The notes below the pieces were generated by a model. The model saw only the letters and a program-made list of their open reading frames with translations. It was not told the DNA's origin and made no database searches. This document shows positions 1-53,142 of a stretch of 53,142 nt of DNA, piece by piece. The DNA comes from an uncultured Clostridium sp. GTDB taxonomy: Bacteria; Bacillota; Clostridia; Lachnospirales; Lachnospiraceae. Position 1 is the stretch's first letter. Each line of letters opens with the position of its first letter. The stretch is from contig CANRZB010000021.1 in NCBI GenBank assembly GCA_947644195.1, positions 1-53,142 on the forward strand, written 5' to 3'. The position numbers were made by a program, and so were the translations under genes.

Positions 1-22
1 ATTGGAAAAGGAGGGCTTTGTT

Positions 23-115
23 ATGAAGATGAAAGCATCGAGAATTCTTCCAGTGTTGCTGTTCAATCTAATGTTTGCCAAGATTTATAACATTCCTATT
101 TTAAGAGCCTGCTGA
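23..115 (+). pseudogene. Possible 5' fragment of a secreted-protein gene
   Basis: An AGGAGGG Shine-Dalgarno lies seven bases before an ATG at 23. The frame encodes 30 residues: a basic start (MKMK) followed by a hydrophobic stretch (LPVLLFNLMFA) resembling a signal peptide or first membrane segment, then TGA at 113-115. Its last third overlaps the 3' end of the converging gene at 85-939. The strong ribosome site before such a short frame suggests the start of a longer gene cut off by a rearrangement near position 85. It could also be a genuine tiny peptide or chance. Confidence 0.3.
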
Positions 116-939
116 TACTGCTGGATTACATCTTGAAAAGATACCTCCTCCACATGTGCAAAATATGCCTCCATGAGTTCATTCGCTTTATCACATTCGA
201 TTCGAAACAAATATTCATAATCTTCTTTTTTTATCATCTTCTTCAAAATTTCTATATAATTAAATGCATCTGATGTATCATTATGGTTCTCCTTATATTG
301 TTTTACAATAGATACTACTATCACAACTGCAATCACCCAAAGATCTACTTTGTAATTACAGTATTCTGATTTTAATCCGAAAATATCATACAAGTATTGC
401 TTGATTACACTATTTGTCCTCTCCCTTTTTTCATCATTTAGGATAAAGTAATCTACCAGGCCAGCGGCATTTTTTGTGATCCGCTCATTTCTTTTCATGT
501 AATTGCCGTAGAATACACCTATGTATTGCAAAAACCAATACAGACGTTCTACCATCTGTCCTATATTTCCATTGGATTCTCTGTATTCTTTTTCCCAATA
601 TCTCGGAATACCCCGTTTTCCCCGGATGATTTTATTGATATTAGGACTAATTTCTCCAAAAGCCTCTGCCTTTAACTTCATATCCTTATGATAACTGGAT
701 TGTGTCAAATTTTGATAAATTTCTTTATGTAATGATTCAAAAAGTCTAGCATCCTCCCGATGATACCGGCATTTAAGGTAGCATCTGATTTGATTGACTA
801 AGCTATCAGTCTGGACACCTGGAGAATTATATATTTCCGTACAAGTAAACCTAACTGCTAATTGAAATAAAACTGCCTGATTTTTCACAAGGCTTAACTC
901 CCTACATATTACATTACATAAAACTGTAAGCGTTGTCAT
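85..939 (-). CDS. Unrecognised 284-aa protein in AT-rich segment
   Basis: I do not recognise this protein. The ATG at 939 has an AAGGGG site seven bases upstream, better placed than the GTG one codon earlier. The product is mostly helical and polar, with one hydrophobic segment near residues 200-215 (WVIAVVIVVSIV) that could be a single membrane helix, and an acidic C-terminal third. No helix-turn-helix, Walker motif or catalytic signature is visible. It follows the 1178-2416 gene on the same strand but after a 238-base gap, so it probably has its own promoter. AT content is visibly higher than in the housekeeping part of the window, which fits an accessory origin. Confidence 0.6.
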   Translation of the reverse strand: MTTLTVLCNVICRELSLVKNQAVLFQLAVRFTCTEIYNSPGVQTDSLVNQIRCYLKCRYHREDARLFESLHKEIYQNLTQSSYHKDMKLKAEAFGEISPNINKIIRGKRGIPRYWEKEYRESNGNIGQMVERLYWFLQYIGVFYGNYMKRNERITKNAAGLVDYFILNDEKRERTNSVIKQYLYDIFGLKSEYCNYKVDLWVIAVVIVVSIVKQYKENHNDTSDAFNYIEILKKMIKKEDYEYLFRIECDKANELMEAYFAHVEEVSFQDVIQQYQQALKIGML

Positions 940-977
940 CACATTTCCCCTTTCTATGATTGGTTGAATGATACCAC

Positions 978-991
978 GCTTTGCGCAAAGC
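978..991. promoter_or_regulatory. Perfect 14-bp palindrome upstream of the 85-939 gene
   Basis: GCTTTGCGCAAAGC is a perfect palindrome 39 bases before the ATG at 939. A possible minus-strand -10 (TATCAT) follows it at about 970-975, so the palindrome would sit in the spacer region of that promoter. It is a plausible operator, but no regulator is identified and the -35 is not convincing. Confidence 0.35.
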
Positions 992-1177
992 AGTTCGTTT
1001 ATGTAATGTTATTATATATTTTTCAGAAATAATTTTCTATATAAAAAATAGTCATTAAACCCACAGATACTATCTGCAAAACAACAAATTTAGTCAGAAA
1101 ATTAGCAAATCTTGTCAGAAAAGGTTTGTTCCTTCAAAAAGACACTGATAATACAATTGACAAATACCTTGTATCAA

Positions 1178-2416
1178 TTAAAGATTTTTTGCCACCTGAT
1201 AGGTATAGCGATTCAAAGTCTCTATATTGCATTTCAATGTATGTTGCATCAATAATAAATGAGATTCTACGGCCCCGGCTACCTCTGGCATATCCTCTAT
1301 ATCCGCAAAAAACACCAATGTATCCTCATCCTCTTTCATTATCTTTTTGATCGCATTATTCAAATATTTTAACTGCTCTATTACTGCTCCCGGCGCTGAT
1401 TTGTATTCTCTAAAATCATAGACAGTCTCATTAACATTTTTCGGGAGAATCAAAACAGACTGTGTCAATGGAAATACTTGTCTGATAGCCTGCAACTCAT
1501 CCAAATCCCCTAGGATACATACACATTTTCCATCCGCTAATGCGGCATTTATCAAAACTACAGAATATGCTTCTCTAAAAGAGGTTTCCATCTGATAGTT
1601 GCAAATATGGAATAGCTCTTTCCTATTCACTTTTTCATTAAATTCATCTCTGGATACAAATAAAGTGTCAGATTTCAACATCAATACATTATGATGAGAA
1701 CTATAAACACGGTCTGTTACAATCTTACTTAGTTCAAACATATATTGCGTTTTCTTTAGCAATGTATGCAAAAAAGGTTGCGCCATCGTTCCCGCATATC
1801 CATATATAAATAAGGGTACAACATTTGGTATAAAGGGTTTCTTCTCCAATATCTGTGGAATATTCTCAGAATACTCCCGTTCTTCCCAACGTCTCAATAC
1901 ATCATTTGTATATGTATTTTCCATACATACGTATTTCATTTTCATAAAGATATCTCTCAACAAAGTAAATCGATTATTTTGAAACTGATTGAGCGGAACA
2001 AAAGCTTGATCAATAAACTTATCTACAACTTCTTTCCATAACATAAGCAGATATTCACACTTTTTTCTTCTCATTTCCTCTGTGTCATCACTATAAATTT
2101 GCAGAAATTCTATTTCCATATCCAGAAGATTGGCAAACTGCCTTGAAAACCTTTTGGTCAGCGGTACTAGCTCATAATTTGATTTACCCTCTAAGATAAA
2201 TTTGTACAACACGTATAATTTCTCAGCTGCACGTTGATCAATTGGGCATCTCATTTTTAACCGATCTGCAACAAATGTCCTTCCCACGGGTGGATCTGTA
2301 TAAAATAAAGGGAACTTATCCGGTTGCAAATAATATGTTCCAAAAACTCCTTTGATCATGCCACTCAAAAATTTTTGTGAAGAAATATCCTCAAATGAGT
2401 AGATTGTTGTTGTCAT
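1178..2416 (-). CDS. Unrecognised 412-aa protein in AT-rich segment
   Basis: I do not recognise the family. The ATG at 2416 is preceded by AGGAGGCGAGCAT, a strong ribosome site; an in-frame extension to 2467 lies upstream of this site and overlaps the promoter, so it is not used. The protein is soluble-looking: a charged helical N-terminal half (residues 60-150), a hydrophobic strand-rich centre containing PLFIYGYAGTMAQPF, and a C-terminal half with alternating strands and helices (for example VCILGDLDEL and TLVFFADIEDMPE) suggestive of an alpha/beta fold. No cysteine clusters, transmembrane segments or nucleotide-binding loop are evident. It shares codon bias and AT-richness with the 85-939 gene. 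Confidence 0.6.
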   Translation of the reverse strand: MTTTIYSFEDISSQKFLSGMIKGVFGTYYLQPDKFPLFYTDPPVGRTFVADRLKMRCPIDQRAAEKLYVLYKFILEGKSNYELVPLTKRFSRQFANLLDMEIEFLQIYSDDTEEMRRKKCEYLLMLWKEVVDKFIDQAFVPLNQFQNNRFTLLRDIFMKMKYVCMENTYTNDVLRRWEEREYSENIPQILEKKPFIPNVVPLFIYGYAGTMAQPFLHTLLKKTQYMFELSKIVTDRVYSSHHNVLMLKSDTLFVSRDEFNEKVNRKELFHICNYQMETSFREAYSVVLINAALADGKCVCILGDLDELQAIRQVFPLTQSVLILPKNVNETVYDFREYKSAPGAVIEQLKYLNNAIKKIMKEDEDTLVFFADIEDMPEVAGAVESHLLLMQHTLKCNIETLNRYTYQVAKNL

Positions 2417-2432
2417 ATGCTCGCCTCCTAAT

Positions 2433-2462
2433 ATTGTATCGTCATAGTATGGCATATCACAA
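2433..2462 (-). promoter_or_regulatory. Promoter of the 1178-2416 gene
   Basis: On the minus strand TTGTGA (2457-2462) and TACAAT (2433-2438) are separated by 18 bases, ending 16 bases before the start codon. The hexamers are flanked by the inverted words TATTGT and ACAATA, a possible operator. Confidence 0.5.
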
Positions 2463-2489
2463 TACATTCAGCATAAAAATTTGTATATA

Positions 2490-2532
2490 AATAACCCATT
2501 AGAACATTATTTTAATGCCCCAATGGGTTATT
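2490..2532 (-). terminator. Terminator after the DUF3990 cassette
   Basis: AATAACCCATT (2490-2500) pairs perfectly with AATGGGTTATT (2522-2532). The loop itself contains a small CATTA/TAATG stem. Read on the minus strand the stem is followed by an A/T-rich tract with a run of five Ts about a dozen bases on, fitting a Rho-independent terminator for the 2662-3650 gene pair. Confidence 0.5.
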
Positions 2533-2661
2533 ATAAAAAACTATTCTCATAATTTTTCCAGTAGTACAATTCTATAAAAATAATTCTCTCCTTTTCTATC
2601 CATATTTTTTTATACGAAACATTTCTCCGTTTTCTATCTGCAATATACACTTTCATTCCAT

Positions 2662-3132
2662 CTAAAATCCACCATCATAATAAGCTCTGGTAATCACATA
2701 GGACGGTTCATAATATGCACTACAGTTATAATTATCAATCGTTTCACAGATTCCATCATTATAAACCCGAATCATTCCATCCACATAATCCTCTTCCTGC
2801 CTCAGCGTTGCTAGAATCAATCTCATATACACCTTTCCCATCTGTGTGGCTGATGGGATCTGTTCCACCAATTCCCTGTCCACATCCATAATATCAAAAT
2901 TACCATCCTGCAAATGGTATTCTTCTATCCATTCTGATTCTATTTTTAATGGATTCTCACAGTGTAACACATTCGCAAGGCTGATTATACGTCTCCACTC
3001 CTTTTCTGAAATATGATTGACTACATACTGGTTTCTCTGGTGCAGTTTTCTGGCAACACGCTCAAGCATATAGCAGACAAAATATAAATCATCTTCTTCA
3101 ATCTGTTCATCCGGAAATAAAAGATTTGTCAT
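2662..3132 (-). CDS. Partner protein of the DUF3990 gene (156 aa)
   Basis: The ATG at 3132 overlaps the TGA of the upstream DUF3990 gene as ATGA, so the two are translationally coupled. The product is acidic and helical (residues 12-60 and 110-130), with a tyrosine-rich C-terminal tail (YEPSYVITRAYYDGGF). I do not recognise a named domain. The tight coupling to an ADP-ribosyltransferase-like gene and the small acidic character suggest an antitoxin or immunity partner, but that is inference. It could equally be an accessory or effector subunit. No DNA-binding motif is evident. Confidence 0.6.
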   Translation of the reverse strand: MTNLLFPDEQIEEDDLYFVCYMLERVARKLHQRNQYVVNHISEKEWRRIISLANVLHCENPLKIESEWIEEYHLQDGNFDIMDVDRELVEQIPSATQMGKVYMRLILATLRQEEDYVDGMIRVYNDGICETIDNYNCSAYYEPSYVITRAYYDGGF

Positions 3133-3650
3133 AATTCATAGCTCCTCTCATATTTCAATGTCTGTAGCGCATCCATGGTACAGAAAACAATTTGATGGGT
3201 AGGATATTTAAATTTAACTAATTCCCAAAAAGCCATTTTTGTGATTTTTCCAGTCATATAATCCTCTACATAATCCCATATTGTATCATCCGCCATTGCC
3301 CCCTCAACAATATCATAATGGTGCATTTTTCCTCTACGGCAATCCACAACAAACTGAAGCCATTCTTCTGTCATTTCGGTAAATTTCTTACTTTTCAACT
3401 TAGGATTTTCTATATATGTATATTGATTTACAACATGGTGCTTTCTCTTGGATAAAGCCCATCTTTTTGCCTGTTTTTCTAAATTAGTACAGTAAAATCC
3501 ATATCCAAAATCTTTATAAAATCCATTCTCCAGTATTTTGGGAGTTTTTACCACAACATTACTCCCATGAAATAAACAAATATCTTTCAAATTCAATCCC
3601 TCCATTTCTCTATTAGTCCCTATTATAAGTGCAAGCATCCCTTGTGACAC
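3129..3650 (-). CDS. DUF3990 (ADP-ribosyltransferase-like) protein
   Basis: The 173-residue product matches the DUF3990 pattern: LFHGS at 26-30, KDFGYGFYCT at 46-55 with the following QAKRWA helix, YDIVEGAMADD at 112-122 and HQIVFCT at 152-158. DUF3990 members resemble small ADP-ribosyltransferases and often occur in toxin-antitoxin-like cassettes; target and activity here are unknown. The start is uncertain: GTG at 3650 lies only 14 bases from the end of rlmH, while ATG at 3605 (MEGLNLKD) would give the usual compact form beginning just before LFHGS. The usual small DUF3791 companion is not seen upstream; instead the partner lies downstream. It is the first gene of the accessory segment after rlmH. 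Confidence 0.75.
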   Translation of the reverse strand: MSQGMLALIIGTNREMEGLNLKDICLFHGSNVVVKTPKILENGFYKDFGYGFYCTNLEKQAKRWALSKRKHHVVNQYTYIENPKLKSKKFTEMTEEWLQFVVDCRRGKMHHYDIVEGAMADDTIWDYVEDYMTGKITKMAFWELVKFKYPTHQIVFCTMDALQTLKYERSYEL

Positions 3651-3663
3651 TCCAACCCCTACC

Positions 3664-4149
3664 CTACTTGTGGTACGGTTCCCCCTGTATAATCCGATAC
3701 GCCCGGTACACCTGCTCCAACAGCACCACCCGCATCAACTGATGCGGAAAGGTCATCTGGGAAAAACTCAATGTCTCGTCTGCCTCCTGCAATATTTCAC
3801 GGTCCAGACCGATCGAGCCGCCAATCACAAACACAATATGGCTCTGTCCCGACACGCACAACTTCTGAAGCTTGTCTGCAAATCCCTCGGAAGAAGTCTG
3901 CCTACCATCAATAGCCAGTGCGATCACATACATTCCATCTCTTATGTAACGTCGCAGCCGCTCTCCCTCTTTGGCTCGGATCAAATCTTCCTCATGTTCA
4001 CTGGCATGGTCCGGCGTTTTCTCGTCCGGGACTTCCAAGATTTCCAATTTACAATATCGACTCAACCGTTTACCATATTCCTGTATCGCCGAAGAAAAAT
4101 ATTTTTCTTTGATCTTTCCCACGGCCAATATCGTTATCTTCATGCTCAT
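3664..4149 (-). CDS. rlmH: 23S rRNA (pseudouridine1915-N3)-methyltransferase RlmH
   Basis: RlmH is a SPOUT-fold enzyme that uses S-adenosylmethionine to methylate pseudouridine 1915 in helix 69 of 23S rRNA on assembled 70S ribosomes. The 161-aa product has the family N-terminus (MKITILAVGKIKEKY), the SAM-binding knot loop FVIGGSIGL at 107-115, the FPHQLMR motif at 134-140 and the invariant end YRAYRIIQGEPYHK. Length is typical. ATG codons at 4149 and 4143 are both possible; AAAAGG lies just before. Its 3' end borders the AT-rich accessory segment, of interest because rlmH (orfX) is the SCCmec integration site in staphylococci. Confidence 0.95.
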   Translation of the reverse strand: MSMKITILAVGKIKEKYFSSAIQEYGKRLSRYCKLEILEVPDEKTPDHASEHEEDLIRAKEGERLRRYIRDGMYVIALAIDGRQTSSEGFADKLQKLCVSGQSHIVFVIGGSIGLDREILQEADETLSFSQMTFPHQLMRVVLLEQVYRAYRIIQGEPYHK

Positions 4150-4244
4150 TCAACCTTTTCTTTCCCAGTGACACACTCCACTGCCTCTGTTTTTCTTTCG
4201 TTTCTGATCACTGCGCTGTCATCGAAGAAAATTTCACTAGGAAA

Positions 4245-4601
4245 TTAATAATCATGGCCTCCGATTGCCAAACTGACACACAATGCACGATCAATCTTTT
4301 TTAGAATTTCATCATCCAGATGACAGACTTTCTCCCGCAGTCTGGATTTATCAATGGTTCGAATCTGTTCCAGCAAAATAACAGAATCCCTACTGATATC
4401 ATATTTTTCCACTTCCAAAGAAATATGTGTCGGCAGTTTTGCCTTATTCATCCTGGAAGTAATCGCGGCACAGATTACCGTTGGGCTGTGCCGGTTCCCC
4501 ATATCATTCTGTATGATCAGGACTGGTCTGATGCCGCCCTGCTCGGATCCCACCACCGGGCGCAGATCCGCAAAAAATATGTCTCCACGTTTTATAATCA
4601 A
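4245..4601 (-). CDS. mazF: MazF/NdoA-type endoribonuclease toxin
   Basis: This is a PemK/MazF mRNA interferase. A TTG start at 4601, ten bases after GGAG, gives a 118-residue protein whose Arg25 ([12 protein letters not shown]) and Thr48 (AAIT) fall on the catalytic residue numbers known for Bacillus subtilis MazF. The GTG at 4610 would add three residues and sits too close to the ribosome site. Other motifs are [10 protein letters not shown] at the N-terminus and the [14 protein letters not shown] helix. It lies 134 bases after alr, as in bacilli, where however an antitoxin gene (ydcD/ndoAI) separates them; here only a doubtful 28-codon frame fits. Confidence 0.93.
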
Positions 4602-4735
4602 AACGTTCACGCTCCATTCTATATAGATTAAACCGGTTCTTTCCTATCCTTACCAATTTTTTCCGAAGTATTCGTAAACGTTTCTTTTTTCTTGCAATTT
4701 CTTATCTTTGCCATGTTAGTACAAGGAATACTAAG

Positions 4736-5902
4736 TTAGAATTTTGGGTAATAATCTTTCGCCGCTACCATTGTTCCACCTCGAAAATAAACCCTTGGGA
4801 CCCGCTTTCCCACATCACAGACAAATTCATAATGAAAAGATCCGGCCAGTTCTGCCACTTCCTCCACAGGCAAAAAAGCATCTCCATCCCTGCCAAACAA
4901 AGTAACAATCGTTCCCTCTTTCACATCCGATATCTCTGTGACATCTACCATAAACTGATCCATACAGACACGACCCAAAACCGGCGCCTTCTGTCCATGA
5001 ATCAGGACACTTCCCCGATTAGACAGAGATCTTGGATATCCGTCTGCATAGCCGACAGGAATCGTTGCCAATTTCGTCATTCTATGTGTCGTATAGGTTC
5101 CCCCATAGCCAATCTCCACACCGGCAGGCAAAGTCTTAACATAGGAAACTTTAGACTTCCATTGCATTGCCGGAATTAATGGCAAACGACTCTTCGTAAC
5201 CTCCTCCGACGGATACAGTCCATAGAGACAAATGCCATCCCGCACCATATCTAAATTTACCTCCGGCATTTCTATCATACCGGCGCTATTGGAAGCATGT
5301 TTCATCGGAAGTGGAATTCCTGCGGCTTCTATCTGTGCTGAAAAATCCAGAAAACGTCGAAACTGCTCCTTTGCCCTCGTCTTATCCGTTTCATCCATAC
5401 GTGCAAAATGGGTAAAACAACCCTCTATCTGCAGTCCCGGCATTTCTGCAATCTGTTTGATTTCCTGCAAACTTTCCTCATTAGGTAAAAAACCGATTCG
5501 ACTCATCCCGGTATCCAGTTTAATATGAACTTTTGCCTGTTTTCCCATCTGACGGGCAGTCTTCGCCAGGGCATGCGCCATTTCTTTTGTATAAACAGTT
5601 GCCATAATGTCATATTCCAACATTGGTATATACTGAGATTCCGGTGTATATCCCAAAATTAAAATTGGTTTGGTAATCCCTGCCTGCCGTAATTCGATTC
5701 CTTCCTCGACAATTGCCACACCATAAGCATCTGCAAGCGGTTCTAGCACTTCTGCCAATGGCACGGCACCGTGACCATATCCATCTGCCTTAATGACCGC
5801 CATCAGCCTGGTTCCTGGTTTAAGCAGCGACTTTGCAGCGGCTGCGTTTTGATAAATTGCATCCAGGTCGATCTCTGCCCAGACTCTATCGTATTTCTTC
5901 AT
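4736..5902 (-). CDS. alr: Alanine racemase
   Basis: Alr interconverts L- and D-alanine with PLP and supplies D-alanine for peptidoglycan. The N-terminal TIM barrel carries the PLP lysine, K38, in AVIKADGYGHG; the C-terminal beta domain carries the catalytic-tyrosine motif EIGYGGTYT. Length (388 aa) is normal. I place the start at ATG 5902 (MKKYDRVWAEI) because a GGGGG site lies six bases upstream; ATG 5908 would be immediately adjacent to that site. Downstream is mazF, upstream nnr, all on the same strand, so the three may be co-transcribed with acpS. Confidence 0.95.
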   Translation of the reverse strand: MKKYDRVWAEIDLDAIYQNAAAAKSLLKPGTRLMAVIKADGYGHGAVPLAEVLEPLADAYGVAIVEEGIELRQAGITKPILILGYTPESQYIPMLEYDIMATVYTKEMAHALAKTARQMGKQAKVHIKLDTGMSRIGFLPNEESLQEIKQIAEMPGLQIEGCFTHFARMDETDKTRAKEQFRRFLDFSAQIEAAGIPLPMKHASNSAGMIEMPEVNLDMVRDGICLYGLYPSEEVTKSRLPLIPAMQWKSKVSYVKTLPAGVEIGYGGTYTTHRMTKLATIPVGYADGYPRSLSNRGSVLIHGQKAPVLGRVCMDQFMVDVTEISDVKEGTIVTLFGRDGDAFLPVEEVAELAGSFHYEFVCDVGKRVPRVYFRGGTMVAAKDYYPKF

Positions 5903-6028
5903 AATCATCCCCCATTCCGCATCCTGCGGCTATCTTAATGACTCTATTTCCTATTTTGTGCAACTCTGTCGAACAAATATCCTTGCCGCTCCCACGATTA
6001 ATTGATCTCTGATCGTCCATCCTCTGTT

Positions 6029-7609
6029 TCAAGACGAAGGCCTCATTACCTTTGATATCTCTTCCAGCAGATCGGATGCCAGCATGGTAGCGGTTCCCCG
6101 ATCACGCACATAGGAATCTGCCGCCATTCCATGGAGAAATACGGCCAAAGTTGCTGCCTGCATCGGTTCCAATCCCTGTGCCAAAAGTCCACCGATCATT
6201 CCACTAAGTACATCCCCGGAACCACCTTTCGCAAGTGCAGAATTTCCTGTCATATTAATATATAGATCAGCTCCGTCCGAAACCAGAGTTCTGGCATCCT
6301 TCAAAACAATGGTACAGCCATTCTCCCGTTCCGATACCTGATCTGCCATATGAGAGGCAATTTCCGATACCTGTTTCCGGACTAATCTGCTCATTTCCTT
6401 GAGATGCGGCGTGAGAATGACATGGGCTGGCAAATTGATCATTCTTCCATTCTGTCCATCTTCCGTAAAATAATGTTCCATTTCGGCCAATTGGTTAATC
6501 CCATCCGCATCAATGACCACAGGAATGTTTTTCTGTAAAGTATCTTCCAACACCCATTCCATCAACCTTTGTGCCGCCTGACTCTGCCCCAATCCCGGAC
6601 CTGCCACAATGACAGATGCGGAGGAAATCTTCTGACGAATCATTTCCTTCTCTGCATCCAGGGTTTCTTCCGACCAGGTACTGACAATCGCTTCCGGTAA
6701 TTTGGTAGGAATTATCGCCGCATTTTCCTGCGCTGTCAGAATATGCACCAGTCCAGCACCGACACGATATGCCGCTGCAGACGAAAAATAACAGGCTCCA
6801 CTCATCTGTGGGGAACCTGCGATCACAAGGACGGTTCCGTAGGTTCCTTTATGAGATCTGGCCTTTCGTTTCGGCAATAATACCGACAACTGGCGGGAAT
6901 CATAAGTGTACGCCTTTGGGGACACCCGAGCTACCGCCTGTTTTGGAAATCCGATATCCGCAACCACGATCTCTCCAGCATACTGTGTCCCTGGATACAA
7001 CACCAATCCTCTTTTATTGGTTCCAAACGTTACTGTCTGATCTGCCTGTACTGCAATCCCAAGCACTTCACCTGTGCTGGCATGGATCCCGGACGGAATA
7101 TCAACGGCTACCATTCTGGCCGCACTATGGTTCATCCAGGCAATCCATTCCCGGTAGTTCCCTCGAATTTCCCGGCTCAGTCCGATGCCAAAAATTGCGT
7201 CTATAACTATAGTATATTTCTCTAGCTTTTCCTCTGTGACAACGGAGGCCGGCTCCCTGGAATCTGCTGTCAAAATGGACATGCCTATTCTTTCTGCAAT
7301 TGTGATCTGCTGCTTCATTTCATCGCTGCATTTTCCCATCTGTCCTATAATAAGGACAGACACAGAATATCCTGCTTCCCACAATATCCGGGCAATAGCA
7401 ACCCCGTCCCCACCATTATTTCCCGTCCCGCATACTGCCAGGATACGATCTACTACCGGATCACTCTGTTCCCGAATACAGGCCGCCACGCTCATCGCGG
7501 CACGTTCCATCAATACCATCGAGGGAATTCCGATCTCATGGATCGAAATCCGGTCGATCTCCTTCGCTTCTTCTGCATCCGCTATCACATTTATTTTTTG
7601 TCCATCCAT
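6029..7609 (-). CDS. nnr: Bifunctional NAD(P)H-hydrate epimerase / ADP-dependent dehydratase
   Basis: Nnr repairs hydrated NAD(P)H: the N-terminal YjeF_N domain epimerises R- and S-NAD(P)HX, and the C-terminal ribokinase-like domain dehydrates S-NAD(P)HX using ADP. Visible are the GTGNNGGDG loop of the epimerase near residue 62, the GSPQMSGACYFSSAAA segment at the start of the kinase-like half and the GNSALAKGGSGDVLSGM nucleotide/phosphate site near the end. The ATG at 7609 follows GGAG by six bases and is preferred over ATG 7621 and TTG 7633. The neighbour acpS lies 41 bases upstream, an arrangement common in Firmicutes. Confidence 0.93.
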   Translation of the reverse strand: MDGQKINVIADAEEAKEIDRISIHEIGIPSMVLMERAAMSVAACIREQSDPVVDRILAVCGTGNNGGDGVAIARILWEAGYSVSVLIIGQMGKCSDEMKQQITIAERIGMSILTADSREPASVVTEEKLEKYTIVIDAIFGIGLSREIRGNYREWIAWMNHSAARMVAVDIPSGIHASTGEVLGIAVQADQTVTFGTNKRGLVLYPGTQYAGEIVVADIGFPKQAVARVSPKAYTYDSRQLSVLLPKRKARSHKGTYGTVLVIAGSPQMSGACYFSSAAAYRVGAGLVHILTAQENAAIIPTKLPEAIVSTWSEETLDAEKEMIRQKISSASVIVAGPGLGQSQAAQRLMEWVLEDTLQKNIPVVIDADGINQLAEMEHYFTEDGQNGRMINLPAHVILTPHLKEMSRLVRKQVSEIASHMADQVSERENGCTIVLKDARTLVSDGADLYINMTGNSALAKGGSGDVLSGMIGGLLAQGLEPMQAATLAVFLHGMAADSYVRDRGTATMLASDLLEEISKVMRPSS

Positions 7610-7650
7610 GCTATACTCCATTCCAATATCCAAAATAGATAGGTCATTCC

Positions 7651-8028
7651 TCAGGAAACGGTCTGCTCTTCCATCACGACATAGGCCATCGCCAGTTCTT
7701 CCGTATCTGTCAAAGAAATATGCACCCTGCTAACGCCCAAACGCTCCGCCTGTTCCGCTGCCCGTCCCGATAAACAGACACAGGGAGCTCCGTCAGGCTC
7801 CCTTAATATTTCAATCTCCGAAGGCATAATCCCACAGAATCCGGTTCCCATCGCTTTGACAACAGCCTCTTTTCCGGCAAATGCAGTAGCCGCACGGGAT
7901 GATTTTTGCTGGATCAATTCTCGTTCCCGCTCAGTAAAATATTTACGCTGAAATGCTTCCCTGGCATATGCCTGGCAAACCCTACGGATCTCTACCAGAT
8001 CCGTTCCTATCCCAACAATTTTGCTCAT
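7651..8028 (-). CDS. acpS: Holo-[acyl-carrier-protein] synthase
   Basis: AcpS transfers 4'-phosphopantetheine from CoA to the serine of acyl carrier proteins. The 125-aa product starts MSKIVGIGTDLVEIRRV, with the magnesium-binding Asp in GTDLVEI, and has the FAGKEAVVKAMGTG motif. ATG 8028 follows AAGGATG by five bases; the longer frame to 8079 has no supporting site. It could modify the acyl carrier protein encoded at 14239-14478 as well as the fatty-acid one. Confidence 0.95.
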   Translation of the reverse strand: MSKIVGIGTDLVEIRRVCQAYAREAFQRKYFTERERELIQQKSSRAATAFAGKEAVVKAMGTGFCGIMPSEIEILREPDGAPCVCLSGRAAEQAERLGVSRVHISLTDTEELAMAYVVMEEQTVS

Positions 8029-8114
8029 AATTTCATCCTTACCATCCTGACACATCGAACGATCTTTCCTTCGTTTCACTTAGCGAATTTACGAGCTTAG
8101 CGAAACTTCAATGC

Positions 8115-8777
8115 CTACTCGCCCAATTTATTCTCTTCCATATTGCCCTTCCAAACCTGATGCTCCCGGTCAAAGACCTCCACCACTTCAGCACCCAACA
8201 GGTTATGCATGTATTTGTAAACTTCCGTATTCCGTATCTCCCGGTCCTGTTTCCTCAAAATATGGTCCTTGAGCTCCTCCCGAAGTTCCCGAATCCGTTC
8301 TTCCTCTTCTTCAATGATTTCGGTATTATCCATTAATTCCTGGTAGCAATAGGTCATGCAGGCAATCAACAACCTCTGGTTCGCCTCCTTGATTTCCTTC
8401 GGAAGCTGTCTTTTCAATTCTTTCGATTCCGCAATCTTCTCATTGAGATCCGCAATCAGTTTCTGGTTCTTTTCCTGTTTCTTAATACGAATCGGACTGT
8501 CCGGTTCATGGCCATCGGTCATATTTTCCACGATATTATTCATGATGACCTTTTTCGCCTTATCATAATCCTTTAAATCATGTTCCGTCTGTCCCTGTTG
8601 CCGGATCAAATGATTCAATTCCTTTTCCATCCTCTTGATCTCACCGGTTTTGCGAAAATCAGGAAAGATCGCATGCCATCCTGCATCCAGGGTCAATAAC
8701 GGGACTTCTTTTCCACGCAGTGCCTGCATATATTGATATTCCATCTCTGCATCTGATTTTTTTCTTTTCTTTCCCAT
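8115..8777 (-). CDS. Coiled-coil protein of unknown function (220 aa)
   Basis: I do not recognise a named family. The start ATG 8777 follows GGGGG by five bases. The N-terminus is basic (MGKKRKKSD), a short hydrophobic/aromatic patch follows (WHAIFPDF, residues 34-41), and then residues 50-185 are almost continuous charged heptad-like helix rich in E, K, L and R (for example EEEEERIRELREELKDHILR). There is no signal peptide or membrane segment, so it should be cytoplasmic. A 188-base gap separates it from the lipoprotein gene upstream, with no clear promoter; acpS lies 86 bases downstream. Confidence 0.75.
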   Translation of the reverse strand: MGKKRKKSDAEMEYQYMQALRGKEVPLLTLDAGWHAIFPDFRKTGEIKRMEKELNHLIRQQGQTEHDLKDYDKAKKVIMNNIVENMTDGHEPDSPIRIKKQEKNQKLIADLNEKIAESKELKRQLPKEIKEANQRLLIACMTYCYQELMDNTEIIEEEEERIRELREELKDHILRKQDREIRNTEVYKYMHNLLGAEVVEVFDREHQVWKGNMEENKLGE

Positions 8778-8965
8778 AGAATTCCCCCTGTAAGGTAATT
8801 ATGACAGGTGTTACCGCCATTCCGGTAAAATCCCCACAATCTAAGTAACCACTTCTGCCTTATTTTTATATCGTACAAAACAGCCTGATAATTGACCAAA
8901 AACGAAGCTATACATGAATACAACAGATGAAATGTTTGATTACCATTCATCCATCTCCCCGCCGT

Positions 8966-10339
8966 CTAATACACCTTAATGATATCCGGGCGTTCCAGCA
9001 CATTCTTTGTTTTCAGATCATAGGCAGCACTGATCTCATAATGGACCGCCGAGATCGCAGGAGAAACCAAACGCACGCTGCGCAGTAATAGCTTTCCCTC
9101 CCGGATGCCAACCGTCTCCATCGGTGGATACAGATAAAGAGCCGCCTCCCAAGACACGGTCTCATCCAACCCGTCTTCCACAGAAACCATCGCCTCGGAA
9201 ACTGCCCGTTTTCTCCAGCCGTTTTCCAGATACTCCGTCACTGCACGATCATGCTGTAATGCCTGAAAATCATCGATAGAGCTATGGAACAGGCACCAAT
9301 GTACTCCCACCCCATCTTTCCCACGTTCCCGGATAGCCAGGTACAATTCATTCTGGTACAGTTCCAAACCTGTAATACTATAGTCTTGATAGGAAGCATC
9401 ATTTTGTGACTCCAGTTTCTGCAAGGATTCCAGCAATTGTTCCTGACTGACAGCGCATACCGCTTGTTCTTCCCCAAGACGGTACTGCCAAACCGATTTA
9501 AAATCCTGCGTAAAATAGAGACTATCTCCACTGGTTACTACCGAATTATAACATTCGTAAAATCCCTCTTTTAAATTCGGCGCTCTATTGTCTCCATAGA
9601 TCTGCCATGCCTTTTCCTGTGCCGTGTCCAGACAATACAGATTTCCCCCGTCCTGGATAAAAACATTGCCGTCTATACAGACGGTTTCGCGATTTCTGCC
9701 CATTACAATATCCGGTCTCGTCCAATGCATTTCTTCACATAACGGAGCGGTTTCGTCTGTCGACAGTTCCAGCTTATGGATCAGATTGTCATCCTCATAA
9801 ATCACGCAGGAATCTGGTACCAGGCAGAAATCATCCCTTTCCGATTGTGCCAATCCTTTCCGCTCCTTCCAGAGCAGCACATCCCCCTCCTGTGTTTTCT
9901 GAATGGGAACTCTCCACAATACCGTATCCGCTGTGATTTCCTCCCATTTTTTATAATATAGCTCCTGATTGGTAACGGATAGGATCTCCACTACTTCTTC
10001 CTCTGGAAACTTTTGTGGCGAGGAACCATCTAAATTCCGCTGAACTAGAACAGTCTCCGTTTTTTCTTCATTTAATTCCATCTGATAAGAATTGCTGTCA
10101 TTGGAATATTTTTTGCCAACAGCATTTTCTTTCTCTGATTCCTCATAGCCATGCCAGAATTTCTCCGCAACTTCTTCTGCGTCTGCTTCGGTCCCATCCT
10201 TTTTCGATCCGCATCCCGCTAGAGAGAACAAAACGATGGTCATGCAAATTCCAAACCAGCAGCTCCTCCAGCGGGAACGGTGTGTTATCAGAGCTATGGT
10301 ACCACCCCGGTTCCCTGCCCGATCAGATCTATTATCCAT
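8966..10339 (-). CDS. Predicted lipoprotein (457 aa)
   Basis: ATG 10339 is preceded by GGAGAGG with suitable spacing. After an unusually long basic N-region (residues 1-25) comes a hydrophobic stretch (CWFGICMTIVLFSLAGCG) ending in the lipobox LAGC, so the protein should be lipidated and anchored on the outer face of the membrane. The mature part has repeated short strands with turns (LYCLDTAQEKAW, SLYFTQDFKSVWQYRL, LYLAIRERG), suggesting a beta-propeller-like sensor or adhesin, similar in style to DUF5050 proteins. No catalytic motif is seen. It is separated from the LuxC operon by a strong hairpin and probably transcribed alone. Confidence 0.75.
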   Translation of the reverse strand: MDNRSDRAGNRGGTIALITHRSRWRSCWFGICMTIVLFSLAGCGSKKDGTEADAEEVAEKFWHGYEESEKENAVGKKYSNDSNSYQMELNEEKTETVLVQRNLDGSSPQKFPEEEVVEILSVTNQELYYKKWEEITADTVLWRVPIQKTQEGDVLLWKERKGLAQSERDDFCLVPDSCVIYEDDNLIHKLELSTDETAPLCEEMHWTRPDIVMGRNRETVCIDGNVFIQDGGNLYCLDTAQEKAWQIYGDNRAPNLKEGFYECYNSVVTSGDSLYFTQDFKSVWQYRLGEEQAVCAVSQEQLLESLQKLESQNDASYQDYSITGLELYQNELYLAIRERGKDGVGVHWCLFHSSIDDFQALQHDRAVTEYLENGWRKRAVSEAMVSVEDGLDETVSWEAALYLYPPMETVGIREGKLLLRSVRLVSPAISAVHYEISAAYDLKTKNVLERPDIIKVY

Positions 10340-10402
10340 CCTGCCCTCTCCTTCCCCTTTTCGGTGCGTCATTGCAAACCATAAATCTGCAAATATTATA
10401 AC

Positions 10403-10444
10403 AATATGAGTTACTATTCCCAACTAGGAATAGTAACTCATATT
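10403..10444 (-). terminator. Perfect 18-bp hairpin ending the LuxC operon
   Basis: An 18-base arm at 10403-10420 is the exact reverse complement of 10427-10444, with a six-base loop (CAACTA). On the minus strand the stem lies 22 bases after the luxC stop and is followed by TTGTTATAATATTT, only moderately T-rich. I read it as the terminator of the nine-gene operon; the perfect symmetry means it could act in either direction. Confidence 0.6.
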
Positions 10445-10466
10445 CTGCTTCCTTTTCTAGAGCAAC

Positions 10467-11717
10467 CTATATATTTACCGAGATATTTCTCGTCATCTCA
10501 TTCATCAGATTATAGCCGTCCCAATCCAATTCGAAATCCAGCGTTTTTCCTACCGGAACTACCCGGTCGATTCCTCCCGGACAGCTCTCCCGAATAAAGT
10601 GTTCCATCGTTTCCTTCGGTACGTTCAATGCCGCAACGGTCTGTAGTTTGGTAACGCAGACTGGCAAAATGTCCCGGAGATCATTGGTTTGGTATTCAAA
10701 AAACAAACCGCTGTTATGTTTCACTTCCAAAAGAGTCGCTTCCACCCGATCAATCTGAACCCGGTTAATTCGATTCTCCTGGTCATACTCCAGATAACGA
10801 GGGTTAACACCTTCTCCACAAACAGCCGCATATTGCAGGGCAGCATCTAATTTATCAATGACCTGCACCGCTCCCAGGCTGTATTTCTGCGTAACCAGTT
10901 TCGATAATTCTCCCCAGAAAATTTCCTGCGCTTCGGCGACTTTTTCTCCCATCCAGACCAGTAATTTCGGACTGGTACATGCATTCTGGTCATTCAGATA
11001 CGTATCGTTATAAAAACCATTTGCCGCTTCCGCATATTGATTCTGTTCCAGATAACGGTCTGCATCAATGATACAGATGGAATAGCGATCTGCAAAGCAG
11101 ATCTCCTTTGTCCTCGGACCGATCGGAGATTCCCGCAAAGTGGCAACCGTCTGGTCTCCCCCCCAGATAATCCTTACATCACATAATGCTGAAAAAAAAT
11201 CGTTAATTTTTTTATCCCTGCCATACTGCACAAGCAGAATATAGGGAGCTAGATTAGGAAATTCCTGTATCGTTTCCTGTAACGCATCCACGATGATGTC
11301 CACCTGGTCAAAATGCTTCGACGGAAGCCGTACAATATTTTTATTCCCGGCAAACAGAGATGCCAGCATTGAATAGGCAAAATTGACCGCTACATTGGAA
11401 GGTGCAATATGGAACGCAATTCCACGGCCCAGGCGCAATCCCTCCACGGCATACTTCTTTTTCATAGATTCCACAGATGCCCGACGACACCAGAACCCTA
11501 ACGTCACAATATCCGGGAATACATTGGCCCCTTTGACATGCAGCAATTTCTTGGAAAAGGAGTCCAGAAACGCTACCACATGTTCCGCAAATGGAATCTG
11601 TGCAGGAACCGTATCCATCTTCGTCAGCAAATCAAAATCCCCGACACGGAATGTTACCTTTTTCTGAATATATTCACATTCCGCTTCCCCGCTAAAATTT
11701 TTGAGCATAGGTATCAC
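10467..11717 (-). CDS. luxC: LuxC-type acyl reductase
   Basis: The 416-aa product belongs to the LuxC acyl-CoA/acyl-protein reductase family (PF05893), which reduces an activated acyl group to an aldehyde with NADPH in an aldehyde-dehydrogenase fold. Visible are HIAPSNVAVNF (103-113) and GGDQTV (186-191) in the nucleotide-binding part and the active-site cysteine C247 in NDQNACTSPK. GTG 11717 has AAGGGGG four bases upstream and overlaps the end of the luxE gene by 26 bases, indicating translational coupling. There is no luciferase (luxAB) nearby, so the role is aldehyde formation for biosynthesis, not bioluminescence. Confidence 0.88.
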   Translation of the reverse strand: MIPMLKNFSGEAECEYIQKKVTFRVGDFDLLTKMDTVPAQIPFAEHVVAFLDSFSKKLLHVKGANVFPDIVTLGFWCRRASVESMKKKYAVEGLRLGRGIAFHIAPSNVAVNFAYSMLASLFAGNKNIVRLPSKHFDQVDIIVDALQETIQEFPNLAPYILLVQYGRDKKINDFFSALCDVRIIWGGDQTVATLRESPIGPRTKEICFADRYSICIIDADRYLEQNQYAEAANGFYNDTYLNDQNACTSPKLLVWMGEKVAEAQEIFWGELSKLVTQKYSLGAVQVIDKLDAALQYAAVCGEGVNPRYLEYDQENRINRVQIDRVEATLLEVKHNSGLFFEYQTNDLRDILPVCVTKLQTVAALNVPKETMEHFIRESCPGGIDRVVPVGKTLDFELDWDGYNLMNEMTRNISVNI

Positions 11718-12786
11718 TGCACCCCCTTATCTCTGCATTTTTCAATCGTCCTATGATCTTGAAATATTTTCCCTTCCTGCCACACGGACAATCATCCTCA
11801 CCTAAGAGGATTCCTTCGTCTTCGGTAAGCAGAGAATGGCCCGGATAGGATTCCGGCAGAGTAGAAACCACCTGGATCACTCCTTTTTCTCCCACCGCAC
11901 AAGGCTGTAAGGTCGTTTCATTCCTCATAATCACATCCGAAAAAATACTGGTATGGAGATGCCCCTCCTCACACTGCATATACACGCATCCTGTCTGTTC
12001 TACCATGCCATAGTAATCGTGTACGTCATACAGACCGCATACTTCTGTCAGCGCATCCCGGAAAGCATCCGCAGAAACCGCCTCGGAAACCAGCTTTTTC
12101 CATCCGCCTCCATGAATTAATATGCCTTTAGACAAATCAAAGGTAGTACCATCCGTCTCTTTTAATTTTTTCAACGCCTTATAGAAATGCTGCCAGATCA
12201 TAAACGTAAATCCAAACAACAGAATTTTCTCCCCGGCATGTTTCTCCAGAAACTCCTCCAATGCCGCCACATTTATATTCATATCATCATCCAGGACATA
12301 GGTCTTGTCCGTACCGAACATGGAAAATCCCAGAATACCTGCTCCCCTGGCAGAAAACATCAGACGGTTTTTTACCACCGAAGGGCAGTCGATGATTAAC
12401 ATCGGAAGACGGTTGGAACCGGTAAACTCCGATACAATTTTTACCAACGTCTTTTGCTGGTAACTGGCGGTGGCACGGTTCAGATAGATCTTGGAAACCG
12501 CCTGGCCTGTCGTACCGGACGAAGTCATTGTCTTAAAGATCTCCTCCTTCGGCACGCTCTGTAGATCCAATTCCTTAAACAGTCGCACCGGCAAAAATGG
12601 GATCTCATCGTATTCCTGAATTTCCTCTGGATCTTTCCCCAGGCAATCTAACATTATGTGATAATATTCACAATGTTTTGCATGATGTCTGGTTAGAGCA
12701 AGCAGGCGGTCATTCAAAAATTTCCTCTTTTCCTGCTTATCCAGCGAATAGGGTGCAATTTCTAATAACTCACTAAAATCTTTCAT
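11692..12786 (-). CDS. luxE: LuxE-type acyl-protein synthetase
   Basis: A 364-aa member of the LuxE acyl-protein synthetase family (PF04443, ANL superfamily). LuxE activates a carboxylate as acyl-AMP and carries it as a thioester for reduction by LuxC. The P-loop-like TSSGTTGQAVS is at 88-98 and YGMVEQTG, the adenylation motif, near 269-276. Near the C-terminus are CPCGRKGKYFKIIGR and a lone Cys356, positioned like the acyl-carrying cysteine near the end of Vibrio LuxE. Start ATG 12786 follows AAAGGAAG. It sits 16 bases after the AMP ligase and overlaps luxC. Confidence 0.87.
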   Translation of the reverse strand: MKDFSELLEIAPYSLDKQEKRKFLNDRLLALTRHHAKHCEYYHIMLDCLGKDPEEIQEYDEIPFLPVRLFKELDLQSVPKEEIFKTMTSSGTTGQAVSKIYLNRATASYQQKTLVKIVSEFTGSNRLPMLIIDCPSVVKNRLMFSARGAGILGFSMFGTDKTYVLDDDMNINVAALEEFLEKHAGEKILLFGFTFMIWQHFYKALKKLKETDGTTFDLSKGILIHGGGWKKLVSEAVSADAFRDALTEVCGLYDVHDYYGMVEQTGCVYMQCEEGHLHTSIFSDVIMRNETTLQPCAVGEKGVIQVVSTLPESYPGHSLLTEDEGILLGEDDCPCGRKGKYFKIIGRLKNAEIRGCSDTYAQKF

Positions 12787-12802
12787 AGGACGCTTCCTTT
12801 AA

Positions 12803-14221
12803 CTAATCGTAGTTTTCTAATGCTGCATATTGGGTTTTTCCGGAATCGTTCTTTGGAATTTCCGAAATCACTTTTACCTGAAATGCCACCGGATTCAGCC
12901 CAGTAATTTCAGCGATATACTCCCTGGCCTGCTTGCTGATCTCCTCCTTCGTGACATAGATACACATATGGTCGTCTGTCCCCACACAGGCACAGTCCAT
13001 ATAATCAAATTTCGCCTTGAGCAGACGTTCCACCTCGTCCAGATTGACCCGGTTGCCGTACACCTTCAGAAACCGTTTCTTCCTTCCAACGATATAATAG
13101 TAGCCGTCCTCATCCCGCTGCGCCATATCGCCGGTTTCCAGACGTCCGTGCCGCTCATCCCCTTTGGCAAGGTCTTCCCCACATTCTGCATAACCAAGCG
13201 TGACATTCGGCCCCTCATACACCAGTTCCCCGGTTACCTTCGGTTCTTCCACCACGTTTCCGTCGGCGTCAATCAGGGTAAAAGATCCGCCCGGAATGGC
13301 AATTCCCATACTTCCGTATTTTTCTAGTGATTTTTCATAGGGAAGATAGGACATTCTGGCAGTCGCCTCGCACTGCCCATACATCACGACAAAGCGTTTC
13401 CCCTGTTCCTGCGCATAAGTTGCAAATTTTTTATGCAGTTCCGGCGAGAGCTTACCACCCGCCTGTGTCATCGTGCGCAGGGAAGGCAGATCCATGCGGA
13501 AAAAGCGCAGCTTATCTAAGATCTCATAGTTATAAGGAACACCGCCAAACGAAGTCGCTTCCTCTTCCCGGAAGAACCCCCAGAACTCTTTCTGCATCAG
13601 ACTCTTATCCGTCAACAAAATCGTAGCGCCCACCAGAATATGACTGTTGATGATCGACAGGCCATAGGTATAATTCATCGGCAGCGTCGTAATCGGCCGC
13701 TCCGTCTGATCCAGTTCCAGATACTTTGCAATCGACTCCGCATTTGCCGCGATATTGGTATAACTCTGGCGAACCAGCTTCGGACTTCCCGTACTGCCCG
13801 ATGTTGTCAGAAGCAACGCCAGGTCATCATGGAGCGGATAGCTCCTAGCAAAATCCGTTTTTACCACCGAATACCCATAACCGGAAGTCACCTCCGCAAA
13901 ATCGCCATATTTCTGAGAGTCCGCAGAATCCAGCCACAAGAACTGCGGCTGATAGATGGACAAAAGATTTTCAACTAATTCCACATCAATCTTGCCATTT
14001 AACAGAACCGGCACTATCCCACCACGGAGACATGCCAGATAAGACATGACAGAACCGATCACATTATTGGTAAATAAGAACACCAGGCTTCTCTTTGGTA
14101 TGACCTGCAAAATTTCGTCTGCATACTGCGTCAGATCACGGTATTTCACAGACTGACCGTCGTCGGACCGCAACATGATATGATCCGCATACCGTTCCTG
14201 TTCCTCATAAAAAGCTGCCAT
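12803..14221 (-). CDS. AMP-dependent acyl/aminoacyl ligase
   Basis: A 472-aa ANL-family adenylating enzyme. Motifs: TSGSTGSPK at 140-148, YGQCEAT at 281-287, TGD at 364-366, the hinge GRKKRFLKVYGNRVN at 379-393 and the catalytic C-terminal lysine K462 in PKNDSGKTQY. The compact size and the adjacent acyl carrier protein (17 bases upstream) suggest it loads a carboxylic or amino acid onto that carrier, as DltA or stand-alone adenylation enzymes do. Substrate cannot be read from the sequence. GGGAG precedes ATG 14221. Confidence 0.88.
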   Translation of the reverse strand: MAAFYEEQERYADHIMLRSDDGQSVKYRDLTQYADEILQVIPKRSLVFLFTNNVIGSVMSYLACLRGGIVPVLLNGKIDVELVENLLSIYQPQFLWLDSADSQKYGDFAEVTSGYGYSVVKTDFARSYPLHDDLALLLTTSGSTGSPKLVRQSYTNIAANAESIAKYLELDQTERPITTLPMNYTYGLSIINSHILVGATILLTDKSLMQKEFWGFFREEEATSFGGVPYNYEILDKLRFFRMDLPSLRTMTQAGGKLSPELHKKFATYAQEQGKRFVVMYGQCEATARMSYLPYEKSLEKYGSMGIAIPGGSFTLIDADGNVVEEPKVTGELVYEGPNVTLGYAECGEDLAKGDERHGRLETGDMAQRDEDGYYYIVGRKKRFLKVYGNRVNLDEVERLLKAKFDYMDCACVGTDDHMCIYVTKEEISKQAREYIAEITGLNPVAFQVKVISEIPKNDSGKTQYAALENYD

Positions 14222-14238
14222 ACTAGTCTCCCATCCTT

Positions 14239-14478
14239 TTATTCAAAACTGATATCATATTTGCCCAGGATCTCTTTTCCTTTCTCAAAAGAACTCAGGT
14301 CAATGATATCATCCGTATCCATCATAATTCCAAACGCATCTTCAATGGCAGCGACCAAGGTCATATGGCCGACGGAATCCCATGCCGGAATTGCCTGATA
14401 TTCTAATCCTTCCACCTGATCCGGTGTGATTTCCAAAGTTTCTGTAAATGCGTTCGTGTACTTTTCTAAATTTGTCAT
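14239..14478 (-). CDS. Acyl carrier protein (79 aa)
   Basis: A small acidic four-helix carrier with the phosphopantetheine attachment serine S35 in AWDSVGHMTL, followed by the typical second helix (AIEDAFGIMMDTDDI). ATG 14478 follows GGAGGAG by three to four bases; the longer frame to 14568 runs into the tktC 3' end and lacks a site. DSVGH instead of the fatty-acid DSLD/E marks a specialised carrier like those working with stand-alone adenylation enzymes. It lies between the split transketolase and the ligase that probably charges it. Confidence 0.9.
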   Translation of the reverse strand: MTNLEKYTNAFTETLEITPDQVEGLEYQAIPAWDSVGHMTLVAAIEDAFGIMMDTDDIIDLSSFEKGKEILGKYDISFE

Positions 14479-14570
14479 TTTTCTCCTCCATCCACTTTTT
14501 CTTTTTCCACGACAGAAAAAATCATCTTCGACCCTGTCTATCGCATGCAAAAACCGGCGCATCAGCAAAA

Positions 14571-15560
14571 TTACAATCCAATGCCCCGAATTCTATTACT
14601 TATATTATGGGCAATCTGTTCGCTTGTCAAGCCGTATTTCTCCAAAATATACTCATAGGAACCGGCATGGGTAAACTCATCTGGAACGCCAAGCATCATC
14701 TGCGGCGCCCTGCCACCGATCCCTGCCATATGCTCTGCCACAGCGCTTCCCAGCCCACCCCGGATGGAATGTTCCTCCACGGTAACGACCAGTTTTGCCT
14801 GAAATGCCTCTTCTACCATCCTGGTATCTAACGGTTTGATCGTATGCATATCAATGACCTGACACTCGATTCCCTGCTCTGCCAGAATCTCAGCCGCTTT
14901 CAGAGAACGATCCACCATGGTTCCAGTCGCAATGACCGCCACATCCCCGCCCTCACGCAGTCGGATTGCCTTTCCAATCTCATAGTCATAGGCTTCCTGG
15001 TAGACAATCGGATTATTCATTGTCCCTGTCAGGCGCAGATAGACCGGACCCGGGTAGGCTGCGGCCGCCTTTACTGCATAATAGGTTTCCGTACAGTCTG
15101 CCGGAGAGAGCACCACCAGATTCGGAATACTTCTGGCGATCGCCAGATCTTCAATACAAGTATGCGTAGCGCCCAAAACACTGACAGAAAATCCCGAAGT
15201 CAGCCCGACCAGTTTGATCGGTAATTTCATATATCCCATATTGACCCGAACCTGGTCTAACGCCCTGGTTACGGCAAAAGATGCATAGGTGGTGGCAAAG
15301 GTGGTAAATCCCTCTTTTGCCAATCCTGCTGCCACCCCGACCAAATTTTGTTCCGCGATCCCGACATTATATAACCGCTCTGGATATTTTTCCCGAAATC
15401 GGTCCAAACCGGAATAAAAACATAGATCCGCTGTCACGATAGACAAACTGTCATCCATCTCCGGCAGCTCCATCGCCGCCATGCCAAATGCTCCACAGGA
15501 ACCCAGTCTGGACATCACACGGATGGTTGCAGATTTCAATTCTTTTCCTTGTGTACTCAT
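14571..15560 (-). CDS. Transketolase-like C-terminal subunit
   Basis: Split transketolases consist of an N-terminal ThDP-pyrophosphate-binding half and a C-terminal half with the pyrimidine-binding and C domains; this is the latter (329 aa). The ThDP-activating glutamate is E70 in VGIAEQNLVG; SGFSVSVLGATHTCIEDLA and the C-domain VVTVEEHSIRGGLGSAV follow. Start ATG 15560 carries the shared leader AAGGAGGCTCGCAG. A 111-base gap separates it from the N-terminal subunit, the widest gap in the operon, and contains that repeated leader. It should form an alpha2beta2 enzyme with the upstream product and transfer a two-carbon ketol unit. Confidence 0.9.
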   Translation of the reverse strand: MSTQGKELKSATIRVMSRLGSCGAFGMAAMELPEMDDSLSIVTADLCFYSGLDRFREKYPERLYNVGIAEQNLVGVAAGLAKEGFTTFATTYASFAVTRALDQVRVNMGYMKLPIKLVGLTSGFSVSVLGATHTCIEDLAIARSIPNLVVLSPADCTETYYAVKAAAAYPGPVYLRLTGTMNNPIVYQEAYDYEIGKAIRLREGGDVAVIATGTMVDRSLKAAEILAEQGIECQVIDMHTIKPLDTRMVEEAFQAKLVVTVEEHSIRGGLGSAVAEHMAGIGGRAPQMMLGVPDEFTHAGSYEYILEKYGLTSEQIAHNISNRIRGIGL

Positions 15561-15586
15561 ACTGCGAGCCTCCTTTCCTGCAATCC
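15553..15586 (-). repeat. Shared 34-nt translation-initiation leader, copy 1
   Basis: On the minus strand: GGATTG, five variable bases, AAGGAGGCTCGCAG, T, ATGAGTAC, the last eight bases being the start of the transketolase C gene. The same arrangement with identical spacing occurs before the GT2 gene (19018-19051) and prfC (31608-31641). Similarity to the GT2 copy extends further upstream: TGCAAGCA lies exactly 15 bases before GGATTG in both. Confidence 0.8.
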
Positions 15587-15671
15587 GAACGCTTGCCGGA
15601 CTGCTTGCAATCTATCTTCCAATAAGCCGGAGTGCGTCTTCGTCCCACTTCGGTCCGCACTAACTGACTTC

Positions 15672-16493
15672 TCAATCTGCCACTTCCTGGACTGCCTGCT
15701 CATATTGCTTTGTATTCAAGGCACCGTTATGCCATAATGGATTCCCCTCCATAAAGGAAACTCCTTTTCCCTTTACCGTATTCGCAATCACAACATAAGG
15801 CCGATCACTGTTCTCCGTCAAGGCGGTATATAGCGCCTCCACATCATGGCCGTCTACAGATGCCGTTTTCCAGCCAAAACTCTTCCACTTATCTTCGAAC
15901 GGTGCCAGGGATAAAATCTGATCGGTCTGTCCGTCATATTGCAGCTGATTCTGATCTACAATTACCACCAGATTATCTAAGCCGTAATGGCTGGCAGACG
16001 CTGCCGCCTCCCAGATCGATCCCTCATCACATTCACCATCTCCAACGATCACATAGACTTTGGAAGTTTCATTTCCCTTTCTCTTTAATCCGAGGCACAT
16101 CCCGACCCCCTGGGATAACCCGTGTCCCAGACTGCCGCTGGAAAACTCAATGCCCAGGGATTCATTCATCGCAGGATGTGCGGAAAGTGGACTGTCATCC
16201 TGTTTGTAGGTCGCCAGGTCTTCTTTCGACAGAATCCCGGCCTCTGCCATAGCGGTATACAGCGCCAGCGTACCGTGTCCCTTACTAAAAATCAAACGGT
16301 CCCGTTGTTCTGCTCCCATATCCTTCCGATCATAGCGCAACACGCCCAAATACAGCACAGACATGATCTCCGCCATAGAGAGCCCACCGCCAATATGCGC
16401 CCCGGTATTTCCCAGATGATGCGTCATTTCAACCATTTCCTGTCGCATCGTCCGGGCTGCCGCCTCCATTCTGCTCCTTAATTCCTCGTTCAT
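15672..16493 (-). CDS. Transketolase-like N-terminal subunit
   Basis: A 273-aa ThDP-binding half-transketolase. The ThDP motif GDGECDEGSIWEA begins at 151 and its paired asparagine follows near 182 (VDQNQLQ); SKGHGTLALYTAM (70-82) and the HGLSQGVGMCLG helix are typical. ATG 16493 shares one base with the TAA of the SDR gene (TAATG), so the two are coupled. Together with the product of 14571-15560 it should make a complete two-subunit transketolase. Primary-metabolism transketolase is usually a single chain, and this pair's place in a biosynthetic operon argues for a dedicated ketol-transfer reaction. Confidence 0.9.
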   Translation of the reverse strand: MNEELRSRMEAAARTMRQEMVEMTHHLGNTGAHIGGGLSMAEIMSVLYLGVLRYDRKDMGAEQRDRLIFSKGHGTLALYTAMAEAGILSKEDLATYKQDDSPLSAHPAMNESLGIEFSSGSLGHGLSQGVGMCLGLKRKGNETSKVYVIVGDGECDEGSIWEAAASASHYGLDNLVVIVDQNQLQYDGQTDQILSLAPFEDKWKSFGWKTASVDGHDVEALYTALTENSDRPYVVIANTVKGKGVSFMEGNPLWHNGALNTKQYEQAVQEVAD

Positions 16494-17245
16494 TACATCC
16501 CTCCATCCACTCTTAAAACCTGGCCTGTGACAAAAGAAGACTGCTCGGATGCCAGATACAGGACTGCATCTGCTATTTCCTCCGGTCTCGCCAAACGCTG
16601 AAATGCCGTCTGCCTTACCATAGCCTCCCCTGCCTTTTCCTCCATCAGTTTCGCCATCGCCGTATCCGTCAATCCGGGTGCCACCGCATTGACACGGATA
16701 TTCCCGGCGGCCAGTTCCTTCGCTGCGGTTCTGGTCAGTGCAATGACTGCCGCTTTAGAGGTGCCATAGGCACAATTTCCGGCATCCAGCTCCAACCCGG
16801 AAATGGACGCCAGATTGACAATGGATCCACCCCCGGAACGGCCCATCATCCGGGAAACCAGCTGCATCATCTGTACCACGGAAAAATAATTGACATCAAA
16901 GACCGCGCGGATCTCCTTTAAAGAGGTCATCTGTAACAGTCCTCCATGCGCAACGCCCGCATTGTTGACTAAAATATCTATTTTTACCTTCTCCTTTACC
17001 AAACCGGACACCGCCTGTTTCACGGCTTCCTCATCGGTCAGATCAAAGTAAATCCCAGTCACGGCAACACCGTATTTCTGTTCCATCTCCTGCGCAAAAA
17101 CCGAAAATTCTTCCCGTTCCTTTCTCAGATGCGCATAGATCTGACATCCCTCCTGGCAGAACCGCTCAATAATTTTCCTGCCGATTCCACCATTCGCACC
17201 GGTTACCAGGGCAGTCTTGCCTTGTAATACCATATCATTTCTCAT
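16493..17245 (-). CDS. Short-chain dehydrogenase/reductase (FabG-like)
   Basis: A 250-aa classical SDR. NAD(P)-binding TGANGGIG at 15-22, NNAG at 94-97, catalytic Ser near 147-149, Tyr160 and Lys164 in YGTSK, and the C-terminal VTGQVLRVDGGM are all present. ATG 17245 follows AAGGGTG by five bases; the in-frame ATG at 17296 lacks a site. In the operon it probably reduces a keto group, for example the ketone left by the transketolase. Simple fatty-acid FabG function is less likely given the company. Confidence 0.9.
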   Translation of the reverse strand: MRNDMVLQGKTALVTGANGGIGRKIIERFCQEGCQIYAHLRKEREEFSVFAQEMEQKYGVAVTGIYFDLTDEEAVKQAVSGLVKEKVKIDILVNNAGVAHGGLLQMTSLKEIRAVFDVNYFSVVQMMQLVSRMMGRSGGGSIVNLASISGLELDAGNCAYGTSKAAVIALTRTAAKELAAGNIRVNAVAPGLTDTAMAKLMEEKAGEAMVRQTAFQRLARPEEIADAVLYLASEQSSFVTGQVLRVDGGM

Positions 17246-17277
17246 ATTTACACCCTTCCAAACATGCCAAGCCCCAA

Positions 17278-17298
17278 CAGTGAAGCTCCGCTTCACTG
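17278..17298 (-). other. Intra-operon hairpin between GNAT and SDR genes
   Basis: CAGTGAAGC and GCTTCACTG form a perfect nine-base stem with a three-base loop. A second small stem (CACAAA/TTTGTG) lies just before it on the minus strand. There is no T-tract after it, so it is not an obvious terminator; it may modulate mRNA stability or the level of the downstream genes. Confidence 0.4.
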
Positions 17299-17338
17299 TG
17301 GCACAAACTTTTTGTGAAAAACATCACTAGCCAATCGG

Positions 17339-18064
17339 CTATTGATGTTTGATTAAGATATAATTCATATCCGTGATCCCATAGCCATACTGCATATGAA
17401 GACGCAGTATCGGCAGGTTATTGGACGAAACTCGTGTTACAATCCTGGTGCCGCCCTGCTGCCGGATGGATTCCATATTCGCATACAATGCCAAAAAACC
17501 TAATCCCTTATTCGCCGACTCCGTAAATACACCGCCCAGAAACGCATCGTACACCGTTCCCTCGCTGCGCAGATTAATTCCAAATGCCACCGGCTGTTCT
17601 TTATAATAAGAAATGACCGCCTCTGCACCCCGGTCCAATTCATCTCTGGTCCAGTTTGCATACCGCCTTCCGGCAATCTGCTTTGAAAAATGAGGATCCC
17701 TGGCGATGCGGTCCGTTTCAAAAATATCACCGGCTTCCATTTCCTGCAAAATCTTATCTAAAGCTTCTCCTTCCGCCCTGCGTACCTCAATCAACGGCTC
17801 AAACCGCTGATAGAGCCGGGGCAGTTCCATAGTGCTGACTTTCCCATCAAGGGAAACCGCCGTCTCCACAAAACAATATCCTACAGATTGTGACGCCATC
17901 AGAAGCTCCGTAGATCCGCTGGGGATCTTTAATACACTATATGGCATCCGAATCTCGGAAAGCTGTTCCTGAAGCTCATTAGCTGTCTCGGTGCCATCAC
18001 ACACAATCTCCTGCACCTCTACGCCAAGATTTCTTTTTTCCCAAACTGCATCAATGACTCTCAT
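17339..18064 (-). CDS. GNAT-family acyltransferase (241 aa)
   Basis: The C-terminal half (about 120-241) has the GNAT fold: FGINLRSEGTVYDAFLGGVF, the acyl-CoA pyrophosphate region SANKGLGFLALYANMESIRQQG, and the closing LPILRLHMQYGYGITDMNYIL. The N-terminal half resembles the extension of sugar-nucleotide acetyltransferases of the WecD type. The ATG at 18064 overlaps the GT2 gene by 14 bases, so it is coupled. It may acylate an amino group of the sugar or of the product made by the operon; the donor could be CoA or the local carrier protein. Confidence 0.78.
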   Translation of the reverse strand: MRVIDAVWEKRNLGVEVQEIVCDGTETANELQEQLSEIRMPYSVLKIPSGSTELLMASQSVGYCFVETAVSLDGKVSTMELPRLYQRFEPLIEVRRAEGEALDKILQEMEAGDIFETDRIARDPHFSKQIAGRRYANWTRDELDRGAEAVISYYKEQPVAFGINLRSEGTVYDAFLGGVFTESANKGLGFLALYANMESIRQQGGTRIVTRVSSNNLPILRLHMQYGYGITDMNYILIKHQ

Positions 18065-19025
18065 CTGTCTCCTCCCCCTTCCGGGAATCTTTGGTACGTT
18101 CTTTAATGATAAACTGTGGAGATCGGTTCAGACTGATATACATTCTGCCGATATATTCTCCCAACATTCCCATCATGCACATCATCACACCGCTGACCAA
18201 GAGAAGTACGGAGATCATCGAACTCCAGCCCACCGGTACCGAAGGAGTGATAATTTTATGGATCACGGTATAGATTAAAAACAGGAACGCAAAAAAGGAA
18301 GTGGCAATGCCAAGTACCGTAGAAATCCGTAATGGGACAATGGAAAATGCGGTAAATCCATTTAACCACAATCCCAGCAGTTTTCTCATCGTGTACCCGG
18401 ATTCTCCTTCCAGGCGCTCCTTATGTTCCACCTCCACATTGGCAATGTTTCTGGTGGTACGTAATATTAATCCTAAAATATAGGGATATGGATTCGGATA
18501 TTTCAGAATTTCGTCAATCACATAACGTCGGGCGATATAAAAACTGGATACGGATAAATCCTTCGGCTTCCCCATGAACAGGGATGCCATTTTATCATTC
18601 ACACGGCTTCCGAAATTACGGAAAAAGGAATGTTTCTTGTTGCCGTATTTTGCATATACGACATCGTACCCTTCCTGATACTTTTCGATCAATTTCCCGA
18701 TCTCACTCGGAGGAGTCTGTCCATCATCATCCAGGCAGATCACAAGGTCTCCCGAACAGTTTGCAAATCCCGCCATTAATGCACCCTGCTGCCCGAAATT
18801 TATGGACAGATTAAATCCATACACGTTCTCATGCTCTTCTGCCAGCATACGAATCGTCTGATAGGTAAGGTCTGGGGAACAGTCGTTGACGAGCAGAATT
18901 TCAAAGGTATATTGATTCCGAAATTCCTCCATTGCTGTATAAATGTCTTCTACCACTGGTTTTATCGTATGTTCCGAACAATAGCAGGGAATTACGAATG
19001 AGATTTTATCCATCCTTGTACTCAT
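18051..19025 (-). CDS. GT2 glycosyltransferase, polyprenyl-phosphate type
   Basis: A 324-aa inverting GT-A enzyme of the DPM1/ArnC group that transfers a sugar from a nucleotide donor to polyprenyl phosphate. It begins ISFVIPCYCSEHTI, has the metal-binding LVICLDDDGQTPP near residue 93, and ends with two membrane helices (STVLGIATSFFAFLFLIYTVI and SVLLLVSGVMMCMMGML) before the GEYIGRMYI tail. The real start is ATG 19025 within the shared leader GGAAGGAGGCCCGCAG; the 24-residue in-frame extension is leader sequence. It is the first gene of the nine-gene operon and links the pathway to a cell-surface glycan or glycolipid. Confidence 0.88.
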   Translation of the reverse strand: MSTRMDKISFVIPCYCSEHTIKPVVEDIYTAMEEFRNQYTFEILLVNDCSPDLTYQTIRMLAEEHENVYGFNLSINFGQQGALMAGFANCSGDLVICLDDDGQTPPSEIGKLIEKYQEGYDVVYAKYGNKKHSFFRNFGSRVNDKMASLFMGKPKDLSVSSFYIARRYVIDEILKYPNPYPYILGLILRTTRNIANVEVEHKERLEGESGYTMRKLLGLWLNGFTAFSIVPLRISTVLGIATSFFAFLFLIYTVIHKIITPSVPVGWSSMISVLLLVSGVMMCMMGMLGEYIGRMYISLNRSPQFIIKERTKDSRKGEETDESH

Positions 19026-19051
19026 GCTGCGGGCCTCCTTCCGCACAATCC
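19018..19051 (-). repeat. Shared 34-nt translation-initiation leader, copy 2
   Basis: On the minus strand: GGATTG, five variable bases, AAGGAGGCCCGCAG, C, ATGAGTAC. It matches copy 1 at 28 of 34 positions by my count, and the upstream similarity (TGCAAGCA at the same distance, and ATTGGAAG further out) suggests a longer duplicated segment. Confidence 0.8.
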
Positions 19052-19156
19052 TATCGTCCTGTAGATTGCTTGCAGCTAACCATGCCAATACTTCCAATCA
19101 ATCTGCATATAGTATTCCCCTATCCAAATCCTATATACAAAGTTACCCAACAACTG

Positions 19157-19185
19157 ATTATAAGCGTTCGTCCTATGTTTTGCAA
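19157..19185 (-). promoter_or_regulatory. Promoter of the nine-gene LuxC/LuxE operon
   Basis: Minus-strand TTGCAA (19180-19185) and TATAAT (19157-19162) are 17 bases apart. Transcription would start near 19150, giving a leader of about 125 bases to the GT2 start codon. The promoter lies against the breakpoint of the decayed chemoreceptor gene. Confidence 0.7.
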
Positions 19186-19199
19186 CCTTTTTCTATTTT

Positions 19200-19964
19200 C
19201 CACAGAAAGCAATTTTCGAAAATCAGGAATGTATTGGCTACGTTGGCGCCGGTGTCTACGCCGACCAGTTAATGGATTCTTTACTTGGACTGGACATCAA
19301 AGGCTTGCCACATTGTGAATATGCCTTTTTAAATGTAGAAACCAGCGTCTATCTTTATCATGAAAACCAAGACTTATTAAATACGGAAACCGTGGACAGC
19401 GGATATCAGGAAATTATCCGCCGAATCAAAGAAAACGGTGATACGAAAGCAAATACCTATTCTTACCGAGATAAAAACAACGTAGAACAGTTAGTTGTAT
19501 ATAAGTATTTAAAAGACCGGGATTGGGTCTTTATGGTTCGGGACAGCGCAGCAGAAGTATATGGAGCCGTAACGTCAGTGCGAATCGTTATTGGTACATT
19601 GTGTACTATAGTGGCGGCAATGATTATTCTCGTGACCGTTTTCATCCTATATCGACAAGGTAAGGAACTCATGGTTGTAGAAAGTGCTATCCGTAATTTG
19701 GGACAATTAAATCTTTCTGCGGACCAGGAATTAGAAATATTCAATGACTGCATCCAATCCATTAAAATATTAATGGATGACATAGCACTTGCCAGTGTTC
19801 GGCAATCAGAAATGATTACATCCGTCGAAAAGGGAATTAAAGAAATCTCCGAAGTAGTACAGACAAACTCCGTTGTTGCAAAGGAAAGCGCCGAGGTTTC
19901 CCAGAAGCTTTCGGAGCAAGCCAGAACGTTAAACGGCCTGATAAGCCAGTTCCGTATTAAGTAA
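19200..19964 (+). pseudogene. Decayed methyl-accepting chemotaxis protein
   Basis: The frame is open from 19164 but the first methionine is at 19272. Recognisable pieces in order: the C-terminal part of a dCache sensor domain (from about 19209, ECIGYVGAGVYADQL onwards, then NVETSVYLYHE), one membrane helix (IVIGTLCTIVAAMIILVTVFIL), a HAMP-like linker, then directly the last part of a receptor tail (KGIKEISEVVQTNS to the stop). Missing are the N-terminal membrane helix and first half of the sensor, and the whole signalling hairpin that contacts CheA/CheW. It therefore looks 5'-truncated and internally deleted. Convergent with the GNAT gene at 19999. Confidence 0.8.
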
Positions 19965-19998
19965 GACTAAATCTATTCTATCGGGTTAAAAATGCAAT

Positions 19999-20481
19999 TT
20001 ATAGATGGATATAATATTTGCTGGATGTTTGATGAAACCCAGATTTTTCATAAACGTGTGCTGCCTGTGGCGTATTGGTAGTTAAGGTAACGTCCATAAA
20101 GTCCTTCTCTTTGGCATAATGTAGCAGAAAAGCGGTCAGTTCCTGTTGATACCCCTGCCCCCTGGCTTTCGGTTTGGTATAGGCACTGACCAATCTGCCA
20201 TGTTTTCCTTTACTGCCGACACACATCGTAATCTGTGGCAATTCTGACAGTTCTTCAATGGCACACATAGCAGCCGCCTCCCCATCCAGATACAATAGTG
20301 CAAAATAAATCGAACGATTTAATTTATCCTGAATATGTTTCCTCGTAATCTCTGCGAATGGTTCGGCATAATAAGAAAAATCCTGATTCAATGTCGTGTT
20401 CCAATCCTCCAGTTGCATTTCGATTCTCAAAGACACGATATCTTCCAATTGTTCTTCCGATGCAATCACGATATCTTTCAT
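19999..20481 (-). CDS. GNAT-family N-acetyltransferase (160 aa)
   Basis: A single-domain GNAT: the acetyl-CoA loop is in LVSAYTKPKARGQGYQQELTA near 93-114 (R-G-Q-G-Y in place of the common R-G-x-G-x-G/A), and the end THTPQAAH-type segment reads TTNTPQAAHVYEKSGF. The substrate is unknown. ATG 20481 has a GGGGAGGATGAG ribosome site. It is transcribed divergently from the MocR-type regulator 240 bases away, which makes it a possible target of that regulator. Confidence 0.85.
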   Translation of the reverse strand: MKDIVIASEEQLEDIVSLRIEMQLEDWNTTLNQDFSYYAEPFAEITRKHIQDKLNRSIYFALLYLDGEAAAMCAIEELSELPQITMCVGSKGKHGRLVSAYTKPKARGQGYQQELTAFLLHYAKEKDFMDVTLTTNTPQAAHVYEKSGFHQTSSKYYIHL

Positions 20482-20654
20482 CTCATCCTCCCCTATCTCT
20501 TACGTCATTCCGATTCCGCTCTCATGGAGCCGGAATTTTATTATATCCGCACCCAATTTCAATGTCAACGATAGAATGAATTTTGCAAGCAGAGAAACGA
20601 TGATGACGATAGAAATCGTTCGTAAACACCTATCTTACATATTAAGTATCTTGA

Positions 20655-20691
20655 ATGTGCATTGCACATATCCACGAAATCATGATACAAT
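20655..20691 (+). promoter_or_regulatory. mocR promoter with overlapping palindrome
   Basis: TTGCAC (20662-20667) and TACAAT (20686-20691) are 18 bases apart. A 15-base palindrome ATGTGCA-T-TGCACAT (20655-20669) covers the -35, as expected for an autoregulatory operator of a GntR/MocR protein. The rest of the 240-base divergent region (20482-20721) shows only an AACGAT/ATCGTT pair near 20595-20620 and no other gene. Confidence 0.55.
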
Positions 20692-20721
20692 ATCACAAAA
20701 TTGGGGAAAGGAGCGGAAGCC

Positions 20722-22149
20722 TTGCTAAGTATTCATTTAGATATCTCAAAAAAAATCCCCCTGTATGAACAAATCTACTGCGAAATCAAGAAACGTATTC
20801 TGGAACAGGAATTACAGACCGGGGAAAAACTGCCCTCTACCCGGGGACTTGCCGCATCCCTTGGCGTCAGCCGCAACACCATTGACACCGCCTATTATCA
20901 GTTATTAGCGGAAGGTTATATTGATACGGCGCCCAAAAGCGGTTTCTATGTCTGTGACCTGAATCTATCCGATTCCGGGATAACTTCGTTTGTTCCATCC
21001 AAAAGCGAAACTGCCTCCCTCCAGAAACAGGGGACGTCTCAGCCTAACATTGATTATGACTTCTCTCCCTTTGCCGTAGACCTGTCCCATTTTCCGTACT
21101 CCATTTGGAAGAAATTGTCCAAAAAAGTTCTGGACGAAGAAAATGATCTATTTCTATCCGGCCATCCTGACGGCGACCTGGCATTGCGGGAAGCGATCTG
21201 CCATTATGTTTCCCTCTCCCGCGAAGTACATTGTACGCCAGAGCAGATTCTAATCGGCGCCGGTGCAGATTATCTTCTTCAAATGCTTTCTCTGCTATTC
21301 CATCATTTGGACATTTCTAAAATCACCTTGGAGAATCCATGTTACCGCAAAGCCGCCATGATTTTTCAGGAAAACCAGATGCACCTTCATACCGGTATCT
21401 TAGACCAGCACGGTCTTACCATATCATCCATTCCTCCTGAGACAGAAGTCGTCTACGTCACCCCTTCCCACCAATATCCACTTGGCATTGTTATGCCGTT
21501 TGGACGTCGCAGGGAATTGCTACATTGGTCCATTCAGTCTCCCCGCCGCTACATTATAGAAGATGACCATGACAGCGAATTTCGGTATCGGGGCAAGCCC
21601 ATTCCCGCCTTGCAGGGAATGGATCACCATGGCAGGGTCATTTATCTGGGAACCTTTTCCAAAGCAGTCGCTCCTGCCATCCGCATCTCCTACCTGATCC
21701 TCCCACCAGAACTTTCCAACGCCTACCATGAAATCCTGGGCTTCTATGCCTGTACCGTATCCCGCCTGGACCAGGGCATCTTGGCCCGTTTCCTCTCGGA
21801 AGGCTATTTCGAAAAACATGTCAATCGGATGCGGAAGATTTACCGCACCAGGCACGATCTGGTTCTGGAACTTTTAAAACCAATCGTCCAGGAACACCTT
21901 CTACAAATCCGAGGAGAACATGCCGGGCTGCATCTGGTCCTGGATCTGAAAAGAGGATTGACCGAGGACAGATTAATTGCAGAGGCAGAGAAACAAGGAA
22001 TCCAGCTCTACGGCATTAAAAAGCACTACCTGCATCCTGCAGATAGTGCCACAGAGTCTCTATTGTTAGGATATTCTAACTTAAACGAGACCGAGATTAC
22101 AGAGGGCCTTGGCCGCCTGTCGTTTATCCTGCGCCATCTGACCACATAA
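20722..22149 (+). CDS. MocR/PdxR-type GntR-aminotransferase regulator
   Basis: A 475-aa fusion of an N-terminal GntR winged helix (residues 8-75; KLPSTRGLAASLGVSRNTI is the recognition region) and a fold-type I aminotransferase-like domain. The PLP lysine is K314 in GTFSKAVAP and EDDHDSEFRY lies at 280-289. Such proteins sense PLP or an amino compound; PdxR controls pyridoxal synthesis, others control GABA, taurine or alanine genes. No pdx genes are near. TTG 20722 is nine bases after GGAG; the earlier TTG at 20701 is upstream of that site. Its 3' end overlaps ribF by 69 bases tail-to-tail. Confidence 0.92.
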   Translation: MLSIHLDISKKIPLYEQIYCEIKKRILEQELQTGEKLPSTRGLAASLGVSRNTIDTAYYQLLAEGYIDTAPKSGFYVCDLNLSDSGITSFVPSKSETASLQKQGTSQPNIDYDFSPFAVDLSHFPYSIWKKLSKKVLDEENDLFLSGHPDGDLALREAICHYVSLSREVHCTPEQILIGAGADYLLQMLSLLFHHLDISKITLENPCYRKAAMIFQENQMHLHTGILDQHGLTISSIPPETEVVYVTPSHQYPLGIVMPFGRRRELLHWSIQSPRRYIIEDDHDSEFRYRGKPIPALQGMDHHGRVIYLGTFSKAVAPAIRISYLILPPELSNAYHEILGFYACTVSRLDQGILARFLSEGYFEKHVNRMRKIYRTRHDLVLELLKPIVQEHLLQIRGEHAGLHLVLDLKRGLTEDRLIAEAEKQGIQLYGIKKHYLHPADSATESLLLGYSNLNETEITEGLGRLSFILRHLTT

Positions 22150-23010
22150 CGCATCCAGGCTGTCGAATTTCTGTTCCGGCCGTAAAAACTGGTGGAAACG
22201 CACACAGATCTTTTCCCCATAAATATCCCGGTCAAAGTTTAACAGGCAGCTTTCCACTCCAACCTGCCCTGAACCAACCGTCGGCTTATATCCCAAATTC
22301 GTAACAGCAGGATACTCCTCTCCCTGAACCGTTACCGTAGTAGCGTAAACGCCAGTTGGCGGCAACACTTTTTCCGGTCTCGGGACCAGGTTGGCAGTAG
22401 GCATCTGCAACGTCCTTCCAAGCGCATTGCCATGAACCACCTCTCCATAGAAGAAAAATGGTTCCCCTAAAAATTGATTCGCCCGGGTGAGTTTCCCCGT
22501 TTGCAGCAAGGTACGGATCTTTGTACTACTAATAATATCGCCGTCCTCCTGCAGCTTTGGATATACTTTGACCCGATACCCATATTGATCAGCAAATTGT
22601 TGCAACATCTTTATATCACCGGTGCGATCCTTACCAAACCGGAAGTCCTCTCCCACACAGACCAGCCTGGCATCCAACGACTGATGAAGCACCTGACGAA
22701 TAAAATCCTGAGGCAGCATCTGTCTGGTCCCCTCATGAAACGGAAAAAGAATCACCCGCTCCATCCCCAGCGATTGCAATAGTAAAGACTTCTCCTGCGG
22801 ATCATAAATCTGGGAACGGAATTGCTCTGCATCCGCACCAGGCTTGCCTGCCGTGTCAAAGGTAAAAACAGTAGGCACCAACGGCTCGGCCTGCTTAATT
22901 TCCTGCAACAATAAGCGGTGGCCTCTGTGAATTCCATCAAATTTCCCCAAAGACACCGCACTGTTTTTTATCGTAACATTCATTCCTCTCAGAATTTCCA
23001 TCGTTTTCAT
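22081..23010 (-). CDS. ribF: Bifunctional riboflavin kinase / FAD synthetase
   Basis: RibF makes FMN and FAD from riboflavin. The N-terminal nucleotidyltransferase domain has LGKFDGIHRGHRLLL near residue 22 (a GxFDGxHxGH motif) and SSTKIRTLL near 160; the C-terminal kinase domain has GRTLQMPTANL and GVYATTV near 200-225. ATG 23010 (MKTMEILRGMN) fits the family start and has AGGA upstream; longer frames are not supported. It is the last gene of the rimP-infB operon, after truB, as in other Firmicutes, and converges on mocR with a 69-base overlap. Confidence 0.93.
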   Translation of the reverse strand: MKTMEILRGMNVTIKNSAVSLGKFDGIHRGHRLLLQEIKQAEPLVPTVFTFDTAGKPGADAEQFRSQIYDPQEKSLLLQSLGMERVILFPFHEGTRQMLPQDFIRQVLHQSLDARLVCVGEDFRFGKDRTGDIKMLQQFADQYGYRVKVYPKLQEDGDIISSTKIRTLLQTGKLTRANQFLGEPFFFYGEVVHGNALGRTLQMPTANLVPRPEKVLPPTGVYATTVTVQGEEYPAVTNLGYKPTVGSGQVGVESCLLNFDRDIYGEKICVRFHQFLRPEQKFDSLDALCGQMAQDKRQAAKALCNLGLV

Positions 23011-23037
23011 TCCTAACTTCCTAAAACTATAGAATAC

Positions 23038-23132
23038 CGCCGATATTAGAACATCTTCTTGCCTGTGCAAGACTTAGTTGTTCTTCGGCGATGCGGACGC
23101 AACGCATCGCCGATATTAGAACATCTTCTTGC
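23038..23132. repeat. 25-bp direct repeat duplicating the truB 3' end, with hairpin
   Basis: The 25 bases at 23038-23062 recur exactly at 23108-23132. The second copy contains the last truB codons and its stop; the first lies downstream in the truB-ribF gap. Between them 23085-23095 and 23103-23113 form a perfect 11-base stem with a seven-base loop starting right behind the truB stop. No T-tract follows on the minus strand, so termination is not evident. Confidence 0.8.
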
Positions 23133-24027
23133 ACTTATAGTCCCTGCCAGTATCCCAATAGATTGCCCGAAACATCCCGAGACTGTCATAGACCAGAATT
23201 TGCTCTGGGTCTGTATTATGTTCCTTCCATTCGTCCAAAAAGGACAGTGCACCGCTGGGCAGACGATTTCCATTATCCAAAAGCCGATCTGCCTCCGGTG
23301 TAACCCGGGCCTTTCTAAGTAATGGAAAAAGAGCATCTACCTGACAAACTCTGGGCGCTATACCTTCCCCGGAATCCTTTGCCAGACGCTCAATCTCCGC
23401 TAACGTGATTGCATCCTCGATCCGAAAAACGGATACCCGGGTTCTCGTCAGATGCTCCATCGCCGCACCAATTCCCAATGCCTTGCCAATATCGTGGCAC
23501 AACGTCCTGATATAGGTTCCCTTCGAACAGGTAACCTCCAGATGAAAGGTTCCTTCCTCTAGATTGATTTCGGAAACGTTTAAAGTAGAAATATGAATCG
23601 GCCTGGGTTTCCTCTCCACGGTTTTTCCCTCTCTGGCCAGCTCATATAATCGCTTTCCATTTACCTTGAGCGCAGAATACATGGGCGGGATTTGCATGGA
23701 ATCTCCCCGAAACTTATCTACAGCTTGAGATATCTGCTCGGAGGTAATCTTCTGAATATCATAGCGTTGCAAGACGGTGCCTGACATATCCTGCGTATCG
23801 GTCTCCACGCCTAGTTTGCAGACTGCCTGATAGGTTTTATCTTCTCCGGTCAGGAGATCACACACCTTCGTCGCCTTCCCTAGACAGACTGGCAGTACTC
23901 CCTCTGCGTCAGGATCCAATGTTCCGGTATGCCCGATCTTCTTCTGATGCAGGATTCCGCGCAGTTTGGCAACCACATCAAAAGAGGTATATCCGGGTTC
24001 CTTATATACATTGATGATTCCATTCAT
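23116..24027 (-). CDS. truB: tRNA pseudouridine-55 synthase
   Basis: TruB isomerises U55 of the T-loop in tRNAs. The 303-aa protein starts GIINVYKEPGYTSFDVV and has the catalytic aspartate D38 in GHTGTLDPDAEGVLPV; CSKGTYIRTLCHDIG follows near 170 and a short PUA-like C-terminal region closes the protein. Upstream nrnA and downstream ribF give the conserved order. The final five codons are duplicated 70 bases downstream. Confidence 0.95.
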   Translation of the reverse strand: MNGIINVYKEPGYTSFDVVAKLRGILHQKKIGHTGTLDPDAEGVLPVCLGKATKVCDLLTGEDKTYQAVCKLGVETDTQDMSGTVLQRYDIQKITSEQISQAVDKFRGDSMQIPPMYSALKVNGKRLYELAREGKTVERKPRPIHISTLNVSEINLEEGTFHLEVTCSKGTYIRTLCHDIGKALGIGAAMEHLTRTRVSVFRIEDAITLAEIERLAKDSGEGIAPRVCQVDALFPLLRKARVTPEADRLLDNGNRLPSGALSFLDEWKEHNTDPEQILVYDSLGMFRAIYWDTGRDYKCKKMF

Positions 24028-24138
24028 TTCTGTTCCTCTTTCCGTCTATTCTTCTCCATTCCCGGAACCGCATAAATCCGCAGATTTTTTATACCATTCC
24101 ACAGATTTTTCCCCGAATTCTCTTGCCAATGATTTCTC

Positions 24139-25092
24139 TTATGAATTCTTTCCAGATTCCAATTGTCCCATAAGATCCTGAATAATTTCTTCTGCTGAGC
24201 CGTCCCTTTGGTAACCGGCGGCTTTCCTGTGTCCGCCGCCACCATAAATCACGGCAATCTGACTGACGTCCACTAGATCGTTAGAGCGCATGCTGACCTT
24301 ATACTGTCGGTCCCCGGTCTCATGTAGCAGAACCGCCACCTCAACTCCCTTTGTGACCCGGAGCTGTTCTACCACGCCCTCGACATCTTCCGTCCTGGCT
24401 CCAAGATCTGCCATTTGCCTGCGGCTGATCACAGTCAGGATGCATTGTCCTTCCAGGTAGAGCTGGCTATCTGCCAATGCCTGTCCTAATAATCTGGTCT
24501 GCGTAAAAGACCGCTCCGAAACACAACGGTCAATCAGTTGCCAGAAAGGGATCCCCGTCTGAATCAGATTTCCCGCAATTTCCATCGTCCTGGCCGACGT
24601 ATTGGAATACCGGAACACTCCAGAATCATAAATAATTCCCACGTATAACGCTGCGGCAATCTCCGGGATCAGCGCATCCTCCTGCATCAATTCATATAAC
24701 ACCTCGCAAGTCGAACTGCTCTCTGGAACCACCACATTCCTTTCTGCGAATGGCTGGTTACTGATATGGTGATCCACGCATGCCGTCTGGCCTGCCCGGT
24801 TAAATGCCTGCTCTGCCTCACCGAGACGGTCTGGGCTGCTACAATCTAACACCAAAAACAAATCACAGGATTCCGTCGGAATTTCCTGCCGGATAATTTC
24901 ATGGTCAGGATCCAGACAGTCAAACCGCTCCGGTAGATGTTCCAAGTAGACATGCACCGTTTTCTCTGGAAAATAACGCCGGATATAGTGATAGACCGCC
25001 ACACAGGAACCCACACAGTCCCCGTCCGGCCTAATATGCCCTGCGATCATAATATTCCCTGCCTGAGAAATCCACTGTCTTAGATCATCCAT
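24139..25092 (-). CDS. nrnA: DHH-family phosphoesterase, NrnA-type
   Basis: NrnA-type enzymes degrade nano-RNA and dephosphorylate pAp. The 317-aa product has the DHH-family metal motifs: HIRPDGDCVGS near residue 18, DLFLVLDCSSPDRLG, CVDHHISN (the DHH signature), and the C-terminal DHHA1 domain with GGGGHRKAAGYQRDG. ATG 25092 follows GGGGGAG by six bases and is preferred over ATG 25107. A 111-base gap to truB holds no recognisable gene. It sits between rbfA and truB as in bacilli and clostridia. Confidence 0.92.
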   Translation of the reverse strand: MDDLRQWISQAGNIMIAGHIRPDGDCVGSCVAVYHYIRRYFPEKTVHVYLEHLPERFDCLDPDHEIIRQEIPTESCDLFLVLDCSSPDRLGEAEQAFNRAGQTACVDHHISNQPFAERNVVVPESSSTCEVLYELMQEDALIPEIAAALYVGIIYDSGVFRYSNTSARTMEIAGNLIQTGIPFWQLIDRCVSERSFTQTRLLGQALADSQLYLEGQCILTVISRRQMADLGARTEDVEGVVEQLRVTKGVEVAVLLHETGDRQYKVSMRSNDLVDVSQIAVIYGGGGHRKAAGYQRDGSAEEIIQDLMGQLESGKNS

Positions 25093-25112
25093 ATGACTCT
25101 CCCCCATAGTTC

Positions 25113-25481
25113 CTACTCTTCCTGCTTGTCCTTCTTTGATAATTCATCAATTTTTTTCGACATATGAATCCCATATTCTATAGAATTATCAATCTCAAAC
25201 GTCAGTTCCGGTGTATTTCTCAAATTGAGAGACTTCGCCAACTGAGAACGGATATGGGAAGACGCACTAGCCAATCCCTCCCTGGTATTCTCCTGATCCA
25301 TCTCATCGCCTAAAACGCTGACATAGACCTTGGCAAACTTCAAATCCGGTGTTACCTCCACGGAAACCACCGAAGTCATCGGGTGAATCCGTGGATCTTT
25401 AATTTCCCGGGAAATAATCCTGCTTAATTCCCGGTGCACTTCCCCATTCATACGGGAATATTTAATACTGTTTCGTTTCAT
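25113..25481 (-). CDS. rbfA: Ribosome-binding factor A
   Basis: RbfA is a KH-domain factor needed for late 30S subunit maturation and 16S 5'-end processing. The 122-aa product shows the family pattern: RMNGEVHRELSRIISREIKDPRI, then VSVEVTPDLKFAKVYVSVLG and the C-terminal RNTPELTFEIDNSIEYGIHMSKKI segment (each here named by position 10-105). It lies 26 bases after infB in the same operon. Confidence 0.95.
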   Translation of the reverse strand: MKRNSIKYSRMNGEVHRELSRIISREIKDPRIHPMTSVVSVEVTPDLKFAKVYVSVLGDEMDQENTREGLASASSHIRSQLAKSLNLRNTPELTFEIDNSIEYGIHMSKKIDELSKKDKQEE

Positions 25482-25507
25482 AGTTCTCCTTATTCTATGC
25501 TCCGTTC

Positions 25508-28255
25508 CTATCTAGGAACTTCCACCATAATATATGCCTCGATCTGGTCTTCCACCTGAATATCCTGGAATCCCTCGAATACCAGACCACATTCATAACC
25601 TGCTGCCACTTCTTTTACATCATCCTTGAATCGTTTCAGGGATGCCAGCTCACCTTCAAAGATCTGCTCACCCTCTCGGCTGATACGAACTTTGGAACCT
25701 CGGACAATCTTACCATCCAAAACATAAGATCCTGCGATAATGCCCACGCCGGATGCTTTGAATGTCTGGCGCACTTCCAGATGCCCGGTTACCTGTTCCT
25801 CGTACTCTGGATCCAGCATACCCTTCATCGCTGCCTCTACATCCTCGATAGCATTGTAAATTACCTTGTACAGTCGGATATCTACCTGTTCGCGGTCTGC
25901 ACTTTCCTTCGCCGTATTATCCGGTCTGACATTAAATCCAATGATAATCGCATTGGATGCGCTCGCCAGGGAAACATCGGACTCATTAATTGCGCCCACG
26001 CCGCCATGGATCACACGGACAGCAACCTCCTCATTGCTCAGTTTCAGAAGGCTCTGTTTCACAGCTTCTACCGATCCCTGTACATCCGCTTTAATAATAA
26101 TATTCAATTCTTTAATATTACCAGCCTGAATCTGTGAGAACAATCCATCCAGCGTCAGTCTTGATTTTGTCTCATCTAACATCTTCTCACGGCTCTGGTT
26201 AATATAGGTTTCCGCAATATTTCTCGCCTCTTTATCCCCTTCCGTGGCAATAAAGATCTCACCGGCATCCGGTACAGCGTGCAGACCCAGGATTTCTACA
26301 GGTGTAGAAGGATAAGCTTCCTCCACGCGACGACCCTTGTCGTCCATCATGGCACGAATCTTACCATAAGCAGCGCCAATTGCGAGATTGTCTCCGACAT
26401 GCAACGTACCTTTCTGAACCAATACGGTTGCCACTGGTCCTCTACCTTTATCCAACTGTGCCTCAATTACAACACCACGTGCCTTACGGTTCTTATTGGC
26501 CTTTAGCTCTGCCACATCTGCCGTCAGGACGATCATCTCCAGAAGCTGGTCAATTCCCTCCTTGGTATGGGCTGATACCGGAACAAATATGGTACTTCCA
26601 CCCCAGTCTTCTGCCACCAATTCATGTTCTACCAATTCCTGTTTTACCCGCTCGATATTCGCACTCGGTTTATCAATCTTATTGACTGCCACGATAATCT
26701 CAACCCCTGCCGCCTTAGCATGGTTAATCGCCTCCACTGTCTGCGGCATAACGCCGTCATCGGCAGCAACCACCAATACAGCAATATCCGTGGACTGCGC
26801 ACCACGCATACGCATGGAGGTAAACGCTTCGTGACCAGGCGTATCCAGGAACGTAATCTTTTCTCCGTTGATTTCCGTCACATAGGCACCGATGTGCTGT
26901 GTAATACCGCCTGCTTCGCGGGAAGTCACATGTGTTTCCCGGATTGCATCTAACAGAGAAGTTTTACCATGGTCGACATGACCCATTACGCAGACTACTG
27001 GAGGACGTTTCTCCATCAATGCCTCATCTTCTTCCTCCTCTTTCAGAAGTTCAGCCACCAGGTCAATCTTTTCTTCCATCTCTGCGATACAATTATACTC
27101 TAAGGCTATTTCTTCCGCTTCCTCAAAGGTCAGTTCATGGTTCATCGTCACAACCGTACCTCTCATAAACTGTCCCTTAATGACCGTTGCCGGCGGTACT
27201 TTCATCGTATCTGCCAGTTCCTTTACGGTCAGCTTCTCTGGAATCACAATCGTGCGGATACCATCCTCCGGCTCAGCCGGTTTAACAACCGGTTCTGGTT
27301 TAATAAAGGCACCTTTCCGGTTTGGATCTTTTTTCTTTTTGTTCTTTTGCAGGAACAAATCTTCATCCTCATAACCACGACCCCGGTCCTTGCCATACTT
27401 TTGCTTGGCGCTACGGGAATCTTTGCCGGAACGCTGCTGGCGGGACTGTTTTACACTGGACTGCATAGAATCCATGGATCCGGACTGGCTGCGGTTACCA
27501 CTAAAACCGTTACCACCACGGCCACCACGATTATCTCCTCTGCCACCACGGTTGTCATTTCTTCCTCCGCGGTTGTCATCCCTGCCACGATTCTCGCCAT
27601 AACCGCCTCTGCCTCCGCGGGCGTTTCGGTTATCGCCATCCCTGCCTGCACCACGATTATCTCCTCTGGTGCCCCGGTTATCATTTCTTCCTCCACGGTT
27701 TCCACCGTCTTTGCTGCCATCGCGGAACGAACCGCCCCGACGGTTATCAGGACGACGGTCTCTGTCATTTCGGCGGTTATCGTCATTCCGTCTCTCCGTA
27801 TTCCGTTTCTCTGCCGGTTTCTTCTGGTCAGCACTGTGCTCCGTCGTCACTTTTTCTGCCGGTTCACTCGGTTTCTCCGAAGTTTCTGTCCGCTCTGGAG
27901 TCTTCGGTTTTTCCACAGAAGCCGCGGGTTTCTCTGGAACAGCATCCGCCTCTGCTGGCGTATTTGTTTCCTTCGAATGATCTGCCGGCTTATCCTGTTT
28001 CATCGGCATTTTTTCCACTGGAGCTGCAGGTTTCTCCTTTGCTGGAGCCGGAGCAGTACCTTCCTCAGCCCTGGCTTTCTCCAGCGCTTTAAAATGCTTT
28101 AATACAAAACCAATGGCGGCATCTTCAATACTGCTCTGCGCACCCTTGGCTTCAAAACCATTTGCCTGTAACAGCTCTACCAGATCCCTGCTTTTTACAT
28201 CAGGAAACTTTTCCTGCAAACTTCTTGCTATCTCATATATTTTCATTTTTGCCAT
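25508..28255 (-). CDS. infB: Translation initiation factor IF-2
   Basis: IF-2 is the GTPase that places fMet-tRNA on the 30S subunit and promotes subunit joining. The 915-aa protein has an IF2_N domain (1-55), a Pro/Glu/Lys-rich linker (65-150), an unusual Arg/Gly/Asn/Asp-rich repeat region (about 150-257, many RGG and RGDN units), a second IF2_N-like domain (340-385), the G domain with GHVDHGKT at 425-432 and NKID further on, then domains II, III and the fMet-tRNA-binding C-terminal domain. Start ATG 28255 is preceded by AGGAGG. Upstream are ylxQ, ylxR, nusA and rimP. Confidence 0.96.
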
Positions 28256-28270
28256 ATGCTACTTTGCCTC

Positions 28271-28573
28271 CTAGTTCATTTTCTTCATAATCGCTTGTGC
28301 CAGTCCTTCGTCTGTAACGGCTATGGATGCCCGGAATTCCTTTCCAATCGCACGTCCCAGTTCCTCTTTCGTGCTGTATGCCCGGATCGGGACTTCGTAA
28401 AACTCGCACATATCATTAAACTTCTTTTTCGTGTTCTCTGAAGCATCGCCGGCTATGATAACCAGTGCTGCCTTGCCGGATTTTACCGCATTTTCTGTCA
28501 TAAATTCTCCGCTGTCAATCCGGCCTGCCTTCGTAGCGATACCCACCATACGAAGGGCATTATCCATTTTCAC
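28271..28573 (-). CDS. ylxQ: L7Ae-like RNA-binding protein YlxQ
   Basis: A 100-aa member of the L7Ae/L30e family that binds kink-turn-like RNA. It begins RMVGIATKAGRIDSGEF and has ALVIIAGDASENTKKKF in the centre and VPIRAYSTKEELGRAIGKE, typical of YlxQ/YlxR-operon proteins. Its start overlaps the ylxR gene by 14 bases and it ends 15 bases before infB. Confidence 0.9.
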   Translation of the reverse strand: MKMDNALRMVGIATKAGRIDSGEFMTENAVKSGKAALVIIAGDASENTKKKFNDMCEFYEVPIRAYSTKEELGRAIGKEFRASIAVTDEGLAQAIMKKMN

Positions 28574-28862
28574 GGTTATCCATCTCCTTTACCAATTCTT
28601 CATACACTGCCGCAGGAATCTCTGTCTTCAGCGACCGGCTGAAAGCGTTCTTTTTCTGTGCCAGTCTCAGACATTCCACTGAATTACATATATATGCGCC
28701 TCTTCCATTTTTCTTCCCCGTAAAATCCACCTGGATTTCTTCGTCCGGGGTCCGGATAATGCGGATCAACGCATTTTTTTCTTTGCGCTCACCACATCCG
28801 GTACACTGGCGCATCGGCACTTTCTTTTCATGAGGACCTTTCTTGCCAGCCAATGAAACCAT
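28560..28862 (-). CDS. ylxR: YlxR-type RNA-binding protein (DUF448)
   Basis: The 100-aa product has the DUF448 signature: VPMRQCTGCGERKEKNALIRI near residues 15-35, then a GRGAYIC motif and CLRLAQKKNAFSR. This nusA-linked family has been implicated in RNA binding and RNase P or transcription modulation. It lies between nusA and ylxQ, which it overlaps. Confidence 0.92.
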   Translation of the reverse strand: MVSLAGKKGPHEKKVPMRQCTGCGERKEKNALIRIIRTPDEEIQVDFTGKKNGRGAYICNSVECLRLAQKKNAFSRSLKTEIPAAVYEELVKEMDNRENG

Positions 28863-28894
28863 CTCCTTTCCTGCAATCTCTCTAGCAATCCTTT

Positions 28895-29956
28895 TTATTC
28901 ACATTTGATATCCACCTTGAACCCAGTCAGCTTTGCAGCCAAACGAGCATTCTGCCCCTCCTTGCCAATCGCCAGGGATAACTGGTTTTCCGGTACTACC
29001 ACCCGGGCTGTTTTCTCTTCCTCATCGACCAATACCGATGTTACTTTGGCGGGACTCAATGCATTTTCAATCAAAATCTCTGGAGAATCACTCCAGCCCA
29101 CAACATCTATTTTTTCGCCACGCAATTCTTCTACAATGGCGCCTACACGAACTCCGTTGATTCCTACACAGGCTCCCACCGCATCTACATTGGGATCTTC
29201 CGTACTCACGGCAATCTTAGTGCGGGAACCTGCTTCCCTGGCAATGCTGCGGATTTCCACAACACCATCCTGGATCTCGGTAACCTCTGCCTCAAATAAT
29301 CGTTTTACAAACTCTGGATGTGTACGGGATACTGTAATCCGAGGTCCCTTCGTAGTATCCTTCACCTCTACGACATACAGTTTAATATGCTCTGTCGGCT
29401 TAAAATGTTCCCCCTGCACCTGCTCGCTTTCCATCAGCATCGCATCTACCTTACCCAGGTTAATGCAGACATTTCTACCGCTGTAACGCTGTACAATTCC
29501 AGTGATAACCTCGCGCTCTTTTTCCAGATACTGTATGTACAATACCTTGCGCTCCTCCTCACGAATTTTCTGAACAACGACCTGCTTCGCTTTTTGTGCC
29601 GCAATACGGCCAAAATTTTTCGGAGTAACTTCCCGGCTGACAGTACCGCCCACCTCTGCATGATCATATTTCAAAGAGGCCTCCGTAATGCCGATCTGGA
29701 GAATGTCATCTTCCACCAGATCATCTTCTACTACCTCATAGTCTGCAAACACCTTGACTTCCCCTGTCTCCCGATCAATTGCGACTCTGATATTCTCATT
29801 TTTTCCAAATTGGTTTTTACATGCCGCCAGCAGGGAATTCTCAACTGCTTCCAAAATGATATCTTTACTGATCTGTTTCTCACGCTCTAACGCATTTAAC
29901 GCTTCAATTAATTCCACACTATCCGGTTTTGTATTTTTTGTTTTCTTTGCAGCCAT
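28895..29956 (-). CDS. nusA: Transcription termination/antitermination factor NusA
   Basis: NusA binds RNA polymerase and controls pausing, termination and antitermination. The 353-aa form has the N-terminal polymerase-binding domain (1-130), an S1 domain (VITGIVQRYSGRNVCINLG, about 134-200) and two KH domains, ending with LAIGKEGQNARLAAKLTGFKVDI. The C-terminal acidic repeats of proteobacterial NusA are absent, normal for Firmicutes. It follows rimP; the operon leader carries a terminator that may be its own target. Confidence 0.96.
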   Translation of the reverse strand: MAAKKTKNTKPDSVELIEALNALEREKQISKDIILEAVENSLLAACKNQFGKNENIRVAIDRETGEVKVFADYEVVEDDLVEDDILQIGITEASLKYDHAEVGGTVSREVTPKNFGRIAAQKAKQVVVQKIREEERKVLYIQYLEKEREVITGIVQRYSGRNVCINLGKVDAMLMESEQVQGEHFKPTEHIKLYVVEVKDTTKGPRITVSRTHPEFVKRLFEAEVTEIQDGVVEIRSIAREAGSRTKIAVSTEDPNVDAVGACVGINGVRVGAIVEELRGEKIDVVGWSDSPEILIENALSPAKVTSVLVDEEEKTARVVVPENQLSLAIGKEGQNARLAAKLTGFKVDIKCE

Positions 29957-30034
29957 TTCTCTCTCCTTTTCTGCGCCGCTCTTTCTCTATTCCATGGATT
30001 CCATACTGGCAGCGCGTGATATGGAATCCTGCGA

Positions 30035-30574
30035 TTAAAAATCTATCGTCAGCTTAACGGATGCTATTTCCGCACGAGCAATTACATAGTCTGGAGCAAA
30101 CTCTGTCTCCAAAGTAATGGTATCGGAATCATAGGCAGTTAAAATACCGGTAATTTCCTTGACAGACTGCTCTTTTCCATTTTTTCCGACAGGAATCTTT
30201 CTAGCACTGTAGAATTTAACATCGACCTCATCCCCCAGGCTCCGCTTAAAATCCTTCTCTTTCTTAAGCGGTCTCCCCAGACCAGGGGAGCTGACTTCCA
30301 GGATATATGCTTCCTCAATAAAATCCTCCTGGTCCATCTGGTCGCTCCATGCACGGTTTACCAACTCACAGTCATCCAGGGTAATGCCACCCTCCTTGTC
30401 AACATATGCCCGCAAGTACCAGGTTCCCGCTTCTTTGACCCATTCTACATCCACCAGCTCAAAATGATGTTCCTCCATCATCGGTTCCAGCATTTTTTCT
30501 GCACGGGATTCATATTCTTCTCGTTTCGTCAATCGCATAACCTCTTTTCCATCGTTTTCGGGAACAGATCGCAT
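30035..30574 (-). CDS. rimP: Ribosome maturation factor RimP
   Basis: RimP assists 30S assembly. The core sequence LVDVEWVKEAGTWYLRAYVDK, LEVSSPGLGRPLKKEKDF and the C-terminal SH3-like ITGILTAYDSDTITLE region are typical. Two starts are possible: ATG 30574 has AGGA four bases upstream after a GGAG, while ATG 30538 (MRLTKREEYES) matches the usual family length but has AGAGG only two bases away. The first ATG of the open frame (30694) lies upstream of the promoter and cannot be used. It heads the rimP-nusA-ylxR-ylxQ-infB-rbfA-nrnA-truB-ribF operon. Confidence 0.92.
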   Translation of the reverse strand: MRSVPENDGKEVMRLTKREEYESRAEKMLEPMMEEHHFELVDVEWVKEAGTWYLRAYVDKEGGITLDDCELVNRAWSDQMDQEDFIEEAYILEVSSPGLGRPLKKEKDFKRSLGDEVDVKFYSARKIPVGKNGKEQSVKEITGILTAYDSDTITLETEFAPDYVIARAEIASVKLTIDF

Positions 30575-30600
30575 TACTTCCTGCTCCAGACTCAAAACGA

Positions 30601-30628
30601 AAGAGTGGACTTTTCGCAGTCCACTCTT
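30601..30628 (-). terminator. Leader terminator/attenuator upstream of rimP
   Basis: AAGAGTGGACT (30601-30611) pairs perfectly with AGTCCACTCTT (30618-30628) around a six-base loop. On the minus strand the stem is followed by TCGTTTTGAG. It lies about 17 bases after the predicted transcription start and before rimP, so it can regulate the operon. In Bacillus subtilis the ylxS-nusA leader has a NusA-stimulated terminator used for autoregulation; this structure is placed equivalently. Confidence 0.7.
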
Positions 30629-30652
30629 CACTAACAACATATTATAAAAGGT

Positions 30653-30681
30653 ATTGTAGCACCAATTTCCAGTATTTGCAA
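30653..30681 (-). promoter_or_regulatory. Promoter of the rimP-nusA-infB operon
   Basis: Minus-strand TTGCAA (30676-30681) and TACAAT (30653-30658) are 17 bases apart. The predicted start near 30645 gives a leader of about 70 bases to ATG 30574, containing the hairpin at 30601-30628. Confidence 0.75.
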
Positions 30682-30709
30682 GGGTTTTTTGCAATTTTCT
30701 TCTAATTAA

Positions 30710-31486
30710 TTAACAATCATCGGCGCGAATCAACCGGGTTTCATAACCAGCCTCAAACAAAACCTGTTCCTGCTGTTCCGCCTCCTCTTTGGTGTCAAAG
30801 GAACCATGGCAGACACAGTAATATCCTCCCCTAGTAACAAGATAGCAGTCAAATCCATCATTTTGCAGATTAGATGCCAGTATTTCGGCATTTTCTTTGT
30901 GACGGAACATCCCGACTTCAATCCGGTATGGCGCCACTTCTTCCGCTGTCAAAGCTGCCCCCTGTACTGTCTGCATGATCCCTTGCGCAATAGCTGCCGC
31001 AATCTCCTGAAACGCTGCATCAAAGAGCTCGTTATCCTGGTCCGTATTGATAAATCCTGCTTCCACCAAGGCTGCCGGCATCCTGGTTCCCCGCAGCACA
31101 GCCAGACCCGGACGCTCATTGGTTCCCAGATTTTTGAATCCAACCTGCTCTAATTCCCGGTTAATATTTTCCGCAAATAGCGCTGGGATCCCGGAATCCT
31201 GATAAACCAGCGTTTCCACACCGGAATACGTATTTGGATTAGGACTTGAATTTCGATGGATAGAAATAAAATAATCCGCATCGCTGCGATTGGCAATCCC
31301 TGCTTTTTCATTCGGGCTCTGATAGATATCTTCCGTGCGGGTATATAGAACATTTACTCCATTGTTTTCCAGAATTTCCCCAACTGCCAGAACCAGCCGG
31401 AGAGTATCATCTTTTTCCAGACGGCCGTTATTGGATGCTCCTGCGTCATAGCCGCCATGACCTGCATCTAACATTACTGTAGCCAT
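30710..31486 (-). CDS. N-acetylmuramoyl-L-alanine amidase (Amidase_3) with SPOR-like tail
   Basis: Amidase_3 enzymes cut the bond between muramic acid and the stem peptide using zinc. The metal ligands are visible as H10 (DAGHGGYDAG), E24 (LEKDDTL) and H76 (SIHRNS), and the catalytic E141 is in VEAGFINTDQDN. Residues 188-252 form a SPOR-like peptidoglycan-binding domain (YRIEVGMFRHKENAEILASNLQ, GYYCVCHGSFDTKEEA). There is no signal peptide, as in B. subtilis CwlC, the mother-cell lytic amidase, so a role at the end of sporulation is plausible. It reads into the rimP promoter region 29 bases downstream. Confidence 0.9.
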   Translation of the reverse strand: MATVMLDAGHGGYDAGASNNGRLEKDDTLRLVLAVGEILENNGVNVLYTRTEDIYQSPNEKAGIANRSDADYFISIHRNSSPNPNTYSGVETLVYQDSGIPALFAENINRELEQVGFKNLGTNERPGLAVLRGTRMPAALVEAGFINTDQDNELFDAAFQEIAAAIAQGIMQTVQGAALTAEEVAPYRIEVGMFRHKENAEILASNLQNDGFDCYLVTRGGYYCVCHGSFDTKEEAEQQEQVLFEAGYETRLIRADDC

Positions 31487-31573
31487 ATTTCCTCCACGCC
31501 CCCATGGGCGACAATACGATTACTACCATTCTATGCAGCATTTTCTAAAAGTATCATCTTTGTGTAAAATTTC

Positions 31574-31602
31574 TTGAAACTATCCTTCTTTTCCCCTATA
31601 AT
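31574..31602 (+). promoter_or_regulatory. prfC promoter
   Basis: TTGAAA (31574-31579) and TATAAT (31597-31602) with a 17-base spacer. Transcription would begin at about 31608-31610, so the mRNA leader is essentially the shared 26-base sequence before the ATG. Confidence 0.75.
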
Positions 31603-31607
31603 GATAG

Positions 31608-31641
31608 GGATTGTAAAAAAGGAGGCTCGCAGCATGAGTAC
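31608..31641 (+). repeat. Shared 34-nt translation-initiation leader, copy 3
   Basis: GGATTG, five bases (TAAAA), AAGGAGGCTCGCAG, C, ATGAGTAC. It matches copy 1 at 30 of 34 positions by my count with no length change. Unlike copies 1 and 2, the similarity does not continue upstream, because the prfC promoter lies there. Confidence 0.8.
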
Positions 31642-33238
31642 GAAATCAGGACAATATCAAGATGAAATTAAAAAGCGAAGAACATTTGCCATTATTTCCC
31701 ATCCCGACGCCGGCAAGACCACATTAACCGAAAAGTTTCTGCTCTACGGTGGCGCCATCAACACAGCCGGTTCCGTGAAGGGCAAAGCAAATTCTAAATA
31801 TGCTGTATCCGATTGGATGGAAATAGAAAAAGAACGTGGTATTTCCGTCACATCCTCGGTACTTCAGTTCCATTACCATGACTTTTGCATCAATATCCTG
31901 GATACCCCAGGGCACCAGGACTTTTCCGAAGATACCTACCGCACGTTAATGGCAGCGGATTCTGCCGTCATGGTAATCGACGCTTCCAAAGGTGTCGAAG
32001 CGCAGACCATCAAATTATTTAAAGTCTGTGTGATGCGCCATATCCCCATCTTTACTTTTATCAACAAAATGGATCGGGAAGCCAGAGATTCCTTTGAGTT
32101 GTTAGATGATATTGAATCCGTACTCGGCATCCGCACCTGTCCGATGAACTGGCCGATTGGCTCTGGAAAACGCTTCAAAGGCATTTATGACCGACGCGCC
32201 AAAACGGTACGATCTTTTGAGGCAGTTGCTACAGGCGGCGCCAAGGCAGCTTCAGAAACGGATTACAATCTGGAAGACCCTGCTCTGAGAGAGTTGGCGA
32301 CCGAGGAACTCTACGATCAATTAGTGGATGAAATCGAACTGTTGGACGGCGCAAGCGATCCACTAGATCTGGAAAAGGTACAAAAAGGAGAATTATCTCC
32401 GGTATTTTTTGGATCTGCATTAACCACGTTTGGGGTTGAAACCTTTCTGAAATATTTCCTGGAAATGACTTCTTCCCCCCTGCCCCGCATGTCCAATGAG
32501 GGAGAAATTGATCCGGTGGAACATGATTTCTCCGCCTTTGTCTTCAAGATTCAGGCTAATATGAATAAAGCGCACCGCGACCGCATCGCTTTCCTGCGGA
32601 TCTGTTCTGGCAAATTTGACGCAGACCGGGAAGTATACCATGTGCAGAGCGGACGCAGACTGCGTCTATCCCAACCGCAGCAAATTATGGCGCAGGAGAG
32701 ACAAGTCATCTCCGAAGCCTATGCCGGGGATGTGATTGGTGTCTTTGATCCTGGTATGTTCTCCATTGGTGACACGATTACGGTTCCAGGCAATAAATTT
32801 GAATATGAAGGAATCCCGACATTTGCCCCGGAACATTTCGCCCGTGTCGTACAGTTAAACTCCATGAAACGGAAACAATTCGTCAAGGGAATCACTCAGA
32901 TTGCCCAGGAAGGGGCGATTCAGATTTTCCAAGAATATTCTGCTGGAATGTCAGAAATTATTGTGGGTGTTGTCGGAGTTCTGCAATTTGATGTACTGAA
33001 ATACCGACTTGAAAATGAATATGGCTGTGAGATCCGCCTGGAAAGCCTGCCATATGGCTTCATCCGCTGGGTCGGCGACCCTTCGACCGACGTTACAAAA
33101 CTGAAACGTATGAACAATGTCAAAGCCGTCAAGGATATGAAAGAAAATCCTTTGCTGCTCTTTGTCAATGACTGGATGATCCGCATGGTATTAGAGGACA
33201 ATGAAGGATTAGAACTGTTGGAATTCAAGAAAAATTAA
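31634..33238 (+). CDS. prfC: Peptide chain release factor 3
   Basis: RF3 is the GTPase that recycles RF1/RF2 from the ribosome after peptide release. The 534-aa protein has the P-loop SHPDAGKT at 22-29, DTPGHQDFSEDTYR for switch II and INKMDRE for the guanine-specificity loop, then domains II and III with the RF3-type C-terminus. ATG 31634 follows AAGGAGG; an in-frame extension to 31574 coincides with the -35 hexamer and is not translated. It is the only plus-strand gene between 22.1 and 39.6 kb. Confidence 0.95.
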   Translation: MSTKSGQYQDEIKKRRTFAIISHPDAGKTTLTEKFLLYGGAINTAGSVKGKANSKYAVSDWMEIEKERGISVTSSVLQFHYHDFCINILDTPGHQDFSEDTYRTLMAADSAVMVIDASKGVEAQTIKLFKVCVMRHIPIFTFINKMDREARDSFELLDDIESVLGIRTCPMNWPIGSGKRFKGIYDRRAKTVRSFEAVATGGAKAASETDYNLEDPALRELATEELYDQLVDEIELLDGASDPLDLEKVQKGELSPVFFGSALTTFGVETFLKYFLEMTSSPLPRMSNEGEIDPVEHDFSAFVFKIQANMNKAHRDRIAFLRICSGKFDADREVYHVQSGRRLRLSQPQQIMAQERQVISEAYAGDVIGVFDPGMFSIGDTITVPGNKFEYEGIPTFAPEHFARVVQLNSMKRKQFVKGITQIAQEGAIQIFQEYSAGMSEIIVGVVGVLQFDVLKYRLENEYGCEIRLESLPYGFIRWVGDPSTDVTKLKRMNNVKAVKDMKENPLLLFVNDWMIRMVLEDNEGLELLEFKKN

Positions 33239-33273
33239 ATCTGAAAAACAATAGATTTCCGATCCTTGGGAAC

Positions 33274-33349
33274 AAAACGCCAACAAAGCCGTTTGCAGCA
33301 GCTTCCATGCTGTACAAAAATCTCTTTGCAGAGGCTTCGTTGGCGTTTT
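33274..33349. terminator. Bidirectional structured terminator between prfC and purE
   Basis: A 17-base arm (33274-33290) pairs with 33333-33349 with one mismatch. The 42-base apical part contains its own CAGCA/TGCTG stem. On the plus strand it ends in TTTTAATTT, a terminator for prfC; on the minus strand it ends in TTTTGTT and could stop purE transcripts. The large folded loop is more elaborate than usual. Confidence 0.65.
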
Positions 33350-33419
33350 AATTTCGAATACTTTTCTGAAAAAATCCGGGGGTTGCTTTCTTTCATTACG
33401 TTGAAGCAATAAGCTTCGA

Positions 33420-33932
33420 TTACATCTGATCCAGATATGCCTGATATCCTAACTGATTTAGTTTTGCATCTTTGGACACCACCTGGTCTTTCAACCCTTC
33501 TTTATACTCTGCTAATTTCTGACGAAGTGCCTGATCAGAAATTGCCAACATTTTTGCTGCCAGAATGGCTGCATTTGCCGCACCGTCGATTGCCACGGTA
33601 GCAACCGGTATCCCGGAAGGCATCTGCACAATCGAATACAGGGAATCCACACCACCAACGGATTTTGTATGAATTGGAACCCCGATCACCGGTAACGGAA
33701 AAATTGCTGCACACATTCCCGGAAGATGCGCTGCCCCACCAGCCCCGGCAATGATTACCTCAATGCCACGCTCCTCTGCAGTTTTTGCATATTCCACAAA
33801 TACATCCGGCTCCCGATGTGCGGAAATGACATTCATCTCATAATCAATGCCAAAGTCCTCTAACATCTTTGCTGCTTTGCTCATCGTCGCCAGATCCGAA
33901 TCACTTCCCATTAAAATTCCTACTTTTGCCAT
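33420..33932 (-). CDS. purE: N5-carboxyaminoimidazole ribonucleotide mutase
   Basis: PurE (class I) converts N5-CAIR to CAIR in purine synthesis. The 170-aa protein has MGSDSDLATM near residue 8, the SAHREPD motif near 40 and AGAGGAAHLPGM in the active-site loop. ATG 33932 follows GGAGG by eight bases; the ATG-less extension to 33947 is not needed. No other pur genes are near, so it appears to stand alone between hemW and prfC. The 130 bases upstream show no clear promoter. Confidence 0.94.
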   Translation of the reverse strand: MAKVGILMGSDSDLATMSKAAKMLEDFGIDYEMNVISAHREPDVFVEYAKTAEERGIEVIIAGAGGAAHLPGMCAAIFPLPVIGVPIHTKSVGGVDSLYSIVQMPSGIPVATVAIDGAANAAILAAKMLAISDQALRQKLAEYKEGLKDQVVSKDAKLNQLGYQAYLDQM

Positions 33933-34062
33933 TTGTTCATCCTCCATTACTATTATGATGTATTCATCTATTTTTCTGATCTGTCATGCAGGCATCCGAT
34001 CATCCATTCTGTCACTGTCAGAACGAATCTGCCGTCAAATACTCCGTATGGATAACAAGAAT

Positions 34063-35217
34063 TCACTCGGCTTCTTTTCCTTCCAGTAAAAACTGTGCCA
34101 GTACAGTATTGCTCACATCAATGCCTCGATCTGTCAGATAGATTCTACCATGATTTTCTGTATCTGCCAATAGACCATTTTCGAATAAATTAGGCAATAC
34201 CTTCCGATATAGTTGATAAAAGTCTACACCGAAACGGCTATGGTATTCTTCTAAAGAAATCCCTGACATCTTACGCAGCCCTAGAAAAACGAACTCCTCC
34301 ATTTCCTCCTGCCGGGACAGGTCATGAGATTCCGCCACATGGCAGTCCTTCTTTTGGGACAGATAGACCTGCAAACTTCTCCCATTGGTAAATCGCTTCC
34401 CATCCAAATAGGAAGCCGCCCCCAATCCTACACCAAGGTAGTCTTCCATCTGCCAATATGCCAAATTATGCCGACATGCATATCCCGGTCTGGCATAATT
34501 AGAGATCTCATAACGTTCATACCCTTCTGCGGACAACCGTTCTTTCGTCAAGGTATACATGTACCGGTCTGTTTCCTCGGAAGGAATCTGTAGTTCCCCC
34601 CGCTGGTCCATTTCGAAAAAAGGGGTCCCTTCCTCAATGATTAAACTATAGGCGGAGAGATGTTTTGGCTGAAACGCTAACACCTGGTCCAAGGTATCAG
34701 CATAAGTTTCTATTGTTTGTCCGGGAATTCCTGCCATCAAATCTATATTGAGGTTGGAAAAACCATACTCTGTCAATAGGGCATAACTCTCTATAAATTC
34801 TTCATACGTATGAATTCTGCCCAAATCTTGTAATTCCTGTCTCTGTGCAGACTGCAATCCCAAACTAACCCGATTGACGCCGATCCGCTGCATTGTAAGC
34901 ACATGATCCAGAGTTAATGTTCCCGGATTTACCTCCATCGAAAATTCCACCTGAGAAGCAAACGGAAATCGCTGCAGGGCATCTCCAACCTGCTGGAGCC
35001 AATCCGGTGAAAGCACCGTTGGCGTCCCACCGCCAAGATAGATACTGCTCACTACATATCGTCCTGTAATCTGTCCCCGCCAGTATTCCAGTTCACGCAA
35101 GAGAGCGGAAACATATTGCTGCTGCACGTTCACCTCAGCAGGCATGGACAGGAAATCACAGTAAAGACATTTCTGTACACAAAATGGGACATGTAAATAC
35201 AAGGCTAACGGTTTCAC
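34063..35217 (-). CDS. hemW: Radical SAM heme chaperone HemW
   Basis: HemW is a radical SAM protein related to coproporphyrinogen dehydrogenase that binds heme and is thought to deliver it to client enzymes. Cys13, Cys17 and Cys20 (FCVQKCLYC) form the 4Fe-4S site; GGGTPTVL follows near 64. It lacks the fourth cysteine of true HemN after the cluster motif. Length 384 is normal. It is 15 bases after lepA, the usual Firmicutes order; however hrcA-grpE-dnaK, which often follow, are not present here. Confidence 0.92.
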   Translation of the reverse strand: MKPLALYLHVPFCVQKCLYCDFLSMPAEVNVQQQYVSALLRELEYWRGQITGRYVVSSIYLGGGTPTVLSPDWLQQVGDALQRFPFASQVEFSMEVNPGTLTLDHVLTMQRIGVNRVSLGLQSAQRQELQDLGRIHTYEEFIESYALLTEYGFSNLNIDLMAGIPGQTIETYADTLDQVLAFQPKHLSAYSLIIEEGTPFFEMDQRGELQIPSEETDRYMYTLTKERLSAEGYERYEISNYARPGYACRHNLAYWQMEDYLGVGLGAASYLDGKRFTNGRSLQVYLSQKKDCHVAESHDLSRQEEMEEFVFLGLRKMSGISLEEYHSRFGVDFYQLYRKVLPNLFENGLLADTENHGRIYLTDRGIDVSNTVLAQFLLEGKEAE

Positions 35218-35232
35218 TATAGTTACTCCTCT

Positions 35233-37050
35233 TTACTGATCGTCATCCAATTTCAAGACACTCATAAACGCCTGCTGCGGAATCTCTACATTTCCGAATT
35301 GACGCATCCGCTTCTTTCCTTCTTTCTGTTTTTCCAACAACTTTCTCTTTCGAGAAATATCGCCGCCATAACATTTTGCCAAGACATCCTTACGCAGCGC
35401 TTTTACGGTTTCTCTGGCAATGATCTTACTGCCGATCGCCGCCTGGATCGGAATCTCAAAAAGCTGGCGCGGAATCTCTTTTTTAAGTTTTTCGCACATT
35501 TTGCGTCCTCGTTCATAGGCCGTATCCGCATGCAGAATAAAGGACAGGGCATCAATCTCCTCCCGGTTTATCAAGATATCCATTTTCACCAGTCTGGAAG
35601 GCACATATTCTTTCATCTCATAATCCAAAGACGCATAGCCGCGGGAACGAGATTTCAAGGCATCAAAGAAATCATAAATAATCTCATTGAGCGGCAGGTC
35701 ATACTTTAAGACGGCCCTGGTTTCTTCCATATATTCCATACCAATGTAGACACCACGCCTCTCCTGGCATAATGTCATAATAGCTCCCACATATTCTGTC
35801 GTAACCATGATCTCCGCCGCTACCATCGGCTCCTCCATATGTTCTATCTCGGAAGGGTCTGGCAGATTGGATGGATTCGTCACTTCGACCATCTCACCAT
35901 TGGTCTTATACACATGATAGATAACGCCAGGTGCTGTGGTTACCAGATCCAGTGCATATTCTCGTTCCAATCGTTCCTGAATAATTTCCAGATGCAGCAG
36001 TCCCAGGAAACCACAACGGAAACCAAATCCCAACGCTACCGAAGTCTCCGCTTCGAACTGCAATGCCGCATCATTTAATTGCAGCTTGTCCAAAGCATCC
36101 CGCAAATCTGAATATTTAGCGCCATCGGCAGGATATAACCCACAATATACCATTGGCTGTACCTTCTTATACCCCGGCAGGGCTTCTGCACAGGGACGGG
36201 ACGCCAAAGTTACCGTATCACCTACCCGAGTATCCTGTACATTCTTCAAACTCGCTGTAATATATCCTACCATTCCGGCACTCAATTCCTCTGTCGGAAT
36301 AAACTGTCCGGCCCCAAAGATCCCTACCTCGACGACCTCTGCTTTCGCTCCGGTCGCCATCATCAAAATCTCCTGCCCTTTCCTAAGAAAACCGTCAAAG
36401 ACACGGCAAAAAATGATGACACCTTTATATGCATCATACAGGGAATCAAAGATTAACGCCTGAAACGGTGCATCCATATCTCCGGAAGGTGCCGGAATTT
36501 TTGCTACGATCTGCTCCAGAACATCTTCAATATGAATCCCCATCTTGGCAGAAATCAGTGGAGCATCCGATGCATCCAGACCAATCACATCCTCAATTTC
36601 TTCCTTGACCCGTTCCGGTTCTGCGCTCGGCAGGTCAATTTTATTGATAACGGGCATAATCTCCAAGTCGTGATCCAACGCCAGATAACAATTTGCCAAT
36701 GTCTGGGCCTCAATTCCCTGCGCTGCATCTACAATCAATATCGCTCCCTCGCAGGCAGCAAGGCTGCGGGAGACTTCATAATTAAAGTCCACATGTCCCG
36801 GTGTATCAATTAGATTAAAGATGTATTCTTCCCCATCCTTCGCCCGATAAACAATGCGAACGGTCTGCGCCTTAATAGTAATCCCGCGCTCCCGCTCCAA
36901 TTCCATATTATCTAATACCTGCGCCTGCATTTCCCGATTTGTCAGCAACCCGGTTGCCTCTATGATTCGATCTGCCAGAGTAGACTTGCCGTGGTCAATA
37001 TGCGCCACGATACAAAAATTCCTGATATGAGACTGATCTATTCTCTCCAT
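35233..37050 (-). CDS. lepA: Elongation factor 4 (LepA)
   Basis: LepA is a ribosome-binding GTPase of the EF-G family involved in back-translocation or initiation quality. The 605-aa protein has [13 protein letters not shown] near residue 15, [12 protein letters not shown], the NKIDLP loop and the LepA-specific C-terminal domain ending [12 protein letters not shown] 37050 follows GGAGG by six bases; the longer open frame to 37122 lacks a site. The 147-base gap to spoIIP contains a GCTTT/AAAGC and a CAGAAAA/TTTTCTG stem but no gene. Confidence 0.95.
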
Positions 37051-37197
37051 GTATTTCCTCCATAACTCTCTCTGTCTGGCAATTCTGATTCTGCCAGAAT
37101 CTAAGTATTGGTCCGCCAGCATGCTTTTCGCAAAGCAGAAAAACTTTTCTGTCGGAACCTCATTGACACCTTATGATATCATATATTGGATAGAAGC

Positions 37198-38529
37198 TCA
37201 AGATTCCGATAAAACCTGATGTAAAACTCCCGCCAGGGGCTCCATGGAATTCTTGGCTTCCTGCAGCGTATTATTTTCATTCCCCAGTTCAATCAGCAGG
37301 GAACGTTCCCGCAGATGGAGGTTATAACGGTAATTTTTCAGATAGATCGGCTTCGCAAAATCGGGATATGTCTCCATACATGCCAATTTTAACTGTAGAC
37401 TGAAAGCAAGATTGGCCTGTAGATTATCATTATGTAGATAAGCAATATCCCCTTTCTTGTTTCTGGATAATCCATTAAAAAACATGACCTGTGCCGTCCG
37501 CTTCCCATGGATCGTTGTGAGACGGTGTACCTTATTTCCTACCCCATCCCGGTGAAGATCAATTAATACTTGAATCCCCGGATACTTCTGTAATGTCTTA
37601 GTCACTCCCGCGTAGGACTGATTATACGCTTTGTTCCTGTCTATATTACCATGAATCCGATCATACTCTGTTTCATCATGAATCACATGATATCCATATT
37701 TTTCGGTAAGCAGCTTTGCCAGCTCCCCACCCACGCCAATGATAGAATCTTCTTTTTTTCCTGCCCGACTGTCGATAAAAGCTTCGGAAGCCCCATGCGT
37801 ATGATAAATCAAAATTTGCGGTTCCTTCTTCTGTTGTATCGTCATATTCCGGTTCAACAATTCATCAACCTGAAAAACTTTGGGGTCAATGGACGTAGAA
37901 GAATCCACAATATAAAAATTTTTAAGCAAATAGGAACGACTTTTCTGACGTTTCAGTGTTTGCATCATTTCCGCATTTTTCTTTCCACCGGCAGCAGTAT
38001 CCCCTCCCGTGGAAGAGCTTGTGTTTCCAGCTGTTTTCACGATTTTATCCTTCTCTTTATCAGATGCTGCAACGGAAGGGGCTGGAGAAAATAATTTTTG
38101 GGTATACTCCGTCAGACTGATATTGTTATCTGTAATATCAGAACTTCCATTATTAAAAACTGCTACATCCTCTACCTCATCGGAATGATTGTCCACTCCT
38201 GATATTCCATCCGTCAGACCACTTCCCAAATTTTGATGCAACAGTGCAACGGAAGAAGCATCTTCTTCTCCCTTCTGCTCCATCAGATACTGCAACAATG
38301 CCGTTCTCTCACACCAGACACTCCGGGGATCCCATCCGGTATTCTGCAACAAAGTGACATTGGTAAACCCAAGTCTGACCAAGGTATCGCTGCAATGGCT
38401 TTCCATTTTTCCCAGAATGTCATACTGGCGATATAAACCGCCCAGTACAATACCTGTCCAAACCACCAGCAACAGCATACCAATCCACTTCCACCAATAT
38501 TTCCAATGTTTCCTATCACATTTCCTCAT
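37198..38529 (-). CDS. spoIIP: Stage II sporulation protein P
   Basis: SpoIIP is the membrane-anchored amidase/endopeptidase that, with SpoIID and SpoIIM, thins septal peptidoglycan for engulfment. One membrane helix lies at about 13-33 (WKWIGMLLLVVWTGIVLGG), a low-complexity linker follows (Ser/Thr/Asp-rich, about 95-190), and the catalytic domain starts near 240 with ILIYHTHGASEAF and contains HDETEYD and VLIDLHRDGVG. ATG 38529 has GGAGG five bases upstream. It is paired with gpr, as in Bacillus. Confidence 0.92.
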   Translation of the reverse strand: MRKCDRKHWKYWWKWIGMLLLVVWTGIVLGGLYRQYDILGKMESHCSDTLVRLGFTNVTLLQNTGWDPRSVWCERTALLQYLMEQKGEEDASSVALLHQNLGSGLTDGISGVDNHSDEVEDVAVFNNGSSDITDNNISLTEYTQKLFSPAPSVAASDKEKDKIVKTAGNTSSSTGGDTAAGGKKNAEMMQTLKRQKSRSYLLKNFYIVDSSTSIDPKVFQVDELLNRNMTIQQKKEPQILIYHTHGASEAFIDSRAGKKEDSIIGVGGELAKLLTEKYGYHVIHDETEYDRIHGNIDRNKAYNQSYAGVTKTLQKYPGIQVLIDLHRDGVGNKVHRLTTIHGKRTAQVMFFNGLSRNKKGDIAYLHNDNLQANLAFSLQLKLACMETYPDFAKPIYLKNYRYNLHLRERSLLIELGNENNTLQEAKNSMEPLAGVLHQVLSES

Positions 38530-38592
38530 AATTTCCTCCGTTACCGGTTTTGTATCTACTATTACAACCTATGAGGAAACCAGGAAAATATT

Positions 38593-39513
38593 CTAATGAT
38601 TTTGGGCACTGTAACGATTGATTCCCTGGGCAATTAAGTCTCCAACCTGATTGATCTGGGCCTCAATATCCTTTGGTGTCACAAACAAATTACTCATCGC
38701 CTGCCTGGATATATTCTCTAAAAATAACGAAATCTCATCCTCACTAAATTTTTCCCTCTGTAATACCTCTTCCATCGTTTCGAGCACAATCGTATTAGCT
38801 TCTACTACGGTAGGCACTCCAATGGCAATCACGGGAATCCCCATCGTATCCCGATTAATTGGATAGCGGTGGTTTCCCACCCCGGCACCCGGTAAAATGC
38901 CTGTATCGGTAATCTGGATCGTCCGGCACAATCGCTTGACACTCCGGGTTGCTAATGCATCAATCACCAACAGTAGATCCGGTTTGGATCTGGCAATGAT
39001 TCCTCCCAGAATCTCTCCGGTTTCTAATCCGGTCTGAGACATTACTCCCGGTACTACCGCACAGACTACATTACCAGATTCCTGTGGAATATCTTCCTCC
39101 AAATGTCTATTGACAGAAATATGCTCTACGACATAGGGTCCAAGCGCATCCGGCGTTGCAAAACGATTTCCCAGGCCAGATACAAACAGGCATAATTTCT
39201 GATCGGTATTTACCAGACCTCCGGTAATATCCTGCAAAATGTCGGCAAATCGTTCTACCAACTTACTGTGCACCTGCTCCTGCGACTGATACATTTCGTC
39301 AAATTCCAGAGTAATGTAAGTACCAATAGGCTTTCCCATTTCCTCTGCTCCATGATCATTTACGATCTCTACCGTGGTTACCTGAATCTTTCCATCTTCC
39401 AAAGATTCCGTATTTAATTTTACGCCAGAAACCTCTACATCATCTTCCGGAAAACTCTCCCTGACTTCAATCGCCAGATCCGTCCGCTTTTCCATCGTCC
39501 CATACTCTCCCAT
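38593..39513 (-). CDS. gpr: Germination protease GPR
   Basis: GPR is the spore protease (family A25) that degrades small acid-soluble spore proteins at germination. The N-terminus MGEYGTMEKRTDLAIEVRE contains a short propeptide before TDLA, as in the zymogen form. LCLFVSGLGNRFATPDALGP and PDLLLVIDALATRS are family hallmarks. ATG 39513 follows GGGAGGAACGT. It is divergent from rpsT across 225 bases; no convincing sigma-G promoter was recognised there. Confidence 0.94.
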   Translation of the reverse strand: MGEYGTMEKRTDLAIEVRESFPEDDVEVSGVKLNTESLEDGKIQVTTVEIVNDHGAEEMGKPIGTYITLEFDEMYQSQEQVHSKLVERFADILQDITGGLVNTDQKLCLFVSGLGNRFATPDALGPYVVEHISVNRHLEEDIPQESGNVVCAVVPGVMSQTGLETGEILGGIIARSKPDLLLVIDALATRSVKRLCRTIQITDTGILPGAGVGNHRYPINRDTMGIPVIAIGVPTVVEANTIVLETMEEVLQREKFSEDEISLFLENISRQAMSNLFVTPKDIEAQINQVGDLIAQGINRYSAQNH

Positions 39514-39631
39514 ACGTTCCTCCCTTTTTCCTGCTTAACAGTCTACTCTCTGCATAGTTCTACACACTAAGGATTCCAAATAGAAAAACCGTCAATAGTA
39601 ACATTTTTTCCATATTTTTGATAATTATGTA

Positions 39632-39660
39632 TTGACAATCTATTTTGATTCGTTTATTAT
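39632..39660 (+). promoter_or_regulatory. rpsT promoter
   Basis: TTGACA (39632-39637) and TATTAT (39655-39660) with a 17-base spacer, followed by an untranslated leader of about 72 bases. Confidence 0.75.
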
Positions 39661-39738
39661 GATCTAGTATGTTTACTCAAAGCGACCGTGTCCGGTTTGA
39701 AGAAACACAACATTTCACGATTGGGAGGTGACGGACAA

Positions 39739-40002
39739 ATGGCAAATATTAAATCAGCAAAAAAGAGAATTTTAGTGGAACGCAGAAATGCAGAAAAAAA
39801 TAAATCGATCAAGTCTAAAGTTAAGACAGCGATCAAAAAAGTAGACGCAGCCATCGCGGCTCAAGATAAAGCTGCTGCTACTACTGCATTAACCGCAGCA
39901 ATCACTGAGATTGATAAAGCTGCCAGCAAGGGTGTATATCACCGTAAGACAGCTTCCAGAAAGATCTCGCGTCTGACGATTGCGGTTAATAAAATTGCAT
40001 AA
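39739..40002 (+). CDS. rpsT: 30S ribosomal protein S20
   Basis: The 87-aa basic helical protein starts ANIKSAKKRILVERRNAEKN and ends RKISRLTIAVNKIA, typical of bacterial S20, which binds 16S rRNA at the bottom of the 30S body. ATG 39739 has GGGAGGTG eight bases upstream; the frame extends to 39688 but without a start site. Divergent gpr-spoIIP-lepA-hemW on the other strand is the conserved Firmicutes arrangement. Confidence 0.97.
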   Translation: MANIKSAKKRILVERRNAEKNKSIKSKVKTAIKKVDAAIAAQDKAAATTALTAAITEIDKAASKGVYHRKTASRKISRLTIAVNKIA

Positions 40003-40022
40003 TAAGCAAAATCAACGATAGG

Positions 40023-40052
40023 AAAAGCTGTCAAGGTGTGGGCAGCTTTTTT
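40023..40052 (+). terminator. rpsT terminator
   Basis: AAAAGCTGTC pairs with GGCAGCTTTT (one G-U pair) around an eight-base loop and is followed by further Ts. A second inverted pair, 40055-40067 with 40081-40092 (AATGGGG...CCCCATT), lies directly behind, followed by CTTTTGTT, and may be a backup. Confidence 0.75.
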
Positions 40053-40132
40053 CTAATGGGGGAAATCCATCGTCTCCGAAGATTTCCCCATTCTTTTGTT
40101 CCCTTTCAATAGGACTGTCTGAAAATAGAGAA

Positions 40133-40161
40133 AATACAAAGACCACTAAGCTTTTTGTATT
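40133..40161 (-). terminator. Terminator overlapping the stop of the repeat-protein gene
   Basis: AATACAAA (40133-40140) pairs with TTTGTATT (40154-40161). On the minus strand the stem spans the stop codon and is followed by TTCTCTATTTT. Confidence 0.5.
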
Positions 40162-43100
40162 CTGATATGACGAAGCTGACTCTTCTTTAACAAACGAAGG
40201 TATTTTTTCTGATATTTGGCTGGCATAGAAAATCGAATGATCCCATTCTTCTCTGCAAACGCATTTTTCTGAATCTTCTGAATCTTTCCCCCTTGCAATA
40301 CTACGGTTCTTAGTTTTTTACATGGATAAAATGCCTGTTTTCCAATGCGTTGTATTCGTTTTCCCACCTTAACATGCTTTAACACTTTACAGCGGTAAAA
40401 TGCTTTCTTATGAATTTCTACCACAGAATACCGTGTTCCCTTCCAGGTAACCGATGAAGGAATCCGAATACGTTTTGCTCTGCCATCCGCTGCAATTACC
40501 TTTACTGTTTTTTTAGCGGAAGATAATACTTGATAGGTCAATGCTCCTCGGGAAAATTTCTTCTTTTTATTGTTTGCAGCACTCCCTTTCACAGTACCAA
40601 TCGGTATTCGTTTCTGTGTTACAACAGATGATGCGCCCATACCGTTTCCACTTCCCGTTAAATTCAATGGATTTTCTTGAACATCCTGTAAACTTGGCTT
40701 ACTTGGGTTATCCGGCATAGAACTTTCCCCGGAACCATCGGGGATTTTGTCTGGATCCTTGAGAGCTGGATCGGATTGACCCGGATCTACCTTGGAATCA
40801 TCTTTAGGATTTTCTGAAGTTGGCTCCGGTCCATCTGGCTTCTGATTTCCCGGATTGGGTGTTTCCTCTGCTTCTGATTTCTTCCGAAGCAGTATCCGGT
40901 ATGTCTTATCTCCATAAGCATCCTTGGGAATAGACTTCCCTATTGTTTTATGTTCGTCTCCACTTTCATACCAGCCAATCCATTCATATCCCTGTATCCA
41001 TAGCTGCGCAGCCGTCGGTAATATAACCTGTTCTCCATACTGGTACTGTCTGACAGGTTCCTCCAGGAAAAATATATCCGCATAATTCCCCAAATCATAT
41101 TGGATCTGATAGGTAATTTTTTTCTCCGTCCATTTAGCAAATAAATTCCGATTTTCTGTAATATATATGATATCTCCGGCATTTCCAGCAAAATCACGGC
41201 AAGATTCATCCCAATACCAGCCGCTGAAATAATATTCTTTTTCTATTGGCTTTTCTAACACCAGTGGCATATCATGAGAACGATAACTGACCTGGAAATC
41301 CTTTCCCATCCGATAGGTAACCGCATGCTGCATCATAAAACAGGAATCCTCCTGCACAGTGATGTTTTCTCCTGGCTGATATACATTCCCTTGGGAGTCT
41401 TGATAACGTTCTACAGCCACTCCCTGTACATGATCCGGAAACTGATAGGTATCTTCATGCATCATTTCATGCATAGCATAGCAGGTACTGGCTTGATCCG
41501 AAGCATCCCGCACAATACGCACCGTATGTTTCTTCCGTTTCAGACATACCGTGATCACTGTCTGTCCATCGGCAGCAACAACCTGTTGCTCTAACTCCTG
41601 GGGATTCGTTACCGTAAATCCTTTTACAAAATCCTGGAGCATCCCCTCCCATCCTTTGTTTTGATAATGCGCCATAACCGCTTCGGAAATAGGCTGATCT
41701 GTCTCTCCTTCCATCACTAGCATTTCCCGTTTCGTATCCTGCCCATCCAAGGACGGTTTCTCTAATAGCAGATAGAACTTCGTATCTTTTCTTGGATGCC
41801 AGACAGCATAGAGATTTTGTAGCCCTGCTTTCTCTATCTTCCGATCCATTCTTTCCCTGTCACAATAGGATTCTCCTGATCCATCCGCATGGGTGTTCCA
41901 TCCTGCGAAATCATAACCCGGCAGCTCGAAAGCACAGGCTTGCAACTTCCAAGGATCCCCATAGCGATATCTTGTATTACGCATACTTCCTTTTCCGGTG
42001 GATGAGCTGGTTACAGGAAAATTACAATGATACTGTATTTCCCCTTCCACCGGCCTCCACATGGCATAGAGAGTAACTACAGACTCCTGCTCCTGTTGCA
42101 ATGTCGCTATCTGCTGCCCTACAGTATAGTTGGTTCCCGTTCCATCTGCCGAAGAATTCCATCCTGTAAATTCATATCCTCTCCTGTTCCACTGACAGGC
42201 AGGAATGGTTACTTCGGTCTCATAATAGGCCGTCAATGCAGACATCTTCCCCTGTACGGGATCAGCATCCTGCTCGGGTACATTCCCATCAAAGCAGATC
42301 TCATAGGAATCAGGCTGCCAGACAGCATAGAGTGTTTGATTATGATTGGGGATACGATAGGTATCGCCCGCTTTACAATAGACCTGGGTACTCTCTGGAT
42401 CTGCTGTCCATCCTGCAAAGTGATATCCTTTCCGCTCCGGTTTTTCTTCTGGAATCTGCACCGTCTGTTCAAAAATCCCCTGTAATACCGGAAATTCTGC
42501 CTGACCCAATAAATCATCGAATTGAATCTGATAAGAATTCCTACGATAATATGCCATCAGAACCAAACTGCCATCACCTTGTACCGTCCCCTCCAAGGTG
42601 GAAGATCCCGGATCCAGATAATATCCTTGGTAAACCGGCAATGTCCCCTCAAGGGAAATAGAACTTCCGGTATAATTTTGAAAATGATACTGTGTGGCCA
42701 TTTGAAAACTTCCATCCAACTCTTCCTTGTAATACTCCACATGGTAATTGACGGTATCCGGTTTCCAAACTGCATATAATGTAGTATCCTCCTGTAGTCT
42801 GAATTCCGTATTACCAGAAACCGCCTTCGGATCTTCTGACCAACCGGCAAAAACATATCCCATGCGCTTCGGGACGTTTTGAAGCATGATATCTGCTGGA
42901 TTCCACACGGCATATAATCTTTTCGTTCCACCAATAGAGGATAGATTTCGCACGCTTTCCTGGTCCGAATAACGCCCCCCTCCAGAGCAGCTCTCTGCCC
43001 ATCCGCTCCATCGCAGCGCAACCTTTTTCTCCTGCATATCGCATACCGCATCCTCTGCCTGCAGATCAAATTTTAATTGTATTTCTCTGCGATATCCATT

Positions 43101-44465
43101 CGGAATCAAAGAATATGACTGGTCATACCAGCATCCCCGCAGACAGTCCATGGTCCCGCTGGTTGCACCATTGCCATCAAATACAATATCATAGGAAATC
43201 GGTACAAAATAACGATACACCACAACTCCGCCAGACTTTACTATCGCACTGGTAGATTGTTGATAACGATACCCCGGATAATAGGCGCCAATCTCTGTCT
43301 CTGTGCCCAGAACGGCTCCCGACACAGAACTCTGATATCTCCCTGTCCTGGATGTCCGCAACAGTTCTTTACCCGCATTGGGCCCAATTGACACGCGGTC
43401 TATGATCTGTACCGGATATTCTGCATAATCAAAATAACGATAAACGACATTTCCCGCTGTACCCACGGTACACTGGCTGCAACCGGTATATATCATCCCT
43501 TCATAATACATGCTCTCTGTAGGAATACAGCCTGCCTGGGCTCCTTTTGCAACCGATGCATAATCCTGTACCCAGTCAGATTCTCCCAGCTTCATGCCAG
43601 AAAGATCTTTCCCAACAATATCAATGCATTTCACCGGATAAGGATTCGGAGTTTTGCTCCAACGCGGATAGATGGTACTTCCCCGTTCAATCGCATCGCC
43701 TTCTTGGTATTTCTTACCACCAGTTATCGCAGAATACCAACCATCAAAAGTAAAGGAATATCCTTCCCTATTCGGCGTTACCTGTGGCAGGGAATGAATG
43801 ATATACTGACTACCATTATAATATGCATTACCCGTTGAAGTCAGTGACCAGTTTCCAGACGCTACCCGTATATCACCATCCTGCCGGATCCGCAATATTT
43901 TGTATAATTTATACTTATAACTCGCACTATACGCACTAAAAGATGATACCTTCAACATGGTATTCCTGTTCTTGCAGACTTCCATCAGAGAAATAGACTT
44001 CGCATTAGGATCTACTGTGTCAAATGGCGTTTCCAAGTAACAATGAACTTGCTTATTGTTAATATAATGCTCTATGATGACGGAATAATCTTCATATGTT
44101 CCGCCCAATTTTTGAAACAGATTCGGCAGATAAAATACAAAACGCTCTTTCCCTCTTTCTGGATCTTCCATCCAGATCAGATTCGGATTATACTTTTGCT
44201 GAACAATAACGTCTTTTTCTCCGTTTAAATCCGAATAATCATAGATCCATTGGTCATCACTTTTTTTCCAGATGTCATGCGCATAATACAATAGCTGATT
44301 TTCATAATAAAGGTTCACTCCTACCAAAGAACGATACGTCGTTCTTTTTCCAATATCCTCTATGGAGTACTCCGCTGCACTGGCCTGTTCGGTACGATAC
44401 CCCAAAATAAACAGACACATCAATAAGAGCACAAAGAACCATGTTACCTCCCGCGTTTTCTTCAT
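40146..44465 (-). CDS. Large secreted InlB-type B-repeat protein with LRR_5-like C-terminus
   Basis: A 1439-aa extracellular protein. Residues 1-31 are a signal peptide (basic start, WFFVLLLMCLFILGY, cleavage near ASAA). Residues about 230-1195 contain at least seven repeats of the InlB B-repeat (Flg_new) type, each with a GY-x-F-x-GW core and a TLYAVW-like end, plus degenerate copies. A Pro/Asp/Ser-rich linker follows (about 1200-1300), and the last 130 residues are strongly basic with BspA-like LRR_5 units (IRIPSSVTWKGTRYSVVEI, KAFYRCKVLKHVKVG). No LPXTG or other anchor is seen, so the basic tail may bind the wall. ATG 44465 follows GGAGG by five bases. Confidence 0.88.
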   Translation of the reverse strand: MKKTREVTWFFVLLLMCLFILGYRTEQASAAEYSIEDIGKRTTYRSLVGVNLYYENQLLYYAHDIWKKSDDQWIYDYSDLNGEKDVIVQQKYNPNLIWMEDPERGKERFVFYLPNLFQKLGGTYEDYSVIIEHYINNKQVHCYLETPFDTVDPNAKSISLMEVCKNRNTMLKVSSFSAYSASYKYKLYKILRIRQDGDIRVASGNWSLTSTGNAYYNGSQYIIHSLPQVTPNREGYSFTFDGWYSAITGGKKYQEGDAIERGSTIYPRWSKTPNPYPVKCIDIVGKDLSGMKLGESDWVQDYASVAKGAQAGCIPTESMYYEGMIYTGCSQCTVGTAGNVVYRYFDYAEYPVQIIDRVSIGPNAGKELLRTSRTGRYQSSVSGAVLGTETEIGAYYPGYRYQQSTSAIVKSGGVVVYRYFVPISYDIVFDGNGATSGTMDCLRGCWYDQSYSLIPNGYRREIQLKFDLQAEDAVCDMQEKKVALRWSGWAESCSGGGRYSDQESVRNLSSIGGTKRLYAVWNPADIMLQNVPKRMGYVFAGWSEDPKAVSGNTEFRLQEDTTLYAVWKPDTVNYHVEYYKEELDGSFQMATQYHFQNYTGSSISLEGTLPVYQGYYLDPGSSTLEGTVQGDGSLVLMAYYRRNSYQIQFDDLLGQAEFPVLQGIFEQTVQIPEEKPERKGYHFAGWTADPESTQVYCKAGDTYRIPNHNQTLYAVWQPDSYEICFDGNVPEQDADPVQGKMSALTAYYETEVTIPACQWNRRGYEFTGWNSSADGTGTNYTVGQQIATLQQEQESVVTLYAMWRPVEGEIQYHCNFPVTSSSTGKGSMRNTRYRYGDPWKLQACAFELPGYDFAGWNTHADGSGESYCDRERMDRKIEKAGLQNLYAVWHPRKDTKFYLLLEKPSLDGQDTKREMLVMEGETDQPISEAVMAHYQNKGWEGMLQDFVKGFTVTNPQELEQQVVAADGQTVITVCLKRKKHTVRIVRDASDQASTCYAMHEMMHEDTYQFPDHVQGVAVERYQDSQGNVYQPGENITVQEDSCFMMQHAVTYRMGKDFQVSYRSHDMPLVLEKPIEKEYYFSGWYWDESCRDFAGNAGDIIYITENRNLFAKWTEKKITYQIQYDLGNYADIFFLEEPVRQYQYGEQVILPTAAQLWIQGYEWIGWYESGDEHKTIGKSIPKDAYGDKTYRILLRKKSEAEETPNPGNQKPDGPEPTSENPKDDSKVDPGQSDPALKDPDKIPDGSGESSMPDNPSKPSLQDVQENPLNLTGSGNGMGASSVVTQKRIPIGTVKGSAANNKKKKFSRGALTYQVLSSAKKTVKVIAADGRAKRIRIPSSVTWKGTRYSVVEIHKKAFYRCKVLKHVKVGKRIQRIGKQAFYPCKKLRTVVLQGGKIQKIQKNAFAEKNGIIRFSMPAKYQKKYLRLLKKSQLRHIRIQKA

Positions 44466-44605
44466 ATTGACCTCCATTCCACCATTTTCCATCCATCTGA
44501 TTCAGAGTTAAAAATGGCATTGGACAAACTCAGGCCCCGGACTTCTGTCTCATTCCCCATCGTCTGTCCAATGTGATTAATACCATTGTCCCATCCTGTT
44601 CTCAC
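44462..44605 (-). CDS. Possible small leader peptide coupled to the repeat-protein gene
   Basis: A 47-codon frame starting GTG 44605 ends with a TGA that overlaps the ATG of the 1439-aa protein as ATGA; an earlier GTG at 44632 would give 56 codons. The predicted peptide contains GWDNGINHIGQTMG and SDGWKMVEWRSI. A GGGAGG site lies well upstream of the first GTG option but spacing is poor. The ATGA overlap suggests coupling, yet coding is unproven; it may be chance within a structured leader. Confidence 0.25.
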   Translation of the reverse strand: MRTGWDNGINHIGQTMGNETEVRGLSLSNAIFNSESDGWKMVEWRSI

Positions 44606-44720
44606 AATATGAAGTAAAATGCCGCCTCCCACAACTCCATTTTACATATGTTATTATATATGTGACTTAAGAATCATTTTAACATATAATATTAAAAAAG
44701 CAATATCTATTACGCATAAA
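44466..44720 (-). other. Long structured 5' region of the repeat-protein gene
   Basis: The 310 bases between the repeat protein and the amidase hold the amidase terminator (44721-44755) and, closer to the start codon, an inverted repeat 44518-44529 / 44562-44573 (CATTGGACA...TGTCCAATG, one mismatch over 12) with a 32-base loop. A weak promoter (TTGCTT, 16 bases, TAAAAT) lies near 44670-44705. No known riboswitch consensus was recognised. Confidence 0.35.
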
Positions 44721-44755
44721 AAAACAGAGAAATATTATTACAATTTCTCTGTTTT
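44721..44755 (-). terminator. Terminator of the Amidase_2 gene
   Basis: AAAACAGAGAAAT (44721-44733) pairs perfectly with ATTTCTCTGTTTT (44743-44755); on the minus strand a run of seven Ts follows. A textbook Rho-independent terminator 21 bases after the stop codon. Confidence 0.9.
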
Positions 44756-44775
44756 GCACAAATCCCATCAAGCTG

Positions 44776-45468
44776 TTACTTAATCTTATATTTTTTCATC
44801 TCTTTCACAATCTCCGTCTGCATCGCAGCCCATTTCTTTGGATGTTTGACATAATACCTTGGGCACATCTTACCAGTCACGTCATAATGCCGGATAATAT
44901 CCTTTTTTTGTAGTGCATATTTCCCACATAGCCAGGCAGCCAAACGAACCACAGATGCTCTGGTTTCTTGCGTAAACTTTCCGCTTTTTTCCAGATGACA
45001 ACACTCGATCGAAATCGTATCCTGGTTGCGGTCATTGGAGGCATAGGCAATTTCATCCAGTGGGATACATTGGATAATCTTACCATCCAATCCAACCACG
45101 AAATGACTGCTAACTTTATTGCGCACGGATTCCTCCAGATCCTTGCGATTTTCGAAGTAATTACGGTTCGCCATAGCATCCGTACCAGGATTCGCAGTAT
45201 AGTGAATAACGATACCATGAACCTGTTTCAGAGCAATTCCCGGCCGGGAATTTGGATTCACTGTCAATAACTTCTCCTGCATCTCCGGCTTCGGCACCGC
45301 ATAATTCGCTGGCTTTACCGTTGGCACAGGCGGATTGGCAGATCTCATAATCTTCTGATAAACAGTCAATCCACCCGTGAAAGTCAAAATAGCAATTAAT
45401 GTTATTGCACTGACAATAATAACACGATTTTTAAACTCCTCTTTCTGTTTTTTAGTCCACTTTTTCAT
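44776..45468 (-). CDS. Membrane-anchored N-acetylmuramoyl-L-alanine amidase (Amidase_2)
   Basis: The 230-aa product has one N-terminal membrane helix (VIIVSAITLIAILTFTGGL, about 15-35), a short linker and an Amidase_2/PGRP-type domain. Zinc ligand candidates are the histidine in GIVIHYTANPG, the histidine in IIRHYDVTGK and the cysteine in MCPRYY; SSHFVVGLDGKIIQCIP is the family core. It should cleave peptidoglycan outside the membrane. The start is uncertain: ATG 45468 (MKKWTKKQ) and ATG 45480 both lack a strong ribosome site. The 112-base gap to guaB has no obvious promoter. Confidence 0.88.
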   Translation of the reverse strand: MKKWTKKQKEEFKNRVIIVSAITLIAILTFTGGLTVYQKIMRSANPPVPTVKPANYAVPKPEMQEKLLTVNPNSRPGIALKQVHGIVIHYTANPGTDAMANRNYFENRKDLEESVRNKVSSHFVVGLDGKIIQCIPLDEIAYASNDRNQDTISIECCHLEKSGKFTQETRASVVRLAAWLCGKYALQKKDIIRHYDVTGKMCPRYYVKHPKKWAAMQTEIVKEMKKYKIK

Positions 45469-45592
45469 ATGTAAACTCATTTCTAAGCGGTATCGACTAC
45501 AAAAATCGAAACATATCCGCCGCAAAGAGCAGATATTGCATCTACACTTCCTTGCTTCGCTTCTTACGATTGGACGACCATCCTACACCGTC

Positions 45593-47086
<1,494 letters not shown>

Positions 47087-47105
47087 TTATCTAAATATTT
47101 TGACA

Positions 47106-47135
47106 AGTATACACCATTCCTCAAATCATTGTCAA
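47106..47135 (-). promoter_or_regulatory. guaB promoter with inverted repeats
   Basis: Minus-strand TTGACA (47130-47135) and TATACT (47106-47111), 18 bases apart; the words TTGACAA and TTGTCAA flank it as an inverted pair. Further upstream TTGCACAT and ATGTGCAA (47167-47174, 47195-47202) form another inverted repeat around a second possible promoter (TTGCAC, 18 bases, TATAAT). Confidence 0.7.
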
Positions 47136-47252
47136 CCTGTATTTTCTTCTTGCGTTTCCACGTTTTTTGCACATTATAAAACTTATACTCTTCCATGTGC
47201 AATAACCCTTTGTGAAAAACCCTGCCTTGCAGTAACATATCTGTAACGTGCC

Positions 47253-47756
47253 CTAATACTCCTTAATTTTGCTGTGCGCTTTCATCTTCATATTAGAGAG
47301 CATCTTCTCATCTGGCGTAAATTTTATTTTGGAGGAAACACCGTTCTCTCCCCGGTACACGATGACATAATGTTTGTGCTCCTCATATCCGGAAGAATAA
47401 TCTTCACATTTTAAATTCTGGTAGGAATCCAGCTCATGGGATCCCTCCGGCGCAACGACATCGGTGGATTCCAGGTCTGCCTTTGCCAAATTTTTCCGTT
47501 TGGATCCGGCATAGATACAATCAAAATCAATCTGTCCATCAACGAAAACATATTCATAGGCAATCTGGTTTGTTGGCAAAAATACAATAATTAACGCATC
47601 AATGACAATCACTAAAAACAATCCAATCGCGCTGTGTAAAATCAGTACATCCACCAATAATAATACAATGCATAGCAAAATCAATAACATGCGCTTCTGT
47701 TTCCGTTTCGGAGATGGTTTTGCTTCTAAATAAGTTTCGGAATATAATGGTTCCAT
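47253..47756 (-). CDS. Small membrane protein, DUF6106-like (167 aa)
   Basis: Two close hydrophobic segments span residues 24-60 (MLLILLCIVLLLVDVLILHS and GLFLVIVIDALIIVFL), preceded by a basic stretch (PSPKRKQKR) and followed by a soluble domain of about 105 residues (YEYVFVDGQIDFDCIYAGSKRK, HYVIVYRGENGVSSKIKFTPD). The layout resembles proteins annotated DUF6106 in Lachnospiraceae; I am not certain of the assignment. Function unknown. It lies between the CpaF-like ATPase and guaB on the same strand. Confidence 0.75.
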   Translation of the reverse strand: MEPLYSETYLEAKPSPKRKQKRMLLILLCIVLLLVDVLILHSAIGLFLVIVIDALIIVFLPTNQIAYEYVFVDGQIDFDCIYAGSKRKNLAKADLESTDVVAPEGSHELDSYQNLKCEDYSSGYEEHKHYVIVYRGENGVSSKIKFTPDEKMLSNMKMKAHSKIKEY

Positions 47757-47795
47757 GAATTCGGTCCTCCATTCGTGGTCAATCTTTTTCTTTCA

Positions 47796-47846
47796 TGACA
47801 ATCCACAGTCTGCCCCGCATTAGGACAGACTGTGGATTGTCTTTTT
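47796..47846 (+). terminator. Plus-strand terminator with no plus-strand gene
   Basis: GACAATCCACAGTCTG (47796-47811) pairs perfectly with CAGACTGTGGATTGTC (47825-47840), and six Ts follow on the plus strand. On the minus strand, the direction of both neighbours, the stem is followed by ATGAAAG and lacks a T-tract. As read, it would terminate transcription coming from the DUF6106 side, antisense to that gene. Confidence 0.65.
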
Positions 47847-47856
47847 TCTTAATAAA

Positions 47857-49833
47857 CTAAAATAACATTTCATTTTCACTGAGAATAGCACTCTTTCCAC
47901 CGCCGGCACCGGAAGCGGCTGCAGGTTTTGTAGCAATGGTTGATGCCGCTGCCACCTGCTGCTCTGTTTGAGAGGCTGCCTTCTTCTCCTTTTCCAACTT
48001 AACATACGTCGATTCTATGTTTTTCTTTCTTTTATAAATCGTGTGATACGTCAAATCTTTTTTCGCATCACTCCATCCCGTCACTTCCGCAATTTCATAA
48101 ACTTTGAAGTCTTTCATAAATACGATAATATCCAGTTCTTCCAACATTTTCAGACAGTCCTCTTTGGAATAGTCTGCCTCGTATTTAATGTAATCGGCAA
48201 GCTTATACATCGCCTTGGATGGATTGGATCCATGACAGCTTGCCCAGCATTTATGTCCGGTAATCATTGCATTCATCGCATAGAGAGCCTCTCCACCCTT
48301 AATCTCACCGATGATAAAGTAGTCCAGATCGGCCAGCAGGCCGTTGATTGCCAAATCCTTCAAATCGAAATTCAAATCATCCCGCCCTCTTGCTGTCACC
48401 GTCTTCTGGAACATGATATCGGGATGGGTATCCGTATGTAATTCCTCATTTTCCTGAATTACTAATGCTGACTTATCATAAGGAATATATTCCAACAGCG
48501 TATTCATCAACGAAGTCTTGCCGGATCCACCTTTCCCGGTAAAGAGAATACCGCTAGAATTTTTTGCCTTATCAATCAGATAAACCGCTGTATTCTGATC
48601 CAACATCTGATAGCGCATCAAATCTTTCATCGTATATTTTTTCCTTGGCACCTTACGAATAATCAGATACGGATATTTCGTAGAATTCACATAGGGCATC
48701 GAGATATCAAAACGCAGGATAAACCGCTGATTTCCTTCGGTATCGGTAAAATTCTGTACCGCATTATAATTTTCCAGCGTAGTGCGGTTTCGAATCGCAA
48801 TTCCTTCCAGGAAACGAAGATAATCGGTCTCATCGCGGAACGTCAGATTGGAGGTCATACGTTTTCCGTTACGTTTGACACGAATATGGTTCGGGGACAT
48901 GACACGGATATCGGAAATACTGTCATCATTGATCAGATCATCCAGGACATAATAACCAAAAAACGCCTTATTTACGAGCTGCAATAGTGCCGGAAGTTCT
49001 TCCGGTGCCACCCTGACTTTATTTCCCCTCGTCAAAAAGAGCTGCACATGTTCAAAGAAATCCCTGGTACTCATTTTCCCGGTTCTGGCGGCATTCACCA
49101 TCTCCGTCTCCACCGAATTATAATAATCCATAACAATATTTAGAATTTGCTGCTGACGCTCTGACTGCCCCTGCCGCTGCATTTTACTTCGAAGGTCATA
49201 CACCAGTTCATGAGCGTCGTCATTTTCCCTTGGCTGAGGTACATAGGCAAAGGAAGAAAGCTGACCTTCATACGAAAATTCTTCATCCGCCGTTTTTGTT
49301 TCTGGAAAACGCTGCAGATACTTGGACACAAAATATTCCATATCAGAATCTGTGGTAACTAAAAAATGAATGTGAGAATTATTTTCACTCTTGTGATGAT
49401 AACAAGCAGATAGCAGATCTTCCCCAAAATTAGATACGAAATATTCTAACTGATCTTGCTGCCACTGAATCGTCTGACGGGAATCCTGATCTCCAATCAC
49501 ATCGGGATCCACATCATACAGAAATCCTGCCGCTGATACCAGGCAGTCATACAGAGGCTTGCTCTTCGTCAATCCAAGCTTTCTATTATGTTCCAGTAAC
49601 AATGTCTTATAATCTTTCCCCATCGCCGGTTGATACAATTCTTTGTCCTGTTCTACCTTCCCCCAGTTCGTGCTCAGAAAATACTCCGGCAATACGCCGT
49701 CCAATGCCTGATCTAGTTTTTGTTCCGCATTGACACGTTTGTTCAATTCAGACATCAAATCCAATTCTTCATAATTGTTATCCAATGATACTAATTCATA
49801 TTTGATCATATGTTCTTTTCTTGTCCTTTCCAT
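47857..49833 (-). CDS. CpaF/TadA-like secretion ATPase with unusual N-terminus
   Basis: The C-terminal 370 residues are a type II/IV secretion ATPase: Walker A GKGGSGKTS at 433-441, the Asp-box region VIQENEELH near 458, Walker B-like GEIKGGEA at 509-516 and the His-box GHKCWASCHG at 526-535. The N-terminal 220 residues are not the usual CpaF extension and include LLSACYHHKSENNSHIHFLVT at about 140-160, with a His-x-His pair (H154, H156). No tadB/tadC, pilin or prepilin peptidase genes flank it. The tail is Ala/Gly-rich. ATG 49833 and ATG 49809 are both possible. A 174-base gap to groEL holds that gene's terminator. Confidence 0.85.
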   Translation of the reverse strand: MERTRKEHMIKYELVSLDNNYEELDLMSELNKRVNAEQKLDQALDGVLPEYFLSTNWGKVEQDKELYQPAMGKDYKTLLLEHNRKLGLTKSKPLYDCLVSAAGFLYDVDPDVIGDQDSRQTIQWQQDQLEYFVSNFGEDLLSACYHHKSENNSHIHFLVTTDSDMEYFVSKYLQRFPETKTADEEFSYEGQLSSFAYVPQPRENDDAHELVYDLRSKMQRQGQSERQQQILNIVMDYYNSVETEMVNAARTGKMSTRDFFEHVQLFLTRGNKVRVAPEELPALLQLVNKAFFGYYVLDDLINDDSISDIRVMSPNHIRVKRNGKRMTSNLTFRDETDYLRFLEGIAIRNRTTLENYNAVQNFTDTEGNQRFILRFDISMPYVNSTKYPYLIIRKVPRKKYTMKDLMRYQMLDQNTAVYLIDKAKNSSGILFTGKGGSGKTSLMNTLLEYIPYDKSALVIQENEELHTDTHPDIMFQKTVTARGRDDLNFDLKDLAINGLLADLDYFIIGEIKGGEALYAMNAMITGHKCWASCHGSNPSKAMYKLADYIKYEADYSKEDCLKMLEELDIIVFMKDFKVYEIAEVTGWSDAKKDLTYHTIYKRKKNIESTYVKLEKEKKAASQTEQQVAAASTIATKPAAASGAGGGKSAILSENEMLF

Positions 49834-49916
49834 AAATCTCAGGTTGCCCGTATCTAAAACAATTACTGTTATTTTATCACAAAACCCCGGATATTAAAAG
49901 GCAAAAAGAACGAGAA

Positions 49917-49946
49917 AAAGAGAGCGCCCAGGCGGGAACTCTCTTT
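49917..49946 (-). terminator. groESL operon terminator
   Basis: AAAGAGAG (49917-49924) pairs with CTCTCTTT (49939-49946), with extra GC pairing inside (GCGCC/GGCGG-like). On the minus strand TTTTCTCGTTCTTTTT follows. Confidence 0.8.
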
Positions 49947-50007
49947 CTATTCTCTAAGATTTCAGGGAAAACACATCCCTAACAGTACACTGGGATTGAT
50001 CCGTCTA

Positions 50008-51672
<1,665 letters not shown>

Positions 51673-51698
51673 CTAATTCATTCCCCACATCGGGTCTT

Positions 51699-52045
<347 letters not shown>

Positions 52046-52049
52046 CCAT

Positions 52050-52078
52050 AATATATTTCATTTTATCTATTATTGCAA
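52050..52078 (-). promoter_or_regulatory. groESL promoter
   Basis: Minus-strand TTGCAA (52073-52078) and TATATT (52050-52055) with a 17-base spacer, ending just before CIRCE. The rest of the divergent region (52079-52307) contains a small GGTGC/GCACC stem at 52240-52255; no clear promoter for the plus-strand gene was recognised. Confidence 0.75.
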
Positions 52079-52307
52079 TACAGGTCATCAATCCAATTTC
52101 CGTGTAAATCAATCTATTTCTAACTTATTCTTCTATTTTCTTAACTATTCTCATTATTTGCAATTTCTTCCAACCAGATCACTCCATCATACGTTATACT
52201 ATTCATAGAAATAGCGCAGCCCTGTAAGAACGGATACCAGGTGCCTGTCTGCACCATGTTTCCTACTCGGAATGTCTGCAACCACGAACCCAAAGGAGGA
52301 ACTACGG

Positions 52308-53027
52308 ATGAAAGAACAACTATTTACCATTCCGGTCAATGATGCATTTCGCACGGACTGCGAATGTCCGGTCTGTAAACTCTATACTGACCTGGAAAAG
52401 GAATCCATCGACTTTGTGATGGGACCAAGCTATATGGAAGATGATGTCCGCATGGAAACCAATGAAACCGGATTCTGCAGTCACCATATCCGTCAGATGT
52501 ATGACTATCAAAACCGCCTCGGACTGGCATTGATGCTGCATACCCACATGAAACGAACCAACGAACGGATTGAAAATCTAAGCCAGAAACCTGTGGGAAG
52601 CTCAAAAGGACTTTTTTCCAAAAAGGAAAGCGATGAACTGGAAGAATATCTGGATCAACTGGAACATTCCTGCTATATCTGCAACCGGATGGAACGCATC
52701 TTTGACCGCTATCTAGAAACCATTTTATACTGCTATGAAAAAGATAACGAATTCCGCCAGATCTTTCGAGAGGGCAAAGGCTTCTGTACAGCCCACTATG
52801 CAGACCTGCGAAGATCCGCACGCCGGAAATGGTCCGGGTCCAAACTGGATTCCTTTCTTCAGGATCTCAATCAGGCATATCTGGAAAATATGAAGCGGGT
52901 CACCGATGATCTGGAATGGTTTACCGACAAGTTTGATTACCGCAATGCCGATGCACCGTGGAAAAATTCACGGGATGCCCTGCCACGCAGTATCATCAAA
53001 ACGAACCACACGATTCTATCTGAATAA
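52308..53027 (+). CDS. Cysteine-motif protein, DUF6062-like (239 aa)
   Basis: The protein has two copies of a CxxC ... GFCxxH arrangement: CPVC near residues 18-21 with GFCSHH near 58-63, and CYICNR near 124-129 with GFCTAH near 163-168. This spacing suggests two CCCH metal sites in a helical protein with internal duplication. The layout resembles proteins annotated DUF6062; function is unknown. ATG 52308 follows AAAGGAGG by eight bases. It is divergent from groESL and followed directly by its own terminator, so it is a single-gene unit. Confidence 0.82.
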   Translation: MKEQLFTIPVNDAFRTDCECPVCKLYTDLEKESIDFVMGPSYMEDDVRMETNETGFCSHHIRQMYDYQNRLGLALMLHTHMKRTNERIENLSQKPVGSSKGLFSKKESDELEEYLDQLEHSCYICNRMERIFDRYLETILYCYEKDNEFRQIFREGKGFCTAHYADLRRSARRKWSGSKLDSFLQDLNQAYLENMKRVTDDLEWFTDKFDYRNADAPWKNSRDALPRSIIKTNHTILSE

Positions 53028-53035
53028 AGAATGGA

Positions 53036-53075
53036 AAAACAGCAGCTCAGACATTTCGTCCCGTGCTGCTGTTTT
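53036..53075 (+). terminator. Terminator of the DUF6062-like gene
   Basis: AAAACAGCAGC (53036-53046) pairs perfectly with GCTGCTGTTTT (53065-53075), followed by CTTT. It lies eight bases after the stop codon. The remaining bases to 53142 show no gene start. Confidence 0.85.
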
Positions 53076-53142
53076 CTTTGGCATACTATAAAGAATCTTT
53101 CAGGGATCCCCGGAGAAACCGGCTTCTAATGATCTCCTGCAC

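Follow-up and report, generated by a model that had tools for sequence, protein, structure and literature searches.

An operon combining LuxE, LuxC, an acyl carrier protein and a split transketolase with an altered acceptor pocket in an uncultured Clostridium sp.: a possible glycan-decoration cassette

Besides a ligase-like protein, the tetronate gene set of Vibrio cholerae comprises an acyl carrier protein (ACP), a LuxC-like reductase, an alcohol dehydrogenase and a transferase; we know of no transketolase in it. In V. cholerae O1 this five-gene set, which includes the gene for the 471-amino acid WbeL, leads to N-tetronyl perosamine, according to the part of the source that was available (PMC3441752). 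Compared by description, the system N-acylates a 4-amino-4,6-dideoxy sugar with a small hydroxy acid, as would the one proposed here, and shares a ligase-like protein with it. A second relative is the Lux fatty-acid reductase (LuxC, LuxD, LuxE), which has the LuxE and LuxC families in common with our operon; the operon differs in having no thioesterase and in not reaching the cut-offs of the long-chain models.

The closest gene sets in print are flagellar. Dickeya flagellar loci carry a nearly identical core with two transketolase genes (PMC7575072, PMC4522980, PMC6206727): ACP, a short-chain dehydrogenase (SDR), tktA, tktB, ligase, LuxE and LuxC stand in one cluster (PMC7575072, PMC4522980). 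This cluster adjoins fliC, has a hexapeptide transferase and VioA where the genome studied here has a GNAT N-acyltransferase and WecE, and its published gene list includes no ArnC-like GT2. The same core with a transketolase pair was found by BLAST in a Kosakonia locus (L141); megablast gave no match for the Kosakonia stretch in E. coli genomes. Flagellin glycosylation islands of Aeromonas group II and of Enterobacteriaceae share ACP, 3-oxoacyl-ACP reductase, AMP ligase, LuxE and LuxC (PMC7874193, PMC4875605), whereas the text searched names no transketolase, and the acceptor sugars are pseudaminic acid or others. Such genes have been labelled fatty-acid biosynthesis or liposugar in the passages available (PMC4875605, PMC7874193, PMC7575072). 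For the LuxE/LuxC set with transketolase and ACP, no printed pathway was found in the mostly open-access literature, only the flagellar-island papers. An earlier sequence-only reading of the DNA had known of no described pathway with the full set; the gene core is in print (Dickeya), but the parts of those papers that were available propose no pathway for it.

Layout of the operon and its core genes

The window, that is, the whole stretch of 53 142 nucleotides analysed, contains nine genes at 10467-19025, all on the minus strand (Table 1), in the order and orientation of the earlier reading. Pfam matches above cut-off were obtained for Glycos_transf_2, adh_short_C2, Transketolase_N, Transket_pyr with Transketolase_C, AMP-binding, LuxE and LuxC. 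The GT2 gene starts at ATG 19025, its open reading frame opening upstream at TTG 19097. Overlaps occur between GT2 and GNAT (14 bases), SDR and the transketolase N-chain (1 base) and LuxE and LuxC (26 bases), and ACP/ligase and ligase/LuxE are separated by 16-17 bases; however, gaps of 92-111 bases are present at GNAT/SDR, between the transketolase chains and at transketolase C-chain/ACP, so that the spacing, previously called tight, is so only in part. The single promoter claimed earlier (19185-19157) is not supported, since 20 sigma-70-like sites were found and shuffled sequences give 19.0. The hairpin at the operon end was borne out (perfect 18-bp inverted repeat, −27.6 kcal/mol, z = −6.35), albeit without a clean T-run. 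Neither a luciferase, as already noted from the sequence, nor a LuxD-type thioesterase was detected among the nine operon proteins or the 19 other window proteins scanned.

Table 1. Features of the operon (GT2 to LuxC in reading order, then signals)
Feature	Position	Strand	Remarks
GT2, ArnC/GtrB-like polyprenyl-phosphate glycosyltransferase, 324 aa	18051..19025	-	PF00535 90 bits
GNAT N-acyltransferase, WecD-like, 241 aa	17339..18064	-	WecD fold
FabG-like SDR, 250 aa	16493..17245	-	PF13561 202.6 bits
Split transketolase N-terminal (ThDP) chain, 273 aa	15672..16493	-	PF00456 136 bits
Split transketolase C-terminal chain, rebuilt acceptor pocket, 329 aa	14571..15560	-	PF02779, PF02780
Acyl carrier protein, 79 aa	14239..14478	-	PP-binding 19.1 bits, cut-off 20.8; WDSVGH
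AMP-forming acid:ACP or acid:CoA ligase, 472 aa	12803..14221	-	PF00501 148 bits
LuxE-family acyl-protein synthetase, 364 aa	11692..12786	-	PF04443 211.3 bits
LuxC-family acyl reductase, 416 aa, GTG start	10467..11717	-	PF05893 94.3 bits
Sigma-70-like site upstream of GT2	19157..19185	-	10/12 match; indistinguishable from chance
Operon-end inverted repeat, arms of 18 nt without mismatch, possible terminator	10403..10444	.	

The WDSVGH motif of the ACP recurs in 76 of 78 ACP rows. The ligase has the motifs TTSGSTGSPK, YGQCEA and TGD and is 51-65% identical to 12 chosen relatives; its acid cannot be named because the closest solved relative, an oxalate-CoA ligase (E = 1.2e-26), is too distant. 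C333, C335 and C356 of LuxE are invariant across 14 chosen sequences, and LuxC carries the motif Q.xC[STA][ST]P at 244 (QNACTSP), present in 91 of 97 LuxC rows. Neither protein reaches the curated level of its NCBIfam model (LuxE, 76.9 bits against a cut-off of 550; LuxC, 39 bits against 750). The SDR (TGANGGIG, NNAG, YGTSK) scores 217.9 bits with TIGR01830 (cut-off 297.75). Two adenylating enzymes, the ligase and LuxE, stand in one cassette, which we count against the reading preferred below.

The split transketolase and its acceptor pocket

The best PDB matches of the two chains are the split transketolase of Carboxydothermus hydrogenoformans (6yak for the N-chain, E = 3e-67; 6yaj for the C-chain, E = 8.5e-66), likewise a two-chain enzyme. 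The ThDP site and the catalytic Glu411 are present (GDG...N motif, D155/N185, E411), the N-chain keeping E. coli H26, H66, H100, D155, N185 and H261. At E. coli R358/S385/E411/H461/D469/H473/R520 the C-chain has C/Y/E/T/L/H/T. Absent from it are therefore R358, S385, H461, R520 and D469 (C, Y, T, T and L, respectively), which we take to be the sugar-phosphate residues of transketolase; in 6yaj, by contrast, the Arg and His aligned with R358 and H461 are present.

The change is not confined to the window. In 43 LuxE-linked C-chains among the matches listed, E411 is found in 43/43 and H473 in 42/43, versus 0/43 for H461, 0/43 for D469 and 1/43 for R520, whereas 27 other transketolase rows have H461 in 23, D469 in 24 and R520 in 24. 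The R520 position is alignment-sensitive: a smaller alignment lacks it even in a housekeeping row, and an Arg lies nearby in 6 of the 43 rows. Chains of at most 250 amino acids, such as the cut chain of L111, were left out of the alignment; the tally excludes L065, where R520 is present and about 6 kb separate transketolase and core, and includes L143, 8.4 kb from LuxE. According to the available part of one report (PMC5073344), E. coli transketolase was engineered through S385Y/D469T/R520Q to accept non-phosphorylated and aromatic aldehydes in place of phosphorylated ones; the window enzyme has Y, L and T at these sites. Judged by their residues, LuxE-linked transketolases keep the catalytic Glu and appear to have lost the sugar-phosphate pocket, in resemblance to the engineered enzyme, and this pocket loss is what is new here. 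These data support a dedicated, diverged transketolase, whose predicted pocket fits a non-phosphorylated aldehyde. For two-chain enzymes there is a parallel in Rif15, which performs C2 transfer in a specialised pathway, as far as the source could be seen (PMC6002545).

It could be argued that a housekeeping or salvage transketolase came to lie in the operon by chance and that the Lux genes make a fatty aldehyde, in keeping with the published labels of fatty-acid biosynthesis or liposugar. However, a second, canonical split transketolase is encoded in the same genome, with R A E H D H R at the pocket positions, so the operon pair is not the only transketolase; a housekeeping role was rejected on this ground. 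LuxE and LuxC also fall far below the long-chain model cut-offs. We regard this explanation as highly improbable.

Conservation of the core and a possible amino-sugar route

Loci were taken as the best 80 LuxE matches listed, so close kin are over-represented; L136 was dropped (same contig as L072) and L080 was kept although it is on the contig of L058. Apart from the window, 68 LuxE loci spanned 12 kb or more, and co-occurrence was counted in these; the P-values treat related loci as independent. Among these listed matches, LuxC and ligase are present in 68/68, ACP in 60/68, SDR in 48/68, the transketolase pair in 32/68 and a thioesterase in 19/68. The nine-gene set recurs elsewhere, once in identical order, in carriers scattered among gut and environmental bacteria, and the core is near-constant around this LuxE type; the neighbourhood is thus conserved, and a one-off arrangement was ruled out by this recurrence. 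The SDR accompanies the transketolase in 27 of 32 loci versus 21 of 36 others (P = 0.032; matches listed). No association beyond chance was found, among the same listed loci, between the transketolase pair and GNAT (8/32 versus 6/36, P = 0.55) or GT2 (P = 0.29). The recipient is therefore variable and perhaps not of the WecD type, a point against the reading preferred below.

The same distribution bears on a tetronate-type pathway, in which an acid would be activated, one end converted to aldehyde and then by the SDR to alcohol, and the hydroxy acid placed on an amino sugar, the transketolase acting elsewhere or upstream. The V. cholerae O1 set offers a precedent, in the text available (PMC3441752); 17 of the 68 listed loci have the core without any scored C-C enzyme, and ACP, SDR, ligase, LuxE and LuxC stand alone in Deinococcus and in Ponticoccus (in the latter with LuxC on the opposite strand). 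Yet the transketolase chains directly precede ACP and ligase in the window and in 15 of 79 listed loci, and their pocket is consistently altered, which makes such a pathway improbable in our view. In a genome of the same genus (L250) an aldolase pair takes the place of the transketolase, the position of LuxC in the gene order there being tentative; we count this against the preferred reading. An HpaB-family protein and a CoA-transferase adjoin the core in L061, L062, L066 and L070, and L064 has an HpaB-family gene. The HpaB-family protein is presumably a 4-hydroxybutyryl-CoA dehydratase, and the neighbours suggest a C4 acid; since this protein does not reach its cut-off and its function is presumed, the link to 4-hydroxybutyrate metabolism was set aside.

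The GNAT gave no Pfam match and, by sequence, no PDB match, and scored 29.0 bits with the NCBIfam WecD model PRK10975, below the equivalog cut-off of 219. Its structural model (pLDDT 93.9) is closest of all PDB entries to WecD (2fs5_A, E = 3.5e-14, TM 0.72/0.78). On another contig, unlinked to the operon, the genome encodes WecE (C69:5892-7013, 633.4 bits against a cut-off of 434.85). Two EamA-like proteins come next and share 48-57% identity with pairs in L084, L089 and L113; they score 27.4 and 30.1 bits with ArnE (cut-off 92), one fitting MdtJ slightly better. A GT-C protein lies near some loci (L113) and had no match in this genome, in a search run without positive control. The GT2 has 9hwj as best solved relative (E = 1.7e-43), ArnC being nearest among solved structures, and stays below the cut-offs of PgfS (177.4 bits against 500) and ArnC-type PRK10714 (174.4 against 529). 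Likeness to the Arn (L-Ara4N) and ECA Fuc4NAc pathways thus lies in WecE above cut-off, the WecD fold, ArnC as best GT2 relative and the small EamA pair; GNAT, GT2 and the EamA pair differ in falling below the curated family cut-offs.

WecE (at least 55% identity) occurs in 9 of the 68 listed loci; GNAT is present in 9/9 loci with WecE and 5/59 without, and GT2 occurs only alongside GNAT (9/9). Elsewhere, GNAT adjoins GT2 and WecE, and a single stretch of genome G640 (L265) unites WecE, GNAT, SDR, both transketolase chains, ACP, ligase, LuxE, LuxC, GT2 and the EamA-like pair. The GNATs of L084 and L265 are identical, and the two may be one genome. In a GNAT tree, in which several forks are weak, the cassette kind switches 4 times versus 7.8 in shuffles.

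These observations have to be set against a version of the pathway first suggested from the sequence, in which LuxE and LuxC would provide a free aldehyde and hence a free hydroxyketone or polyol, nucleotide-activated and loaded by GT2 as a sugar-like unit, with the GNAT only acetylating. The clade's neutral, hydrophobic pocket (C/S, Y/F, T, L) would suit a free uncharged aldehyde, and WecE-GNAT-GT2-EamA modules also stand in L267 and L268, where the nearest 18-20 kb contain no LuxE cassette; the GNAT can therefore do without it. However, the operon genes include no nucleotidyltransferase for such a unit, and a GT2 that is nearest ArnC and travels with WecE and GNAT indicates a dTDP-amino sugar. 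We consider this pathway rather unlikely. The first suggestion is nevertheless supported in part, namely in the conserved neighbourhood, the dedicated transketolase, the ArnC-like GT2 and a route to a polyprenyl-linked sugar. The free hydroxyketone, in contrast, should perhaps be replaced: a WecD-like GNAT together with WecE suggests that a 4-amino-4,6-dideoxy sugar would be N-acylated, so that the group on the carrier may be handed over in acyl form.

Proposed pathway and wider significance

The preferred reading, to which we give about an even chance, is that the operon is a glycan-decoration cassette in which a chain-extended group is built, N-acylated onto an amino sugar and loaded on polyprenyl phosphate. 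From the gene content, its conservation, the pocket changes, the WecD fold and the presence of WecE and the EamA-like pair, we infer the reactions, their order, the acid and the recipient as follows. The ligase would load a short acid onto the small ACP, and LuxE and LuxC would convert a carboxyl to an aldehyde. The dedicated split transketolase, its ketol-holding half intact and its sugar-phosphate half rebuilt, would add a two-carbon ketol to this non-phosphorylated aldehyde, and the FabG-like SDR would reduce the ketone left by that step. With the chain-extended hydroxy group the WecD-like GNAT would then N-acylate a dTDP-4-amino-4,6-dideoxyhexose, the product of the WecE on the other contig, the ArnC-like GT2 would pass the acylated sugar to polyprenyl phosphate, and the ArnE/F-like pair beside WecE would flip the lipid-linked sugar outward. 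Since the final acylation needs a retained carboxyl, the starter would be a dicarboxylic acid or would be ACP-tethered while its far end is worked; tethering is favoured because the clade's pocket keeps no basic residue for a free carboxylate.

More tentatively, chain building may be modular. A constant ACP-ligase-LuxE-LuxC core would make a carrier-linked aldehyde, and interchangeable C-C enzymes (split transketolases that are phosphate-blind and differ in pocket type, NeuB with an acetolactate-synthase-like ThDP enzyme, or a hydroxy-oxovalerate aldolase) would extend it to varied hydroxylated surface-glycan groups in at least five phyla. The flagellin of Aeromonas piscicola AH-3, whose island carries the core, bears unassigned units of 102 Da and 376.14 Da, according to the text available (PMC7874193). 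Such chains may explain these units, by a match of mass only (computed: C4H6O3, 102.032 Da; Pse5Ac7Ac + C2H4O2, 376.148 Da).

If this is true, the 'fatty-acid biosynthesis' genes of glycan and flagellin islands would be builders of small hydroxylated chains by aldehyde-ketol chemistry, and unexplained glycan masses would become testable. The LuxE type together with the altered transketolase pocket would be a signature for finding such glycans. Nature would also hold a transketolase doing what engineers made the E. coli enzyme do, and thereby a source of enzymes for biocatalysis.

The operon and its surroundings

The nine genes lie on a single strand in the order GT2, GNAT, SDR, transketolase N-chain, transketolase C-chain, ACP, AMP ligase, LuxE and LuxC, as the sequence-only reading had described them. 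The terminal hairpin that it placed at the end is above chance; the site predicted for its promoter is not. The ThDP site of the transketolase is intact, as are the motifs of the SDR (YxxxK), ligase (TTSGSTGSPK), LuxC (QNACTSP) and ACP (WDSVGH). Flanking genes scanned are mostly housekeeping (IF-2, NusA, TruB, LepA, GroEL, IMPDH).

A candidate for a holo-ACP synthase, the enzyme type that ACP activation needs, was recognized by eye two genes past the operon's end. Near-identical leaders, each with a ribosome-binding site and a start codon, precede three genes of the window; with up to two mismatches, 7 copies occur in the genome versus 0 for the reversed control, and the three exact copies are all on the window's contig.

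Coordinates of features in the window and in stretches from other genomes
Feature	Sequence	Position (strand)	Remark
Nine-gene operon	window	19025-10467 (-)
Candidate holo-ACP synthase	window	7651-8079 (-)
Leader of transketolase C-chain	window	15552-15575 (-)
Leader of GT2	window	19017-19040 (-)
Leader of RF3-like gene	window	31619-31642 (+)	gene at 31574
1448-aa protein	window	40146-44492 (-)	Listeria-Bacteroides repeats, BspA-type leucine-rich repeats
Shortened transketolase C-chain and adjoining SDR	L231 (genome G356)	8582-9994	C-chain of 219 aa with 58% identity; LuxE absent from the 20-kb stretch
Split transketolase pair	L233 (genome G493, same genus)	8550-10320	polysaccharide locus by eye, without LuxE
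Plasmid cassette	L249 (Rhizobium anhuiense)	5200-14982	transketolase pair, ACP, ligase, DegT, LuxE, LuxC, SDR

Conservation of the core and exchange of modules

The co-occurrence that the sequence-only reading proposed to look for was found. Among 20 stretches fetched, one from another family (L071) has the nine genes in the window's order, with its GNAT read as two overlapping ORFs. When a LuxE alignment was used to scan genome contigs, at least 564 relatives came up. The best 80 were kept and 79 of them analysed: six stretches (L084, L089, L094, L097, L113 and L155) contain all nine families, and L094 and L155 keep the window's order with a thioesterase inserted ahead of LuxE. Families were counted in those stretches that reach 12 kb, 68 in all, drawn from these best 80 of at least 564 matches, with a Pfam check on one representative per gene label. 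The core is near-constant (LuxC 68/68, ligase 68/68, ACP 60/68), followed by SDR (48), DegT aminotransferase (33), the transketolase pair (32), thioesterase (19), NeuB (18), GNAT (14), an acetolactate-synthase-like enzyme (11) and GT2 (9). LuxE and LuxC are fused in 6/68, and single frames of ~770–790 aa were seen in several loci (e.g. L067, L069, L118 and L122).

LuxC is matched in 35/291 genomes of the class and 23/200 of the family (10 closely, E < 1e-50, own genome counted). Since LuxE is strong in only 4/28 genomes of the genus (one cut by a contig end), the cassette is an accessory trait.

The acetolactate-synthase-like enzyme occurs in 0/32 stretches with the transketolase pair versus 11/36 without it (P = 0.0005), and NeuB in 2/32 versus 16/36 (P = 0.0003); 17/68 have none of the scored carbon–carbon enzymes. 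In a same-genus genome (L250), acetaldehyde dehydrogenase and hydroxy-oxovalerate aldolase, both over the cut-off, sit between SDR and ligase. Across module variants, the window's ligase is 51–65% identical to 12 chosen relatives and its LuxE 47–71% identical to 13, a similarity that suggests, without proving, that the variants share one starter.

In L061, L062, L064, L066 and L070, a gene for an HpaB-family protein neighbours a more divergent ACP-ligase-LuxE-LuxC set, and four of these loci also have a CoA-transferase nearby, a context that is perhaps C4-acid fermentation. The Rhizobium cassette adjoins a TonB siderophore receptor gene, with more biosynthetic genes alongside.

The transketolase acceptor pocket

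A second split transketolase with canonical residues is present on contig C6 of the same genome, which argues against a housekeeping role for the operon's pair. In the window's C-chain, R358, S385, H461, D469 and R520 (E. coli numbering) are replaced by C22, Y49, T121, L129 and T180; E411 and H473 are kept, as are the ketol-side residues of the N-chain. The 43 LuxE-linked C-chains keep E411 (43), H473 (42), R358 (26), S385 (16), H461 (0), D469 (0) and R520 (1), versus H461 in 23, D469 in 24 and R520 in 24 of 27 other rows, two DXS-like or distant fused ones included. Assignment of the R520 position shifts with the alignment used. Among the best 30 class-wide matches (391 genomes), 24 keep D469 and R520, 23 of them also H461; the remaining six have an altered pocket and all are LuxE-linked.

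In the tree, whose rows come from Bacillota, Pseudomonadota, Spirochaetota, Synergistota and Melainabacteria, 43 of 44 LuxE-linked rows and one odd row share a branch (support 89/91, not a starred branch). The window's C-chain falls in a 15-row clade (100/91) with C/S at the R358 position and Y/F/H at that of S385. Judged by these predicted pocket residues, the operon's transketolase is an enzyme without its former sugar-phosphate site, a claim newly added to the sequence-only reading. The nearest precedent is the engineered E. coli transketolase S385Y/D469T/R520Q (PMC5073344).

L117, L131 and L147 each carry two transketolase pairs, whose C-chains differ in pocket type. The C-chain of the L233 pair (L197) has the pocket residues R P E N A H Y, and the L231 fragment is possibly a remnant of a second cassette.

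A proposed amino-sugar recipient

Among solved structures, the nearest relatives of the window's GT2 and GNAT are ArnC and WecD, respectively. Within the 68 stretches, GT2 (at least 35% identity) was found only alongside GNAT (9/9). WecE, at 55% identity or more to that of the window's genome, occurs in 9/68; GNAT accompanies it in 9/9 versus 5/59 others (P = 4e-8) and GT2 of any identity in 8/9 versus 6/59 (P = 3e-6). The window itself lacks WecE, which in its genome lies on contig C69, directly upstream of two small EamA-like proteins. GNAT is rare in the family (7/299 genomes, 5 strong). Of the four other strong-GNAT genomes, G640 has the full set, with WecE, GNAT, GT2, EamA-like genes and the Lux-transketolase cassette all within one stretch; G098 has a different LuxE-LuxC ~10 kb from GNAT. 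G185 and G112 carry the WecE-GNAT-GT2-EamA module with no LuxE within 18–20 kb; the module for the lipid-linked amino sugar is therefore autonomous, with the Lux-transketolase cassette as an add-on. The lack of any transketolase–GNAT association over the 68 stretches (P = 0.55) counts against too simple a picture.

No pathway covering the whole nine-gene set was found in the literature, mostly non-subscription, on LuxE/LuxC-transketolase clusters and flagellin islands. Dickeya flagellar loci have the core with ACP, SDR, two transketolase genes, ligase, LuxE and LuxC; published accounts label these genes fatty-acid or sugar biosynthesis, and one considers them unlikely to be tied to flagellar biogenesis (PMC7575072, PMC4522980, PMC6206727); Aeromonas and Enterobacteriaceae islands share the core with the window, and a liposugar was suggested (PMC7874193, PMC4875605). 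V. cholerae O1 attaches tetronate to perosamine (PMC3441752). Because six flagellin-domain matches occur in the window's genome (contigs C7, C30, C34 and C47), flagellin is a possible glycan target.

The sequence-only reading, a chain-extended hydroxyketone or polyol with GT2 loading polyprenyl phosphate, is partly supported, with its recipient changed: the acceptor now proposed is a 4-amino-4,6-dideoxy sugar that would be N-acylated and linked to polyprenyl.
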